Under the pieces are notes generated by a model. It was given only the letters and a program-made list of their open reading frames with translations. It was not told the origin of the DNA and did not search any database. DNA of 64,000 nucleotides from Antitrichia curtipendula (lineage: Eukaryota > Streptophyta > Bryopsida > Hypnales > Leucodontaceae). A program made the position numbers and the translations under genes. The stretch is taken from contig OX579642.1 in NCBI GenBank assembly GCA_951230915.1, positions 7,068,001 to 7,132,000 of the forward strand, written 5' to 3'. This document shows positions 1 to 64,000 of this stretch, in pieces (position 1 is the first letter of the stretch; the number at the start of each line of letters is the position of its first letter).

Positions 1-267
1 TAAAAAATATAATGTACGCAAAATATTTAAAAAAATATTTACCTTTTAAGGTTTTTTTTCTGCTTGCTAAACTAAAAAGAATGACTTTTTATGCCATGAC
101 TTTTGCTTCCGAGCTCTGATTGAAATAAAAACTATATTTTTAGAAAGCTAATGTATTTTTAGATCTTTACGAAAAGATTCAAACAATCAAGACAAATATT
201 GAAACCACAAAAACTTGTCCAAAATCCATTTTGTCTCCCTAGTGGACAATGGAACTTTAGGGGTTAA
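1..267. mobile_element. TTAA-bounded element (family A), right end only
   Basis: The sequence ends in ACTTTAGGGGTTAA (TTAA at 264-267), the same right terminus as the copy ending at 25050, preceded by the family's CATTTTGTC and TGGACAATG motifs. The left end lies outside the window. There is no coding capacity. Confidence 0.65.
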
Positions 268-801
268 GAACTAGAAAAGAAATAATTAATACACATTCAA
301 GAGGTGTGGAATCAAGTATCTCTACAACAATTGCAAATGCTCATTTTTTATATGCCCAACAGAATGGAAGCTATAATTTAAGCACAAGGGGGCAATACTA
401 AATGGTAAATAGTATACACAATAAATTCAAATTGTTGTATGATCTTAAATTTTACATGTATATATTTGTTAAGATGGTCAAGTACTCTTCACTATAATTC
501 CATCACAAATTGTGATAAGAAGATTTGTTCATTTTTTGAATATGCTAAGGATTTCTAAAGTTCATGAGTTTTTTGTTGAATCTACTTGGGGACAAAATTT
601 GTAAGATTATTGGACCTGACTCATACAATCACAACAAGACAATTGAAAAGAGCTTAATATTGATTTTTGGTACACTTATAGGCTATACCTTGAAATTTCA
701 AATATTATCCAAATAATGCATGCTACAATGTGTTGAAATACATATTCACTTGCCAATAAGATCCAATAAATATATTTTATATTTATAATTTATCAAGTGT
801 G
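268..801. other. AT-rich intergenic DNA, nothing recognised
   Basis: No open frame, hairpin or terminal repeat that I can support was seen in this stretch. Confidence 0.5.
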
Positions 802-1724
802 GTAACCTCTAAAGGACCATTTGTCTCTTTAGGGGACAAGTTAGATTTTGGGTAGGTACCTACGGTCACATTTTTTGTCCTGATTTTTTGAATTATTTTT
901 TTAAGATAGAAAAAATTATTAGCTTCATGGGAATATAATTTTTTTCAGTCGGCACATGGGAACAAAAGTTATGCTCAAAACAGTGGAGAGGGAGGGAAAA
1001 GGGGGGAAAAGGACAACAACAACAAAATTAAAAAATTTCAATGTTTTTTTGTGATTTTTTTTTCTCATAGATTATATTTTTGTATAGATGAAAAGCTTTT
1101 ATTCATTCCATTTGGATTTGTATGAGAAAGTTATGGACAATCTTGTTTTGGGGGCACATAGAGCATCTTCTTGAAAAAATAACATGTAAGATTCATTTTT
1201 GAATGCAATTTTTACAATTTTTCAAAAAAATAAAATCCACATGGTTTACTTTGCTTGCTAGAACAATCTCACCATTAGGATTAGTGCATTTTAATTTCAT
1301 TATAGAGATATTAATAATTTAGATGATCCCTCTATCTTGTACCTATTTCTACTTAAGCTGAATAAAAAATTAAGTTTTTTTGAATTTTATTTTATTTCCT
1401 AGATTCTCAACTCAATTCTCCACCATAAAGATTTAAAGCTCAAAACTCTATAGTGCAAAAAATTTAAATAAAGAAGGTTTCAAAGTCAAATAATCTAGTT
1501 TCGCAATGTGTTGGAAAACTTGTTTTTTTTCACTTTAAATGCAAATATCTTGCAATCTGTGTGGTCAAAATTTCTGAATTTTTCTACACATTCTCATACT
1601 AGTAAGGTGTAAGATCCTACGGTTAGATGTGCAAAAAAATTCAAGTTCTTTTACTCTTCGCTATAGAAATGGCAGTTTTGAATGTTTTTTAATAGAAAAA
1701 AGGTCTTAGTCTTGTAGGGATTAA
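802..1724. mobile_element. TTAA-bounded element (family B), degenerate ends
   Basis: The left end is GTAACCTCTAAAGGACC and the right end GTAGGGATTAA, both decayed from the consensus TTAACCTCTAAAGGACC and TTTAGGGGTTAA. The interior matches the other family B copies, including the segment around AAGATCCTACGGTTA at 1612-1626 and the block reading ATATCTTGCAATC. It is non-autonomous, with no transposase frame. Confidence 0.7.
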
Positions 1725-2449
1725 ATTGCTATTAGTTGTGATAACAGCTAATACAGAACAACCCATTGTTCTCAGTCATCCAGTTTTAACAATTCAATCA
1801 CCCAATGCTACTTGCCCCTTCCATTTGTGTTGGTCACCCGTCCATTACTACAATCTTATTAATCCTTTAGCATCATGAAAATGCACTTGGGGAGGAAATG
1901 TCAGCTTGTGGCTAAACATATGGTCTATCTAATCACACTTTACCAATTTCATCCCAGTAAACTTTGAGAAATCATAGAAAATTCATTTCTTGTTGGAATG
2001 TCTTGATTCTACTTCCAAATGGCTTCTATCCAACTTCTCAATCTCTGAAAAATACGGGAGTTGACTCCAATAGCTTAGCTTCTCTGAGGAAACGAGATAG
2101 CAAACCGGCTTGGTTCTGGCAATTTTAGGTGTGGTTATCTTATGTCCATGTGGACCATCCAGGGTCAACAGCCCTGCATGCAAGCAAACCTTCCTAACCC
2201 GACATGTATCAAAAGCACCCATGCCTGAGTGCTTTTATCCATAAAACAAATGTACTCCATATGTACATTTTCATTTCCTAGACACATGTCCCCAACTGTT
2301 GGTAAAATGGTACAGTAAACTGCCATTCTGCAACAGGCCTATGGTACAATATTTGAGATTCAGCTGGCAAGGATGAAAGCCCTGTCAAGAACCATACAAG
2401 TTCATACAACCAACCAGCGGTGCTTCCAAAGCATGATAAAAAATACCTA
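1725..2449. other. Intergenic, nothing recognised
   Basis: This is moderately AT-rich sequence without a supported gene or repeat boundary. A short open frame on the minus strand has no recognisable motif. Confidence 0.4.
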
Positions 2450-2592
2450 CTAAGGTAGGCAGACCCAATCCCGACCCTGTTATAATTTCGACCCCTATGT
2501 ACCCAGGGAGTTCATTTCAGAATTGAAATGAACTCCCTGGGTACATAGGGATTGAAATTATTAAAGAGTCGGGAATGGGTCTCTCTACCTTA
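2450..2592. repeat. Foldback (hairpin) MITE
   Basis: Two arms of about 70 bases are near-perfect reverse complements centred near 2520. The outer ends are CTAAGGTAGGCAGACCC on the left and GGGTCTCTCTACCTTAA on the right; the centre is CATTTCAGAATTGAAATG. This is a typical palindromic miniature element. Confidence 0.8.
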
Positions 2593-2855
2593 AAGGCTGG
2601 TTTCCATGTGGAGTTTGGGGCCGGTGAAGTTCACCGATCAACGGTGGTATGGGAACTCAAAAATAAACGGACTTTGCATAACATTGTTAACTAAGTGTGA
2701 GGGGCTCTTTTTTGCATCCAAAAAACTGGGGAGCCCCCCGCAGTGTTTGGCAGTTTCTTAAAGTGATTCACAGATTGACTTTTGGAAAGGGGATGTGCTC
2801 TGAGGTGGGCCTCTCTGACAAGGAAGCAACGAGCACCAATCACACTCTCCTTAAT

Positions 2856-3135
2856 CATTACAAAAAATTCAGCCCTCAGGAGGACCAAGAGTTTTGCAAG
2901 GTCGCGGTGCAATTAGGGGAAAAAATTTAAAAAAATTATTATTATTACTTTTTTAAATATTTTTTGGAGGGGAATCTGACATGGCAATACTTGTGCCACA
3001 TCAAATTGGAAAATAATAATTTTATTATTATTATTAAAAAAATATTTTTTTATTTTTCTCTAACTGCACCACGGGGGTTGCCAAAAAACCCTTTCTTAAC
3101 AGCCCTCCCAAGGGCTGAATTTTTTTTTTGTAATG
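2856..3135. repeat. Diverged long inverted repeat
   Basis: The left arm begins ATTACAAAAAATTCAGCCCT and the right arm ends with its complement (AGGGCTGAATTTTT...GTAAT). Both arms carry a GGTGCAATTAG or CTAACTGCACC block followed by A/T runs. The arms have diverged with small indels, so this looks like an old foldback element. Confidence 0.6.
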
Positions 3136-3185
3136 GTAACTTTTTTGTAATGATAACTTGATTTTTTTGTAACGATAATTTTTTT

Positions 3186-3888
3186 TGTAGTGCTCACTAG
3201 AGGTCAAACTACTCCCGTTTTCATACAAAATTCTGAGGATGAACATCTATACTTTTGTCTTACATAGAAGGATTCCCTATCATCCATCAAACACTTAGTG
3301 TTTGCTTTGATGTTACAAGGTTTACCATTGCCCTGCTAGCCAAAAAATGGTCAATGAACAAATTTTTCAAATCAATGTAGAAATGAAGAATCCGCTTCTT
3401 GATTCAAAAATTGAATCATTTTTGACGAAATACCTTCATGATACTGTAAGGTAACATGCTCTTAAAGCGACCATTTAAGGGTTGGTCCACCTCTTTTACA
3501 AACTTTCGTGAACAAAAATATTTTTAGATCATTTTCCAGAAAAAGAAAAATAGATGTGGAACCTAATACAAGTGGTTTTGTATTTTTCTAAGCATTTTTG
3601 AATTGCTTATAAATTTTCAAAGATTCAGGGCATAGGCACCTATTTGTGACCATATGTCTTCTAAAATCTGTCTATTTGCAACTTGTAAAGAGATGAGCGG
3701 AAATCAAAGACAGTGATTGGCTCTTGCAATAGAAAAATAAATTTTCCTCCATGTATTCAATTGCTAAACTAGTCCATTTCAAGATCACCCCATCTCCATT
3801 TTCTACCTAAAAATAGGGGCAATTTGAAGAAGATGGGCGCTTTTAGAGCACACTACCTTAGGTCTTGTCCTTTTAGAGTTAAATAATG
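3186..3888. repeat. Fragments of a dispersed repeat (family C) and relatives
   Basis: Bases 3186-3310 match, in reverse orientation, the copies at 12360-12500, 42900-43060 and 62590-62730. Shared words include AGAAGGATTC, CATCCAT and ACACTTAGTGT. The remainder (3311-3888) contains a GGTCTTGTCCTTTTAGAGTT block also seen near 12340 and 56680. No gene is visible. Confidence 0.5.
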
Positions 3889-3891
3889 TTA

Positions 3892-4237
3892 GAGCATCCC
3901 CACCCGTCTTGTAAAACGGATGACTTGTAACCCCCATCTTGCATAATGGATGAACTTGTTAAGAAGCCAAGCCAAAAGCTTCCGGTGGCTTGCAAAACCG
4001 GGCTCATTTGCAAGCCAAAGGGTGGCTTGCAAACCGGCTTGCAAATCGCATGAGACAAGCACTTTTTTGCACTTTTTCAATAAACAAGGACTTGATCCGT
4101 GAATGTGAACATAGCCAATTGAGTGGCGATGGCCTCTTAAAAGGCTATGGATGGGGCGACCCTTCTCCCCTAGCTTGCAAATTGGATTGACAAGCTTGCA
4201 AATTGGCTTGCATTTTGTAGGACGGGTGGTGATGCTC
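3892..4237. mobile_element. Harbinger/Tourist-like MITE, copy 1
   Basis: Terminal inverted repeats GAGCATCCCCACCCGTCTTG and its complement (ACGGGTGGTGATGCTC) are flanked by TTA at 3889-3891 and 4238-4240. A 3-bp TTA target duplication with a GAGCAT-type end is characteristic of PIF/Harbinger MITEs. The interior is rich in TTGCAAGCC words. It abuts copy 2 and shares the TTA between them. Confidence 0.8.
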
Positions 4238-4240
4238 TTA

Positions 4241-5150
4241 GAGCATCCCCACGCGTCTGGCAAAATGCAAGCCAATTTGCCAGACAGTCAATCCAATTTG
4301 CAAGCTGGGGATGATGGGTCGCCCCACCCATAGCTTCTTAACCCCTAAAAGCCCAAGGGGTTTGGACAAAACACAAATGTGTTATAAAATATAAGTTCTA
4401 CAACTTTTTTGAAGTTTGCATTAAAATAGATAATGTGAAGCACAAAAAGAAAAAAATATCCATATGGTCAAAATTATAAAATTATTTTTAGATTCTCTTC
4501 AAATGAATTTTGAAGATATAACTTCAAAAATTCACCAAAAATACAATTTCTATCTTTAGCAATTGATTTTTTTTTTGATTGGTCAAAATTGTGGTTCCTA
4601 TTGATTTGTGAAAAAATGCATAAGATCCAGTAATGAAAACACCAACACTTTCCCCAAATAGTAAGTTTTTCAACACTAGGCAATACTAGACTCTTTGTGC
4701 TATTTCTCTTATAGTTTTTGTTTGACCGTAGCGATCTTAGTTTTGAATATAAATATTGAAAGACAATCCAATCTTTTAAAAAAATTGAAAAAAAAAAAGT
4801 TGAAAAAAGTTTTTTTCTGCCCGAAAAATCTGCCCGAAGTCGGGCAGCGACCATAAAATGGTCGTTTGAGCGCTTAGGGGTTAAGAGGCCATCGCCACCC
4901 AATCGACTACGTCCACATTCATGGATCAAGTCCTTGTTTGTTGGGAAAGTGCAAAAGATGCTTGTCTCATGTGGTTTGCAAGCCAGTTTGCAAGCCGCCC
5001 CTTGGCTTGCAAAAGAGCCCAGTTTTGCAAGTCATGGGCAACTTTTGGCTTGGCCTCTTAACAAGTTCATCCATTATGCAAGACGGGTGGGGCAATTTTG
5101 CAAGCCGGTGGTAACAAGTCATCCGTTTTACAAGACGGGTGGCCATGCTC
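4241..5150. mobile_element. Harbinger/Tourist-like MITE, copy 2, interrupted by a TTAA element
   Basis: It begins GAGCATCCCCACGCGTCT at 4241 and ends ACGGGTGGCCATGCTC at 5150, flanked by TTA (4238-4240 and 5151-5153). The interior is homologous to copy 1 in reverse orientation. It is split by a 547-bp TTAA-bounded insertion at 4338-4884. Copy 1 supplies the uninterrupted version of the insertion point near 4133. Confidence 0.8.
4338..4884. mobile_element. TTAA-bounded element nested in a MITE
   Basis: The ends are TTAACCCCTAAAAGCC and CGCTTAGGGGTTAA. In copy 1 of the host MITE the same site reads (reverse strand) CATAGCCTTTTAAGAGGCC. Here TTAA occurs on both sides of the insert, so the target TTAA was duplicated. 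No transposase frame is present. The TTAA duplication and CCCC-start terminus point to piggyBac-like mobilisation. Confidence 0.8.
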
Positions 5151-5153
5151 TTA

Positions 5154-6291
5154 CGAGGTGTGTGCTTTTCTGTTTCCGATTTGAAAGTGGATAAGTTATA
5201 CTCGTATTCAAGTGTCTCGACAATCCCGCCCTCGGATGCGGTGTTCACCGCACCCGGCAACGACCCAACGACCGCGTACAGACGCGAAATCCGCCATCGT
5301 CGACATCAATGCAACCCCGGCCGCTGTTCTCGCTCCGAGTCTCTCTCTCCTCCAGCGAGTCGACTCAGTCATCCCCTCTGCGACCATGACTGCTGACGGA
5401 CTGATGAACTTGCGGATGAACTTGCCAGGAAAGTCGAGTTCAGTTCCAGGAGCTCGGTGCGCTAGTAGCCCCCCTCGCAAACCTCGCGACCCGCTTTTTT
5501 ATCATCTGAAAGTCATATATCTCCACTAGCCAAAAAGTACATAAAAGTCATCTTGTGTATCTCCGAGATCCAGTACTACATCTTGCGATCAGTTGGGGCT
5601 CTGGAATTAGTTCAACCAGCTCGATTCCTGCCGGTCAGCGACGGACTCCGAGCGAGACTTGTAGGCGATCGCTCATCGGGATCTGGGTGCGGGATCGACA
5701 GATCCCTGCTGTCCTTGCGTAACTTGCTCCTCATGTGCTCTGCAAGCTGCATTCCGCCACTATTTAGCTAGCTAGTCTAGTGCAAGCTCAAGAGTGCATT
5801 GGGGTTCAATCGGCATCTGGAGCTGGCGAAATCGTAAAGGTGGGTGGGAATTCGGGGCTCTTGGCTTGGATCTGTCTGTTTGTGCTTGAGTTTCGTCGTC
5901 GTCGTCGAGTATTAGTTAACCTTCTCTAGTGCTCGCTAGTTGAAAATTGGATTAGAACCCGTCTAAAGGTGGCTCTGGACTGATGGGAAGAAGGCTTTGA
6001 ATTGACGAAAGCTGCGTCTAGAAGGAATGTGAGGAAGTAGAGCTGAGTTTACAGTGAATGTGAGGAAATTGGTGTTGTTTCATTTGCCCAGATGAAAATT
6101 CAGATCCACTCTTGCCGTAGTCTTCCTGGTCTCTGGAGCTCCAGGCTAGATTTGTAAATGTCACAATTTTGTCACTCCGAACCGTGCCATTGCTCACCAA
6201 ATTTGACTCTTTGATGCGCGACGTTTCTAACAATCGACTTTTTTCGGGGTGTGGATTGCTGACTACAGGAATTCCTGGAAGACCTTTCGCG
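5154..6291 (+). promoter_or_regulatory. Upstream region of the chitinase gene
   Basis: GC content rises here compared with the flanking repeats, consistent with promoter and 5' leader of the chitinase. Several short overlapping open frames on both strands lack recognisable motifs and start mostly at non-ATG codons, so I do not call them. The frame just upstream of the chosen ATG is also open but its extension would precede an obvious signal peptide. Confidence 0.35.
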
Positions 6292-8100
6292 ATGTTGCGC
6301 GTCGCCACTCTCGTGGCATTGCTCCTTTGCAGCCTGCTCCACCTCGCATCCGCCCAGCAATGCGGCCGCCAAGTGAGCAACACTAGCTGCACCGACCCCC
6401 TCAACTGCTGCAGCCAGTTTGGCTACTGCGGCACGACCGACGACTACTGCGTAACCGGCTGCCAGAACGGCCCTTGCCGGACCACTTTCTCTCCGCCTCC
6501 TCCGCCGGCTCCCCCGTCGCCTCCCTCTCCGCCACCGCCGCCTCGCCCCTCGGTCCCGCCCTCGCCCTCCTCCGGCGCAGGCAAGGTCATCAACCGCAAG
6601 CTCTTCGAATCGCTGTACCCGAATTACAACAAGTCGTTCTACTCGTATGATGCTTTTATTGTGGCCTGTCGATCGTTTCCGAAGTTTCTGAATGAGGGGT
6701 GCAAGGAGGATAAGCTGAGGGAACTCGCAGCGTTCAGCGCACACGTCCAGCAGGAAACCGCAGGTACGCCACAGTCCATTTTCACCCTAATCCTCAGTTT
6801 CTCACATGAATTCTTGTTCCAATTCAGTGCTCTGTTTGGTGTGACCGTAAGCAAGCCCTCCCCATAAATCACGGACGATGCTCTTCGTGGTCTAAAGATT
6901 CTAAGAGTCAGTTCAGTGCTGGAAACGTGATTTTCTTTAATGACTATGGCGTGTTTCAATGCACCAGAGTTGTGACATGGCAGTGGAAAAAACTCCAAAA
7001 GTGGCCTGAATGTGTTGTCTAAAGATTCTTGAGACAGTTCAGTTTGACTGAGAACACGATTGTGCTACGAATATGGCGTGTCTCAATGCACTTGAATTGT
7101 GATGTCCATTCGAGTGCGTGAAACTCTAAGAAGTAGGGCTTAGTGTTGGTTGGAGGTTGGAGATGGGAAGTCTGGAAAAAGTATGCGAATTTTTAAGTTC
7201 TGCCATTTTCAGCGAATATATTGATTACCTTGTCATAGAATGAGTGCTTTAATGAATGGCATGAATTGCAAATTGCAGGATTGTTTTACGTTGAGGAGAT
7301 TAATCAATCGAACACCTACTGTGATCCCACCGCAACGGAGTACCCCTGCGAACCGTATCAGAAGTACTTCGGTCGTGGCCCCCTTCAACTCTCCTGGTAC
7401 GTAATTCTATCATAACCTTAACGGAGCGCATTTCGAAAGAGTTGAAAGCAAGCAAGCACTGAAATGTGGAGAGCATGATTGTAGCTTCCTATGTCGGCCT
7501 TGTTTAGTATTATGATGTCTTTCAGACCCTTAATTGCACATGATTCAATGGATCCAACCATTGAGTTGAGGTTATGGCCTAGATAATACTCAAAATTGGC
7601 AGAATTCCACAACATTGGCATTGTCCACGGCGCCCGGCCAGAAACATAAACCTATCCCAGTTTTCAAAGCTTCACGCAGATGATTGTCACAACCATTAAT
7701 CCCAGAACTGTGTTTCTCTGTTCTCAGGAATTTCAACTACGGACCAGCAGCCAAGGCCCTGAAGATCGACATCCTGAAGCGCCCCTTCCTGGTCTCCTTC
7801 GATCCCGTGTTGGCCTTCAAAGCCTCCCTGTGGTTCTGGAACACCCCGCGCACCAACATCCCGTCCATCCACGACGTGATCATCGGCAAGCACAAGTTGA
7901 CGAAGGCGGACAAAGCGGCCAACCGGAAGAACGGCTTCGGCTACACCATCAACATCATCAACGGCGGCATCGAGTGCGGGAAAGGGACGGCCACTCCGCA
8001 AGCAGCCAATCGCGTGACGTATTACCTCGAGTTTTGCAAGAAGCTCAAGGTGTCGCCGGGACCCAACCTCGACTGCAACAATCAGATGTCGTTTGTGTAG
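6292..8100 (+). CDS. Secreted chitin-binding GH19 chitinase (class I/IV-like)
   Basis: Endochitinase hydrolysing beta-1,4-N-acetylglucosamine polymers, probably apoplastic and defensive. Exons are 6292-6763, 7279-7396 and 7728-8100 with GT-AG borders and matching phases, giving 320 aa. Residues 1-21 form a signal peptide (ending LASA), which is why this ATG is preferred to upstream in-frame codons. Residues 22-62 are a hevein domain with eight cysteines and the SQFGYCGTTDDYC core. A proline/serine linker (about 66-100) follows, then the GH19 domain. E155 in HVQQE and E163/E164 in FYVEEIN fit the catalytic pair of the short-loop class IV type. FGRGPLQLSWNFNYGP spans both intron junctions, and the C terminus carries the family's PGPNLDC motif. 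It stops with TAG at the normal family C terminus. Class I versus IV is not settled; the compact catalytic loop favours IV. Confidence 0.95.
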
Positions 8101-9741
8101 GTTTGGTGTTTAGATTTTTAAAAGGTTTGAATGAGTTTGGGCTTTTGAGTCCGTTTCCTCCATTCGGCTTTAGGCAATGAGATACTAGAGCCTGGAATGT
8201 CGGTGCAATTGCATGGGATTTGACCATAATGAAATAATACCGGCCATACTTGGTTCCTGGGCACATGGGACTCCTGCCTTGTGTAATGGGTTTAGGGTTC
8301 AGGGTTTGATAGCGTCCAGAGCTTTGGAAATTAGAACTGGTAGAGGTTTGAAGTTTCAGTTGGGTGAGTAGGGCGGACTTCCATGCACCCTAGAAACGGC
8401 CTTGGAAACCTTGCATAAAAGACAAATAAAAATCGGAATTTTACATGGACGTGTGCAAATGGTCGTAAGAGGAGGATTGGAAGTGCTGGCAGGCGACCTT
8501 TTTGGATAAGACTTGCGAAAAAGTGGGAGAATGACGCAAGTTTGCGATTTCTTGAAATCTGATTTTAACATTGGTTTTTGAGCTTTTGGGTTGCTTTTAG
8601 TTTAGTTTGACAAGGCAAACCAAAACTAAATCGACTGTCTCCCTACTCACACGGAAGTGAATGCATCATCAAACTTGCTGAAGGCAATTCCAACTCAGGA
8701 AAACTATGAAATTCATTCCCAACTCTGACCCAGCTTGGAAGGTTGCATTAAGTCTGCCAAATTCATTGACAACTTCATTGAGACCAGCCATTGCAACGAA
8801 TATGACGTTTATGATTGTCATGAAATAAAACGTTTTTGCGAGCCAGACGTTTGTGATGATGTTCGAGACCTTGAAACTTGATATAGATCTGAGTTAAGGG
8901 TTAGGTGACTGAAAATTTGTTATCTTGAGTGAAATCTGTCATTTTCAGGATGAGGTTCACGGGCTATTGTGACGAATAGGGGCTCCAATCTCCATGCATT
9001 CGGGTCCTTGAGTTGTGCAGAATGTGCACGTGAGGGAACTTTGGCTGCTCACCAGACTGATGAAAGAAGGTGAAGTGTTTTTGTGATAATGCAACCATTA
9101 CGTTGTCAGTGACCGACAGACCGAGAGAGGATGTAAAATTATTGTTGACAATTGCACTGAGTACGAACTTTGTAAGGGAGGCGCATGCCAGCTCGCACAT
9201 GTCAGAGAGGTCGTTTGCAGAGCCAGTGTTATTAACCCTTAAACGACAGGGCCGCATCCGCAACGTTACAGCACACGCCACCCATGCATCCGCAACTGTG
9301 AGTGTCGCGCCCGGGCTTCAAACAGTAGTCCCCCACCGTGCTCTCACCAGAGAAAGCGGGAATTTTGAGCTCGCTCTCCAAACAAGACTCTCCAATTCAA
9401 GCAGCAAGTTGCAGGACCAGTGTAAGTTCACAACACGCCCAAGAAGCGTCTCTTTTTCTCCAAAACAAGTGTGATGTTGGACCAAATGGTTGTGACAAGT
9501 TGTGAGGACAAGCAGGAGGATAAACAGGGAAGTAGTGATGTTGTCAGGCTTGAAAGGGGCACTTGGTGAGTGAGGGTGGGGGACTCGCAACTTGCCAACC
9601 CAAGGCTGCCAACTTAGCCGGAGCCTTCGAAAGTGGATTTGGTGAGTCCATTGATCCGCGTGCCAGGGCGGTTTGCTCTACGTTAGTGAAGGCAAGTCCT
9701 GCAGCACCTTTTCCACTGAGAGAAGTTCATTTCGCCGCATG
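8101..9741. other. Downstream intergenic region
   Basis: This contains the presumed chitinase 3' UTR and then mixed sequence. A modestly GC-richer patch at about 9230-9480 has open frames on both strands but no recognisable protein motif or convincing start. Nothing else was identified. Confidence 0.4.
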
Positions 9742-9743
9742 TA

Positions 9744-10019
9744 AGGTAGGCACCCCCAAAATGGCACCTGACCTTAAAGCGCCATCTACAGGTTGTGTAC
9801 ATTTCCAAAAAAAATCAATTATGTACCTATTTGGATGGAGCACTTTCAGAAACAAACTTTGACCCTTAATAACTTTTGCATATAGTGTCCAAATTCCACG
9901 TTCTTTGGTGCGTTGGAACCTCCTTTCACTTGCCAACAAGAATATATGAAATTTTGACCAGTCTAATAGTAGTAACTAGGCTCAGTAGCAAAAAGTGGCG
10001 GTTTTGGGTGTACCCACCT
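9744..10019. mobile_element. TA-flanked MITE
   Basis: The left end AGGTAGGCACCCCCAAAATG and the complement of the right end (AGGTGGGTACACCCAAAACC) form terminal inverted repeats. TA lies on each side (9742-9743, 10020-10021), as in Stowaway/Tc1-mariner MITEs. A diverged relative is visible around 57370-57550, sharing TTTGACCCTT...TAACTTTT and AGTGGCG words. Confidence 0.6.
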
Positions 10020-10526
10020 TATAGGCTTTGCAATGTGAGGGTGCATGTGTACCTCAGAATTTAGTAATGAAAACCTACAATGGCTAACATTTGCACTATG
10101 GCAGACGACCCATTTCCAACCACTTAGGCAATCACGCATATTTGGAGCGCAATTTTTCTGAGTGCCAATTTTTTCCCATGTACAAAAATAGAATTTGGAA
10201 GGATTGCATATTTTTTCAGAAATTTATTTGCACAATACATATTCACTATAAATTTTTTAGTAGAAGATTCTCTTTGACCTATAATGGTCACATAGACCTT
10301 TCTATTTTTGACAATAGGCTAATTGCAAAATTGACAAAGGGCTAGTTGCAAAATTGACAACCTTGCAACTAATCGTAATGTACAACAACTACTCCTCGAG
10401 TTGCACCACAACCACGGAAATAGAGCAGTCTATAGGGTGGAAATGGGGGTGGGTGGTGGGTGGAAATGGGTCAGCTATAATATATAGGGTGACCTATTTT
10501 TGTGAATGAAGGGAATATGATGAGGT

Positions 10527-10797
10527 TTAACCTCTAAAAGACCAGCATGCGTTTTTGGGCAGTATAGAAATTTTGGGCAAATACCTATGACTAGAGTTTT
10601 TTATATTTTAGGTTGAAATTTTAATAGAAGTTGTGCGCAAGGAATATCTTTCATATGCACTAAATTTCATGACATTTGGAAATACGAGTCAAAAGTTTGG
10701 TCTAATATGTTACTTTTTTCCCTGCCGGGCAGTCTGGGCATATTAAAAAAAATCACTTTTTTCAGAAACAAAAATTTGAAATTGGTTTTCTAGAGTG

Positions 10798-10853
<56 letters not shown>

Positions 10854-11531
10854 GTGTGTGTGTGTGTGTGTTTATGTGAAAAGCTTTTAATCATTTCATT
10901 TTGACAAATGAGTCAAAAGTTATGAGGAATTTTAGTTTGCCGACAGATATGGAATCTCTACTCTAAAATAAACTTTGAAGTCCTTTATCTTACTCAATTT
11001 TCAATATTTTTGAAATAAAATAAAATCATAGGATGTAGATTGTTTATTGCAACATTTCAACCATTGGGATTGTCATTTTTCAATTCCATAAATAAATTCT
11101 TAACAATTTTGTATTTTGAATCATTCTCTACTTCTTTCTACTTACTAATGTTTTCCTATATGTTGTACAACTCCAAATGATGTGAAATTTTTCAAGTAGC
11201 AAAAATGTAGCCAACTTGTCTAGGAAAATGAATCCAAAGAAGCACACCATTTTGAACATTTTCATAGAAAAGTGAGCTTGTGAAGTGTAGCTGCCCAGGT
11301 TTTTGCAAGGCCCAAAAAATGATTTTTATGAATTTGAATGCTTATATCTTGCAATCCACGTGGTGGAAATTTTTGAAATTTTTACCACATGTTCTCCAGT
11401 CAGCACACTACAAGATCCTACGGTTACATGTGTCAAAAAAGTTTTTTTTTCAAAAATTTGATACTTGTACTAAAAATAGCAGTTCTTGAGTATTTTTGGT
11501 GAAAACATAGTCATGGAACTTTAGGGGTTAA
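10527..11531. mobile_element. TTAA-bounded element (family B), about 1 kb
   Basis: The ends are TTAACCTCTAAAAGACC and GGAACTTTAGGGGTTAA. The interior matches the copies at 12833, 15551, 48773 (inverted) and 62924. It includes a long TA/TG microsatellite at 10799-10870. No transposase frame is present. Confidence 0.8.
10799..10870. repeat. (TA)n(TG)n microsatellite
   Basis: An uninterrupted run of about 26 TA units is followed by about 9 TG units, inside the family B element. Confidence 0.95.
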
Positions 11532-12208
11532 CAACTTTGTTGTTGTGTGACAAATAACACATTGATCCCTTTAATAAAACCTTTTAGTTTTGTACTTCTT
11601 GGAAATAGGTTTGCCAATACGTCAAGAACAAGTTGGACTTCAAGCTACACTTCCTCAATCCTTTAAAGTCTGGTCAACCATTTTAAAATCAAATTGGGAG
11701 TGTTTTCTTTCATACAGATGGATGGAGATCATATTTAGTTTAGATGCCAAAGGAACACATGTGGAGAATTCTATTTGATTTTGGATGGGGACAAACATGG
11801 ATTCATTTTGAGCTAGCACGCACAATCTGGATCAATTTATATACTAAAATGGGAGCTACATGTTGCATTGGAGACTAAAAAAACATAAGAAATGGAGGAA
11901 GCACATATTGCTAGCACTAACATAGTTCCTAGGAACACTCTCTTTAGGAGTTAAGAACAACTCAGTCAATCTCCAATATCTTATCTGCACTAAATTTCTA
12001 AAAATGGAAAAATCCAATTCCACCCTCATTATAAGGTTAATTTTTATTAATTCCAAATCTAATTAAAATAAACAGCAAAAAATAGTGCAATCTTCATTAT
12101 TTCTATTCCTTAATTGGGAAAAATTAACCCCCCTTACTCAATTAGAAATATGCTAATTAAAATGCTTAACAATGCTAGAAATAGGTGATATACATTAGAT
12201 ATATGTGT
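11532..12208. other. AT-rich intergenic DNA
   Basis: There is a short open frame around 11590-11778 without recognisable motifs. Nothing else was seen. Confidence 0.4.
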
Positions 12209-12355
12209 TTAACCCTAGAAGAATATGGAGGCCCAAAAGTGGCTAATGGATGATTTTTTATACCATTGTAGAAATGAAAAATGCAACCATTGGTTAAAAA
12301 ATCATATCATTTTTGGCAAAGTACCTTGGTAATAGGTCTTGTCCTTTAAAGTTAA
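12209..12355. mobile_element. Short TTAA-bounded element
   Basis: The ends TTAACCCTAGAAGA and GTCCTTTAAAGTTAA enclose only 147 bp. Related sequence, with the GGTAATAGGTCT word, occurs at about 56533-56686 and 3840-3885. It is probably a very short derivative of the TTAA-bounded group. Confidence 0.5.
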
Positions 12356-12832
12356 CCTTGTAATGTTGTTATAGACACTAAGTGTCAAATGGATGATAAA
12401 AAATATTTCTATATAAAACAAAAGTGCATATATTCATCCTTAGAATTTTGTGTGAAAAAGGGAGGTCTTGCTCAATAGTTTGACCTCCAATGAGTGCTCT
12501 TGGAATTTTTCAAGCAAATGATTCAAAGTACTGAAAATGATGATTTCCACAGTGACCAACCCGATGTTCTAGGATTAACAAAGTATCTAATGTGGTTGTT
12601 TCAGTATGCCAAAAATCAAGCCTTTTCATTAGCATTAAATTTCTAGTAGTTGATGAGGATTCTTAACCCATAAATGACGCAGTGGATGTTTTGTGTCCAA
12701 TGTGCGATAGAAAATCCTTTTGTGTAGGACAAAAATGCAAATATTCATCATTATATTTTTGTTGTGGAAAGGGAAGGTCTTCTACAATAGTTTGACTTCC
12801 AATGAGTGATTTTGTATTTTTTTTAGCCCCTA
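12356..12832. repeat. Family C repeat copies, the second split by a family B insertion
   Basis: Two consecutive copies (from about 12356 and about 12661, the second starting TTAACCCATAAATGACGC) match sequence at 62134-62330 and 62580-62760. The second copy is interrupted at 12833 and resumes at 13755 (GCCAATGATTC). This is clear by comparison with the uninterrupted TTTTTTTAAGCAAATGATTC at 62737. Confidence 0.65.
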
Positions 12833-13754
12833 AATAACTAGCATGCATTTTTTGGCAACATAGAAAATTTGGGCTAGCACGTATGATTGGAGACTTGCAT
12901 ATTTTAAGCGTAAATTTTAATAGAAGGTGGGGAGAAGGAATATCTTTCGTATGCACTAAATTTCATGACATTTGGAAATACAAGTCAAAAGTTATGGCTT
13001 GATGTGTTATTTTTTTTCCATAAATGGATAGTCTGGGTAGATTAAAAAAATCATTTTTTTCATAAACAAAGATTTGAAATTGGTTTTCTAGATTTATATA
13101 TACATAAAAAGCTTTGAATCATTCCATTTTGATCAATGAGTCAAAAATTATGAGGAGTTTTAGTTTGTAGGTATCTTGGTAGGTATTTATGGATTCTCTA
13201 TTCTAAAATAAACTTTGAAGTCCTTTATTTAACTCAATTTTCAATATTTTTTGAAAAAATTAAAATCATAGGATTTAGTACAACATTGCAACCATTGGGA
13301 TTGACATTTTTCAATTCCATAACTAAATTCTTGACAATTTTGTATTTGAATCATTATCTATTTTTTTCTACTTACTATTTTTTTCTATATGTTGTATGAT
13401 TCCAAATGATCTAAAATTTTTCAAGCATGTAGCCAAATTGCCTTGAAGAATGAATTCAAAAGAGCACCACCATTTTGGACATTTTTTCATACAAATGTGA
13501 CCTTGTGAAGTACAACTGCCAAGATTTTTGTAGGGCCAAAAAAAGATTTTTGTCACTTCAAATGCTAATATCTTGCAATCTACATGGTGAAAATTTCTGA
13601 ACTTTTTTTCACATCTTTTCAAACTAGCATACTACAAGATCCTATGGTTATAAGTATCCAAAAATATATTTTTTTTAAATTTGGTGCTTGTACTATAAAT
13701 AACAGTTTTGGAGCATTATTGGTGAAAACATAGGCACAGTCCTTTAGGGGTTAA
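12833..13754. mobile_element. TTAA-bounded element (family B) nested in family C
   Basis: The left end TTAGCCCCTAAATAACTAG has one changed base in the target copy; the right end is AGTCCTTTAGGGGTTAA. The interior is homologous to the other family B copies. Its insertion site in family C gives a second direct example of TTAA target duplication. Confidence 0.8.
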
Positions 13755-13854
13755 GCCAATGATTCCTAAGGTATCCAAAGGGATGATTTCCATGGTCACC
13801 AATAATTAAAGGAAGTCACTACATGAGGAAGTCATTTTCCAACTCAGCCCTATT

Positions 13855-13954
13855 AAATGCTATGGAGTTTCGTCAAGTGTAAAACTCAGCCCTGTTGTAA
13901 TTCAAGCAGGTGAAAAATTAAAAGCTTGGACACTTGACGAAACTCCATAACATT
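13855..13954. repeat. Small inverted repeat
   Basis: Arms of about 25 bp (TATGGAGTTTCGTCAAGTGT and its complement) are separated by about 50 bp. The two AACTCAGCCCT words at 13840 and 13884 suggest a partial duplication. Confidence 0.7.
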
Positions 13955-13991
13955 CAGTAGTCCCACTCACTACTGCCTCCTCTTTGACAGA

Positions 13992-14056
13992 ATGGTGTCA
14001 AATACACCACACCATTTCATCCAATAGATGAAATGGTGTGGTATATTTGACACCAT
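13992..14056. repeat. Near-perfect hairpin
   Basis: Arms of 29 bp (outer ends ATGGTGTCAAAT and ATTTGACACCAT) surround a 7-base loop, with only one or two mismatches. Confidence 0.9.
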
Positions 14057-14163
14057 GATCAAGTAACTAAAGACAAGTGTCAATCCATGAGGCTTGTCCA
14101 TAGTGGGCTTGGTTAGCAAGTTCAATGCCAAGGTGATTCAAATTTCTTTAAAGTAAATACCTA

Positions 14164-14959
14164 GAGTGGTTCGCATAAGTATCTGTACACTTCAAAAATT
14201 GCCATAACTAATTGAAAAATTAGATTTTTTTCAACTAATTTTGGACATGTTGAAGTATAACTGTATTTGTAACAAATTTGTATAAAATGATTTTTCAAAA
14301 TTTCAAAAAGCCTTTCTAACATTTTCTAACATTTTATCAAATTTATTAGTGAAAAAAAACTCTTAATGCAAGTAATTTTTTCAAACATTTTTCAGTAATT
14401 GGAATGAAAATCTTTTTTAGAATTTTTTGGTAAAAATTCTTCAAACTTTGAAATTTTATTGAGTGAAATATTATTGACTAAAGTATGACTCCAAATTTTT
14501 ACATTTCTTATAATTCACTCCAAAAATCTCCAAAAAATCATGAAAAATAATATATAAACATTTAATATACTTTTCAAATTTTCCACAATTTTTTGGAGAT
14601 TTTTGGAGTGAATTATAAGAAATGTAAAAATTTGGAGTCATACTTCAGTCAATAATATTTCACTCAATAAAATTTCAAAGTCTGAAGAATGTTTTACCAA
14701 AAAATACTAAAAATGGATTTTCATTCCAATTACTGAAAAATCTTTGAAAAAATTTTACTTGTACTAAAAGTTTTTTTCACTAATAAATTTGATAAAATGT
14801 TAGAAAATGTTAGAAAGGCTTTTTGAAATTTTGAAAAATCATTTTATACAAGTGTGTTACTTATACTTCAACATGTCCAAAATTGGTTGAAAAAAAAATC
14901 TAATTTTTCAATTAGTTATGGCAATTTCTGAAGTGTACAAATACTTGTGCGAGCCACTG
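14164..14959. mobile_element. Tc1/mariner-type foldback element
   Basis: This is a 796-bp near-palindrome with arms of about 390 bp meeting around 14560. The outer ends are GAGTGGTTCGCATAAGTATC on the left and the complement of CAGTGGCTCGCACAAGTATT on the right, flanked by TA on both sides (14162-14163, 14960-14961). The CAGTGGCTCGCA-AAGTAT terminus resembles Tc1-like transposon ends. It has no coding capacity. Confidence 0.8.
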
Positions 14960-15093
14960 TAACTCAAATGTATTATTTGGAGTTTTGGCAAACCATCTTT
15001 CACCTATGCAATTATTTTTTAATTTGCAAGTATGGTCCTAGAATTAGCCAAAAAAAAAAGAAGCACACCATAAGTGTGTTGCTACTATCCCAG
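14960..15093. other. AT-rich spacer
   Basis: This is non-coding sequence between the foldback element and the orphan open segment. It ends in a plausible splice acceptor (ATCCCAG at 15087-15093). Confidence 0.4.
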
Positions 15094-15232
15094 CACTGTA
15101 GCTCGCATTAATGATGTCAAGATGAATTTCGTGGATGAGGAATTCGGAGAGGAAAAGGCAGCCTCTGTGAAGGCTACTGAATGTTATGTCGTGGGCTCAC
15201 GAGTGATAAGGGATCACCTGAAAAATGCATAA
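15094..15232 (+). pseudogene. Orphan exon-like segment, function unknown
   Basis: After a plausible acceptor (TATCCCAG) there are about 45 open codons with coding-like composition ending in TAA at 15230. Legible pieces are ARINDVKMNFVDEEFGEE and ECYVVGSRVIRDHLKNA. No upstream exon was found within 1 kb, where the DNA is a Tc1-type foldback element. It may be the last exon of a dismantled gene or a captured fragment. I do not recognise the family. Confidence 0.3.
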
Positions 15233-15372
15233 AGGAGGCCACTGTGTGACAGAAAGTTTGAGTTTGTACGTTTGTACGTTTGTACCCTGAAACTTGAGGG
15301 TGCCAGATTGGCCCTCTATTATGCCACTTTTAGCACAATCAATTTAGTGCATGTGAAAGTAACATTACAGAC

Positions 15373-15534
15373 ATTATTAATTATGGACTTTACAGACATT
15401 ATTTAATTTCATTCGTGGTGAGCTGCCCCAAAACGCTATGACCATTATTAATTATGGACTTTACAGACATTATTTAATTCCATTCGTGGTGAGCTGCTCC
15501 AAAACGCTATGACCATTATTAATTATGGACTTTC
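15373..15534. repeat. 71-bp tandem repeat derived from a transposon end
   Basis: ATTATTAATTATGGACTTTA recurs at 15373 and 15444, with a partial copy at 15515: two full units and a fragment. Each unit contains CATTCGTGGTGAGCTGC and CCAAAACGCTATG. These are the reverse complement of the subterminal sequence of the adjacent element starting at 15551. Confidence 0.85.
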
Positions 15535-15550
15535 AAAAGTCCAGAAGTAG

Positions 15551-16505
15551 TTAACCTCTAAAGGACCAAACACCGTTTTTTGACAACATAGCGTTTTGGG
15601 ACAGCTCACTACGAATGGAATTTTTATTTTTTTTCTTTGAAATTTTCACACAAGACGTGCCCAAGGAGTAGCTTTAGGGCCCAACAATTTTCATAACTTT
15701 TGACCACATGGTTAAAAAGTTATGGTATGATATGTAGTTTTCATTGTTCGGCGGGCAGTCCGGGTAGCAAAAAAAACTTCTTCAAAAATCATTTTCTAGA
15801 GAAATAAAAATTTGAAATTGGTTCTCTAGATTTATGTGCACAAGGAAAGCTTTGAATCATTCCACTTTGATTTATGAGATGAAAGTTATGAGGAATTTTA
15901 GTTGTGGGTAGTTTGCGGGTAGTTATGAAATCTCTACTCTAAAATAAACTTTGAAGTCCTTTATTTAACTCAATTTTCAATATTTTTTTGGAAAAAAATA
16001 TAAACACAAGGTGTAGATTGTTTATTACAACATTACAATTGTTTGGATTGGCATTTTTCAATTCCATAATTAAATCCTTAACAATTTAGTGTTTTGAATC
16101 ATTTTCTACTTCTTTCTACTTACTATTTTTTTCCTATATGTTGTACAATTCCAAATGATCTGAAATTTTTCAAGCATGTAGCTAACTTGCTTTGAAGAAT
16201 GAATCCAAAGAGTTACCACCATTTTGGACATTTTTTCATACAAATGTGACCATGTGAAGTGCAGCTGCCCGGTTTTTCGCAGGGACAAAAGAAGGGTTTT
16301 TGTCACTTCAAATGCTAATATCTTGCAATGTACATGGTGGAAATTTCTGAAATTTTTTCCACATCTTCTCAAACTAGTTTACTACAAGATCCTATGGTTA
16401 CATGTGTCCAAAAATGTTTTTTTTCCAAAATTTGGTACTTGTACTAGAAATGGCAGTTTGGGAGCGTTTTTTGTGAAAACATAGTCAAAAACCTTTAGGG
16501 GTTAA
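15551..16505. mobile_element. TTAA-bounded element (family B), well preserved
   Basis: The ends are TTAACCTCTAAAGGACCAAA and CAAAAACCTTTAGGGGTTAA, with TTAA at 15551-15554 and 16502-16505. It serves as the reference copy for the family. It is non-autonomous. Confidence 0.85.
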
Positions 16506-16777
16506 GGTTGTAAGGTGATTTGAGCCCTTTTCAAACTTGCTAAACTACTGATTATCATATTTGTATGCAACTCCTTGTGACATAACAAAGATTATTCCTG
16601 AACTGCAGAATGCTTAGAGGATAACATACACCTGTCGTTGGTTGGTAGCATAAATTTCACTACTCACCTGCCGTGATTGCCTTCAGGTCGATATTGGAAG
16701 CACAAGAGCATTGATCACAAAGCCATGGCTAAGATAAGCAAAACATAATGAATTTACAATATGGATTACAAAGGTTA

Positions 16778-19010
16778 TCAACTGAATTTTCTCTTCTTCG
16801 AGTCTTTATTCAATTGAGGAGTCTTTGGTCGCTTATCTTTGGATTTTTTACCACGCTTTCCGACCTCTGTCCATTCACTCGTCAAATTGACCATAGGAAT
16901 GAAAGTCTCTTCTTTACCTCCAGACGTGGATGACACAGTCGAATCCTTAACGTTTCCTAAACTAGATTTCAAAACAGGACTTGAGTTCTTCTTAGACTCA
17001 CCATCCTCAACTCTACTAAGAGATCCAGCTAACCTATCTCTCTTCTCAGCAGCTTCTAGAAGTGGGCTCAATTCAACTGAGGACCCCTTGGCAGTTCCAA
17101 CAGAGAGAGGGTCCCAAACATTGGGAACAGCAAAAAGAAACTCATTCGATACCGCAGGCACACGCTCAACAACTATGGCTGCTTTGTACGCCTCTTTGCG
17201 GGCTACGCCGTGCAAGATAACTGACCTGTAAGATGGGAACAAGATGCAGGGGTTAATGAACTGAACTAAACCCTAAACCGGTATTGTACAATTAAGCAAT
17301 TTGAGATAAGACATGCTGCACTCAGAAACATAACGAAAAAATGGCTCTTACTCGCAATTTTTTGATACTGCAACTTTGGCGGCCTCCAGAGAAAGACCAA
17401 AAAGTGTAGCCATGTTTGCAACATCGTTAGGTCCTCGAAGTTCCATGGCTTCAGAAGCGCCACTGCTTATGACAATTCCATGACCCCTTGTCGCAGTTTG
17501 CAGCACCTGCTCACCAAACATACCATCAAATCGGTCTCACAGAAGCAATCGCTAAAAAAAGCACTCATTCCAAACTCAATAGTGATACGCATTTGTCCAT
17601 GTTTCAACCAAAGCCATTAACTTATGGTAGATCATATGAGACCAAAGATGATTATATTAGGACTGCAGCATTCCTCTTTGGTGATTGTTTCAGAAAAAAC
17701 AATAATCCCAATCTTTTAAGAGATGAACCAAGGAGAGAGAACATCCGGAACAAGTGATTTACCTGGGCATTTGCAAAAAGTTCTTTCCGAGCCCTGGCGT
17801 CAAATAATGCACGTCCGTACGTAATCTCAAAAAATACACCTCTCTGCAAAACCACGAGATGGCACATATGATATAGCCAATGACCTAATGTCTAGATTTG
17901 GACACAATGAAACACTTTGAGCTATAAGTTGAAGGAAATAGCGTATAACAAGGCAATTCATGACAACAACGAAGGCTTGCACATCAACACAAAGAAATCT
18001 AAAGGCCCGGTACCTGCAGGGCCGCTTTGGCCATGGGAGCCTTCATCCGGAAGGGTAATCGCTTAAACAGATCCAACGAGATAAGATCCACCTGCATCCA
18101 GTACCTCAGCGTAAGGTTACCTCCAAAGAAGGAAAAAAATCCAACCAATCGCAGTTCTTTGTTACTGAATTGCTCCCATACTGTCTCACAGTAGAGATTT
18201 TACCCAGTTCATGCCACACAAACTGAGGCTAACAGTCGAGAAAACAGGGCAGTCGCCAAACAGATAAATTACAAAACATAGAATCTGTAGCCAGTCACAA
18301 GTGAAACTGTAACTGGCGCTAATTTCAAACCAATATACTTGGCAGATCATAAGTGAGAAAATGTGATTTGGCAAAAGTAGCTCCAGCTTAATATTTCATT
18401 CCAAACTTTCCAAAGTACGCAATTTCATCCACAATTCCAACTTCATATTCCTAAGCAGACTAATAAGCTTCTTCTCCAGTTAAAACCCTAGCGCGCGCAG
18501 TGCACCTTAAACCCTAAACTTTAAACCTCAAACCAAGAGACTGATACGTAATCTCGACATAAAATGTGCAACATTGATTTCAACTAACAAAGCAAAAAAG
18601 CAACTCACCTCTGAATGTTTGCAGGCTTGTTCAAACGCTCTCTGATTAGTGGGACGAACCGCAACAACATCGTACGACCGCAAAACTAGATTGCCCGAAT
18701 TCAATGCCGACGCTTGAACTGAATCATCTACAACAACAGTAATCCGACTGTATTGCCGGAAAGGTTTCCCGGCGGGCACACCGAGCAGCCGCTGATGAAA
18801 TTTCACGGACTCAGCAATCCCCGACGCGGCTGCGAGAACGGACGCAACATCTAAAGGCTTCACACTGGAGCGATCACTATTGGCCAGAAGACCACTATGC
18901 AGGTGATCAGAGGCGACCGAAGTGTAGCCGAGTTGCAACGCCTGACAGACCAATTCCCGGCGCGAGTTTCCGTCGATTCCATCCACGCCAAGACTCAAAT
19001 CGTAAAACAT
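16778..19010 (-). CDS. RPP30: RNase P/MRP protein subunit p30 (PHP fold)
   Basis: Conserved protein subunit of RNase P and RNase MRP, acting in nuclear/nucleolar tRNA 5' maturation and rRNA processing. Five exons on the minus strand: 19010-18609, 18091-18014, 17843-17763, 17506-17352 and 17225-16778, with GT-AG borders and consistent phases, giving 387 aa. Family landmarks are MFYDL at the N terminus, RITVVVDDS, SYDVVAVRPTN with the following CKHSE, VDLISLDLFKRLPFRM, RGVFFEITYG, ARKELFANAQ, RGHGIVISSGA, LRGPNDVANMATLFGLS and HGVARKEAY. The last 130 residues are a lysine-rich, low-complexity tail ending KKRKFS, variable in this family. The ATG at 19010 is chosen because the codon two before it is TTG and the protein then begins as its homologues do. 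A telo-box lies just upstream. Confidence 0.93.
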
Positions 19011-19014
19011 GATC

Positions 19015-19024
19015 AAAACCCTAA
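19015..19024. promoter_or_regulatory. Telo-box next to the RPP30 start
   Basis: AAAACCCTAA lies five bases upstream of the RPP30 ATG. A second CCTTAAACCCTAAAC lies in intron 1 at about 18503-18517. AAACCCTA motifs are common in plant promoters of ribosome and translation genes, which fits an RNase P/MRP subunit. The role here is inferred. Confidence 0.45.
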
Positions 19025-19710
19025 TTTGCTAACTTACTTCCTCCAATTGTTCTCTGCAGTGTCAATGCAAACAAAAAAAGCAGATTGAAAACTGCACGCG
19101 ACTAAGATGAATCTCTTAGAATTTTTTACACATATTGAAAAGGTGCGAACCCTCGTCCTCTGACATTTTCGAAAAAAATTGAAAAGAGGATGAATTTACA
19201 ATTGCGAAGAGGAGAGGCCTCGCAGACAAGAACCAAAAGAGACGGTATAAGAAGAAGAAGCCGAAGGCTCTGCCATCACCACGGAGCAGCAATCGACGAG
19301 AACGAAGCGAGCTGTAAAAAAAATAGATTAGGGTATAGCGAACCACCCCAAGAATGGGTATCAGAATTTTGAATCTACAAATACAGCTTTGGGGGACAGG
19401 AGGATTGAACCATGTATTGCCCCCATCAAAGGTAAATGTAAAAATTGCCCCCTATTTTTGTGCCGCTTAACCTTTATATTTCTTCATGCCCTTCGCTAAT
19501 TTGAGGCGTCTGACTTCATATACGAATTCAGAATTTGCAAATTTTATCATATGCAGCAAATAAAAAATTTCAGGTCTTTTTTTAAAAAATTATTAAAAGA
19601 AAAATGGAAGTTGCATCAATTGCAAGCTGTTTCATTTTTTTTGAATTCTCAAAGAATTAGTTATGAATTTTGAACTTGGTGTCACCCAAGGTTCCAAAAG
19701 CATCTTCACC
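19025..19710. other. RPP30 promoter side and intergenic DNA
   Basis: This is upstream DNA of RPP30 and AT-rich spacer. Short open frames on both strands around 19116-19372 overlap each other and lack motifs. Confidence 0.35.
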
Positions 19711-19830
19711 TTAATCCCTAAAGCCCCGAGGGTGTTTTCTACCAAAAAACACTGAAAACTACCACTTCTGTTCAGCGTTCTTAAAACTGGCTATATTGCG
19801 CCAAGATTTTACCAAAAAAAAATCAGAGCT
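19711..19830. mobile_element. TTAA-bounded element (family A), left-end remnant
   Basis: TTAATCCCTAAAGCCCCGAG matches the left terminus of family A (compare ACCCCTAAAGTCCCGAAG near 30160). No matching right end was found, so it is truncated. Confidence 0.5.
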
Positions 19831-20766
19831 ATATGTATATAGTAAAAAATCTTGGAAAAATTAGAATTTGAGCCGGAGAACGGACGGAATTCCGGCTTCG
19901 TTCGCCAGACCCTGTCTCCGTCCTGTAGGAGGTCGCGTCCGTCTTCTCCCGCCGGAATTTGTCCGTCGCAGCGGCGCTCCCCCAGCTGCTGATCTCTCGC
20001 AATGTCTGCGACATCTGAGCCGTCCAGCTAGCAGCTAGGGGTTGGTCTCCCTTCGTCACCATCAGCTTGATGCGCTCCCACTTCAATGTCTCAGTTTCAC
20101 TAATTTCGCATTAATGGTGGATTAGAGTTTCGGAGGTGTTCGTCTTGAATTCTTGATTGTTGCAGGCTGAGGTTCTCTAGATTCGTGCCTTGAGTGCGTC
20201 GTTCAGATGCTTGTTTGAAAGCGGCATCTTTTTGCCATTTGATTTTCGAAGTTTTAGCGCGCCTTTTCTGGGTTGTTGTGAAGATTTTGGGGGCGCTGTA
20301 TATCTCTTTTGCATTCACGGCACTTCTGAAACGGTGGCTGCTATTGAATGGCGTCCAGATTTCAGAATTTGGAATTGCAGCTTGCAGAGAGCGGTTGGAA
20401 AATGGCAATCCCAACTCCCAAGGCGCCGGGTGCCTCACAGAATTTAAGCGTCTTGGCGGGTCTTGCTTGCTTCATCTGATCATTCCGTGTTTGCTTGCTT
20501 GATTAGCCTTGCTTTCCTGTCAATTGCGCGCTCTTGGTTTTGATCGACTTGGTGTGTTCAATTTGCTTGTTCCTGCTTTTCGTTGTGCTTATGTTGTGGT
20601 AATCTTCCGCCCTTCCGCGTTGCTTGTGCAGGTTCTGATGGCTCCACGATTGAAGCTTCCTCAGAATTTCAGGGTTCGAGCGTTTGGATCTAGTTGAAAC
20701 ACGCTCGGTGTTGGTAAATACTTGCCAACTACCTGCAGCGTTGATCGCGGCGACTTGGCAAACGAC
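19831..20766 (+). other. GC-richer upstream region of the hAT-derived gene
   Basis: The sequence is markedly less AT-rich than its surroundings and continues into the gene at 20767, so it may be promoter and 5' leader. It has several open frames on both strands without recognisable motifs. Confidence 0.35.
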
Positions 20767-23705
20767 ATGGCGGAGCTTGAGGTCACGCACGTTTCCGAGA
20801 CCCGACTCTCCCAGTCTCTTTGTCGCCCAGCACTCTGCGATCCGCCTTCGGAGGAGACTGTTGTATCGCCCGGGGATTCCAATGGTGAGTGTTGTGAGGG
20901 GAAGAACAAGGGCGGGGGTGCTCGGAAGAAGCGTAAGACAACCGCCGGTACCATCACAAGGCGCTGGCAGGAGGTGTGGGCCTGCAAATTCTCATGGGCG
21001 GAGGCCGAATTCGATTCCAATGGCGATCTGTCCGGGGTTGTTTGCCAAAGCTATACGGCAATGACTGGGAGGAAGAAAGTTCTCGTGCCAAAGGCCGATA
21101 AGCTTGAGAAACATGAGGGTAAACAGACATGCCGAGAAGATGGTGTCCCGTTTCCGCACTTGAAGAAGGGCGATAGATTTGTGAAGGCCGATTGCAAGCA
21201 CGTCAAACTCTGTAAGCTTTGGGCAGTGCGGAAGCACGTCGGCACTGTGGCCGATCAATTCACAGCCGGTATGGAGAACGACTCCAAACGGAAGGGAGTA
21301 CAATTCGCCACACTTTTTCAAATTCTAACTCATGGTAGACCTATGTGTGATTATGAGCGGCAACAGTTATTGCTTAGACACTTGCAGGTGAAGCATATGC
21401 CTAGAAAGCACTGGTCTGAAAGTTCGGGGTGGGAAATGAGTGAACACCTGCATGCCTCTGTCCTAACTGCGTTGAAGTTCACTGTGCAGTCTGCAAGAAT
21501 TGTGTCCATCAGTGCCGATGAGGTCACTGCGGTAGACAATACGTGCTGGATCGGCGTGCACGTTTATACTATGGAGAATTGGGAGAGAAAGCCTCATTTG
21601 CTCCATTTGTCTTGTGTCTCAGAAGGAGGCACGGCGGACAATCTAACACTTGTGATTATGCAGGCTTTGCTGAACGAAGGAGGCCTAACTCATGAGGCCA
21701 TTGCATCTAAGCTTGTTTGTTTTGGGGCGGATGGGGTCAGTACGTTTCAAGATACTAAATCCGGAGTGACTACTCAGATCCGTGAGGAGTAGGCTCCCTT
21801 TAGTTTGGGAGCGAGTTGTGTGTCACATCGTCTGAATCTTGTTGTGGAGACTATGTCGAAGTACCACATGGTCAGTCGTCTTCAGGGCTTCTTCTAGTCC
21901 GTGTACTCTTATTTCTGTCGCAGTAACAAACGCCACGCTGAGCTGTAGAAACTTGCAAACCTCATGGAAACTAAGGGCAACAGAATGGTACGCAATGTGG
22001 AGACGCGTTGGATCTCCATGAGGAGTCCAGCGCAGCGGATCATGGAGGAATACAAAACTCTGATTGTCAAAATGGAACTGGACATGACTGGTGGTCCTGG
22101 CCAGAAATCTGTCGCAGGGGCCGGTGACATTTTCGATTTCTTGGTTGATGTGGAGGTCTTACTGTCGTTGGCGTGCTTCATTCCTTTAGTCAATGCAGTG
22201 CATTGCCTGATCAAGTTGTCTCAGGCGCGTGATATCTTTGTGTGCGATTTCTTGCAAGCACTTAAAGTTTGCCAAAGTGAATTGGCCAGACTTTTCATTG
22301 ACAGGTCTTCCGCATACGGCAAGGAGGACTTCGTCACATACAACGACCTTCTGTCGGGCCAGTCCAAGGACATTCCGATGAAGTGGAAGCCTCTGCCTGG
22401 CGATTCTGGGCTTTCTCATTTGTGTTTTGACTTGACCATTACATAGGCTTACGCACGCTGCCATGACCGCCTAACCGGGGAACATATTTTCGTAACGCAG
22501 GAAGATTACCACCGTGTCTAGGACAACGTGGAACGGCAGTTCTCAGGTATTGCACTTTCCATTTCCGATTTTTTTTGTGTACTTGTATGCATCTTATTCA
22601 TTTCCCATTTTTTTGGTTTACTTGTGTGCATCTTATTCATTTCCCATTTTTTTGGTTTGCTTGTGTGCATCTTATTCATTTCCCATTTTTTTGGTTTGCT
22701 TGTGTGCATCTTATTCATTTCCCATTTTTTTTTGGCTTGTGTGAATCTTATTTCATTTTCCAATTATTTGTTCAATACTTGTAAACAATATGTTGAATGT
22801 GTTTTGTAGTGGTTGTCTTATATCGGTTCAGGCTTTGTCAAGATGATTGCCTCACTAGCGGCCTGGCGGGTCACTAAGCTTCCGAATCCTGGTTTTCAGT
22901 TCTGGACTGACGGTGCTGTGCGTGGTCTTAGCAGCTCGCTTTGCTTGGGCTCAATCATGGGCTTTCAGCTCGTGCTTGTGGTCTGAGCTTGTGGTCTGCA
23001 GCTGTGACTCCTACCTGTGGTTTCTGATTTTCACTGGTCTTGAATGGGCCGCTGATTGTCATGTGCTCCGGTGTACTGTTCGCAGACATTGCGCAGTCAC
23101 TTTCCGATGAGTTGGATCGCCGCTTCCCTCAGCAGGAGCTCCTCGATGCATTTGGGATTATTTATCCCCAATACTGGTTGCAAGAGGGCTCTGAAGCCAG
23201 TTTTTCACACCACTTGGCCAGTCTCAAAAGTTTTTATTGTCAATCTTGTCTTGTCAATAGAGGACAGCTTTTGTATGAGGGAGGGAACTCTCATACCGCA
23301 CCTGCAATGCTTGAAGCTTCAAGCTTAGACTTACAGCAAGGACTCTTCAAGGTGACTATGAAAGCAAACTCTGAGGCTGCTTGCGGACCGCCCTTGCATG
23401 TCAATCCGGTGATCAAACTTTGGCGGAAACTCTCACAATCCCGCCACTTGTGTAAGTTGATCTCAGAGTATTTTAAGCTTGCAGAGGTAGGTTGCTGTTT
23501 AGTACTTGGTTCTGTAGAGGACGAGAGATGTTTTTCTACTCTCAAGTTCTTGAAATCCTACCATAGAAATAGGCTGGGAAAGCACCTTCCCCTTGTTGTG
23601 CGCATGTTTGGCCAACAGTACTATTCTTTAGAGAGTTTTCCTTATAAGGAAGCAATTACTTCTTGGAGAGATGCTGTTAAGGTCGGCCGGCAAAGGGATT
23701 TCTGA
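20767..23705 (+). pseudogene. hAT-derived transposase-like gene with five in-frame TAG codons
   Basis: Two exons with matching phase (20767-22546, 23086-23705; GT-AG intron) encode about 799 codons. The order is a basic N terminus (KKRKTT), a cysteine-containing putative zinc-binding region (about 60-135), a hAT RNase-H-like core (ISADEVTAVDNT, LVCFGADGVSTFQ, CVSHRLNLVVE, RNVETRWISM), a helical insertion, and a hAT-type C-terminal dimerisation region (IYPQYWLQEG, CCLVLGSVEDERCFSTLKFL, RNRLGKHLPLVVRM). It resembles the hAT-related zinc-finger family found in animals and non-seed plants. In-frame stops occur at 21790, 21895, 21946, 22444 and 22519, all TAG; there is no frameshift. At 21946 the surrounding KRHAEL-stop-KLANLMETKG is a segment where relatives, as I recall them, carry glutamine. 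It is probably a recently silenced copy; readthrough is an outside possibility. Confidence 0.75.
22574..22735. repeat. 39-bp minisatellite in the intron
   Basis: About four copies of a 39-bp unit contain CATCTTATTCATTTCCCATT and TTTTTGGTTTGCTTGTGTG, inside intron 22547-23085. Because 39 is a multiple of three, all frames stay open over it, which mimics a repetitive protein. Confidence 0.9.
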
Positions 23706-24544
23706 AGATAGGGGCAGCAGAGAAATTAGTATCCTCACAGTATCCTTCCATTGCCATTTCAATGTTCACCTTAGTTTTCATGAGGTTTTGCACAGATTGA
23801 CGCTCATGTTTACCTTGACACGATCTTTATACGGTGGGGCTACGGTGAGGCCATGCTGAAGACTGCTCGAACTTGGAGCTTCTGTAGCGATTGACGAACT
23901 GCGTGGACTTGGAGCTTATGTGAACTTGTGAAGTGGCGAACTGTTGCGGTGTTGGACTGATGCAGTGGTGCTCGGCTGGAGCTTCGGTGACGTTGAAATT
24001 CTGCGACAGTGGCGACAGTTACTTTTTAAATTCTAACCCATACAACTAATGTGGCTTGTTTGGTGTTTGTGCAGAACACTAACACTACACTAGGCAGTCT
24101 TGCATTTTGCAAGAAGGGTTCGACTCCCTTGTTAGTGACATTCAACATATTCATGAAATAAAAATTTCCATTACACACGATTACACAATTGCCACTTGTC
24201 AAGTGCACGTACGTCAAAAAATTGCCAATGCACAACATTATACTTACAACACTTAGCAATTTCGACATTACACTTACAGCTCTTAGCAATGTCAAAGAGT
24301 AAAAAAATGCGCAAGTAGCCCACTTGAGCTCCTGAATTTCTATAGGGTCGCAGCTTTGACGATAGTAGAAAAAAAAAATTAGACAAATTACTCCACTTTT
24401 TTCCCACTTTTATCCGCCCTTTTTCACCAAAAAAAAGAAGGGTCGCGGAAGGAGCTGCCCTTTGTTGCGGCGATAGCTTTTCCACGAATTCCTTAAAAGG
24501 GGTTCTGGGAATGCTGCTTCTGTTGTATTCACTTAAGGAAACCA
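23706..24544. other. Downstream region, no gene
   Basis: This covers 3' flanking DNA of the hAT-derived gene and AT-rich spacer. At 24077-24137 there is a small cloverleaf-like set of short complementary stems that does not meet tRNA criteria. Confidence 0.4.
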
Positions 24545-25050
24545 ATTTTTTTTTTTTTTTTTTGAAATTTAACCATAAGATCTTGTACTCAACTTGTCTG
24601 AGATTATGTAGTAAAAATTTCATCAAATTTCACTGTACGGATTGGAAGATATTAGCATTCAAAGTTAAACAAAAAGTTTTTTTTCAAGAAGATGCTTAAA
24701 TTGCCCGAAAAACTAAGATTGTCCATAACTTTCTTATATCTAGTCCAAATAGAATGAATCAAAGCTTCTCGTATAGATAAAAATACAATATTTTAGGAAA
24801 AAAATTCAAAAAAAATAATTTTGACTTTTTGTAATTTTTGGGGCTACCCGCCAATCTCTATTTCTTGCTCATTGTGCCATAACTTTTTCATCCGGCATCC
24901 GATTGAAACAAAAATTATATATCCACAAAGCTCTTGAAAAGCTATAAAAATTCAAAAAATCTCAAAAAAATTCACTTCAAATTGAGACAATAGGAACCTA
25001 CCCAGACCCAAATTGTCCCTCGAGGAGACAAGCGGGGCTTTAGGGGTTAA
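24545..25050. mobile_element. TTAA-bounded element (family A), 5'-truncated
   Basis: The right end GGGGCTTTAGGGGTTAA is intact (TTAA 25047-25050). The interior matches the copies at 30160 and 39769 (AACCATAAGATCTTGTACTC, GATATTAGCATTCAAAGTTA). The left terminus is missing. Confidence 0.65.
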
Positions 25051-25060
25051 TAAGATCACT

Positions 25061-25404
25061 ATACTAATGATGGTATTTAGTGTTATATTGTAAATAGCGT
25101 TACTTGCATTTTTACCCTGCCCACTCTAAACTTCAATTAGTTGACATTTAGAGTTAACATTATCTATTTAAGAAAGTATTCATTTGGATAGGCATTTATA
25201 TGTTTAGGTTTATATTTTTTTTCATTTCAATTTGATGAAATGATAGCTAAAATAAAATGTAAACTTGTAAAAAATTGATATCCAATAGTTGACAAATAGT
25301 GTCTATGTTGACATTTAGTGTTGGTAACATGAACATGATTGTTGACATTTAGTGTTGCGCTTCATAATTAGTGTTGCCAACACTATTTACCATCATTATT
25401 GTAT
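25061..25404. mobile_element. MITE with subterminal repeats
   Basis: The left end TAATGATGGTATTTAGTGTT is complementary to the right end (AACACTATTTACCATCATTA). The interior repeats GTTGACATTTAGTGTT-like words several times. It is non-coding. Confidence 0.6.
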
Positions 25405-25963
25405 TGGTATATTAGCCCTCAATCCCTAAAAATTCAAGGTCTTTTAGAGTTCAAAAACATCATTTCTTTTGAAGTGCCATAGATCTAAATGTTATTAAAG
25501 TATAGAAATCTCAAACATACAATGTTGTAGTGTACGTGTTGTAGATGACATGAATCAAATTTGGAGTCATTTGGATGCATAGATTGCAAGATTACAATGT
25601 TTTAGTGTTGAGAAAGGATGCTGAAATTTTTCCAGCAACACATTTGGTAGTTAAACACTTAAACCTACTCAAATGAAAAAAAAATTTAACTATAAAATGA
25701 TTCAAAACCAACATAAAAAACCCTTGGTTGAAAGAAAAATATCATTCAATTGATTCATTGTGTCTACAAAATGACTTTGAAATGTCAAAAATTAGCAAAA
25801 AGAGGTTGCAAAAACACATGTAAAGCTGGACCTCCATCTACTAAAATGCTTTTCAGTCACTCATAACTTCTTGGATTGATATGAAATTTTAACCACAAAA
25901 ACCAAACTAGTATGCGCAACTTTTCCAAAAAAACCTATAGAAAACAGCACTATATGAAGAAGT
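25405..25963. repeat. Left part of the repeat that received the giant hAT element
   Basis: AT-rich sequence beginning near TCAATCCCTAAAAATTC. It resumes after the giant insertion at 42394 and ends at 42835 in CATTTAGAGGTTAA, so together they form one interrupted element of about 1 kb. A diverged duplicate of the target (GGAGATACAAGCCCCCAAAG) at 42573 aligns across the junction. The last eight bases (25956-25963, GAAGAAGT) are the target duplication. Confidence 0.6.
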
Positions 25964-25973
25964 CAGGGTTGTC
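25964..25973 (+). repeat. Left terminal inverted repeat of the giant hAT element
   Basis: CAGGGTTGTC, followed by subterminal CCGGACGTGACG; its partner is at 42384-42393. Confidence 0.85.
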
Positions 25974-26097
25974 TATCCGGACGTGACGTGGGCTTTTCAC
26001 GTCCGGATGTCATGACTCGTTCGTCCTGACGTGTCACAGCCCGTCGCTGATACTGACGGGACCATCCGGAGCGCGGATGAAGTCTGTCCATTCTACG

Positions 26098-26630
26098 ACG
26101 GCGTCAGGCCGTCTCCTGGACGGTGACTCCGTTGCCAAATGGACATCCGTCTCTTGGACGGAGAGCCCATCTGTGGACGAAGAGGCCGTCCGTTGGACAG
26201 TAACCCGTCCGCTAGACGGAGAGTGGGTCGCTGGACAGTAAGCCGTCCTCTGGACGGAGAGTCCGTCGCTGGACGGTAAGCCGTCCTCTGGACGAAGACT
26301 CCATCGCTGGACGGTAAGCCGTCCGCTGGACAGAGAGTCCGTCGCTGGAGGGTAAGCTGTCCTCTGGACGAAGACTCCGTCGCTGGACGGTAAGCCGTCC
26401 TCTGGACAGAGACTCCGTCGCTGGACGGTAAGCCGTCCTTTGGACGGAGACTCCATCGCTGGACGGTAAGCCATCCCTTGGACGAAGAGCCCGTCTCTGG
26501 ACGGAATTCTCGTCTCCAGGACGGTAATCCATCCTTTGGACGGCCTCTCCGTCCTCTGGACGGGAAACCGTCCCGTCCCCTAGACCGGAATATTACAGGA
26601 CGGGACAGTCGCCCCTTGGACGGTTTCGTT
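26098..26630. repeat. GC-rich array 1 (38-bp palindromic units)
   Basis: Core units of 38 bp at about 26230-26475 each contain two palindromes, GGACGGTAAGCCGTCC and GACGGAGACTCCGTC; flanking units are more diverged. The period of 38 keeps several frames open on the minus strand, giving long repetitive open frames that I regard as non-coding. The position just inside the left end suggests transposase-binding subterminal repeats. Confidence 0.85.
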
Positions 26631-26682
26631 GGCAAGGCTGCGGGTTTAGGGTCCACCCCATCAGCCGTCACTCTGTCTAGCT

Positions 26683-26708
26683 GGGTTTAGGGTTTAGGGT
26701 TTTAGGGA
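26683..26708 (+). repeat. Interstitial telomere-like repeat (TTTAGGG)
   Basis: GGGTTTAGGGTTTAGGG plus a variant unit lie between array 1 and the transposase gene. A second one in the opposite orientation is at 34964-34996. Confidence 0.8.
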
Positions 26709-26720
26709 GGGCTTCAAGGT

Positions 26721-26730
26721 GTATATTAAG
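26721..26730 (+). promoter_or_regulatory. Possible TATA box of the hAT transposase gene
   Basis: GTATATTAAG lies about 220 bp upstream of the chosen ATG, directly after the telomere-like repeat. A plausible acceptor (GGTGCAG) just upstream of the ATG suggests a short 5' UTR intron. Confidence 0.35.
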
Positions 26731-26944
26731 GACTTCTGCCTATTCAAGATTACTTTCCCTTGCTGATTTTGCCTTTCATGACTTGGTTGGAGTACAACCA
26801 TTGCGGTAGAGCGAAGTCCAAGAAGAGTGTGTTGTGGTGGCACTTGTTGTGAGAGCAACAAGTGTTGTTTCTACATCACATTTCAAACAGAATACTAATC
26901 TTTTTTTTGGTGCAGGGGCAGGTAAAGGAGGACAGATAAGAGCA

Positions 26945-29833
26945 ATGGGTGGAGCAAGATCACAGTGGGAACCTTGGTACACACTACGGCCAGATGAAAA
27001 AGTTGTTTGCAAGTTTTGCGAAGCTTTGCTAAGCTATCGAAAGGATCGGTTGCTTTTCCATTTGGGATATAGACGAAATGACACCCTCCTTGGAGTGAGA
27101 GCGTGCACTAAAGTCAATGCAGCCGTGAAGGTAATGTTTTTTAATTGTGGAGGACATATACCTACGGACACTTTGCATGGAACTGGATGCGACGTGGAAG
27201 TGACATCACCATCAACGATACTACCAAGTGTAGTACGTGGTGAGCAACAACATGATGCTTCAATCTCGGCAAACGATGGAGGAGAAAACACTGGGAGGCA
27301 AAGCTCTCAAGTACGATCATCGGAGGCGTCCAACCCTAGTTTGACCCACAGTCGATCAATGAGGCAACTGTCTCTACAAGAAAGACTGAACGCATCAAAC
27401 AAGCAAGTACTTGACAAGAAGTGGGCTAAGTTTTTCTACGAAGCTAATATACCATTCAATGTAGTGAGGCATCCTGCTTTTCTAGATGCAGTGAAATCAA
27501 CATCGGAATCAAGAGTTGGCTACAAACCTCCAGCGTACCATGCACTTCGTACAAAGCTCATAAAATCTACAAAAGACGAAGTGACAACAATTGTAGCAGA
27601 GAAGACAAGGGCACCAATCCACAAATATGGCGTTACAATATGCTCTGATGGATGGGAGAATGTTACACATCAACCATTGATGAATGTCATGTTGGCATGT
27701 ACAAGTGGAGAGGTTTTTCTTGGATCGATAGACACAACAGGCGAATGCAAAGATGCTACTTACGTGGCTAATTGCATGAGTGATTACATTGACAAAGTAG
27801 GGGCACAGAACGTGGTACAAGTTTGTACAGACAATGCAGCAAACATGTTGGCAGTTGGCGCTCTGTTACTTCGTAGATTTCCACACATATATTTTCAAGG
27901 GTGTTCAGCACATGCACTTGACCTTCTACTTGAAGATTGGGGAAAACAAGATTGGATTACAAGTATGGTCAAGAAAGCCAAGTCAATTGTGAAATACATT
28001 CGAACGCATCACATGCCACTTGCAATCTTTCGACGACATTCTCCTAATCACGTTTTGAAAAATCCCGTTCAAACACGCTTTGCTACCATGTTCCTCATGA
28101 TCGAACGTTTGGTGGAGGTGAGGGAAGCGATAGAATCGACAGTCCACGACCCGTATTGGAATGAGTACACGCGGAGATTGGCATCCAATCAAAAGAAAAG
28201 AAAAGCTAACGATGTGCGACGATATGTGCGAACGGATGAATTTTGGAGGAAATGTTTGAACTTTGTGCACATAGTGGAGCCCGTGTTGATTGCTCTTCGA
28301 GAGTTTGATGGCAAGCACCCGTGCTTAGACAAGGCATGGCTTGTAATGAAAAAGGTGGAAAAGCATGTTTTATCTTTGGAGGATCCACCATTTTCATTAG
28401 AGCGGAGGTATGCAATTTCCGCCACCGATGATTTCTACAAGCGCTGGGACATGCTCAGGACAGATTTGCATTACGCTGGGGCTCTATTGAATCTCTTTTT
28501 ACTTGACAAAGTCATGCTAATGGATGATAATGAGGCAAGAGAAGCCATATTGAGAGTTTTGCACAAATTGGCTGTTGGAGATCAAGCATTTGCTTCAGCT
28601 TTGTCTGAGTACCAAGCATTTAGAGATCAGCGAGGCATTTTCGGTGGACTTCCTGATGTAAACGCCTTGAATTTGCAACCTCACGAATGGTGGGACCTTC
28701 TCGGAGCCGGTGCTCGTACACTTGCACCGATTGCCAGAAAGATCCTCGCGCAAGTGTGTTCTGCATCATCCTGTGAACGCAATTGGAGCATGTATTCGTT
28801 TGTCCACAACAAATCACGCAATAGATTGACATCAGAGCATGCTGAGGAATTGGTTTACATTTATACCAATTCCAAGACTCTTAGAGAAAGGGCTGCAGCA
28901 AATCCGACAAGGTGGTATACTGAAAACATGATGTCAGAGGATTCCATGACAGATGAATCTGATGGTCTAGACCGTGGTTCGGTTCTCTCTGATCCCAATG
29001 ATGACGATTCAGATGATAGTTCCAATGACGACAATGAGCCACCGTTTGATAGATTTCGTGGGGCGGGAGGAGTACGTCCTCTAATTGATGCATCCGTATT
29101 TGACTTTGAAGAGGGTGATAACAACGACAATGACTACGAGGGACATCAAGGAAGTCCACCACAAATGCCACAAACGTGGAATGCTGGGCCAAGTGGGGGC
29201 AATACAAACGAGGACGTTGTGGCACCGAGACCACTAAGTCCAAACCCTATGGATGTACAAGTTGATGCCACAATAGAAAGAGATGGTGTTGATGTTCAAA
29301 GAGGACGTAAAGAAGACGTAGTAGTACCACCATCATTGCCCATGAGGACCACCCGTAGTGAAGGGCCCCATCAAGGTGGAGAAGCACATATGGCCCCTCC
29401 AAATCGAGTCTCGGTTGCACAAAGGCAAATGCCAATATTGAAAAATCTACAAATCCAAAGTTCATCAAGGCTGTCTAGTTCCGACGTCCGTCCACACGAA
29501 CCAACTTCGTCGATAGGTACACGATTGGCTGGTATGGTGTCACAGCGTGTGACTAGAAATACGACTTCATTGCGGCCACCTGTACATGCCAATAATCGAG
29601 GGAAGCGTCCACGACCACAAGGTACTACTAGTGAACGTGTAAGTAGTAGAACGCGTAGAAGGCTGAGGAGGGAAGAAGCGGCTTCCCAACCATTTTCAAG
29701 AGAAGTTCAAACAGGAGGACCCAATACAGATGGCATTAATGGACGCAATGGGCCAACGACCTCTTCGGACGTTGTCTTCTATAGCTCGACCACAACGAAA
29801 CCGCAATTCCGAGGCCTCCAGCGAAAGTGGTAG
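26945..29833 (+). CDS. hAT-family transposase (BED-like/DUF659/dimerisation), intact
   Basis: 962-aa enzyme expected to excise and insert the surrounding element by cut-and-paste in the nucleus. CKFC (C22, C25) followed by LLFHLGY forms a BED-like zinc finger at the N terminus. The DUF659 core (about 155-330) contains D235 in ICSDGW and D296 in VCTDNAAN, then GCSAHALDLLLE. The hAT C-terminal region (about 560-660) carries WWDLLG, then E611 in SSCERNWS and the RNRLTSE motif. D235, D296 and E611 fit the hAT catalytic triad. Residues from about 665 form an acidic then basic disordered tail, unusually long for a hAT transposase. The open frame extends upstream of 26945, but that part crosses a polypyrimidine-CAG acceptor and starts at GTG, so this ATG is preferred. 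The frame is unbroken, so the gene may be functional. Confidence 0.9.
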   Translation: MGGARSQWEPWYTLRPDEKVVCKFCEALLSYRKDRLLFHLGYRRNDTLLGVRACTKVNAAVKVMFFNCGGHIPTDTLHGTGCDVEVTSPSTILPSVVRGEQQHDASISANDGGENTGRQSSQVRSSEASNPSLTHSRSMRQLSLQERLNASNKQVLDKKWAKFFYEANIPFNVVRHPAFLDAVKSTSESRVGYKPPAYHALRTKLIKSTKDEVTTIVAEKTRAPIHKYGVTICSDGWENVTHQPLMNVMLACTSGEVFLGSIDTTGECKDATYVANCMSDYIDKVGAQNVVQVCTDNAANMLAVGALLLRRFPHIYFQGCSAHALDLLLEDWGKQDWITSMVKKAKSIVKYIRTHHMPLAIFRRHSPNHVLKNPVQTRFATMFLMIERLVEVREAIESTVHDPYWNEYTRRLASNQKKRKANDVRRYVRTDEFWRKCLNFVHIVEPVLIALREFDGKHPCLDKAWLVMKKVEKHVLSLEDPPFSLERRYAISATDDFYKRWDMLRTDLHYAGALLNLFLLDKVMLMDDNEAREAILRVLHKLAVGDQAFASALSEYQAFRDQRGIFGGLPDVNALNLQPHEWWDLLGAGARTLAPIARKILAQVCSASSCERNWSMYSFVHNKSRNRLTSEHAEELVYIYTNSKTLRERAAANPTRWYTENMMSEDSMTDESDGLDRGSVLSDPNDDDSDDSSNDDNEPPFDRFRGAGGVRPLIDASVFDFEEGDNNDNDYEGHQGSPPQMPQTWNAGPSGGNTNEDVVAPRPLSPNPMDVQVDATIERDGVDVQRGRKEDVVVPPSLPMRTTRSEGPHQGGEAHMAPPNRVSVAQRQMPILKNLQIQSSSRLSSSDVRPHEPTSSIGTRLAGMVSQRVTRNTTSLRPPVHANNRGKRPRPQGTTSERVSSRTRRRLRREEAASQPFSREVQTGGPNTDGINGRNGPTTSSDVVFYSSTTTKPQFRGLQRKW

Positions 29834-30026
29834 TGCAACATCCAATGATGATGGTGAATCCATCGGTGGTACTATAGGTGAAGATGGTGAGGTTCCAGGA
29901 GATAGTGATTACAGGGGGCCGGTGCCTCGACAAGGTCCACTCGAAGAAATGGGTGGTAGTGAACCAATAGTACAAGAAGCAAATGCAAATACTTCTATGC
30001 GCATTCTTAGGCATGGAAGACGTTGA
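29730..30026 (+). other. Overlapping +1 open frame at the transposase C terminus
   Basis: A 98-codon ATG frame overlaps the last 100 bases of the transposase in another frame and runs on to 30026. Its composition (GSATSNDDGESIGG, acidic, low complexity) resembles the transposase tail. It may be the original C terminus separated by a frameshift, an alternative spliced end, or chance. Confidence 0.3.
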
Positions 30027-31352
30027 ATGTTTTTGAAAAGACAATAGGGTCTTCATGTTTTCAAATGCAATGGTTTTAGCGGCTCAATACCTTGCATGTT
30101 GAAATCAGCATTAATATGAAATATGACTTTTGTTCCTTTCATTCTCATAGAACTGTTTACCCCTAAAGTCCCGAAGTCATTACACAAAAAAAAACGCAAA
30201 ACTGTCTTTTCTCTTGCATTTGCCTCAATATACGGAAAAAATGTTTTTTACAACATCTAACCGTAAGATCTTATACTTCACATGTTTTTTATGACTTGGT
30301 AAAAATTTCATGAAGTTTGACCGAATAGATTGAAAGATATTAGCATTCAAACTTGGAAAAACTAGTTTTCTGAATGCTAGCTTTGCAATTTCAGATTAAC
30401 TTTCACTGAGTGTGATTTATGGAAAATTGGGCCTTCGGGGCACTATTGTTTTTGAATTATTTTTTTGAATATTCAAGAATCGAGGTCAAAATTTGAAAGA
30501 ATTATTGCAATTGGAAACTATGTTTGCAATCCAAATAACACAGTGTGGTATTTTTTTCATGTATATTTTCTTTTTTCAAATTTCATTAAAATTAAAATTA
30601 TAAAACTATAATTTGTGTTCATTCATTCAATTATGGCCCCAGTTTCAGATTATTTTCATACATATTATAATTGATAAAATCTGATTTCCACGTTTAGCTT
30701 TATAAAATCACAATAAAATCAATTTTCCATTGAATTTTCTGGAAAAAAAAAGCATAAATAGAAAATGAATTCTTACGTATGTTGAAAAATATTAAAATAT
30801 TATGCTGATTTTCAATAAAAATATAAATTTGGTTTGATAGTCAAATTTAACTTCAAGCTTTTCTTTGTGGTTGTTTACTAGTTTTGGGCATGAAAAATTA
30901 AATAAACAATTGAAAATTTTTCTGACTAGAAATCTCTATTGTTATTTGTACCTCTTGTAAAAAACTAAAAATTTAGAATCTCTTGAATTGTTTTTTCTAT
31001 TTTTACTTATTTATGGCATGAAGTGCAACAAAAATGTTGACAATTACAATTTTGCACAAAACTAATTGAAATTTCTTGTAGTGATATACAATTCAAAGTT
31101 TTTAGTACTAAAGATATAAGATGTGTGTTTACACGCAATTTAAATGATAAAGTTAGGGAAGACAAGAAATTTTTTACAACTCAATGTTTAGGTGAAATAC
31201 GTTTATAACTTTATATAAACCAAAATGAGTACAAAATGCATTGAAGCCACAAAGTGTGCTACATTGCTATGGATGTCCTCAAGCCCATACTATAATAACC
31301 GCATGTACTAAGTGAACACTAATTTTGCAACTACATGGTAATACACTATTAT
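30027..31352. other. AT-rich spacer with a TTAA-element fragment
   Basis: At 30156 TTTACCCCTAAAGTCCCGAA is a family A left end, with homologous interior to about 30375 (AACCGTAAGATCTTATACTT); no right end is seen. The rest is AT-rich without features. Confidence 0.5.
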
Positions 31353-33005
31353 CTAATCTTCATTGCGCACCTGCTCTTCTTGAAGGTCTTGTTCTTTGCG
31401 GGCCTCGCGGTAGCAATCCATGGGTGGTGTCCAAAACGTTGGAGCACCACTTAGACGTTGCACGACTCCAGTCACCGAGTGTCGTTGTAGTGGCTCCGCC
31501 TTGCACAATTCACCCAACATGGTTTGAAACGTACCAAATGCCGTAAGGTCCGGAATCATATCTACATTTCCGCGATCTTTTTTCCATACCTTCATAGCCA
31601 ATTTCCCTATGGAGTATCCGTCCGTGTGTATACTAACATACGGTGGCTTAACCCTGCGAGTAGGAGATGATGAAGTTCCTGTCTCTCCAATCAAGTACAT
31701 CAACTCAGAAGCCACCCACCAACGTTGCGCTCGGGTTGCCTGAAACTTCCTTGGACAATTGAATTGGTAAAGAGAAGGGGTTTCTTCGTTGATGCGGCTA
31801 CCCATTCCCCAATCACATAGACCAATCCACACGGTTCTTCCATCATCATTCGGAAAATGAAGCATAATGTTCTCCGGTGTGATGTCGTTGTGCAATACAG
31901 AGCACTGTTGCACTGCATCCACAATGCAAATCATTGCCCACGCAAGTTCAGTGCGCTTGCGTCTATATGCCATGAGTCGTTTGGCTTCTTGCATTGATTG
32001 GGGAGTTGCATGATAAGCCAACTCCCCTGGATCTCGGTTCTTCTCATCAAGGGTAAACATGGCGCCGAGAGTACCGCCATTCCACCATTGCGAATAACAC
32101 TCCATGGTCATGTCATTTATAGCAAAGAATTTGATGACCCCTGGATGCTCGCACGGACATACCAATGCCTTGATGGACAACTTCTCCCTGGACTTCTTCA
32201 ATTCATCCATGCGCAAGGCTGACTTCCCAGCTAATTCCATATTCTCGGGAATATATTTTGAATTTTGAACACATACTTTGCGCACCCTCCCATGCCCCCC
32301 TTGTTTGCTATGGCCAGACAAAGGAACCACCACCACTCCTCTTTCAAGGAAAACCACTCCTTCTGCAGCTTGTTGACCAAAGGCCAAGTTCTGACTTCGT
32401 TGAAACCACGGAGCGGAACGGATGTTGCTTGAAGACAATCCATGCACTGCATCATGCCACCAATACACCTTCTTGTGCAACAAACTCAATGCTTGTTGTC
32501 TAGGCACTACACTCTTCTCAAAGCCTTTTATTTTTTCCGCAACTTGGGCAAGGTTGAAGATACACGTTTACACTTGTGACTCCAACCAATGGTCGAAGCA
32601 TTCTTTCGTGCGGTCTTCATGCCACTCATCCGCGCTCATTGTTGTTCAGAACATGTGGTGGAACTTTTGTTTAATTTTATCCACTCCCTGTAATCCGCAT
32701 GAGACGTATGTTGAGTTCAACTGCAAAATCAAATACTGATCAAAAAATTCCAACGCCACTTCATGCAGTTTTCGGGTTGCACCCTTGCTTGGCCACTTCT
32801 CTGGATTTGTAGCCTTGTGCCTCCTTCGTTGTTTTTTCTTCCCCTTCGAAGACTCTCCGCCCCCAACAACAGCTACAGACCCTTCTGCAGCTACAGCCTC
32901 TGAAACGGGCTCTGGTGATTCCGCATCCGGGTCCATAACCGGTGCATCTCTAACACCTGTCCACCAATCATCAACCTTTCTCTTCGAGAAATCGCGACCA
33001 GCCAT
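31353..33005 (-). pseudogene. Divergent protein kinase-like gene, two nonsense codons
   Basis: A single frame of 551 codons runs from the ATG at 33005 to the stop at 31353, broken only by TGA (32646-32648) and TAA (32568-32570). The C-terminal 320 residues have protein-kinase landmarks: glycine loop QGGHGRV (about 236-242), lysine K261 in LAGKSAL, catalytic loop HNDITPEN (372-379; HND instead of HRD), DWG (398-400) in place of DFG, and VASEL where APE is expected. The N-terminal 200 residues are charged and unrecognised. All three active-site polar residues (K, D, D) are kept, so the ancestor was probably catalytic. Both stops could arise by C-to-T changes (CGA, CAA). It is transcribed away from the RING-like gene, towards the transposase. 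If a spliced form bypassed the stops it could still function, but no good splice sites were seen. Confidence 0.7.
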
Positions 33006-33196
33006 CGTGACAGTAACAAGTAATCAAAATCAAAGGAATTAGGAATTCGTCTTCCACAAAGTGAAAAACCGCCCCCCTTATTCCTCAAAATAGCCTCTAC
33101 CCAGCACCCGCGCTCGCAAGCAAGGACTGCAACCAATCCAAGACAAGAGAGCATCGTCAGAGCAGGAGAGACTATGGTGAAAGTACCCTAAAAACA

Positions 33197-33206
33197 GTCT
33201 TATATA
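33197..33206 (-). promoter_or_regulatory. Possible TATA box of the kinase-like gene
   Basis: On the minus strand this reads TATATAAGAC, about 195 bp upstream of the ATG at 33005. It is adjacent to the 33223-33419 inverted repeat and array 2. Confidence 0.4.
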
Positions 33207-33222
33207 CCCATTTCACGTGGCC

Positions 33223-33419
33223 GGGGTGAACTGACCCCCTTGCTCGGCCCTCTGGGCCGACCCTGTTTTCCGCACCATTCCTTTTTTGCAAATTTTGAAT
33301 TCATAAAGACCCCTAATTAGTTCAATCACATCAAATAATAACCCTGGATCGGCCGAAAATAGAGGGCTTTTTTTTACATGCACCCCTGGTAAGGCCGAGC
33401 GAGGGGGTCAATCCACCCC
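33223..33419. repeat. 27-bp inverted repeat upstream of the kinase-like gene
   Basis: The left arm contains TGACCCCCTTGCTCGGCC and the right arm GGCCGAGCGAGGGGGTCA; the outer bases also pair (GGGGTG / CACCCC). The arms are 27 bp and about 140 bp apart, between the promoter and array 2. Confidence 0.8.
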
Positions 33420-33429
33420 AATCATTCAC

Positions 33430-33838
33430 GTCGACGGACAGGCCGTCGAGAGGACGGACAGAGCATCCAGGGCCGTCCAAGGCGTCTAGAGGACGGGAAG
33501 GCCGTCTAGAGGGACAAGCCGTCCAGCCCGCGGACTGGCCGTCGAGAGGACGGGAAGGGCGTTCAAGGAGGGAGACCGTTCAGGGGCCAAGCCGTCCAGC
33601 CCGCGGACTGGCCGTCGAGAGGACGAAAAGGCCGTCCAGGGGTGGAGACCGTCCAGCCCGCGGACTGGCCGTCGAGAGGACGGGAAGGCCGTCCACGGGG
33701 GGAGACCGTCCAGCCTGCGAACTGCTTGGCCTGAGGATGGGAAGGCCGTCCAGCCCGCAAACTGGCCGTCGAGAGGACGGGAAGACTTTCGAGAGACGGG
33801 AAGGCCGTCGAGAGGACGGGAAGGTCGTCGAGCGGGCC
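33430..33838. repeat. GC-rich array 2
   Basis: Irregular units are built from GGCCGTCGAGAGGACGGGAA and GGCCGTCCAG...GACCGTCCAG. It shares the GTCC/GGACGG core with arrays 1, 3 and 4 but has a different unit order and length. The repetitive minus-strand open frames across it are artefacts of the repeat. Confidence 0.85.
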
Positions 33839-36354
33839 ATTCAAAACAGTGCTGGCCGAGTGTAATTCATTTCTAATCCTTGTTCGGAGAATTTTTCATT
33901 TATGTGGTTTGGCACTCTCGGACTTGTCAGGACAGGTGTCTTCCCTCTCAATCGGTCATTAGACTACGGTGGCGGGTAGTTTAAGAGTGCTAACTTAATG
34001 TTCACACTTGTTTCAATTAGAGGACAAATAAATACCAGAGATGACATTCAAATGCTCAAAAAACAAGGTTTAATGCTCATTTAGAATGGAATTATATTTT
34101 GTTGCACATAAATAATTAAAAAAACATAGCAAAAACCATAGAAGGTCAAATTGAAAACTTCTTAATGTCAGTCCTAGAATGTTCTATTTGGATGTTCATG
34201 TTAATATTTGATTCATTCTAATTGCACCCATTTTCACGATAGTTGTTGGCATTGGGCAATGTTTTTTTTACAAAAATCCCAGAATCTCGCAATCCCTTAA
34301 AATAATTTATATTCTGTAAGGCTCAAATTCGAATTCAAATGAATTTTATCAATTATAACTCGAACAATTTCACCTTTGGAATTATTGTATTTTGATTCCA
34401 TCCTTCCCTGCATGTAAGTGCACCTGACAATTTAGTATTTTGTTGAATTTTAAACCCTGTCTACACTAATATACTAAACTCAAAGTCTCAAACGTACAAA
34501 CATTCAATAACTTACTAAGCCCGGATCAAATATACAAAGACCAAGACAATAAACCACCCTCTAAATGCTCTAGTTAAAGGTAGTAAGATTAAAACTCTGA
34601 AATGGTTAATTATGAAATAAGTGAAAGACCTCCTAAACAACATATGTCATATGCATATCATTGATTAATGTAAAACATTGTTTTGGCTTTCCATTCATAC
34701 ATTACAGAAAAAGAATGTAGCCCTATACATCTAAACTTAAGAATGTTTTACCTTCTAAAGATATTGTTATGCCGTTTTTTGGTGTCTTCAATATGTTTTA
34801 TAAAACTTTGATTTTAAATCATTAATCTATTTTTTTCCAATTCAAACTTCAAAGACTACATCTCGATCAAGTTTTGCACTTATAATGCCAACTAAAAAAA
34901 GGAAGAACATTTTTCGTGGTTTCCGGTCCATGCTAGGTTTTGAAGTAAATCCTATAGGACAATACCCTAAATCCTAAACCCTAAACCCTAAACCCTCTTC
35001 ACTGTTGCAATTTTAAGAGTATTTGATGTTCAAGTTTATGTAACTATAGCAAATAAGAGTGGATTGGTGTAATAAAATTGAAATGCAACATTGAGTACAT
35101 GAACTTCACATTTTTGTGGTCTCTATATTTTTTTTATGGCTTCTAAATTATAAAGCAACTAACGGTGAATTATTATAGTTTTTCATATGGATTGTTTATT
35201 AATTGCTTATGTAGTACCGTATGTTAACCACTAAACTGGCTAAGTCCCAAGGCCTCTTTTGCATCCTATATCTGAAATAAATTGCCATTTCTATAGTAAA
35301 GAATGTAAAAAAAAAAATGAATGTGTTTAGGACTTTAGGCCTTTAAGGTGCACATCTACTTGTAGTATGTAAGATCTCATACTAGAGTACTAGAGTAGTG
35401 TTCAATTGACCGGAAGAAATTTCACAAACTTTGCCTATATAGAATTGTAGATTGCAAGATATTTACAATAAACTTCAACCTCTGAACGCCCAACGACATC
35501 ATTTAGTGCCAATTTGATGGCAATTCAATCACTTCAATGAGATGGAAAGATTGTGGAAGCGTTCAATTCATTTTTCGGGGACCTTCCATGTTGAGTTACA
35601 AAGTGTATCCAAATGATTTTGTAGTCTTTCCGATATTTGCCTCCGCGTAATTTAGAGTTTAGGAAAAAAAAAAAAAAAAAATATGCTACTTCAGTGTATC
35701 TTGGGAAGTTGTTGCTCCTTAGTCTAAATCTGAAATTTATCCCCCAAATTGATATTTTCTGAGTTTGAGTCTAACTATCAAGCAAAAGTTCATTTTCTCT
35801 AGTTCCTATTTTATGTAAAATCCCCCAACACGACCCTAAAAATGAAATTTTATTATTGCGATTTGCACTTCGAATGTGTTTTTAATGTCTACTACATTTA
35901 GTACATTCTAAATAAATCATGAAATGGAAATTAAGTTTATGCTATGATGGATTCTAATGTCATTATCCTTGTGATATAAGGTAAACCTGCCTATGACAGG
36001 CAGAATGACTGATTTGTTGTATTGCCTTTAGCAAAAATAATCAAATTTTTTCCATACAAAGACACATGTGAGAAATGAAGAACGCAACTGGAATTTGATT
36101 TTTTGGATTAAATATGATTTTTTTTTAAATTTTTGAAGTGTACTGTCCAGTAAGCCCAAAAGAGTTTGTAGACTACCCCAAATCAGCAGAAAATTGTTTC
36201 CATGATGGTCATCTTCCCACTTAAAACAGTCATAACATTTTCTAAGATGGCTACAAGACTTTCTAACATGGACATGACATGAAGAAATAAAAAAACTGCT
36301 TTTTACTAAAAATAAAAAATCAATTTTCAAAAGAATAAAAATAAAATTTTTAAA
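33839..36354. other. AT-rich middle of the giant element with older insert fragments
   Basis: There is no gene. A left end of the TTAA-bounded type is at 35224 (TTAACCACTAAACTGGC). An interstitial telomere-like repeat is at 34964-34996. From 35981 a fragment of the element type described at 55779 begins (GTAAACCTGCCTATGACAGG) and is cut off where array 3 starts at about 36353. An A-run is near 35665. Confidence 0.6.
34964..34996 (-). repeat. Interstitial telomere-like repeat (CCCTAAA)
   Basis: About four units of CCCTAAA, one imperfect, lie in the middle of the giant element, opposite in orientation to the copy at 26683. Confidence 0.85.
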
Positions 36355-36785
36355 GGGCCGTCCAGGACGTTCGGCAGGCCATCGAGAGGATGGGCGGGCC
36401 GTTCCCGACCAGGGACAGGCCGTCGAGAGGACGGGCAGGCCGTCCCAGACCATGAACAGGCCGTCGAGAGGATGGGCGGGCCGTTCCCGACCAGCAACAG
36501 GCCGTCGAAGAGACGGGCACCCCGTCCTTTTGGACGGCCTTTCCGTCCAAGAGACGGGTAGGCCGTCCAAAGGACGAGTATCCCGTCGAGGAGACGGGTT
36601 TGCCGTCCAGGAAACAGGTATGCTGTCCAGGAGACGGGTATTCCGTCGAGGGGACGGGCAATCCGTCGAGGGGACGGGCAGGCTGTCGACGGAACGGGTA
36701 GGCCGTCGAGGGGACGGGCAGGCCGTTGACGGAACGGGTAGGCCGTCGAGGGGACGGGCATACCGTCGAGAGGACGGAAAATCCA
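36355..36785. repeat. GC-rich array 3
   Basis: The roughly 20-bp unit GGCCGTCGAGGGGACGGGCA repeats with variants (GGCCGTTGACGGAACGGGTA), after longer units containing CCGTTCCCGACCAG. Further isolated GGCCGTCC and GGACGG words continue to about 36930. It lies upstream of the RING-like gene. Long open frames on both strands reflect the repeat, not coding. Confidence 0.85.
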
Positions 36786-36996
36786 TCCGTCCAAGTCTCG
36801 GGCGGCGGTGTAATTATTTCCCGAACCTGTCGACGGCGCCCCGAACCCGTTGACGGCGTCCCAACCCTGTGTCGGACCTCTGTGGACGTATCGGCCGTCC
36901 ATTCCAGGGCTGTCCCACGCCTTGGACGGTCTGGATTCGGGGGGGACAGGCTGATGTTATGTTAATTATCCTGCCTAATCGGGTCGGTAATTGGGG

Positions 36997-37004
36997 GGTA
37001 TAAG
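36997..37004 (+). promoter_or_regulatory. Possible TATA box of the RING-like gene
   Basis: GGTATAAG is about 210 bp before the ATG at 37211, the same spacing seen for the other two genes of the giant element. Confidence 0.35.
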
Positions 37005-37210
37005 TAAACTTTTTTGGACAGTTTACGTGCTTCCTCTTTTGAGTTGCACTGTCCGAGCTTGAGAAAGCTTCGCTCTACAATTTGAGGGGAAGTGTTATAC
37101 ATTTGACATTGTTTTGCCACATTTCAGTTGCCTTCACGCAACAGAAGGCAAAGCAAATTGTCATTGTATTCGCATACAGTAACGTGTGTGTCATTTTACA
37201 GGTATCAAGA

Positions 37211-39505
37211 ATGGACGTAGAGGATGTAGCAGGAGGTTCGGGACCTGGAGGTGACCCCCCAAGAGGTTTGGGACTTGGAGGTGACCCCCCAGGAGGTTTG
37301 GTACCTGCAGGTGAACCCCCAGGTAGAAGGAAGAGAGGAAACAGAGCAACCTTGGATTGGGGCACACTTAATGCCGAAGAGATTATGGCAAAGCCTGGGT
37401 GGTTGGAGGCAGATGGCCCATGGACAAGAGTGATATGTCGTCAATATATAGATTGGGCCCACATCAACCGCCATTGGCCACACGACCGGTACGAGGTGCA
37501 CGTGAAATCTGGCGTGGTAAATATTGACCAGTGCCAACATCCGCACTTCAAGAAGAGGATGATTGAAATATCATTGGCACTTTGGGGGGCAAGATCCAAG
37601 AAAGACGGGACACTTTCATTGTGCCAAATGGCATATGCGGAGGTTTTTCTTGGCAAGGATGTGGACTGGAGCAGCTTTTTGGGCAAATCGCGGAATAATA
37701 CATTTCTAAATCGAACTCGCCACATTGCACCAAATCCTACTGTGCCGTTGGACAATGTACCAAATCTTGCCGTGCCATTGGATGATGTCCAAAATGTGCA
37801 AATGGACGTGGTTCCACTGGCAGAGCGTCCAGGGACGGAGTTGATGGAGATAGAAGTTGGTCAGGGCAGCGGTCCAGATGTAAACCAACAAGCTGTGATT
37901 GGTGGAGTGCAAGCTGACGGTGAAGAAGTAATTCGCTTGCGCCAATTAGTACAAACACTGCAAGCAGAAAAAGAAGAAACACGACGACAACATGCTGCAG
38001 TGTTGGAATTTCATCATGCAAGGATGCGGGCCGTTCAAGATGAAAATGTGCACCTCATCGCACGTGAAGCCGAGCTCGTAGAGCGTGAAAGGCGGGTCAG
38101 CACAGACTCAGTTCCACCATTCGATCTTGTAGTGGAACGTGCTACATACGGTGCAGATGAAGACACACCAGGCCCAAGCAATACATCTGAGTTTGTGCTG
38201 CGATCACGATCCACTTTTCCAAGTTCAGAAAGTGCCACATTGGATATTATGCGTGCACGTGCTGAGCGAGTTGAAGCAGAGCTTGGAAGTACTCGCACAA
38301 ACATGGAAGAATTAACAAACGCCATGCGTGCTTTGGAACTTCGTGCCAATAACGCCGAGGCAGAGGTGGCGGTGGTTACTGCAGCTCGAACAACCTTGAA
38401 GCAGACCATGACCGCATTGAGTGCTAAAAATATGCGGTTGGTTCAAAATCCTCAGAAGGAGCAGAGGCTGCTTCAAATGTGCAACATGAAGTTGACATGC
38501 ATCTTAGCGCTAAAAGAGGCTGAGCAAATGCAACGTGAAGTGAGGAGAGTGGCTGCAGAATTCAATGATGGCGGTCAACGTTATTTTGGCTTGACCTCGT
38601 GGCCTCGGGTGGCAGAAATGTTCACCGATGATTTGCCAACGTATAGGGAGAATTCAAGCATTGATTGGAATGCCCGTCCAGACTTGGAATTCCAATATAA
38701 TATCGATCGCCAACGGTACGGGCCACCCAACAACGATGGCATTACGCCACTAGTGTGGCCTTCCGTTCCAGATTTTGTAAAAGATGGAACAACATGTATA
38801 ATGTGCCAACAACCGTTTGGCCCCGAGGGTGGATGGAATCTTGGTACATGTGGCCATCTATACCCCCCCGTGTGTCTTATTCCATACATGGTCACCAGAA
38901 AGAGATGTGCACAATGCAGGGCTCCATTTCATGCACGACTGTACAAAATGTTTGGCCTTGAAGACCACATGCCTCAACATTACGAGTACAATGAAGAAAA
39001 TTTACCGGGCCCCGGTAATAGAGTACATTGGGGGTCCGACATGACATGGCTTTGGAAGTGGGGCCACCACAACCAACACCTCCCGGTAGGAACGGTGGCT
39101 GACATACCATGGACGAGTGACGCCCAAGTGACAGAGGTGATCAGGAGGGTGTTTGGAGACAGTGATCCAGGGCGTCGACTATATTTTGGTCAGATTGCCG
39201 GTGGACATTGGGACCCAGAACGCTTAATTTTTATATGCGCACCACATCCACAACGCATCATGTTTAACTCTCAAGGCCAGCCAGTCGGATTTGAGGGGGA
39301 ATTGAGCTATGAGGAAGAAATGGCGTACACTGAAGACAATACCTTCCATGAGCCAGCCCTCGTGAATGACATTTTTTCCCACTTACATGATAGATACGAT
39401 ATAGAAGCACTTCAACTTCTGAGGACTTTCGAATCGCAAGAAGAACTGCAACGATTTTTGAGAAATAGCATAGCACGCGGCGTTGTAATCGAAGATGTAG
39501 ACTAG
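37211..39505 (+). CDS. Coiled-coil protein with divergent RING-like finger (transposon cargo)
   Basis: 764 aa, intact frame. Residues 8-40 are Gly/Pro-rich repeats (GGDPPGGL type). Residues 50-190 form an unrecognised globular region. About 235-300 and 345-420 are charged heptad-like stretches predicted to form coiled coils. A zinc-finger-like module spans C529-x2-C532, C547-G-H549, C555 and C566-x2-C569. It resembles a RING, but the ligand expected between H549 and C555 is a proline (CGHLYPPVC), so one metal site may be incomplete. About 195 more residues follow without a known domain. The ATG at 37211 follows a TTTTACAG acceptor, suggesting a 5' UTR intron; the upstream open frame starts at TTG. 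It could be an E3 ligase-like or scaffold protein; function unknown. Confidence 0.75.
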   Translation: MDVEDVAGGSGPGGDPPRGLGLGGDPPGGLVPAGEPPGRRKRGNRATLDWGTLNAEEIMAKPGWLEADGPWTRVICRQYIDWAHINRHWPHDRYEVHVKSGVVNIDQCQHPHFKKRMIEISLALWGARSKKDGTLSLCQMAYAEVFLGKDVDWSSFLGKSRNNTFLNRTRHIAPNPTVPLDNVPNLAVPLDDVQNVQMDVVPLAERPGTELMEIEVGQGSGPDVNQQAVIGGVQADGEEVIRLRQLVQTLQAEKEETRRQHAAVLEFHHARMRAVQDENVHLIAREAELVERERRVSTDSVPPFDLVVERATYGADEDTPGPSNTSEFVLRSRSTFPSSESATLDIMRARAERVEAELGSTRTNMEELTNAMRALELRANNAEAEVAVVTAARTTLKQTMTALSAKNMRLVQNPQKEQRLLQMCNMKLTCILALKEAEQMQREVRRVAAEFNDGGQRYFGLTSWPRVAEMFTDDLPTYRENSSIDWNARPDLEFQYNIDRQRYGPPNNDGITPLVWPSVPDFVKDGTTCIMCQQPFGPEGGWNLGTCGHLYPPVCLIPYMVTRKRCAQCRAPFHARLYKMFGLEDHMPQHYEYNEENLPGPGNRVHWGSDMTWLWKWGHHNQHLPVGTVADIPWTSDAQVTEVIRRVFGDSDPGRRLYFGQIAGGHWDPERLIFICAPHPQRIMFNSQGQPVGFEGELSYEEEMAYTEDNTFHEPALVNDIFSHLHDRYDIEALQLLRTFESQEELQRFLRNSIARGVVIEDVD

Positions 39506-39768
39506 ATTGTGTATAACTAGATAGATGTATAGAATTAAATACTGGAAGTTGTACAAAGCGAACGTATGTAATTATGTAAAGCCTTTATTAGTTTACCATG
39601 TACTTCAACGGATTTATAAAATATGTACATTTATTGTTTTATTTCCACCTCGTGTATTGTTGCTTCGCCTTTGTCAATTTTTGTAATCTATTGGACCTTT
39701 TTGTAATAGTATAGAAGAAGCTTGTATGCTTAGATGGTAGGTAAAAGAGTGTTCTATTTTATTTTTGG

Positions 39769-40406
39769 TGAAGCCCTAAAGTCTGAAGTCCATTTTTTGG
39801 CCCAAACCACCCTAAACCACCACTTTTGCTATATTCACCTATGAATTAAATTTTCCAATTTATTTTTTGAATCGAACCAAAGGATCTTGTTCTACACTTG
39901 TCTTAGATGACGTGATAAAAAATTTGTGATGTTTGACCGTATGGATTGAAAGTTATTAGCATTCGAAGTGAAAGAAACAAATTTATTTTAAGAAGTTGCT
40001 AGGATTGCCCGCTCTACAAAAAACCCATAACTTTTCCATTCCTAATCCAAATGGGATGAATGAAAGCCTCCCATTTAAAAGAAAATATAATCCAACTGGG
40101 AAAAAAATATACAAATTTGTATTTCATTTTTTTGTGGATTTCTTTGTCTACCCGGAGTCTTGGACCGCCCAGTGTCCCGATCTCCCCTGTTTGAGGTTAT
40201 TGTGGCATACCCTTTGCTCCTAGGCACCAATTGGAATAGAAATTGTATTATGAATAAACTCATAAGTTTATCTATCATTCCATGTTATCATTCTTATGAA
40301 AAAGTTTTCAAAAGTTTCAGTAAAAAATGAGATCATAGGAGCCTATCGAAAATCCATTTTGTCCCTGGCAGAAAGGACAATGAGAGTATGTTACTTTAGG
40401 GGCTAA
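39769..40406. mobile_element. TTAA-type element (family A) inside the giant element
   Basis: The left end GAAGCCCTAAAGTCTGAAGT and right end TTACTTTAGGGGCTAA are decayed. The interior matches family A (AAAGGATCTTGTTCTACACT, GTTATTAGCATTCGAAGT, CATTTTGTCCCTGG). It probably inserted into the giant element, downstream of the RING-like gene. Confidence 0.65.
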
Positions 40407-41696
40407 GAAATAAAAACAATGGAAATTCTTTACCAAAGCAAGAAATAAGTAACAAATTATTTGATTGCTTCATATTTGATGAAATCTCCTTTAAGTCTTT
40501 AGAATTAAACCAAAAAATAATTCACGTTTTGTAACTTTTGTTCTATTAGTTTTAATGTTTTTTTAGTTGGACTATTGATTGACTACTCTCTCATGTTTAT
40601 TTTTAAATCCAAAGTTTACAAATTAAAGTATTGAACATTTTCCATTTTTTCTCAAATGGCATTATGGAAATCAAATGATCAAAGTTTAATATCTTGCAAT
40701 TGCTAACTTGATAAGGTCACACTACATGAAATTTATTTGAAAATCAATTGAAATAAATGACTTTATGAATGGCGATCCTATACTTAAAAGTCTTAAATTG
40801 AATAGATTCTAATTTTATTTTTTTCATTTCATTTCAAGGTGAACATGGAGAAATGCCAACTTGGATTTTTTTTTGGCAATAATTAGCATAGGGCCTACAT
40901 GGCTACATGGATTAATATTTTTTGAATTTCTTGCCATATAGTCAGTGTAAAATCAATTTAGCAATTTCTCTAATTCGAAATTCAATAACAAACTTTAATC
41001 CCTAGAATCCTAGATGCCCAAGGCATGTTTTGAGCTTCTACAAATTTGCTCTAAATTGAACAAAATGTTAACATTTTGATTAGGTGACTAGACGTATCAA
41101 TTCCAAAAAAATTGTAACCATATAAATTCAAACAAGACATATTAGGGGCTCATAGGTTGCTAAAACACAATAATATCACTTATAGAGTAAAAGATTATAA
41201 TGTTTGAACATGAGGGTGTTAAAACTACAAAAATGATGTGAAGTCTTCCAATCCTCTTTTCAGTTTTCACAAGTAAAATTTAAAAAAATTTAGACCACAA
41301 AAATATGAGGTTAAATTGCCGAACATGTATAACCCCAAACAATTTATGGCTTTTAAAAATATACTCCATATTTTTTTTTAAATAAAAAAAAAAATTTGAA
41401 TGTGATTTTTTCTCCAAGATCTTGTGTTTTCGAGGCACATTTCCAAAAGCTCTCAATGCTACAAGAAGTCAAGATTGCAATGGGTACCCTTGCACAAAGT
41501 CTTGAAACGAAAAATCACTATCATTTATTTTTAAGAATAGACTATTGATGCTATAACTAGACTTCAAGAAGAACTTACTAAAAATAGCAACTTGGATACT
41601 ACTAAAAATAGCAATTTGGTTAGGTTTTATTTAACTTCAAAGTTTTGCCAACACCAGATTTGGGTGCTTCGGGCATTTAAGCCAAAAATCCAATCC
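40407..41696. other. AT-rich spacer with one further TTAA-type left end
   Basis: TTAATCCCTAGAATCCTAGA at 40994 looks like another left terminus; no right end is visible before array 4. No gene is present. Confidence 0.4.
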
Positions 41697-42240
41697 CACC
41701 CGTCCAGTCTATTTTTCCGTCCACAGAATCGTCTAATTATCCGTCCAGATGCCCGTCCACCCGCCTGTCCAATTACCCGTCCAGATGTCCGTCCACCCGC
41801 TCGTCCAATTACCCGTCCACTTACCCGTCCAGATGCCCGTCCACCCGCCCGTCCAATTACCCGTCCACTTACCCGTCCAGATGCCCGTCCACCCGCCCGT
41901 CCAATTACCCGTCCACTTACCCGTCCAGATGCCCGTCTACCCGCCCGTCCAGTTACCCGTCCACCCGCCCGTCCACATGCCCGTCCACATGCCTGTCCAG
42001 TTACCCGTCCACCCACCCGTCCACATGCCCGTCCACCCGCCCGTCCAGTTTTCCATCTACATACCCGTCCATCCCGCCCGTCCAGATACCCGTCCACACA
42101 ACCGCCCCCCCTTCCGTCCACATGCCTGTCCAGATGCCCGTCCACCCTCCCGTCCACCCGCCCGTCCACATGGTCGTCCAATTTTCCGTCCAGATACCCG
42201 TCCATCCCGCCCGTTCCGTGCCCGTCGACGGAAGCTCGCC
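41697..42240. repeat. GC-rich array 4 (12-bp units in a 48-bp higher-order repeat)
   Basis: CCCGTCCA plus four variable bases repeats every 12 bp for about 500 bp, roughly forty units by length. Groups of four make a 48-bp higher-order repeat. The core is strongly strand-biased, unlike the palindromic array 1. It lies just inside the right end of the giant element. The Pro/Arg-rich and Val/His-rich open frames on the plus strand are products of the 12-bp period. Confidence 0.9.
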
Positions 42241-42383
42241 GCCCGTCAGCGAAGAACGTCCATCCATTTCCGTAGTTTTCATCCTCTGTCAACGGTTCTC
42301 GTCCAGATTTCATCCTGACGGACGCCGGGGTTGAATCCTGACGTCTGTCCGGACATGCTGACGGACGGACAGGACGTGACGGG

Positions 42384-42393
42384 GACAACCCTG
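42384..42393 (-). repeat. Right terminal inverted repeat of the giant hAT element
   Basis: GACAACCCTG, the exact complement of 25964-25973, preceded by GGACGTGACGGG and followed by GAAGAAGT (42394-42401). Confidence 0.85.
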
Positions 42394-42835
42394 GAAGAAG
42401 TAACAAGCCACCAAAGTTCATTATAATCCAAAAATGTTGGGATTTTGAACTTTGAATTGCTCCCAAACATTCAAAACAACTTGGATTGATATAAAAAATT
42501 TAGTACAATAACAATAATTAAACCTCAAGAGAACATAATACAACAAATTTGATTGAAAACAAACATTGAATGAAGGAGATACAAGCCCCCAAAGTTGTAG
42601 CCATCAAATGCAATTTGGTGAACTCGCATTGAACCTCTGAACTTTGATTGGCTAACACAAAATCAATACATTTTGGATTGATTTGAAAATTTTACCACAC
42701 CAATTAGAAGAGAGAGTTCAAATTTACCAACAACTTTTATTGAATTTGAACATTGTATGCAAAAGTTACAACACTTTGAATTGGACTACAAATTTTTTAG
42801 GACACTTTTGGTCCCCTAGGACATTTAGAGGTTAA
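42394..42835. repeat. Right part of the repeat split by the giant element
   Basis: It continues the interrupted host repeat from 25963 and ends in GGACATTTAGAGGTTAA, a TTAA-type terminus. It includes the repeated TTGGATTGAT word also seen on the left side. Confidence 0.55.
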
Positions 42836-43247
42836 AGGAAGGGTTGGTCATCATGGAATTCATCCTTTTGGATACCATGCGAATCATTTGCTTTCAAAAC
42901 CTAGAAACATTCATTGGAGGTCAAATTAATGTGTACAAGACTTCCCCTTTGCATACAAAATTTCAAAGGATAAACATCTATTATTTTGTCCCACATAGAA
43001 GGATTCTCTATCATCCATTGGGCAATAAACATCAACAGTGTCATTAAAGGGTTAATGAATGCAATATCTACCTCTATGCTAGTGAAGGATTTTCGAGAAT
43101 GAACTTTTAGCACCTCCTACCTTGCCATTTTGTATGTGTTCCTATTTACTATTTAACTCCTTGAAGTAGTAGATAAAACTTAATTCTTTTCAATTTGAGA
43201 CAAATGTGACTATGTGAGAGAAAGTAATACCAATAAGGTGACTTACT
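42836..43247. repeat. Family C copy (reverse orientation) and spacer
   Basis: Bases 42900-43060 match 3186-3310 and the reverse of 12356-12500 (AGAAGGATTCTCTATCATCC), ending CATTAAAGGGTTAA. The remainder is AT-rich. Confidence 0.55.
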
Positions 43248-45134
43248 TTAACCTCTAAAGAGACTCAATACATTCTCTATTTGTGTAGAATTTGTATATA
43301 TTGGTATATATATAATTTTTTGGAAATTGAAAATGCATGATTTGTATATTGAGTATATTGAGACTTTTTGTAGATTTTGAGACAAAATGCTAGTTATTGG
43401 AAAATTTATTTAAAAAAATAGTAATTCAAACCAAAAATAAATAATGCTAAAATAGTGATTCTACAATGAAATTCTAAAAATTGGTATTGTTACCTATTTA
43501 TAAAAAAAATACTAGTAAAGAGATAAAGCGGTATATCTTTGAGTTGAGGATTAAAATGAGACTGCAAAAAGTCTCAATATATCGAATATGACCGGTTAAA
43601 GTCACAATTTTTTAAACATCATAGTACAATTACTGGAAGTTCCAAAGCATACATAACTAGAAAAAGATAGAAAAAAAAATCCACACGTATCTTTCTTTCA
43701 CTATGCCACTAACCACAAAAGGAAGGTCCAAATCCAATTTGTTGATTTTTATGTCCATTTAGTATGAAACCATGCATGATAGTACATTAAATTGATCATA
43801 TTGTACAACACTTCCCATTGGATTTGCAAACATGATACAAATGATTCATGTGGTGACTAGGGCTTTTTTTTTGGACTTGTGTCTCCCTTGCTGGCTCCAC
43901 TGGAGAGGACAATTTTTTGGAGGGATGAAGTCAGATAGGTCAGATTTCTGACAGTCTGGCGAAATTTTGCCCCAAAAAAAAGCCCTGATGGTGACAACTC
44001 ACCATAGTGGACCTCTAAAGGTTCTATACCATTGATCTTCTATGATAGAGGAATGTCTTCCATTGATTTGCTTCAGTGTGTTGCTTGAGCACGTTCTTAC
44101 AAGCATGTGTTCATCTTGTGTGGGAGACAAGGAACAGTGACCCTGCAACACTTCAACTTCACCTTTATCCCCAAGTGTGACATCCATTCCCTTTCACATT
44201 CACTTCATTTCCTGTACATGGACATGGATTTCTTGTACGATGTCTACACAAGTGGATTCTAGAGTGGGGACGGTGTGCAGGTTACCAAACGTACAGTACA
44301 GTACAGTGACAACCTGGTCTGGTGGTCAGTTGGTCACACACTGCAGGTACTGTACCAGACTTCCGTGTTTCCCAAAACAGCCCAATGCTTTTGTAAACAG
44401 GGACCGAAATCCGGGATGTGAGGGTTCAATGTGTTCACCAAACCTATCAACAGAATTCAAGTCAGACAACCTGAAACAAGAAGTTAAAACACAGCCAAGA
44501 GTCCAAGAGTGGCTGGGCATTCTTCACTTGGGCATTGGCAATTCAGAAACTCTAGCCTTAAATACTTGGCTATAATCAACACTTACACACACACAAACTA
44601 AGCTGGACACGAAACAGCAAAACCAAAACGGTTAATTACATCACGCAATTCATCTCTCATGCTCAATAAATCGGTTGTTCAACACTGCATTTCAGATCCA
44701 GGCCGACTGGGAGAAGGGAAAAAAAATGCACTCCAGGCAACATAATTCAGAAATTATTTCTTCACTTTGGTTTCCCAAGTTGATTCAGTACACACAACAA
44801 ATCACTCAAAGCACATCACAGCACTCACAAGAAACACAGAAGCAGGAACATCATCACGCCAATACACAAAGAATCTCAGGTAGAGTTAAAATCTGGATCA
44901 TCACTGGAACAGCACACGCCCTAAATAAGCAGCAAAACAAGGAATTCTATTCAACCCTGATCTTGATCACATTCTCCGACACCAAATCCTAACGCTTACC
45001 CCTGAGAGCTCGATCAATGGTACATATCTACAGAGAGACAACAGTTGCACAAACGAAAAAAATTCAAAAAGTATGATACACTATTTTCCTAAGGTATGTA
45101 AAAATTTTATCTACCTGTTCCATTTCGCCACTTT
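43248..45134. other. Intergenic region downstream of the cyclophilin gene
   Basis: A TTAACCTCTAAAGAGAC left-end-like sequence lies at 43248 without a convincing partner. From about 44000 the composition becomes less AT-rich, but open frames there lack motifs and ATG starts. Cyclophilin 3' sequence lies next to 45134. Confidence 0.4.
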
Positions 45135-45746
45135 TCAAAGCGGAATTTCGCCACTATCGACAATGACGACCTTCCGCTTGGGCGTCCCCCCCGAGGAGCC
45201 TTCCGCCTCCACTTTGTACACGACATCAAGTCCACTCAACACCTTCCCAAAGACGACATGGCGTCCATCCAGCCAACTCGTCTTCGCAGTACAGATGAAG
45301 AACTGGGAGCCGTTGGTGTTGGGCCCGGCATTGGCCATGGACAGGATCCCAGGACCCGTGTGCTTGAGCTTGAAGCTCTCGTCGGCAAACCGACTTCCGT
45401 AGATAGACTCCCCACCACGGCCGTTCCCTTGCGTGGTATCTCCCCCCTGGATCATAAAACTCGGGATGATGCGGTGGAACACGGAGCCCTTGTAGTGCAA
45501 GGGTTTGCCACTCTCCCCAACGCCTTTCTCCCCCGTGCAAAACGATCGGAAATTCTCCACCGTCTTTGGCGCCGCTCTCCCGTACAGACCGATCACAATG
45601 CGACCCGTAGGGGTGGAGTCGATCTCCACGTCGAAGAAAACCTTGTGAGTCACCTCGTCGTACCCCTTCCGCTCCGATTTCTTGGCGGAAACGCTCACAG
45701 AAAACAAAAGCAGGGCCAGCGCGGTGAAGAAAATCGTCCTCCCCAT
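45135..45746 (-). CDS. ER-lumen cyclophilin (peptidyl-prolyl isomerase), cyclophilin B type
   Basis: 203-aa single-exon gene. Residues 1-21 form a signal peptide ([13 protein letters not shown]), directing the protein to the secretory pathway. The complete cyclophilin fold follows: [46 protein letters not shown] (catalytic R in FHRI), [31 protein letters not shown], the [12 protein letters not shown] motif with the cyclosporin-binding tryptophan, and [11 protein letters not shown] at the end. It catalyses proline cis/trans isomerisation during folding. Plant homologues of this type normally have several introns, so an uninterrupted copy is unusual and could be retroposed, although no clear poly(A) tract follows it. 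No ER-retention tetrapeptide is present. Confidence 0.96.
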
Positions 45747-46649
45747 CGCGATCTCAAACTTTTTTTCTGAAGAAAAAAGAAATCCAAACCACTGAATCTG
45801 CTACAAATTGACAAAAACTCTGTTACACTACAAACTGGCAAACTGTGCTACAAAGTGGCAAAATGTGCAAGAAAGTTTGGAAGTGCGAGCGTGTGGCGAT
45901 GGCGGTAGAATTGGTTCCTGTCTTTAGTTGCCGTGGTTCAGGTGGTTGCGTCCGGATGATCAACGGGGCAAGTGCCGGATCTTCTTTGAGGATCGCATGA
46001 AGGATGCCGGCTTCCTTGGTAAGTTCCGGATTCGGTACCCACACTATTTTAGTAAGAGTGTTTTTCTTTTTCTCGTCTTTTCTTTCTTCGTTCAGTTTTT
46101 CCGGGTCTTTTTCTTTTTCCTTTGGTTGTTAATTTTGGTTTATGAACATTTTCTTTGTTATATCCACCGCATAGCAAATTAGCAATGTCATTGTTTCTTA
46201 ATTTTTATATGTGTCATGTAAAAGAGTGGATTATAGTACTAAGAATAGATGGATAGCTTTAGTTCGGAGGTATGAGTTAGTTATTCCGTAATTTAAAGAT
46301 TAAAAAATCATTTGTAAGTTCACACTTATTAGTTCTTCGACAAGTTCTTTGTGCACTCTTTCACAAGTTACTGATAACATGTTTTATCTACGTTTTGAAC
46401 AAACCCAATTTGGTCACCCATTTTCAACCAATTTAAGACATAAACATAAGGACTACATGATCAAAGCATAAATCCCAACAAGTAAGTAAACTCATCAATG
46501 TAAAATAAAAAAAGTGACAAAGTTTTAATTGGGGTTTTAAAAATAAGGAACTTTGAAGTTGTTAGGGCTTATATATTCACTTTCGTTCACCACCTTCTGC
46601 CTTCACATTCTGCCTACATCTCAAATAGCAAAACAATTTTGTTTTGATC
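45747..46649. other. Cyclophilin upstream region
   Basis: A GC-richer patch at 45880-46030 has an open frame on each strand and a GTAAG donor-like site near 46020. It could be a first exon of another transcript on the plus strand, but no downstream exon was found. The rest is AT-rich. Confidence 0.35.
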
Positions 46650-47420
46650 GAGGTAAATTATTGTCTAACATCACTTTAACATCTACTCTAAAAAAATGTT
46701 CAATTGAGTGCACAATTGCAACAAAAGAAGACACATTTGAATCGTAAATATGTTTTTGCACACTTGAAGTTTGCTCAAAGGTATGCAAATTGGATTATTG
46801 ATGATTGATAATTTATAATTTTTGACGACGAGACAAAGATAAGCAGATTTAATTCAAATGGCAAGTCAAAGTGTTGGAGTGGAGATGGAGAACGTATTGG
46901 ATTACAACATGCCCATCACAAACTATGAAGCACATGGTGGATCAATGATGATTTGGAAATGTATGACAGTTTGGGAATAAGGATTATAATATAGAATTAG
47001 AAATAAAAAGGATAGGCATTTATTTTAGAAAATTTCTTGTGGTCTACTATACAAAATTACAATTTCTATCTAAGTAGGTTGGTCTTTCAACAAGATAATG
47101 ATTCCAAGCATTCAAGCAAAATTATGCAAGAATGGTTGGCATTACAACCATTTCAACACCTTTAGTGGCTTGTACAATCTCTAGATTTGAATCCTATTGA
47201 ACATTTTGTAGCACTTTTCAATCAATGCTTGAATGAATTTACTACACTTCCAAAAATAATTTCAAGAATTGTGGGAGTGTAGGAGTGTGTATATCTTGTA
47301 TATTCCAATTTCAGTATATTCCAATTTTGAAGAAGATTGTATGGCACTTTATGATAGTGCGCCAAGAGGAATTATTGTTGTGTTGAAGATCAAGAAAATG
47401 CTACTAGACCAATTACTACA
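46650..47420 (+). pseudogene. Tc1/mariner transposase relic
   Basis: A decayed DDE transposase is readable through several frameshifts and stops. Legible parts are KYVFAHLKFAQRYANWIIDD, then DETKISRFNSNGKS with the first catalytic D, HGGSMMIWK, QQDNDSKHSSKIMQEWL with the second D, LDLNPIEHFVALFNQCLNEF with the final E (DD34E type), and a C-terminal ALYDSAPRGIIVVLKIK. Order and spacing are those of Tc1-like transposases. No flanking terminal repeats were identified. Confidence 0.8.
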
Positions 47421-48772
47421 ACTTTTGTAGTGAACTTATACAAAACTAAGTATATGTATATAGTTTCTCATTTGACTTTGGAACATATTTTCTTGCTATT
47501 AATGCAAAATATAATTTTGCATACAATAGCATAAGTTTGTATAGTTTTATGTCTAATTTTTGAATCTCAAGAAGAACCAATGAATTGTTGATAGTTGTAA
47601 GTCGAAGATGAGTATATATAAAGTGTATTCAATATTTTTTGTCAGTGTATGTAAATAGCTTTTTGCAAAATTAAAAATTATAATTAATGGGAAATTTAAG
47701 AAAAAACTAAAATCATAAGAAACAATAAACAAATAATACATTGTGACATTATTGAACTGAAGATAATCAATATGATAGTACTAGAAATTAAAGAAGACTA
47801 CTTCAATAATTTACTTCATAACTAAAAGACACAAATTGAGGCAAAAGATATGTCAATACATTGAAAGAAAATTAAAAAAGACATTTATTTTTTATTTTTG
47901 ACCCTACCAACCTATTATGATTTATGACCATGTCAACCTATCATAATTTAGTTCATGTTTGAATTGAAAGGAACTTTGATATTTTTGACAATGTCGACCT
48001 CCAAGGGGAGATCTCTTTGTAAAAAAATTTATCCCTTAAGCTGAAAGGATATATGAAGTGGGTATATTATTCAAATATGTTTGATTTTATGGCACCTTAT
48101 ATTTTTGTCCAATTAAATGCACGCTATGTTTAATTATAATTGATAAAAGATTTAATTTTTTTGTCATTTTATATTAGTTTAAAGTATTAGTATTATCATC
48201 ATTTAAAAATCAATAGTTTATACTAAACTAAATAAAAACTAAACATTTATTCCAATTTGCAAAATTGGAATTTTCATGTAACATTGCAATAATAGTTGAA
48301 TACAAGCATGATCCATGTAAACTCTAAACTTCATTTTCTACATTGACTATGGCATATATGCTACAAAAATGTCATTTAGAGAGAATGCCAAAAATACAAA
48401 GAAAAATGCCAATGAACATTCATACTTTAACCTCGAAGTTCCTTGGCTCAAAAGTTTTTAAAAATGTTCTTGAAATTGCACAAAACTAACACCTTGGACA
48501 AAAATAGTTGTAAATAAACTTTTATGCATTTTGAAGAACCTCTAATCCTAGAATCTCACTCGTGGCATGTGCTAAAAGAATATTAAAAAGATTTAGGGCT
48601 TCAAGGCACTACATGAGTGAGATCTATGCATGCATGCATGCCCCAAAAATTTGCTACTTTACTCAAGGTCACCAAAACAAACAATAACCGCTTCAGATTT
48701 AAAAGAGCTTTAGGAGATAAACATGACATTCTATGCACATGGAAAAATTGAGTGTCAATTTTGTCTCCTAGA
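47421..48772. other. AT-rich intergenic DNA
   Basis: Nothing was recognised beyond A/T-rich short open frames. Confidence 0.5.
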
Positions 48773-49507
48773 TTAATCCCTTTAGTTCTTTGACTATGTC
48801 TTCACCCAAAACGCTCCAAAATTGCCATTTCTAGTACAAGTACCAAATTTCAGAAAAAACAACATTTTTGGACACATATAACCATAGGATCTTGTATTAC
48901 ATTGGTTTCAGAAGATTTGAAAAAATTTCCACCATTCCCACCATGTAGATTGTAAGATATTAGCGTTTGAAATGACAAAAATCTTTTTTTGGACCCTACA
49001 AAAAATTGGGCAATTGCATTTCACAAGGTCACATTTGTATGAAAAAATGTCCAAAATGGTGGTGCTTCTTTGGATTCATTCTTCAAGGCCAATTGGCTAC
49101 ATGCTTGAAAATTTTCAGATCATTTGGAATTTTACAACATACAAGAAAAAAATTATTAAGTAGAAAAAAATAGAAAATGATTCAAAATACTAAATTATTA
49201 AGAATATATATATATATATGTATGTACACATGAATATACAAATCTAGAAAATCAATTTCAAATTTTTGTTATTGAAAAAAATAATCTTTTTTTATCTACC
49301 TAGATTGCCTAACCGGTAAAAAAAACTACATATCATACAATAACTTTTGAACCATGTAGTGAAAAGTTATGAAAATTGTTGGGCCTTAAAGCTACTCCTT
49401 GTCCCCATGTTGTGTGAAAATTTCAAAGAAAAAAAATCTCTATCTATAGTGAGTTGCCTAAAATTTCTATGTTGCCCTAAAACGCAACTTGGTCCTTTGG
49501 GGGTTAA
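48773..49507. mobile_element. TTAA-bounded element (family B), inverted orientation
   Basis: The ends are TTAATCCCTTTAGTTCTTTG and TTGGTCCTTTGGGGGTTAA. The sequence is the reverse complement of the 15551 copy throughout (for example GCTCCAAAATTGCCATTTCT near its left end). No transposase frame is present. Confidence 0.8.
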
Positions 49508-52400
49508 AGTCAAGTTCGTTTGCCATTACATTGTTTCTTTCTTTAAAGAATTGAATCAACTAACAAATTATTCAATTTTTTTAATATTCACAATTATAAG
49601 GCATTTTATACTAATTATATAAATTTTTAATACTACAAATGATCTTAATTTTTTTCTCAAAAAAATATAATTTTTGTCTTGTAAATTGAAATGATACCTT
49701 ATATTAGTCCTCACTTAGTTTTGTAAAACCTACCAATAGTGACTCCATCAAGGCAACGGTGCTTGTATGTGAGCATGAAAATGTGAGCATATGAGGTTTG
49801 AGCATATATATAACTAGATACATTATATCTATTGAAGGTGCTTATAATGTAAACACCTATAATATAAATATTTATATCATAGTTATACTATAATCATGAA
49901 AGGTTTCCATAATATAGACACCTATAACATAGATGTATAGTCTTCTACGCTCATGGGCTATGTTCCTAGGCTCACATAATAGCAACCCTCTTCATCAAGG
50001 TTAGCCTATCATTTTAGAGTATCAGTTGACTTGACATAAAAGGTTCTACAATCATTGAGAATTGTCCATTAAATATTAGAATATAGACTAACTTGACAAC
50101 AAAGTTTTTACAATTATTGAGACATTTGTTCTTCAATCATTAGTTTTGGTAGTGTCAACCTACAATGGTTGAGTAGGTGTTTAGGGTGTTGATTGGCTTC
50201 ACAAGATAGTTTTCACAATCTATGAGGGCCAAAATGAACCCTTTAAGAGCCTTCCAAAACTATAAAGACAAAGTTATAATCCAAGTCTATGGAACCTGTG
50301 CATTGTATAATTAAAAAAATCGTTATTTTGTATGAATTTTTGTACTATTCAATTCAATGTTCTAGGTGAAAGCAACCTCAACTAATGAAAAAATACCAAA
50401 CACTTCAATAATGTGGTTAGAGATAGGGGATATTCTTGAGTAAAAGGACAAGAAAATCCTTGATAGTGACTATCTTGAGGGCTCTTGAAGGCTCATTCCA
50501 ATCTTAATGGTTGAAACATTTGTCAACCATTTCTTGACAATGTTAAAATGCCATAGTTTAGTTGGTGTTTAGAATATAGACTAACTTGGCAACAAATTTT
50601 AATTTCCACAATTGTTGAGATATTTGTTCTAGACCAGTAGTAGTTATATCTTGACAATGCATTAGAAGGGATGTAGTCCTTGTAAAGGTCTACAAGTTCC
50701 CTTGCATTTCCAGATTGTGGAAACGCAAGGGCAACAACTGATTGCATTGGTTTGACGTGGCCGAAGTTTAGCCACGTCAAACAATAAAAAAATTTATTAA
50801 AAAAATGATTTTTTTTCAATTTTTTTTCAATTTTTTTTCAATTTTACAAATTTTTATTTATTTTATTTTTTTAATTAAATTTTTTGACAGTGTGTTGTTC
50901 TCGCACTGCATTGCAAACAACAAAGGGAACGGGCCTAAAATGGCCCTCCCCTTGCCCCAAATCCCCTCTAATGTCATCCTACAGTAGTCTACTACGTTTT
51001 TAGAGTATTAATGGAGAATGTCATCCTATAGTAGTCCAAACTAGATTCTATGAAAGCAGGACCTAGTTATGAAAAATAACATGTTGAGCCATCTAAAAAA
51101 TATGCTTCTCTTCATTTAATAAGAGATTGTTATTTGTCCAAAAATGGCTTCTATTGAAGTTGTGTTTCCACAATTGTTGAGACATTTATCCTTAGAATGT
51201 TATTTTTGACAATCATGTCAACCTATCATGGTTTAGTAGGTGTTCATAGTTACAACCAATTTGACATGATAGTTTTCACAATTGTTGTGAATTGTTGAAT
51301 TTTCCAAAATTTTGCACCCAATCTTGTCACATATCATTGCAAAGATTGTGACTTTTATATCCTACTTTTTCATTGATTTATTTAAGTATTCAAATAGTTA
51401 ATCATGATTTGATACTTATATGCACATTTTGTAAAAGTATAGAATTGGCATTCCAATAGTATAAATTGCAATAGATAGGATATATAAAGTAATGTAAGAG
51501 TATCAATTAGCAAGCCTATCATAATAATAGAGGGTAGCAAAGCTTGGATGTTTAGAAATTAAACATCTGAATTGATTGATTTCTACTTCTATTGACATGA
51601 AAATTTATATTTTGATTGTTTGAAAACATAAGAGAAATATTTTAAAATTTAATTATATTCTATGAAAATGAATTTAAAAATAATCTTTTTACTATGGAAG
51701 CTTTCTATCTATGCAATTACAATAGCCACTCACAACATACTTTTATTTCCAAGAATTTAATTTAATTTTTTTCCATCATAAACAATTGTGACCTTTCAAT
51801 CCTTCTTTGAAAATTGGAAATTGATTGATTTCAAATATTATGATTACACAAGCAATCACTTTGGGTATAAATAAATGACTAGAAGTAGTTGCCTATGCAA
51901 AAGTTGAAATGAATCATTTGAGAAGCTTCAAGAAAGACATAAATAATATGAATTGAAAAAATAAACCATATAATAAATTATTGAATATTTAAAATGTATT
52001 TTGGAAGCTATTCCAGTTGAAGACAAGCTTTAAAATTCAAAAAAATGTTTTTAAAGTATATATTAAAGATGAATTGGTTATTTAGCAAATTCTTGAATTA
52101 CAACACCATAAAATTAATACACATGATATTTAAGGTTTATTTTCATAAAAGAAGAAATATTACCTTAAAAGGTGAATACAAGACCAAACAAGACATGTGG
52201 GTCCTAGGGAATGACTTACAAAATCATATATTGAAGAAAGTTGGATCGGTTATATAGATTTATGTTTTTTTTATTAATAGTCTTTATCTCTAAATTATCT
52301 CTAAAATATTAAAAATAACTATATATATGCAACAATGTAGACTATCTTTAGACTATTTATGATAAATAACATCAATTCTGTTAAATTGGCAGTATTCTAT
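49508..52400. other. AT-rich region with degenerate direct repeats
   Basis: No gene. Related blocks near 50080-50220, 50520-50640 and 51165-51290 share GACATTTGTTCTT, TTTAGTAGGTGTT and ATAGTTTTCACAAT-like words, suggesting old tandem or segmental copies. A small hairpin (TTGACGTGGC...GCCACGTCAA) sits near 50750-50780, followed by three TTTTTTTTCAA units. Confidence 0.45.
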
Positions 52401-54883
52401 GCACTATTATGATATGGAGAGGACCTTAAACCTTGAATTTTTTCAATTTTTATCATGATTTCTGCATTTTAGCGACAACAATGTGCAGGAGTGAGCCAAG
52501 TTATATTCCCACCTTTTCACCCCTTCTGGGTCCCTAAATTGTTTTCAACTTTTGATCCTTTTCTGTTTACCTAGCTTAATGATCAACTTGTGCCTGGTAA
52601 TCAACAATACCCAAAATCTGTTCAACTGGATCGAGCTTATTTTTCTTCAGTACGTTGCCTAGAACTCTGCTTTTCATCACTGATCATAAGTTTAATACCT
52701 TCAACTTTCTAGATCATGTGTATCTAATGTGGAGGTTTTGAATGTGCGCAAAGGAAGACAATTTTTTTCGAAAAAAGGATTAGGGAGTATCAGAAGGCCT
52801 TAGTCAATCTTAACAGTGATGACTCAAGCAACCATATCTTCAGATTAGATGAAGATTTCTGAGCACCCTTGTTGCTCAGCCTTTGTCTAGGGACAAGCGT
52901 TGCCGGACATGTAGTAGCATAGTTTTGATATTACTAGGGACCCATTTTTTCTTTTGGTCAAAGTCATACTAGATAGGCAATATGTCTTATGCTTAATTGC
53001 GCGCTTTTCAATTCCCAGACTTGTACAACATCAAGATTCTTTCATCATGCTAATAATACAAAATTTTATAAGATTTCTCTTGGGTGCAACACATCTACGA
53101 CCAACCTTGCAAGGTGACAATTGAAAAAACAAGATAACAATCTTCCTCATTAAAGGGCATGAGTGAGTTGCAATACATGATTAACCCTACAAAGTTTGTG
53201 GTTAAATTATCAATGACATTCAGCTCTGCTGAAATGAGGTATGTACAAATGCAATCTGTAGTTTTTCATCCAATTTGATTGGCAAATTCTGTCTGTTAAT
53301 TGCTAAATCAATATCATTTAGTACATACATAATCTAAGGAAATATCATGTGCACAACTGAGAGTAGTGTCAAAGCTCCCAGACCCCAATTGCAACCGCTC
53401 CGGAAGCCATGGTTTGCAAAGAAAATGTTGTAAATTATGCAAATTATTAAAGGAATGTATCATTCAGTTCAAAATGCCATTGAATGACAATAGTCAAACT
53501 GAATGCAAGTGTAACAGCTTTCTCCTGCAATTACCAATGATCCCTAGACACTTAAAAAACACCAATCACGATGTAGCTACAGTCACTTGTTTCTCCTTGT
53601 GCTAAGGTAGGAGGTCCATAAACCGCTCATCTAAGAGCTAAATCTGAATTTTGGGGAGGTAAAACTTCTTAAAATATTTTTCAGTAAATTTTCCTTGAAA
53701 GGCAAGAGAAATTGACATCTAACCCAAGTTGTTTCATATTTTTTTGAAGCTTTGTAGATTTAGTTATGAATTTCTGAAGTAGCAGAAAAGTACATTTTTG
53801 TGGGCTCTAAAACCGACCACCTCCTGAAATGCACACCGCTTGTACATTGGAAAGTGCAAAATGTACTTATAGAGCCTGATTGGTTTTAGAACCTGTTACC
53901 TTATATCACCCTCATGTCCACAAGCTGTGGAATCTCCATGGGTAACCATGGCCCTAACCCTAAACACAATGCATGCGCGATCCCAAGCCTAGGAGCAATG
54001 CAATCCTAGATACTCATGGTTGAGTCTAAACCCCGACAATTGTGCAATTCTAGGTTATTTCGAGGACCTTGATGATTAACTTTGTCTCCCACTTTCATCT
54101 AATGCAAAATCGCATCCAGAGCTTCAGTATGATCAACTAATGTTCCACATGCACTTTCTGATCAAGCCAAGGGCGTAAATCAACTAGAATTTTCTTTCAG
54201 AAATCCTTCTCCATTTAGCCTAGTTTTCTCAATACCTTTGGAACTTTGAATACTGGTGTTAGTTAATAAACAATGTGATATTATGCACGTTTGAGATCAT
54301 TGCAAAACGACCATTCAGATTACATATGTTGAGGTCCATGTCAAAACCCTAAATGCCAACTCTGCGTACCTCAGAAGTAAGATTTCACATATTCTGAATA
54401 TATATTTGAGATGACAGTAAACTCACCTGTATTTCTTTTTGAAGTTGTGCTTAAGGTCTTGATGGTCGCAGAGAGTAAGGTAGAACTACCCAATTCCGTC
54501 AGTGATTCAAATCCGTGGTCTACAGCTTTATCCCAATTCCATCAGAAAAACATGCAAATTCACTTCAGATTCTGACACTAGTAGTTTATTAATGCTATTA
54601 AAAGATAGCGTGTCAATTAATGATTGGTGGATCTCCAAGTGCTATTAGATACATTGGAAAGCGGTATTGAGTTGTAAGAGGACGTTTATGAATCCAGTCT
54701 AGTAGCGGTTGTGCAATTTCATTTCAGAAATTCAAAGAAATTATATTTTTTTATCAAAAAATTATAAATCCACTTGGGTTTGACTCCTAAAACAAAAGCA
54801 CACCTTTGAAAAATATGTGTCTTTCCTAGAGTTGGCCCCAATATAGTTAGATTGCGAATCAGGGTGGTAATGGATAGTTCTAC
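52401..54883. other. Low-repeat region, possible introns and exons of an unrecognised minus-strand gene
   Basis: Few transposon ends are seen here. Two minus-strand segments look exon-like: one ending in an ACAG/GTGAGT donor near 54425 (reading FESLTELGSSTLLSATIKTL) and one near 52795-52900 after a CCCTAG acceptor (reading RLSNKGAQKSSSNLKIWLLE) with a TGA. The phases do not join simply, so I do not build a model. Confidence 0.3.
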
Positions 54884-55404
54884 CTTATGTCCAATGACGG
54901 CTATCAATTTCCACGAGCTCCCAATGTCGTCGTGACTACTCTTTGTTCAGAAACTCACTAAACGGGACAAATTACATAAGCTGAAGAACTCCTTTCAAGA
55001 GTAGACAAAGGGGATGTGACGGAGAATGGCACACAAAATAATCTCATGAGCAAGACAAAAATGCTGAATTGAAGAAGAGAGCTCTAATCTTGTGACCCTG
55101 GATGGCAGGCATACCTTTTCCAACTCTAGTTTGGATTCTACATCCACTCCGGCATTCACTACCAGCTCTTCTCTGGAGGGCTTGCTGAGGGATTGAGGGC
55201 TGAGGGCCCTGATGGACGAGGTCAACCAATCATCCTCGTCTACATGTGGTGAAGGTTTACCTTTGTCCTCTTTGTTGGTAGGGTGTTGCAACACCAAAAA
55301 GGGATGTAGTCTGCCATCTTTTTTTTGAATTTTGGTCAAACCCTGGAGCACTTGCGAGGATGATATGCACTTGTCCCCCCACCTCCTTGAATTGTTGAAA
55401 TTAT
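54884..55404 (-). CDS. Hypothetical gene fragment, two candidate exons
   Basis: Candidate exon 55404-55115 starts after a GAATGCAG acceptor and runs 96 open codons to GAAAAG/GTATGC. Legible parts are RRWGDKCISSSQVLQGLTKI, VDEDDWLTSSIRALSPQS and VDVESKLELEK. It is followed in phase by 54940-54884 (SSHDDIGSSWKLIAVIGHK, then a GTAGAA donor). A possible first exon with an ATG at 55682 (MGLQNYHGTMDLHNACK) lies upstream. I do not recognise the protein. The polar, serine-rich composition and donor/acceptor match argue for a real transcript, but this rests on splice-site inspection only. Confidence 0.35.
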
Positions 55405-55778
55405 CTGCATTCGATGAATGACTTTGATGTAAGAATACTCTTACTGCTGAAAATTTTGTGAGCATGGCCTAAATTTCTATTCGAAATATTACATTGCACA
55501 TTTTGATGAAAATTTGTTGATTTACAGTGAATTGTTCTAACCTTTACTAACGTGAAAGGAGAAAAGTGAAGCAAGTACTGTATTGGAAGAGAATTAGGAT
55601 TTGAAATAGCAAAAGTAATGCGGAGAGTCACTTTGCAAGCATTGTGCAAGTCCATGGTACCATGGTAATTTTGCAACCCCATTTAACTATCATAGAGACT
55701 AGAGAGTTGTGAAGATACTGCTCTCAACCTGCACAGACCCATGCAATGAAAATTCGGGGACTATTGCTCAACTACTAA

Positions 55779-56303
55779 GGTAAACCTGCCTATGACAGGC
55801 AAAATAACTGATTTGTCATGTTGCCATTACCAAAAAAATTCTGATTTTTTTTCATACAAAGACAAATTTGAGAAATGAAGGAAGCAACTGGAATTTTATT
55901 TTTTGGACAAAGTATGAATTAGTTATGAATTTCTGAATTGTTCTGCCCAATTGGTCTAAAATAATCTATAGACTATCCCAAATCAGCAAAAAGTGTTTCT
56001 ATAATGGTCATCTTAATTACCACCTAAAGCAATCACCAGATTTTCTAACATGGCCATGACATGAAGGAATAAAAAAAATAACTTTCTATGACAAGTTTAC
56101 ACTAGAAAGGTGTAAGTGTCCTATGATAGTCACTAATAACTCCATGGCCATCTCCTAAGGCATTGATTTTGGCCACTAACCAACCTAATGAAGTCATAAT
56201 CTCATTTATTGACAAAAATCTGAAATGGGTTGATGTAAGGCTGTAATGGGTGGTTTTGTAGATGTCTGCATTAGGTGGTCTGCCTGTCATAGGCAGGTTT
56301 ACA
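55779..56303. mobile_element. Short DNA element with self-complementary ends
   Basis: The left end GGTAAACCTGCCTATGACAG and right end CTGTCATAGGCAGGTTTAC are inverted repeats, and each itself contains the palindrome-like TGCCTATGACAGGCA. A truncated copy lies at 35981-36352 inside the giant hAT element. The target duplication is unclear. Confidence 0.7.
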
Positions 56304-57871
56304 TTACCTCCTCATTGCACTACGGTATAACAAACAATGACGGAATGATTTGCCTAGTGCCATCACACAGAGATATCCTGAGCACAATATTGCAGGGGAC
56401 GTAACAAAAGAGAATAATCAACATAGTGTAGTAGTGCATTGAAAGTTCCTTAGAGGCACCGATGTTCCCAATGAGGGGAGCATAAGCGTGTTTAGAAGGG
56501 GCACACAAAAATTCTACCCTCTATGTACAATGAGATTTAATCCTAAAATGCTACACATTCAAGCCAGAAAGTGTTCAATGGATGACTTTTAAGATTAATA
56601 TTGAGATACAGAATGCACCTATTGGTTCATAAATTAATTCATTTTGAAAAAAATACCTTGGTAATAGGTCTCATCCTTTTAGGGTCAACCCCTTAAGGAC
56701 CAAATATTCAAATTTTGAATAATGAATGAATGCAAACACATTCTAAGCATACAAAAATGTATTTTTCATTTATCAAATTTTTAGAAGATTTTTGTGCTAG
56801 TTCTTTAACATTTGTATAATATAGATTAAAAAGACTTTGCTTTGCAAATATTTTATAATTCAGAGGGTATGAGGAGGTTTGACCTCAAAAAGTAACTTTT
56901 CTTGGTTTAAGAAATGATCTTTCAAAAATGACTTGAATAAATAATAAACTAAAAATCTTTAAAAATTACTATGATTAGAACTTAAAAGAAAAATATTCTT
57001 TTAAAAATAACAAATATTAAATCTATATTTGATTTTAGACAAAGTTTTCAATTTTTGACTTCTAATTTTATTGAAGAATATTGGTTTGTGTACTAATTAA
57101 TCTAACCATACGGATATGAATTACGTATCATCTTCTACAACTATCATTTACGAGTCATCATTTAAATTATTACTCTAAGTTGCATTTCATAATACAGCTT
57201 CACATTGATTTTGGAAATTAAATCTAGATCACCTTTAATCTTGAAAGAGTTAAATACCCTTGCAAGCTCCTTTCAATTACGTAGGGACTAAAAGTGCCAT
57301 CTTTATTAAATGTACATCCAGTTACTCAATATCTATCTTCACTGAAGAAACAATTTTAGAACCTCTACCATAAAAAAAACTTTGACCCTTTTATAACTTT
57401 TACATGCAATATCCAAATGAAACATTTTCTGATAGGCTGAAATTATATTTAAATTGCTAATAATAAAATGTTAAAATTTGACAAGTCTAAAAATAGTAAC
57501 CAATAACTCTGATCTGGCAGTTAAAGTGGCGCTTAGGGGAGTCCCTACCTCAACACCTAATTATTTTTGGAAAATATACTCCCATGTGGGGGGAGGGTGC
57601 ATTGAAATGTTTAGGATTTAGGTCTTGCGTGAGGGGTGCTCATCTCCGCGTTTAGGGTTTGTCCGCAAGCGACTTCGGAGCTTCCCGTCCCGCTCCAGCT
57701 CGTGCTTGCGTGCGTGCCAGAGTTTATTCTCCAAATCGCCTCTCCGCGAGTGCCTGCGGGACGGATTGTTTCGATTTCATGTTGCTGTCAAGATAATCCG
57801 GCTCATGCGCTTTTCCTCTTTCCTTTCCGTCTCGTCTTGCTTGTCGTCGTCCTAGTTGGAGCTTCGTGACG
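56304..57871. other. Intergenic region upstream of the PER1-type gene
   Basis: Short TTAA-type fragment at 56533-56686; an uninterrupted copy of the repeat that is split at 62924, around 56700-56960 (empty site TTCTTTAACATTTG at 56811); a decayed relative of the 9744 MITE at 57370-57550. From about 57600 the DNA is GC-rich with a TTTAGGGTTT telo-box at 57650, likely the promoter and 5' leader of the following gene. Confidence 0.5.
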
Positions 57872-60287
57872 ATGTTGCGAGGAAAGAGCCTCCCGCTGCT
57901 GCTGCTGTCGCTGCTGTTCGTGGTTTCTTCGCTGGTGCTGGTCTGCCGGGCCAGTGATGGCGATCAGCGCGTCGCTTATAAGTACGCGCTCTTCTATTGA
58001 CATTGCAAATTGTCGTTTGTTGGCTTTCTTTGATTCGGTATTGTGGTGTTTTTAGGTTTTTGGAAGGGTTATTGGAGCGAAGACTGTAAGAGGGGACGAC
58101 TGCAGTCTCTTTTTATGTATTTCTGAGATGTATCTTTGATTAGTTATGTGTTTTTTAAAGAGACATTCCAGGGTTGGTATCCCTCGTAAATGATTGCATC
58201 GATTTGTTCAGTTGGCAGTGGAAGCTACATTGCCGAAATCGCATCTTCTCGTTTCTATGTTCCCCTCGCAATTTTGGGGCACTTGAAGTACAGCGACTGT
58301 CTGTCACGGGATCGGGGTATTTTGAAGTTTTTGGAAGGGATGTGTTTTAGGGTGGTTGTGAAATTTTTGGTAATGTAGCTTCCGGTGCCTGTAAATCGAA
58401 TTGATGCATTATACTGCTCTATGAGGGCTACCGACCCTGGAATTACTCTTTACATAACATGCGTTGCTCCTTGGATGTACATATGAGGGATTGGTAGTCC
58501 TCAGACAGCAGTTATTCCGAAATTTATCGCTCTCCACAGAGAAAAACTTCACAGGCGGATGGTGGTTGTGTTATTTTCCTGATAGAGTGGGAATGAAATG
58601 GTCGCTCTGCAGGGCGTGTGTACGAGGCTGTGAGCAGACTGGATGTGTAGATGGCCAGTGCTACAACAGCTGCAACTTTCCGGTAAACGTTGATTTGGAG
58701 GGGAACATTCTTCCCAAAAAGGCAATCAATTCTCCTCATGAGAAGTTCCTGGAGGAGCCATTATACTTGCGGTGGAAGAAATGGGACTGCATTAGTGAGT
58801 GCCGTTACCAGTGCATGCTTCGTGAGGAGCTTGCTCGCGAAGCTGGTACAGAGACTCCAGTCAAATATCACGGAAAATGGCCATTCGTCCGGATCTTCAG
58901 CCTGCAGGTCGGTTCCCTGACAATTTCATTTTAATTACTGGTGCATATGGCTCGGGCACGAGTTTATTTATTCCCTTCCACTGTATATGATCTATCTTTT
59001 TTGCTGTTGCAAGTGTTGTGTTACGAAGTAGCCAGTTATCCTGGCTTTAATGAGAGTGGCCTTCAGTGATGCTTTAGTAATGACTTGTGGTGGTTTGCGC
59101 AATTTAGGAACCAGCTTCGGTGGCATTCTCTGTGTTGAACCTGCTGGTCCACTTCCAAGGGTTCTCCTCGTTTCTGGTACTCATCTACTACAAGCTTCCT
59201 TCTCGTACCAAAGGCCCCTATTACGAATATGTGGGACTTTGGACGATCTACGGCTTACTGTCCATGAATAGCTGGATTTGGAGCACCGTTTTTCACTCGA
59301 GGTGAGCAAATTTTCAACGTCTCTGGACCAAATATTAAAACAAGAATTTGTGAAATGAAATTGGGGACGGTTTTTATTTTTACTTTGACAGCGTTGTGTA
59401 TGTCATTGAGACTGCTATCGGTGGTTATTGGTTCTGTGAACGTTATCACTAGAGATTGTCCGAATATTAGCAGGCTGATTTCGAGACTGCTTGTCCTTAT
59501 CTATCCTTGTAGGGTTTGCAACATTATTTGTTATATACTCGTTGATTGCGAGAGTTGCTGATGAGGGGTGTCAGGGTACATGCTACGCACCAAGGCGGTT
59601 TTCTTCTTGAGCGTCAGTTTACTAAGGTCTACATCATTGAATAGTGATCTGACTTGTTTGTTGATTCCAGAGACATGACATTCACTGAGATGCTGGATTA
59701 TTCATCAGCTATTGCTTTGATTGGTTACTCTTTGATGTTGGCGATCATTCGAACTGGAAATCTGCGGGCTGAAGCGCCTCGAGTAATGGTGGCAGCTCCT
59801 ATAATCGCCTTCATCTCCACTCATATCTTGTATCTCAATCTTTATAAATTTGACTATGGTAAGCTTTTGACAACTGATGTTTCACCTTTATTTTGAATAA
59901 TGTAGTTCTTTGCATTGATACATGAGTAATTCTCTTAATTTTTGTGGATATGATGATGAAAATGCAGGTTTGAATATGATCGTCTGCGTGGTGATAGGCG
60001 CAGCCCAGCTTCTAATCTGGGCAACGTGGGGTTTCCTTACTAGACACCCAGCTCGGTTCAAACTGTGGACTGTAGTATTCGGAGCTGCCTTTGCCATGCT
60101 CTTGGAAGTCTTTGATTTTCCACCTCTATGGGGAATTTTCGACGCCCACGCTATATGGCATGCTACTACTCTGCCCATCACGTATTTGTGGTGGAGCTTC
60201 ATTAAGAGCGACGCAACCTACAGAACAGAAATGTTGGTCAAGAAGGGGTCTTCGGACCTCCAAGAAGAGACCAGGAAAACTCAATAA
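57872..60287 (+). CDS. PER1/PGAP3-like GPI-anchor lipid-remodelling protein
   Basis: Multi-pass membrane hydrolase of the CREST superfamily that removes the sn-2 acyl chain of GPI anchors in the ER/Golgi. Exons are 57872-57981, 58613-58907, 59108-59301, 59671-59858 and 59968-60287; GT-AG borders and phases agree, giving 368 aa. Residues 1-28 form a leucine-rich signal peptide. A cysteine-rich lumenal segment follows (KACVRGCEQTGCVDGQCYNS, WDCISECRYQCM, KYHGKWPFVRIFSLQEPASV). The membrane-spanning part carries the family motifs PYYEYVGLWTIYGLLSMNSW, FHSRDMTFTEMLDYSSA and DAHAIWHATTLPITYLWWSF, including conserved H residues (VFHSRD, AIWHATT) expected at the active site. The length is close to that of plant homologues and no damage is visible. 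Confidence 0.95.
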
Positions 60288-61484
60288 TCATGGAGCCTTT
60301 CCTGAATCCCGCTCATCTGAGTAGTTGGACCATAGCTTCTTTTGATTGGTTGCAATTTGAAGATGTGTAGAGTTCAGAAATAATATTCAGAATCTTGCAC
60401 GGACGATGCTGGCGTGATTGTATTGCTAAAGAAAGGGTTTCGTCGCTTTAGCTGTAGGTCCGCCCTTGCTGTCCAGTATACTGCTATCTACAGATGTAGT
60501 CATTTACTTCCAGGTACTACCAGGCTCTGCGCTGGTTTTCTTAGCATTTTTATTTATTTTTATGCCTGGGTTTAGATAATGCAGCGTCTTTCACTACTTC
60601 AGGTTCTCCTGGTCATGGCAGATGATAGGTTGTGGAGTCTCTTTTTTGACCGGTGGGTCGCAAATGGTCACCGATTCTGAAGGGCTCAACACCCTGAACA
60701 GAAACTCCCATCTGGTGTAAAAATTTTAATTTTTTTGGTGAGATTTTTGCACCCCTTCCAGTGGATTGTCCTGTCGCTGATTTATATTCGTCAACACTAG
60801 AACTGTTACTGCTGAGTGTTTTCTTAGGTTACGTTATAGTAGAACCACCCATTGTTGACCACTTAAGCAATCTGTGCATGTTTTGGAGCATGTTTTGGAG
60901 CAGTATAAGGCATGTAAATTTTCTTCCATGTAGGAAGATAGAAATCAAGGGGATTGCATTTTCTTCTCTAATTTTATGCTTTGAATTGAAATTACTATGA
61001 ATTTTGGAAGCTGTCAGCTGGTCCAAACCTATAGCTGTCATGTAGAGTCTTCCAATGCCAATCATTTGAGAACTATTTTCTGCTCATTGCTTTGGGACAT
61101 GTGTCATGACTCGATTAGTCTTAACTTTGAAAAGGAGAAAAAAAACATTCAAAGCTTTGGTTGAAAATTTATTGCAACCTTGGTTGGACATAGTATACAC
61201 CCTACAGGTTGGGGATGGGTCCCTGGTCGACAATGGGTGGTTCTACCATAGAGTCAATTGTAAAGTAAACTCAGGACCAGGGCTTTGGGGGGTGGGTTGG
61301 GGAGGTGGGGGCTTTCTTAGTGCTTGACTGCACCAGAAAAATAAATCATTTGGCTAAAAAATGACAAAAAAAATAATGTAAAGTTTTCGCCTAAAAACTT
61401 TGGATGAAATCGCCAAATTATAGATGAAAATAGAATTGGAGGTGTGTGATATGTGCAGACTCCTTACTCTCTTACTACTATTAC
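60288..61484. other. 3' flank of the PER1-type gene and spacer
   Basis: This is probable 3' UTR and then intergenic DNA. Weak relatives of the 9744 MITE interior (TCTTCCATGTAGGAAGATAG) appear near 60920. No gene is seen. Confidence 0.4.
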
Positions 61485-61670
61485 AATATTGTTTCAATGG
61501 TTTCCCAGTCCAATATTGAAAGTGCATTACTTGAGTACAAAAGCAGTACTGCAACAATGTAGTTTCAGTGGGAATAGTGCATTTCCATTGAAACTAGATT
61601 GTTATAGTATAGTTTTTGTACAGTAACAATATACTTTCAATATTGGATTGGGAAACCATTGAAACAATAA
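61485..61670. repeat. Foldback (hairpin) element
   Basis: The outer segments ATTGTTTCAATGGTTTCCCA and its complement, each next to CAATATTGAAAGT or its complement, form arms with an imperfect middle. It probably is a palindromic MITE. Confidence 0.75.
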
Positions 61671-62923
61671 TGTTTCAATGGGAGGATACTTCCTCGATGA
61701 AATGTGATATTTTCTATCCAATATATGGATGAATGCTAAAATTTGGAGTACCACTTTTGCACTTCATAGAAAATGAAAGAAAAGCCTTGGTTGGGATTAG
61801 GAATTGGAGTTTGAAAAAAACACAAGACAACTTTTTGGAGCACCAAAAGTGGGGTTTGATGGAATTTGGTTATGTGTTTCTTTATTACGTAGTACTATTC
61901 ATAGTTAAACCTTCCTCTAATACCATTGTTACAACTAGAAATGACCTTTATAATTAACTCTATTTTACCATTCATGGTTGAATATGTAGTGAAATAGTTA
62001 ATTTTTCTAGTTCTTCTCCAATCCAATCAAGTTGCAACAAAGTTAAGGTATAGGATGCTATTTGCTTCACATCAAGCATTCTGACTTATAGTATTTGCAA
62101 GAGTGATTTCTTGGAAAAACAATCCAACTCTCTTAACCCATAAACAACGCTGAGGATGTTTTTTAATTAATGAATGACAAATAATCTCTCCATGTTGGAT
62201 AGATGTACAATCATTCATCTTCCAAATTTTGTGTGAAAAGGAAAGACCTTCTACAATAGTTTGTCTTCCAATGAGTGCTTTTGTATTTTTTAAAGCCCAC
62301 AATTCACACGGTATCAAAACATATCATTTCCATAGTAACCAGCTTGTTGTTTAAAGAGTAATACAGAAGTCAAATTTTATCTTTGTATCAATTTCTTATC
62401 CAATTATGAAGTTAGAGGTGGTGACACAACACTTCTAATACCAAGTAGGAACATACCTTTACACCACTCCCTAAGATGAGTTGTTCTTTGTAACAAGGTC
62501 AATATACAAGAAATTCTATACATTTAAATCATAGGTGATGAAGGACGTTTATAAATTCTAACCTCATGGGCTTATCCCCTTAACTATGTAATGTTCTTGC
62601 GGACACTAAGTGCCCAATGGATGACATAGAATCCTTCTATGTAAGACAGAAAGTGTAAATGTTCATCCTTAGAATTTTGTGTGAAAAGGGAAGATCTTAC
62701 ACACAATAGTTTCATCTCCAATAAGTGCTCTTGGTGTTTTTTTAAGCAAATGATTCACACGGTACTCAAAAGAATGATTTCTAGGATGACCAACTCATCC
62801 TTCTAGAGTTAAGGACTAGGTGTTCATAAGTTGAACAATGGATGAACACAAACACATCCCAAGCATAAAAAAATGTGCATTTTCATCCATCAATTTCTTT
62901 TGCTAGCTTCTTGTGCTATTTCT
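61671..62923. repeat. Family C copies and AT-rich spacer
   Basis: Copies at 62134-62330 (TTAACCCATAAACAACGC start) and 62580-62760 match 12356-12832. The second contains the uninterrupted TTTTTTTAAGCAAATGATTC site. From 62815 another repeat begins that is interrupted at 62924. No gene is seen. Confidence 0.55.
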
Positions 62924-63666
62924 TTAACCACTAAAGGACCAAACTTCCTTTTTGGGCAACATAGCAAATTTGTGTAGCTTACTACAAATGAAATTTCTGT
63001 TTTTATTCTTTGAAATTTCCACACAACATATGCCCAAGAAGTAGCTTTAAGGCCCAACAATTTTCTTAACTTTTGACTACATAGTTAAAAAGTTATGGTA
63101 TGATATGTAATTTCCTTTGAACTATGGGAAGCTTGGGCAATTCCAAAAATTCTTATAAAATCTTTTTTTTTGAAATAAAAAATTGAAATTGGTTCTCTAG
63201 ATTTATGTATACATAAAAAGCTTTGAATCATTCTATTTTGATTAATTAGATGAACGTTATAAAGAGTTTTAGTTTGTGGACAGTTATGAAATCTTTATTC
63301 TAAAATAAACTTTGAAGTTCTTTATTTTATTCAATTTTTATTATTTGTTGAAAAAAATAAAAACATTAGGCTTACATTATCTATTACAACATTACAACCA
63401 TTGGATCGGCATTTTTCAATTCCATAAAAAAAATTCTTATCAATTATGTGTTTTGAATCCTTTTCTACTTCTTTCTACTTATTATTTTTTTCCTATATGT
63501 TGTACAATTTCAAATGATCTGAAATATTTTCACATCTTCTCAAACCAACATACTACAAGATGCTAAAGTTACGTGTTTTCAAAAATATTTTTGTGGTACT
63601 TGTACTAGAAATGGTTGTTTTGGAGCATTTTTGGTAAAAACATAATCCAAAATCTTTAGGGGTTAA
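62924..63666. mobile_element. TTAA-bounded element (family B) nested in another repeat
   Basis: The ends are TTAACCACTAAAGGACC and AAATCTTTAGGGGTTAA. The host repeat reads ATTTCTTTAA before it and TTAACATTTGTATGG after it. The uninterrupted copy at 56808-56825 reads GTTCTTTAACATTTGTAT, so TTAA was duplicated. The interior matches family B. Confidence 0.85.
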
Positions 63667-64000
63667 CATTTGTATGGTATAGATTCTACAGACTTTGTCT
63701 TGCGAATATTCTTCAATTTAAAGAATACCTAGTAGGTCTAGCTTTAAAAAGCACATTTTCATATTCTAGAAATTATTTTTTTAAATTGACTTGTATCAGA
63801 AAAATAAAAATAAAAATAATTGTAAAACTATAAGTATTGAACCTGTAATTGATTTTAGAGAGAATTCTCAAATTTCATTGAAAAATACTGGTTAATTAAG
63901 TGGTTGATCTAACTATGTGGATATGATCTATGAATCTTATTTTACAACTATTTTTTGAAAATGATCATTAAATTATTATTCTAAATTAAATTTATAAAAC
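63667..64000. other. Continuation of the interrupted repeat, AT-rich
   Basis: It matches 56817-57190 in outline (GTATAATATAGATT, GACTTTG, then GATCTAACTATGTGGATATG-like words). Nothing else was seen before the window ends. Confidence 0.5.

Follow-up and report, generated by a model that had tools for sequence, protein, structure and literature searches.

The window (the whole stretch of 64,000 nucleotides of DNA that was analysed) carries, at positions 25964-42393, a member of a three-gene hAT transposon family that is present in high copy number in a 400-Mb genome. The features of this copy are as follows (strand in brackets).

25956..25963 (none): left 8-bp target-site duplication GAAGAAGT, an exact match to the right copy
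25964..25973 (+): left terminal inverted repeat (TIR) CAGGGTTGTC, exact
25964..26640, approximate (none): array 1, which forms the left end and also precedes the transposase gene; 38-bp tandem units with abundant GGACGG/CCGTCC
26719..26731 (+): TATA-like box, -224 relative to the transposase ATG; C4 and C2 have it at the same position
26945..29737 (+): hAT transposase gene with DUF659 and Dimer_Tnp_hAT; by profile it matches the Hermes transposase in its C-terminal part
29738..30023 (+): C-terminal transposase tail, out of frame in the window copy by comparison with other copies
31353..33005 (-): single-exon, full-length gene for a protein kinase, convergent with the transposase; two in-frame stops in the window copy
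33195..33209 (-): TATA-like box, -201 from the kinase ATG
33400..33900, approximate (none): array 2, upstream of the kinase gene
36340..36900, approximate (none): array 3, preceding the RING gene
36995..37009 (+): TATA-like box, -213 from the RING ATG
37211..39505 (+): coiled-coil RING-H2-like gene, open frame, weak RING profile matches; one histidine zinc ligand is proline in the window copy
41600..42393, approximate (none): array 4, right end; 12-bp/48-bp units rich in CCGTCCA
42384..42393 (-): right TIR, exact reverse complement of CAGGGTTGTC
42394..42401 (none): right 8-bp target-site duplication GAAGAAGT, exact

An earlier note on this DNA had described perfect 10-bp TIRs, identical 8-bp flanking repeats, flanks that form a continuous repeat without the insert, and two extra long genes with four GC-rich arrays inside the element; all of these were recovered. 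The TIRs were exact at 25964-25973 and 42384-42393, and the two exact matches of the 10-mer in the window were the element's own ends. The duplication was exact at 25956-25963 and 42394-42401; the octamer alone is not rare, since it has five exact matches in the window. When the insert and one GAAGAAGT were removed, the flank aligned across the junction to a neighbouring repeat in the right flank (65.6 %, 160 columns, E 4e-12), so the empty-site argument holds. The extra genes are the kinase-like and the RING-like gene.

Genes and motif arrays

The transposase matched the Pfam domains DUF659 (2.4e-40) and Dimer_Tnp_hAT (3.4e-9) and, by profile, the Hermes transposase in its C-terminal part (E 3e-9). 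Residues D235, D296, C320, H323 and E611, which we take to be the catalytic positions of a hAT transposase (DDE acids and CxxH), were invariant in 11 sequences. Assignment to the hAT superfamily is based on the 8-bp duplications, the short TIR and a transposase with the DDE acids, CxxH and a C-terminal dimerisation domain. Starships are marked by a tyrosine recombinase as mobility gene; here the mobility gene is the hAT transposase, and TIRs are present. In a search with transposase P0098 (42 of 1700 candidates scored), no family in the genome was found closer to P0098 than the window type (best 47 %).

The transposase had been called intact, and its frame and that of the RING gene unbroken. 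A hAT transposase is indeed present, but a frameshift near 29737 puts its last ~100 residues out of frame; the 1071-aa open frame was counted by eye in 29 of the 49 copies listed, and the window copy has 1007. The RING frame is open but without one zinc ligand. With this loss, the transposase frameshift and the two stops in the kinase gene, the window copy is decaying.

In the kinase, K260, E278, N381, D400 and G402 were invariant in 14 homologues and D376 nearly so; judged by these residues, the family appears to keep those of an active kinase (Lys, alpha-C Glu, catalytic-loop Asp/Asn, DxG Asp). The kinase fold was found by using Foldseek (best E 2e-8). The nearest named relatives of both kinase and transposase were from Ceratodon purpureus, on which basis the genome looks moss-like. 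Protein matches in other organisms (36-43 % identity to the window proteins) placed kinase and hAT on contigs of identical size three times (6480, 15563 and 27639; 0.18 expected), evidence that covers these two genes, with RING outside it; a kinase-RING pair on identical-size contigs (2748) was discounted, because that length leaves no room for both genes. Scans of viral contigs with the kinase, RING and transposase alignments gave no relatives, and neither did a genome contig scan with the kinase alignment.

All eight RING-H2 Cys/His zinc ligands were present in the copies C2, C4, C6 and C218, including the histidine lost in the window, with profile matches to RING that were weak. The RING structure model (mean pLDDT 49) was too poor for use.

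Each gene has an array of the GACGG/CCGTC motif upstream, and such arrays also occupy the two ends of the element; unit lengths are 38, 20, 41, 12, 48 and 57 bp. At each of the 24 kinase loci of the same family, the 1.5 kb upstream contained 10-31 motifs, with none on the downstream side, and the two internal arrays stood directly upstream of kinase and RING in the window, C2, C4, C6 and C218. Among the B kinase loci, one of six (L008) had almost no array, and the two B copies gave no TATA-like match ahead of the transposase. It is strongly indicated that every gene stands behind a GACGG-type array, mostly with a TATA-like box, and that the same motifs fill both ends. The arrays were not spared from CpG decay in three copies (46/636 versus 81/1236 in the rest, p 0.63). 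A VANC-type sparing of the arrays from methylation was not supported; CpG decay, an indirect test, was equal in arrays and rest.

Copies across the genome

Thirteen copies were inspected at both ends (lengths 16.1-16.5 kb). Twelve had short inverted repeats, exact or with one mismatch, and 8-bp duplications matching at seven or eight bases, each of another sequence; the match was 8/8 in nine copies, 7/8 in three and 2/8 in one. The C2:55.77M copy had a TIR mismatch at each end, and a C8 copy at one end. Three further family copies, with one end absent from the stretch read, are outside the 13. Alignment with the window element gave 95.7 % over 15,978 columns for the C2 copy and, in pieces, 93-96 % for the C4 copy; the C6 copy has a 3.4-kb nested insert inside its transposase.

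Genome searches yielded at least 79 kinase, 59 RING and 49 transposase matches, which, with additional genome searches, group into at least 134-151 clusters on 11 contigs. Among the matches listed, 36 of 59 RING copies had a divergent kinase 4.0-6.2 kb away, and 29 of 49 transposases a convergent kinase within 6 kb (28 of these at 1570-1628 bp); a same-orientation kinase within 14 kb was found for none of the 49, and 14 had neither a kinase nor a RING partner. The transposase tail lay 3' of the kinase at 24 of 24 same-family kinase loci, and in recurring copies the three genes kept one order and one orientation. At 32 of the best 40 right ends, at least one of the three genes stood at the expected distance; seven had genes only farther in and one had none (among the gene matches listed).

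Entry as a single unit, as the earlier note had proposed, is borne out by recurrence of the full-length unit at other sites with their own duplications. The evidence it had regarded as decisive, kinase and RING genes recurring in independent insertions, was found: they recur in one order in copies with different target-site duplications. Of the two findings it had named as contrary, copies with the same ends but without the extra genes are not the pattern at the 40 right ends, and an assembly join is countered by the full-length unit elsewhere. Pack-type gene capture entails pieces that vary between copies; here the same genes recurred in one order, also in the C218 subfamily copy. A unit of ~16.3 kb thus stands at many independent sites with its own TIRs and 8-bp duplications, and the three genes are standing parts of it. 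That nested insertions or an assembly join in an ordinary hAT gave one odd 16-kb interval is therefore rejected as having practically no likelihood: the family does take nested inserts, as in C6, but independent sites, each with its own duplication, show the same length and one gene order, which contradicts it.

Selection and interpretation

The C218 copy belongs to a diverged subfamily. It has the left TIR and the three genes, each preceded by an array; its right end was not found. The C7 subfamily copy gave no RING match in the stretch read. Between window and C218, dN/dS was 0.33 (0.27-0.42) for transposase, 0.27 (0.20-0.37) for kinase and 0.51 (0.41-0.64) for RING; by these ratios, all three genes have been under purifying selection since the two subfamilies split. 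The earlier note's large cargo-bearing hAT lineage holds as a multi-gene lineage, but "cargo" undersells kinase and RING, because both show this selection. Synonymous divergence from C218 was unequal across the genes (0.30, 0.41 and 0.475; bootstrap ranges of transposase and RING without overlap), and elements may therefore have exchanged sequence.

Plant DNA transposons can carry genes of their host, and a hAT might once have taken up a kinase gene and a RING gene in this way, both then amplified by hitchhiking, with no function for the element. Stops in many copies of both genes agree with this (stop-free among the matches listed: kinase 26/79, RING 15/59, counted by eye; transposase 11/49), as does the RING dN/dS of 0.69-1.12 among four family copies (transposase 0.59-1.11, kinase 0.33-0.64), a level at which no constraint on RING is evident. 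We nevertheless consider passenger genes improbable, given ratios well below 1 for all three genes between window and C218, a kinase A-B dN/dS of 0.34 over 150 pairs, the kinase and hAT matches on identical-size contigs in other organisms, and an array for each gene. The window copy is likely to be a decaying member of an autonomous-type, three-gene hAT family.

How the arrays act is less certain. By analogy with Ac transposase on AAACGG repeats, the transposase would bind the GACGG arrays via its N-terminal zinc finger; one protein would therefore both join the element ends and control all three promoters, a proposal we regard as evenly balanced. The arrays may instead be structural subterminal repeats, expanded and copied inward with no common regulatory role. 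Tandem repeats expand easily, unit lengths vary between arrays, and there is no protection from CpG decay; this account, possible but somewhat doubtful, has to face internal arrays directly upstream of both extra genes in five copies (window, C2, C4, C6 and C218) and arrays confined to the promoter side at all 24 family kinase loci. The kinase and the putative RING-type ubiquitin ligase might modify the transposase, or factors of silencing or repair in the host; that they are accessory proteins aiding persistence of the element, with such presumed targets, is offered tentatively. Equally speculative is the full picture: an old hAT lineage in several moss-like genomes with its own signalling module, kinase and RING ubiquitin ligase, that would be co-controlled with the transposase via GACGG arrays and act on silencing or repair in the host, allowing a 16-kb cut-and-paste element to reach high copy number.

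Comparison with known systems

hAT elements are model cut-and-paste transposons and, to our knowledge, encode the transposase alone; to this plan of the well-known elements, the window family adds protein-kinase and RING-finger genes. A high-copy hAT family in which selection maintains a kinase and a RING protein would mean that multi-gene elements can arise in this superfamily, which may then influence transposition or the host through protein modification. With an array in front of every gene, binding by the transposase may be coupled to expression of the entire element. Among published large or multi-gene hATs and moss hATs, none with kinase or RING genes was found by searches with some narrow terms and partial coverage of papers. 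The housefly element Hermes, whose transposase is matched by profile in its C-terminal part (E 3e-9), is a single-gene element. En/Spm and MuDR are DNA transposons that rely on a second protein encoded by the element itself; they and PIF/Harbinger belong to other superfamilies, with second proteins that are not kinase and RING, and VANDAL is also of a superfamily different from hAT.

A second element-encoded protein is likewise used by PIF/Harbinger (PMC2836001). ToxhAT of wheat-infecting fungi is a 14-kb class II element with an extra gene, single copy and with a TA duplication; it is now regarded by its authors as likely Tc1/Mariner, and it is therefore no hAT precedent (PMC12506042). The Arabidopsis VANDAL elements have several genes, noncoding regions in which tandem repeats of a short bound motif change rapidly, and the anti-silencing protein VANC (PMC5735166). 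The window family is alike in being a multi-gene DNA transposon with short-motif tandem repeats in noncoding regions (PMC5735166); unlike with VANC, its arrays have no reduced CpG decay. In maize Ac/Ds, Ac has 8-bp duplications, short TIRs and subterminal hexamer repeats bound by the transposase, and the window family shares the duplications, the short TIRs and subterminal short-motif repeats (PMC3260210). Ac is 4.6 kb long, with a single transcript for one transposase, whereas the window family has 16.3 kb, three genes and arrays also upstream of the internal genes (PMC3260210).

Boundaries and condition of the window element

The hAT transposon at 25964-42393 of the window is 16,430 bp long. 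An exact 10-bp inverted repeat (CAGGGTTGTC) at both borders and an exact flanking direct repeat (GAAGAAGT) bear out the perfect ends and identical 8-bp repeats of the earlier note; when the insert was left out, the flanks ran on across the junction into a degenerate neighbouring repeat, as had also been claimed. Motif content is sharply unlike that of the flanks, with 62 copies of CCGTCC within the element versus four in the left flank and one in the right. Four GC-rich arrays of tandem GACGG/CCGTC motifs lie inside, together with three genes; three loci outside were judged by eye to be ordinary-looking plant genes.

Genes inside and outside the window element
26945-29737, + strand: hAT transposase, inside
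33005-31353, - strand: kinase gene, inside
37211-39505, + strand: RING-type gene, inside
6121-8100: chitinase-like gene, outside
45135-45800: cyclophilin-like gene, outside
58458-60287: PER1-like gene, outside

The transposase and RING-like frames had been described as unbroken. This holds for the RING frame, which is open, though one histidine ligand is replaced by proline (histidine in the copies on contigs C2, C4, C6 and C218); the transposase shifts frame near 29737, and a different frame encodes its last ~100 residues, up to 30023. Two stops interrupt the kinase frame. Because of these three lesions the window copy is probably not active, and the suggestion that it might be maintained was not upheld.

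Three telomere-like TTTAGGG-type units were seen at ~26680-26710, between array 1 (the left-end array) and the transposase gene. A row of three ORFs at 20698-23705 resembles, by eye, a broken second hAT-like gene; it contains a 39-bp × 5.4 tandem repeat (22560-22770) and gave no convincing Pfam match.

Copies in the genome

The assembly searched comprised 400,189,583 bases in 303 contigs. At least 79 matches were obtained with a kinase relative as query (79 of 1427 candidates scored; 26 stop-free), at least 59 main matches with the RING protein (59 of 2341; 15 stop-free, counted by eye) and at least 49 with the transposase (49 of 1811; 11 stop-free); stop-free tallies disregard frameshifts. 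Pooled with all further matches listed, right ends included, these form at least 134-151 clusters, the number varying with the permitted gap. A listed kinase lies divergently 4.0-6.2 kb from 36 of the 59 RING matches; none was found among the matches listed for the other 23. Among the 49 transposase matches, a listed kinase was convergent within 6 kb in 29 and a RING gene in place in 24; 14 had neither and 18 both. Recurrence of the two genes in separate insertions was found. As a control, none of the 49 had a listed kinase in the same orientation within 14 kb.

Copies with the same ends and 8-bp duplications had been proposed as a check. The C2 copy was read through (16,291 bp; duplication 7/8; 95.7% identity over 15,978 columns), as were the C4 copy (16,295 bp; duplication 2/8; aligning in pieces at 93-96%) and the C6 copy, which has a 3.4-kb insert within the transposase and a left end beyond the stretch. 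The ends of ten further copies were examined: two lacked one end, and eight had both terminal inverted repeats (16,219-16,541 long), ended where the window element's ends fall in the alignment, and had duplications of 8/8 (seven) or 7/8 (one), every sequence different. An inverted neighbouring pair, C8:23617593-23634044 and C8:23644564-23660629 (L061-L064, L025, L026), has duplications of 7/8 and 8/8 and lengths of 16,452 and 16,066, worked out by hand from coordinates. Across the 13 copies examined at both ends, window included, the duplication was 8/8 in nine, 7/8 in three and 2/8 in one, so 12 of the 13 match at 7/8 or better.

The C8 copies are 99.9% identical across 3.7 kb around the kinase and just 87% at their left ends; with their own duplications and unmatched flanks, this suggests gene conversion between them. 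Close inverted pairs also occur among the matches listed on C1, C2, C3 and C5. Two RING copies 171 kb apart (C9:6194572 and C9:6365810) have an equal stop tally, hinting at segmental duplication.

Same-end copies lacking the extra genes were sought among the best 40 right-end matches (40 of 533 candidates scored). At the expected distances (RING ~2.4-3.0 kb, kinase 8.8-9.9 kb, transposase 12.2-13.0 kb), counting by eye gave a listed RING gene in 29, kinase in 25, transposase in 18 and at least one gene in 32; wide limits gave 29, 31, 25 and 39, respectively. Short gene-less derivatives are thus not common among the best right ends, a sample biased to good matches.

Subfamilies and selection

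By DNA identity to the window kinase, the 30 kinase loci fall into two groups: 24 at 94-97.5% (family A), each with the transposase tail ~1.3 kb 3′ of the kinase, and six at 82-87% (subfamily B). The subfamily-B copy on C218 has the left terminal inverted repeat, a transposase match over the full 1030 residues, kinase and RING genes ordered as in the window, and an array upstream of each gene; its right end was not found. A second, on C7, has the left repeat and a transposase and kinase, both with stops; no RING match was found within the stretch read. Long ORFs at ~C7:3728800-3732400 (L057-L058), where the right side would be expected, look by eye like another mobile element.

Substitution rates, window versus C218 (bootstrap ranges in brackets)
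Transposase: dN 0.101, dS 0.302, dN/dS 0.33 (0.27-0.42)
Kinase: dN 0.110, dS 0.409, dN/dS 0.27 (0.20-0.37)
RING: dN 0.242, dS 0.475, dN/dS 0.51 (0.41-0.64)

The dS ranges of transposase (0.25-0.36) and RING (0.40-0.56) do not overlap; therefore an earlier split of the RING copies, or an exchange of them, may have occurred. In the comparison with C7, the dS values of transposase (0.32) and kinase (0.34) agree. Kinase dN/dS was 0.49 within family A, 0.36 within B and 0.34 between them. Ratios over four family copies (RING 0.69-1.12, transposase 0.59-1.11, kinase 0.33-0.64) are as expected for drift after insertion, RING being least constrained.

In protein databases, kinase and hAT matches fell on equal-sized contigs three times (6480, 15563, 27639), versus a mean of 0.18 from jittered lengths; two of these pairs are 36-43% identical to the window proteins. 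These protein matches, which concern kinase and hAT only and not the RING gene, indicate a probably older partnership that would also be present in other organisms.

Arrays, proteins and comparison with known elements

Both element ends carry arrays, as do the regions immediately 5′ of the kinase and RING genes; in the copies examined the arrays fall between ~-960 and -150 relative to the ATG. Array 1 forms the left end and at the same time the region upstream of the transposase. At every one of the 24 family-A kinase loci, 10-31 motifs were counted in the upstream 1.5 kb and none downstream; subfamily-B loci have 7-18 upstream motifs in five of six and one motif in the sixth.

TATA-like boxes
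Transposase: -224 (window, C4, C2)
Kinase: -201 to -208 (all six copies)
RING: -213 (window, C6, C4, C2)
RING, C218: -155 from the extrapolated start

No such match was found upstream of the transposase in the two subfamily-B copies; the C6 transposase upstream result is an artefact of its insert.

Excerpts of the literature describe subterminal AAACGG repeats bound by Ac transposase (PMC3260210) and tandem-repeated VANDAL motifs bound by VANC proteins, which cause methylation loss (PMC5735166). By analogy, we infer that the transposase would bind the GACGG arrays. An anti-silencing version of this role failed its first test: in three aligned copies CpG decay was equally frequent within arrays (46/636) and elsewhere (81/1236; p 0.63), with no sign of protection. 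C>T and G>A make up 442 of the 712 private changes in these copies, a pattern like that of methylated DNA.

The kinase lysine, glutamate, catalytic-loop and DxG residues are kept in 14 relatives, with the catalytic Asp changed to Asn in one; by a strict pattern the loop is intact or near-intact at 24 of 30 loci, two of these 24 having Asn. The modelled structure of the kinase resembles those of known kinases (best E 2e-8); the nearest PDB sequence matches are weak. Long helices, taken as putative coiled coils, are predicted for the RING protein alongside a RING-H2-like domain; its structure model is of low confidence. At a guess, the kinase might phosphorylate the transposase, and the RING protein might have host factors of silencing or repair removed through ubiquitin.

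Typical hATs, in excerpts of PMC12506042, have 8-bp duplications and terminal inverted repeats of 5-27 bp, sizes shared by the window element. The nearest size precedent, the 14-kb fungal ToxhAT, is likely Tc1/Mariner by the current placement (same excerpts). In the incompletely covered literature on hATs of mosses and on hATs that are large or have several genes, none with kinase or RING genes was found.
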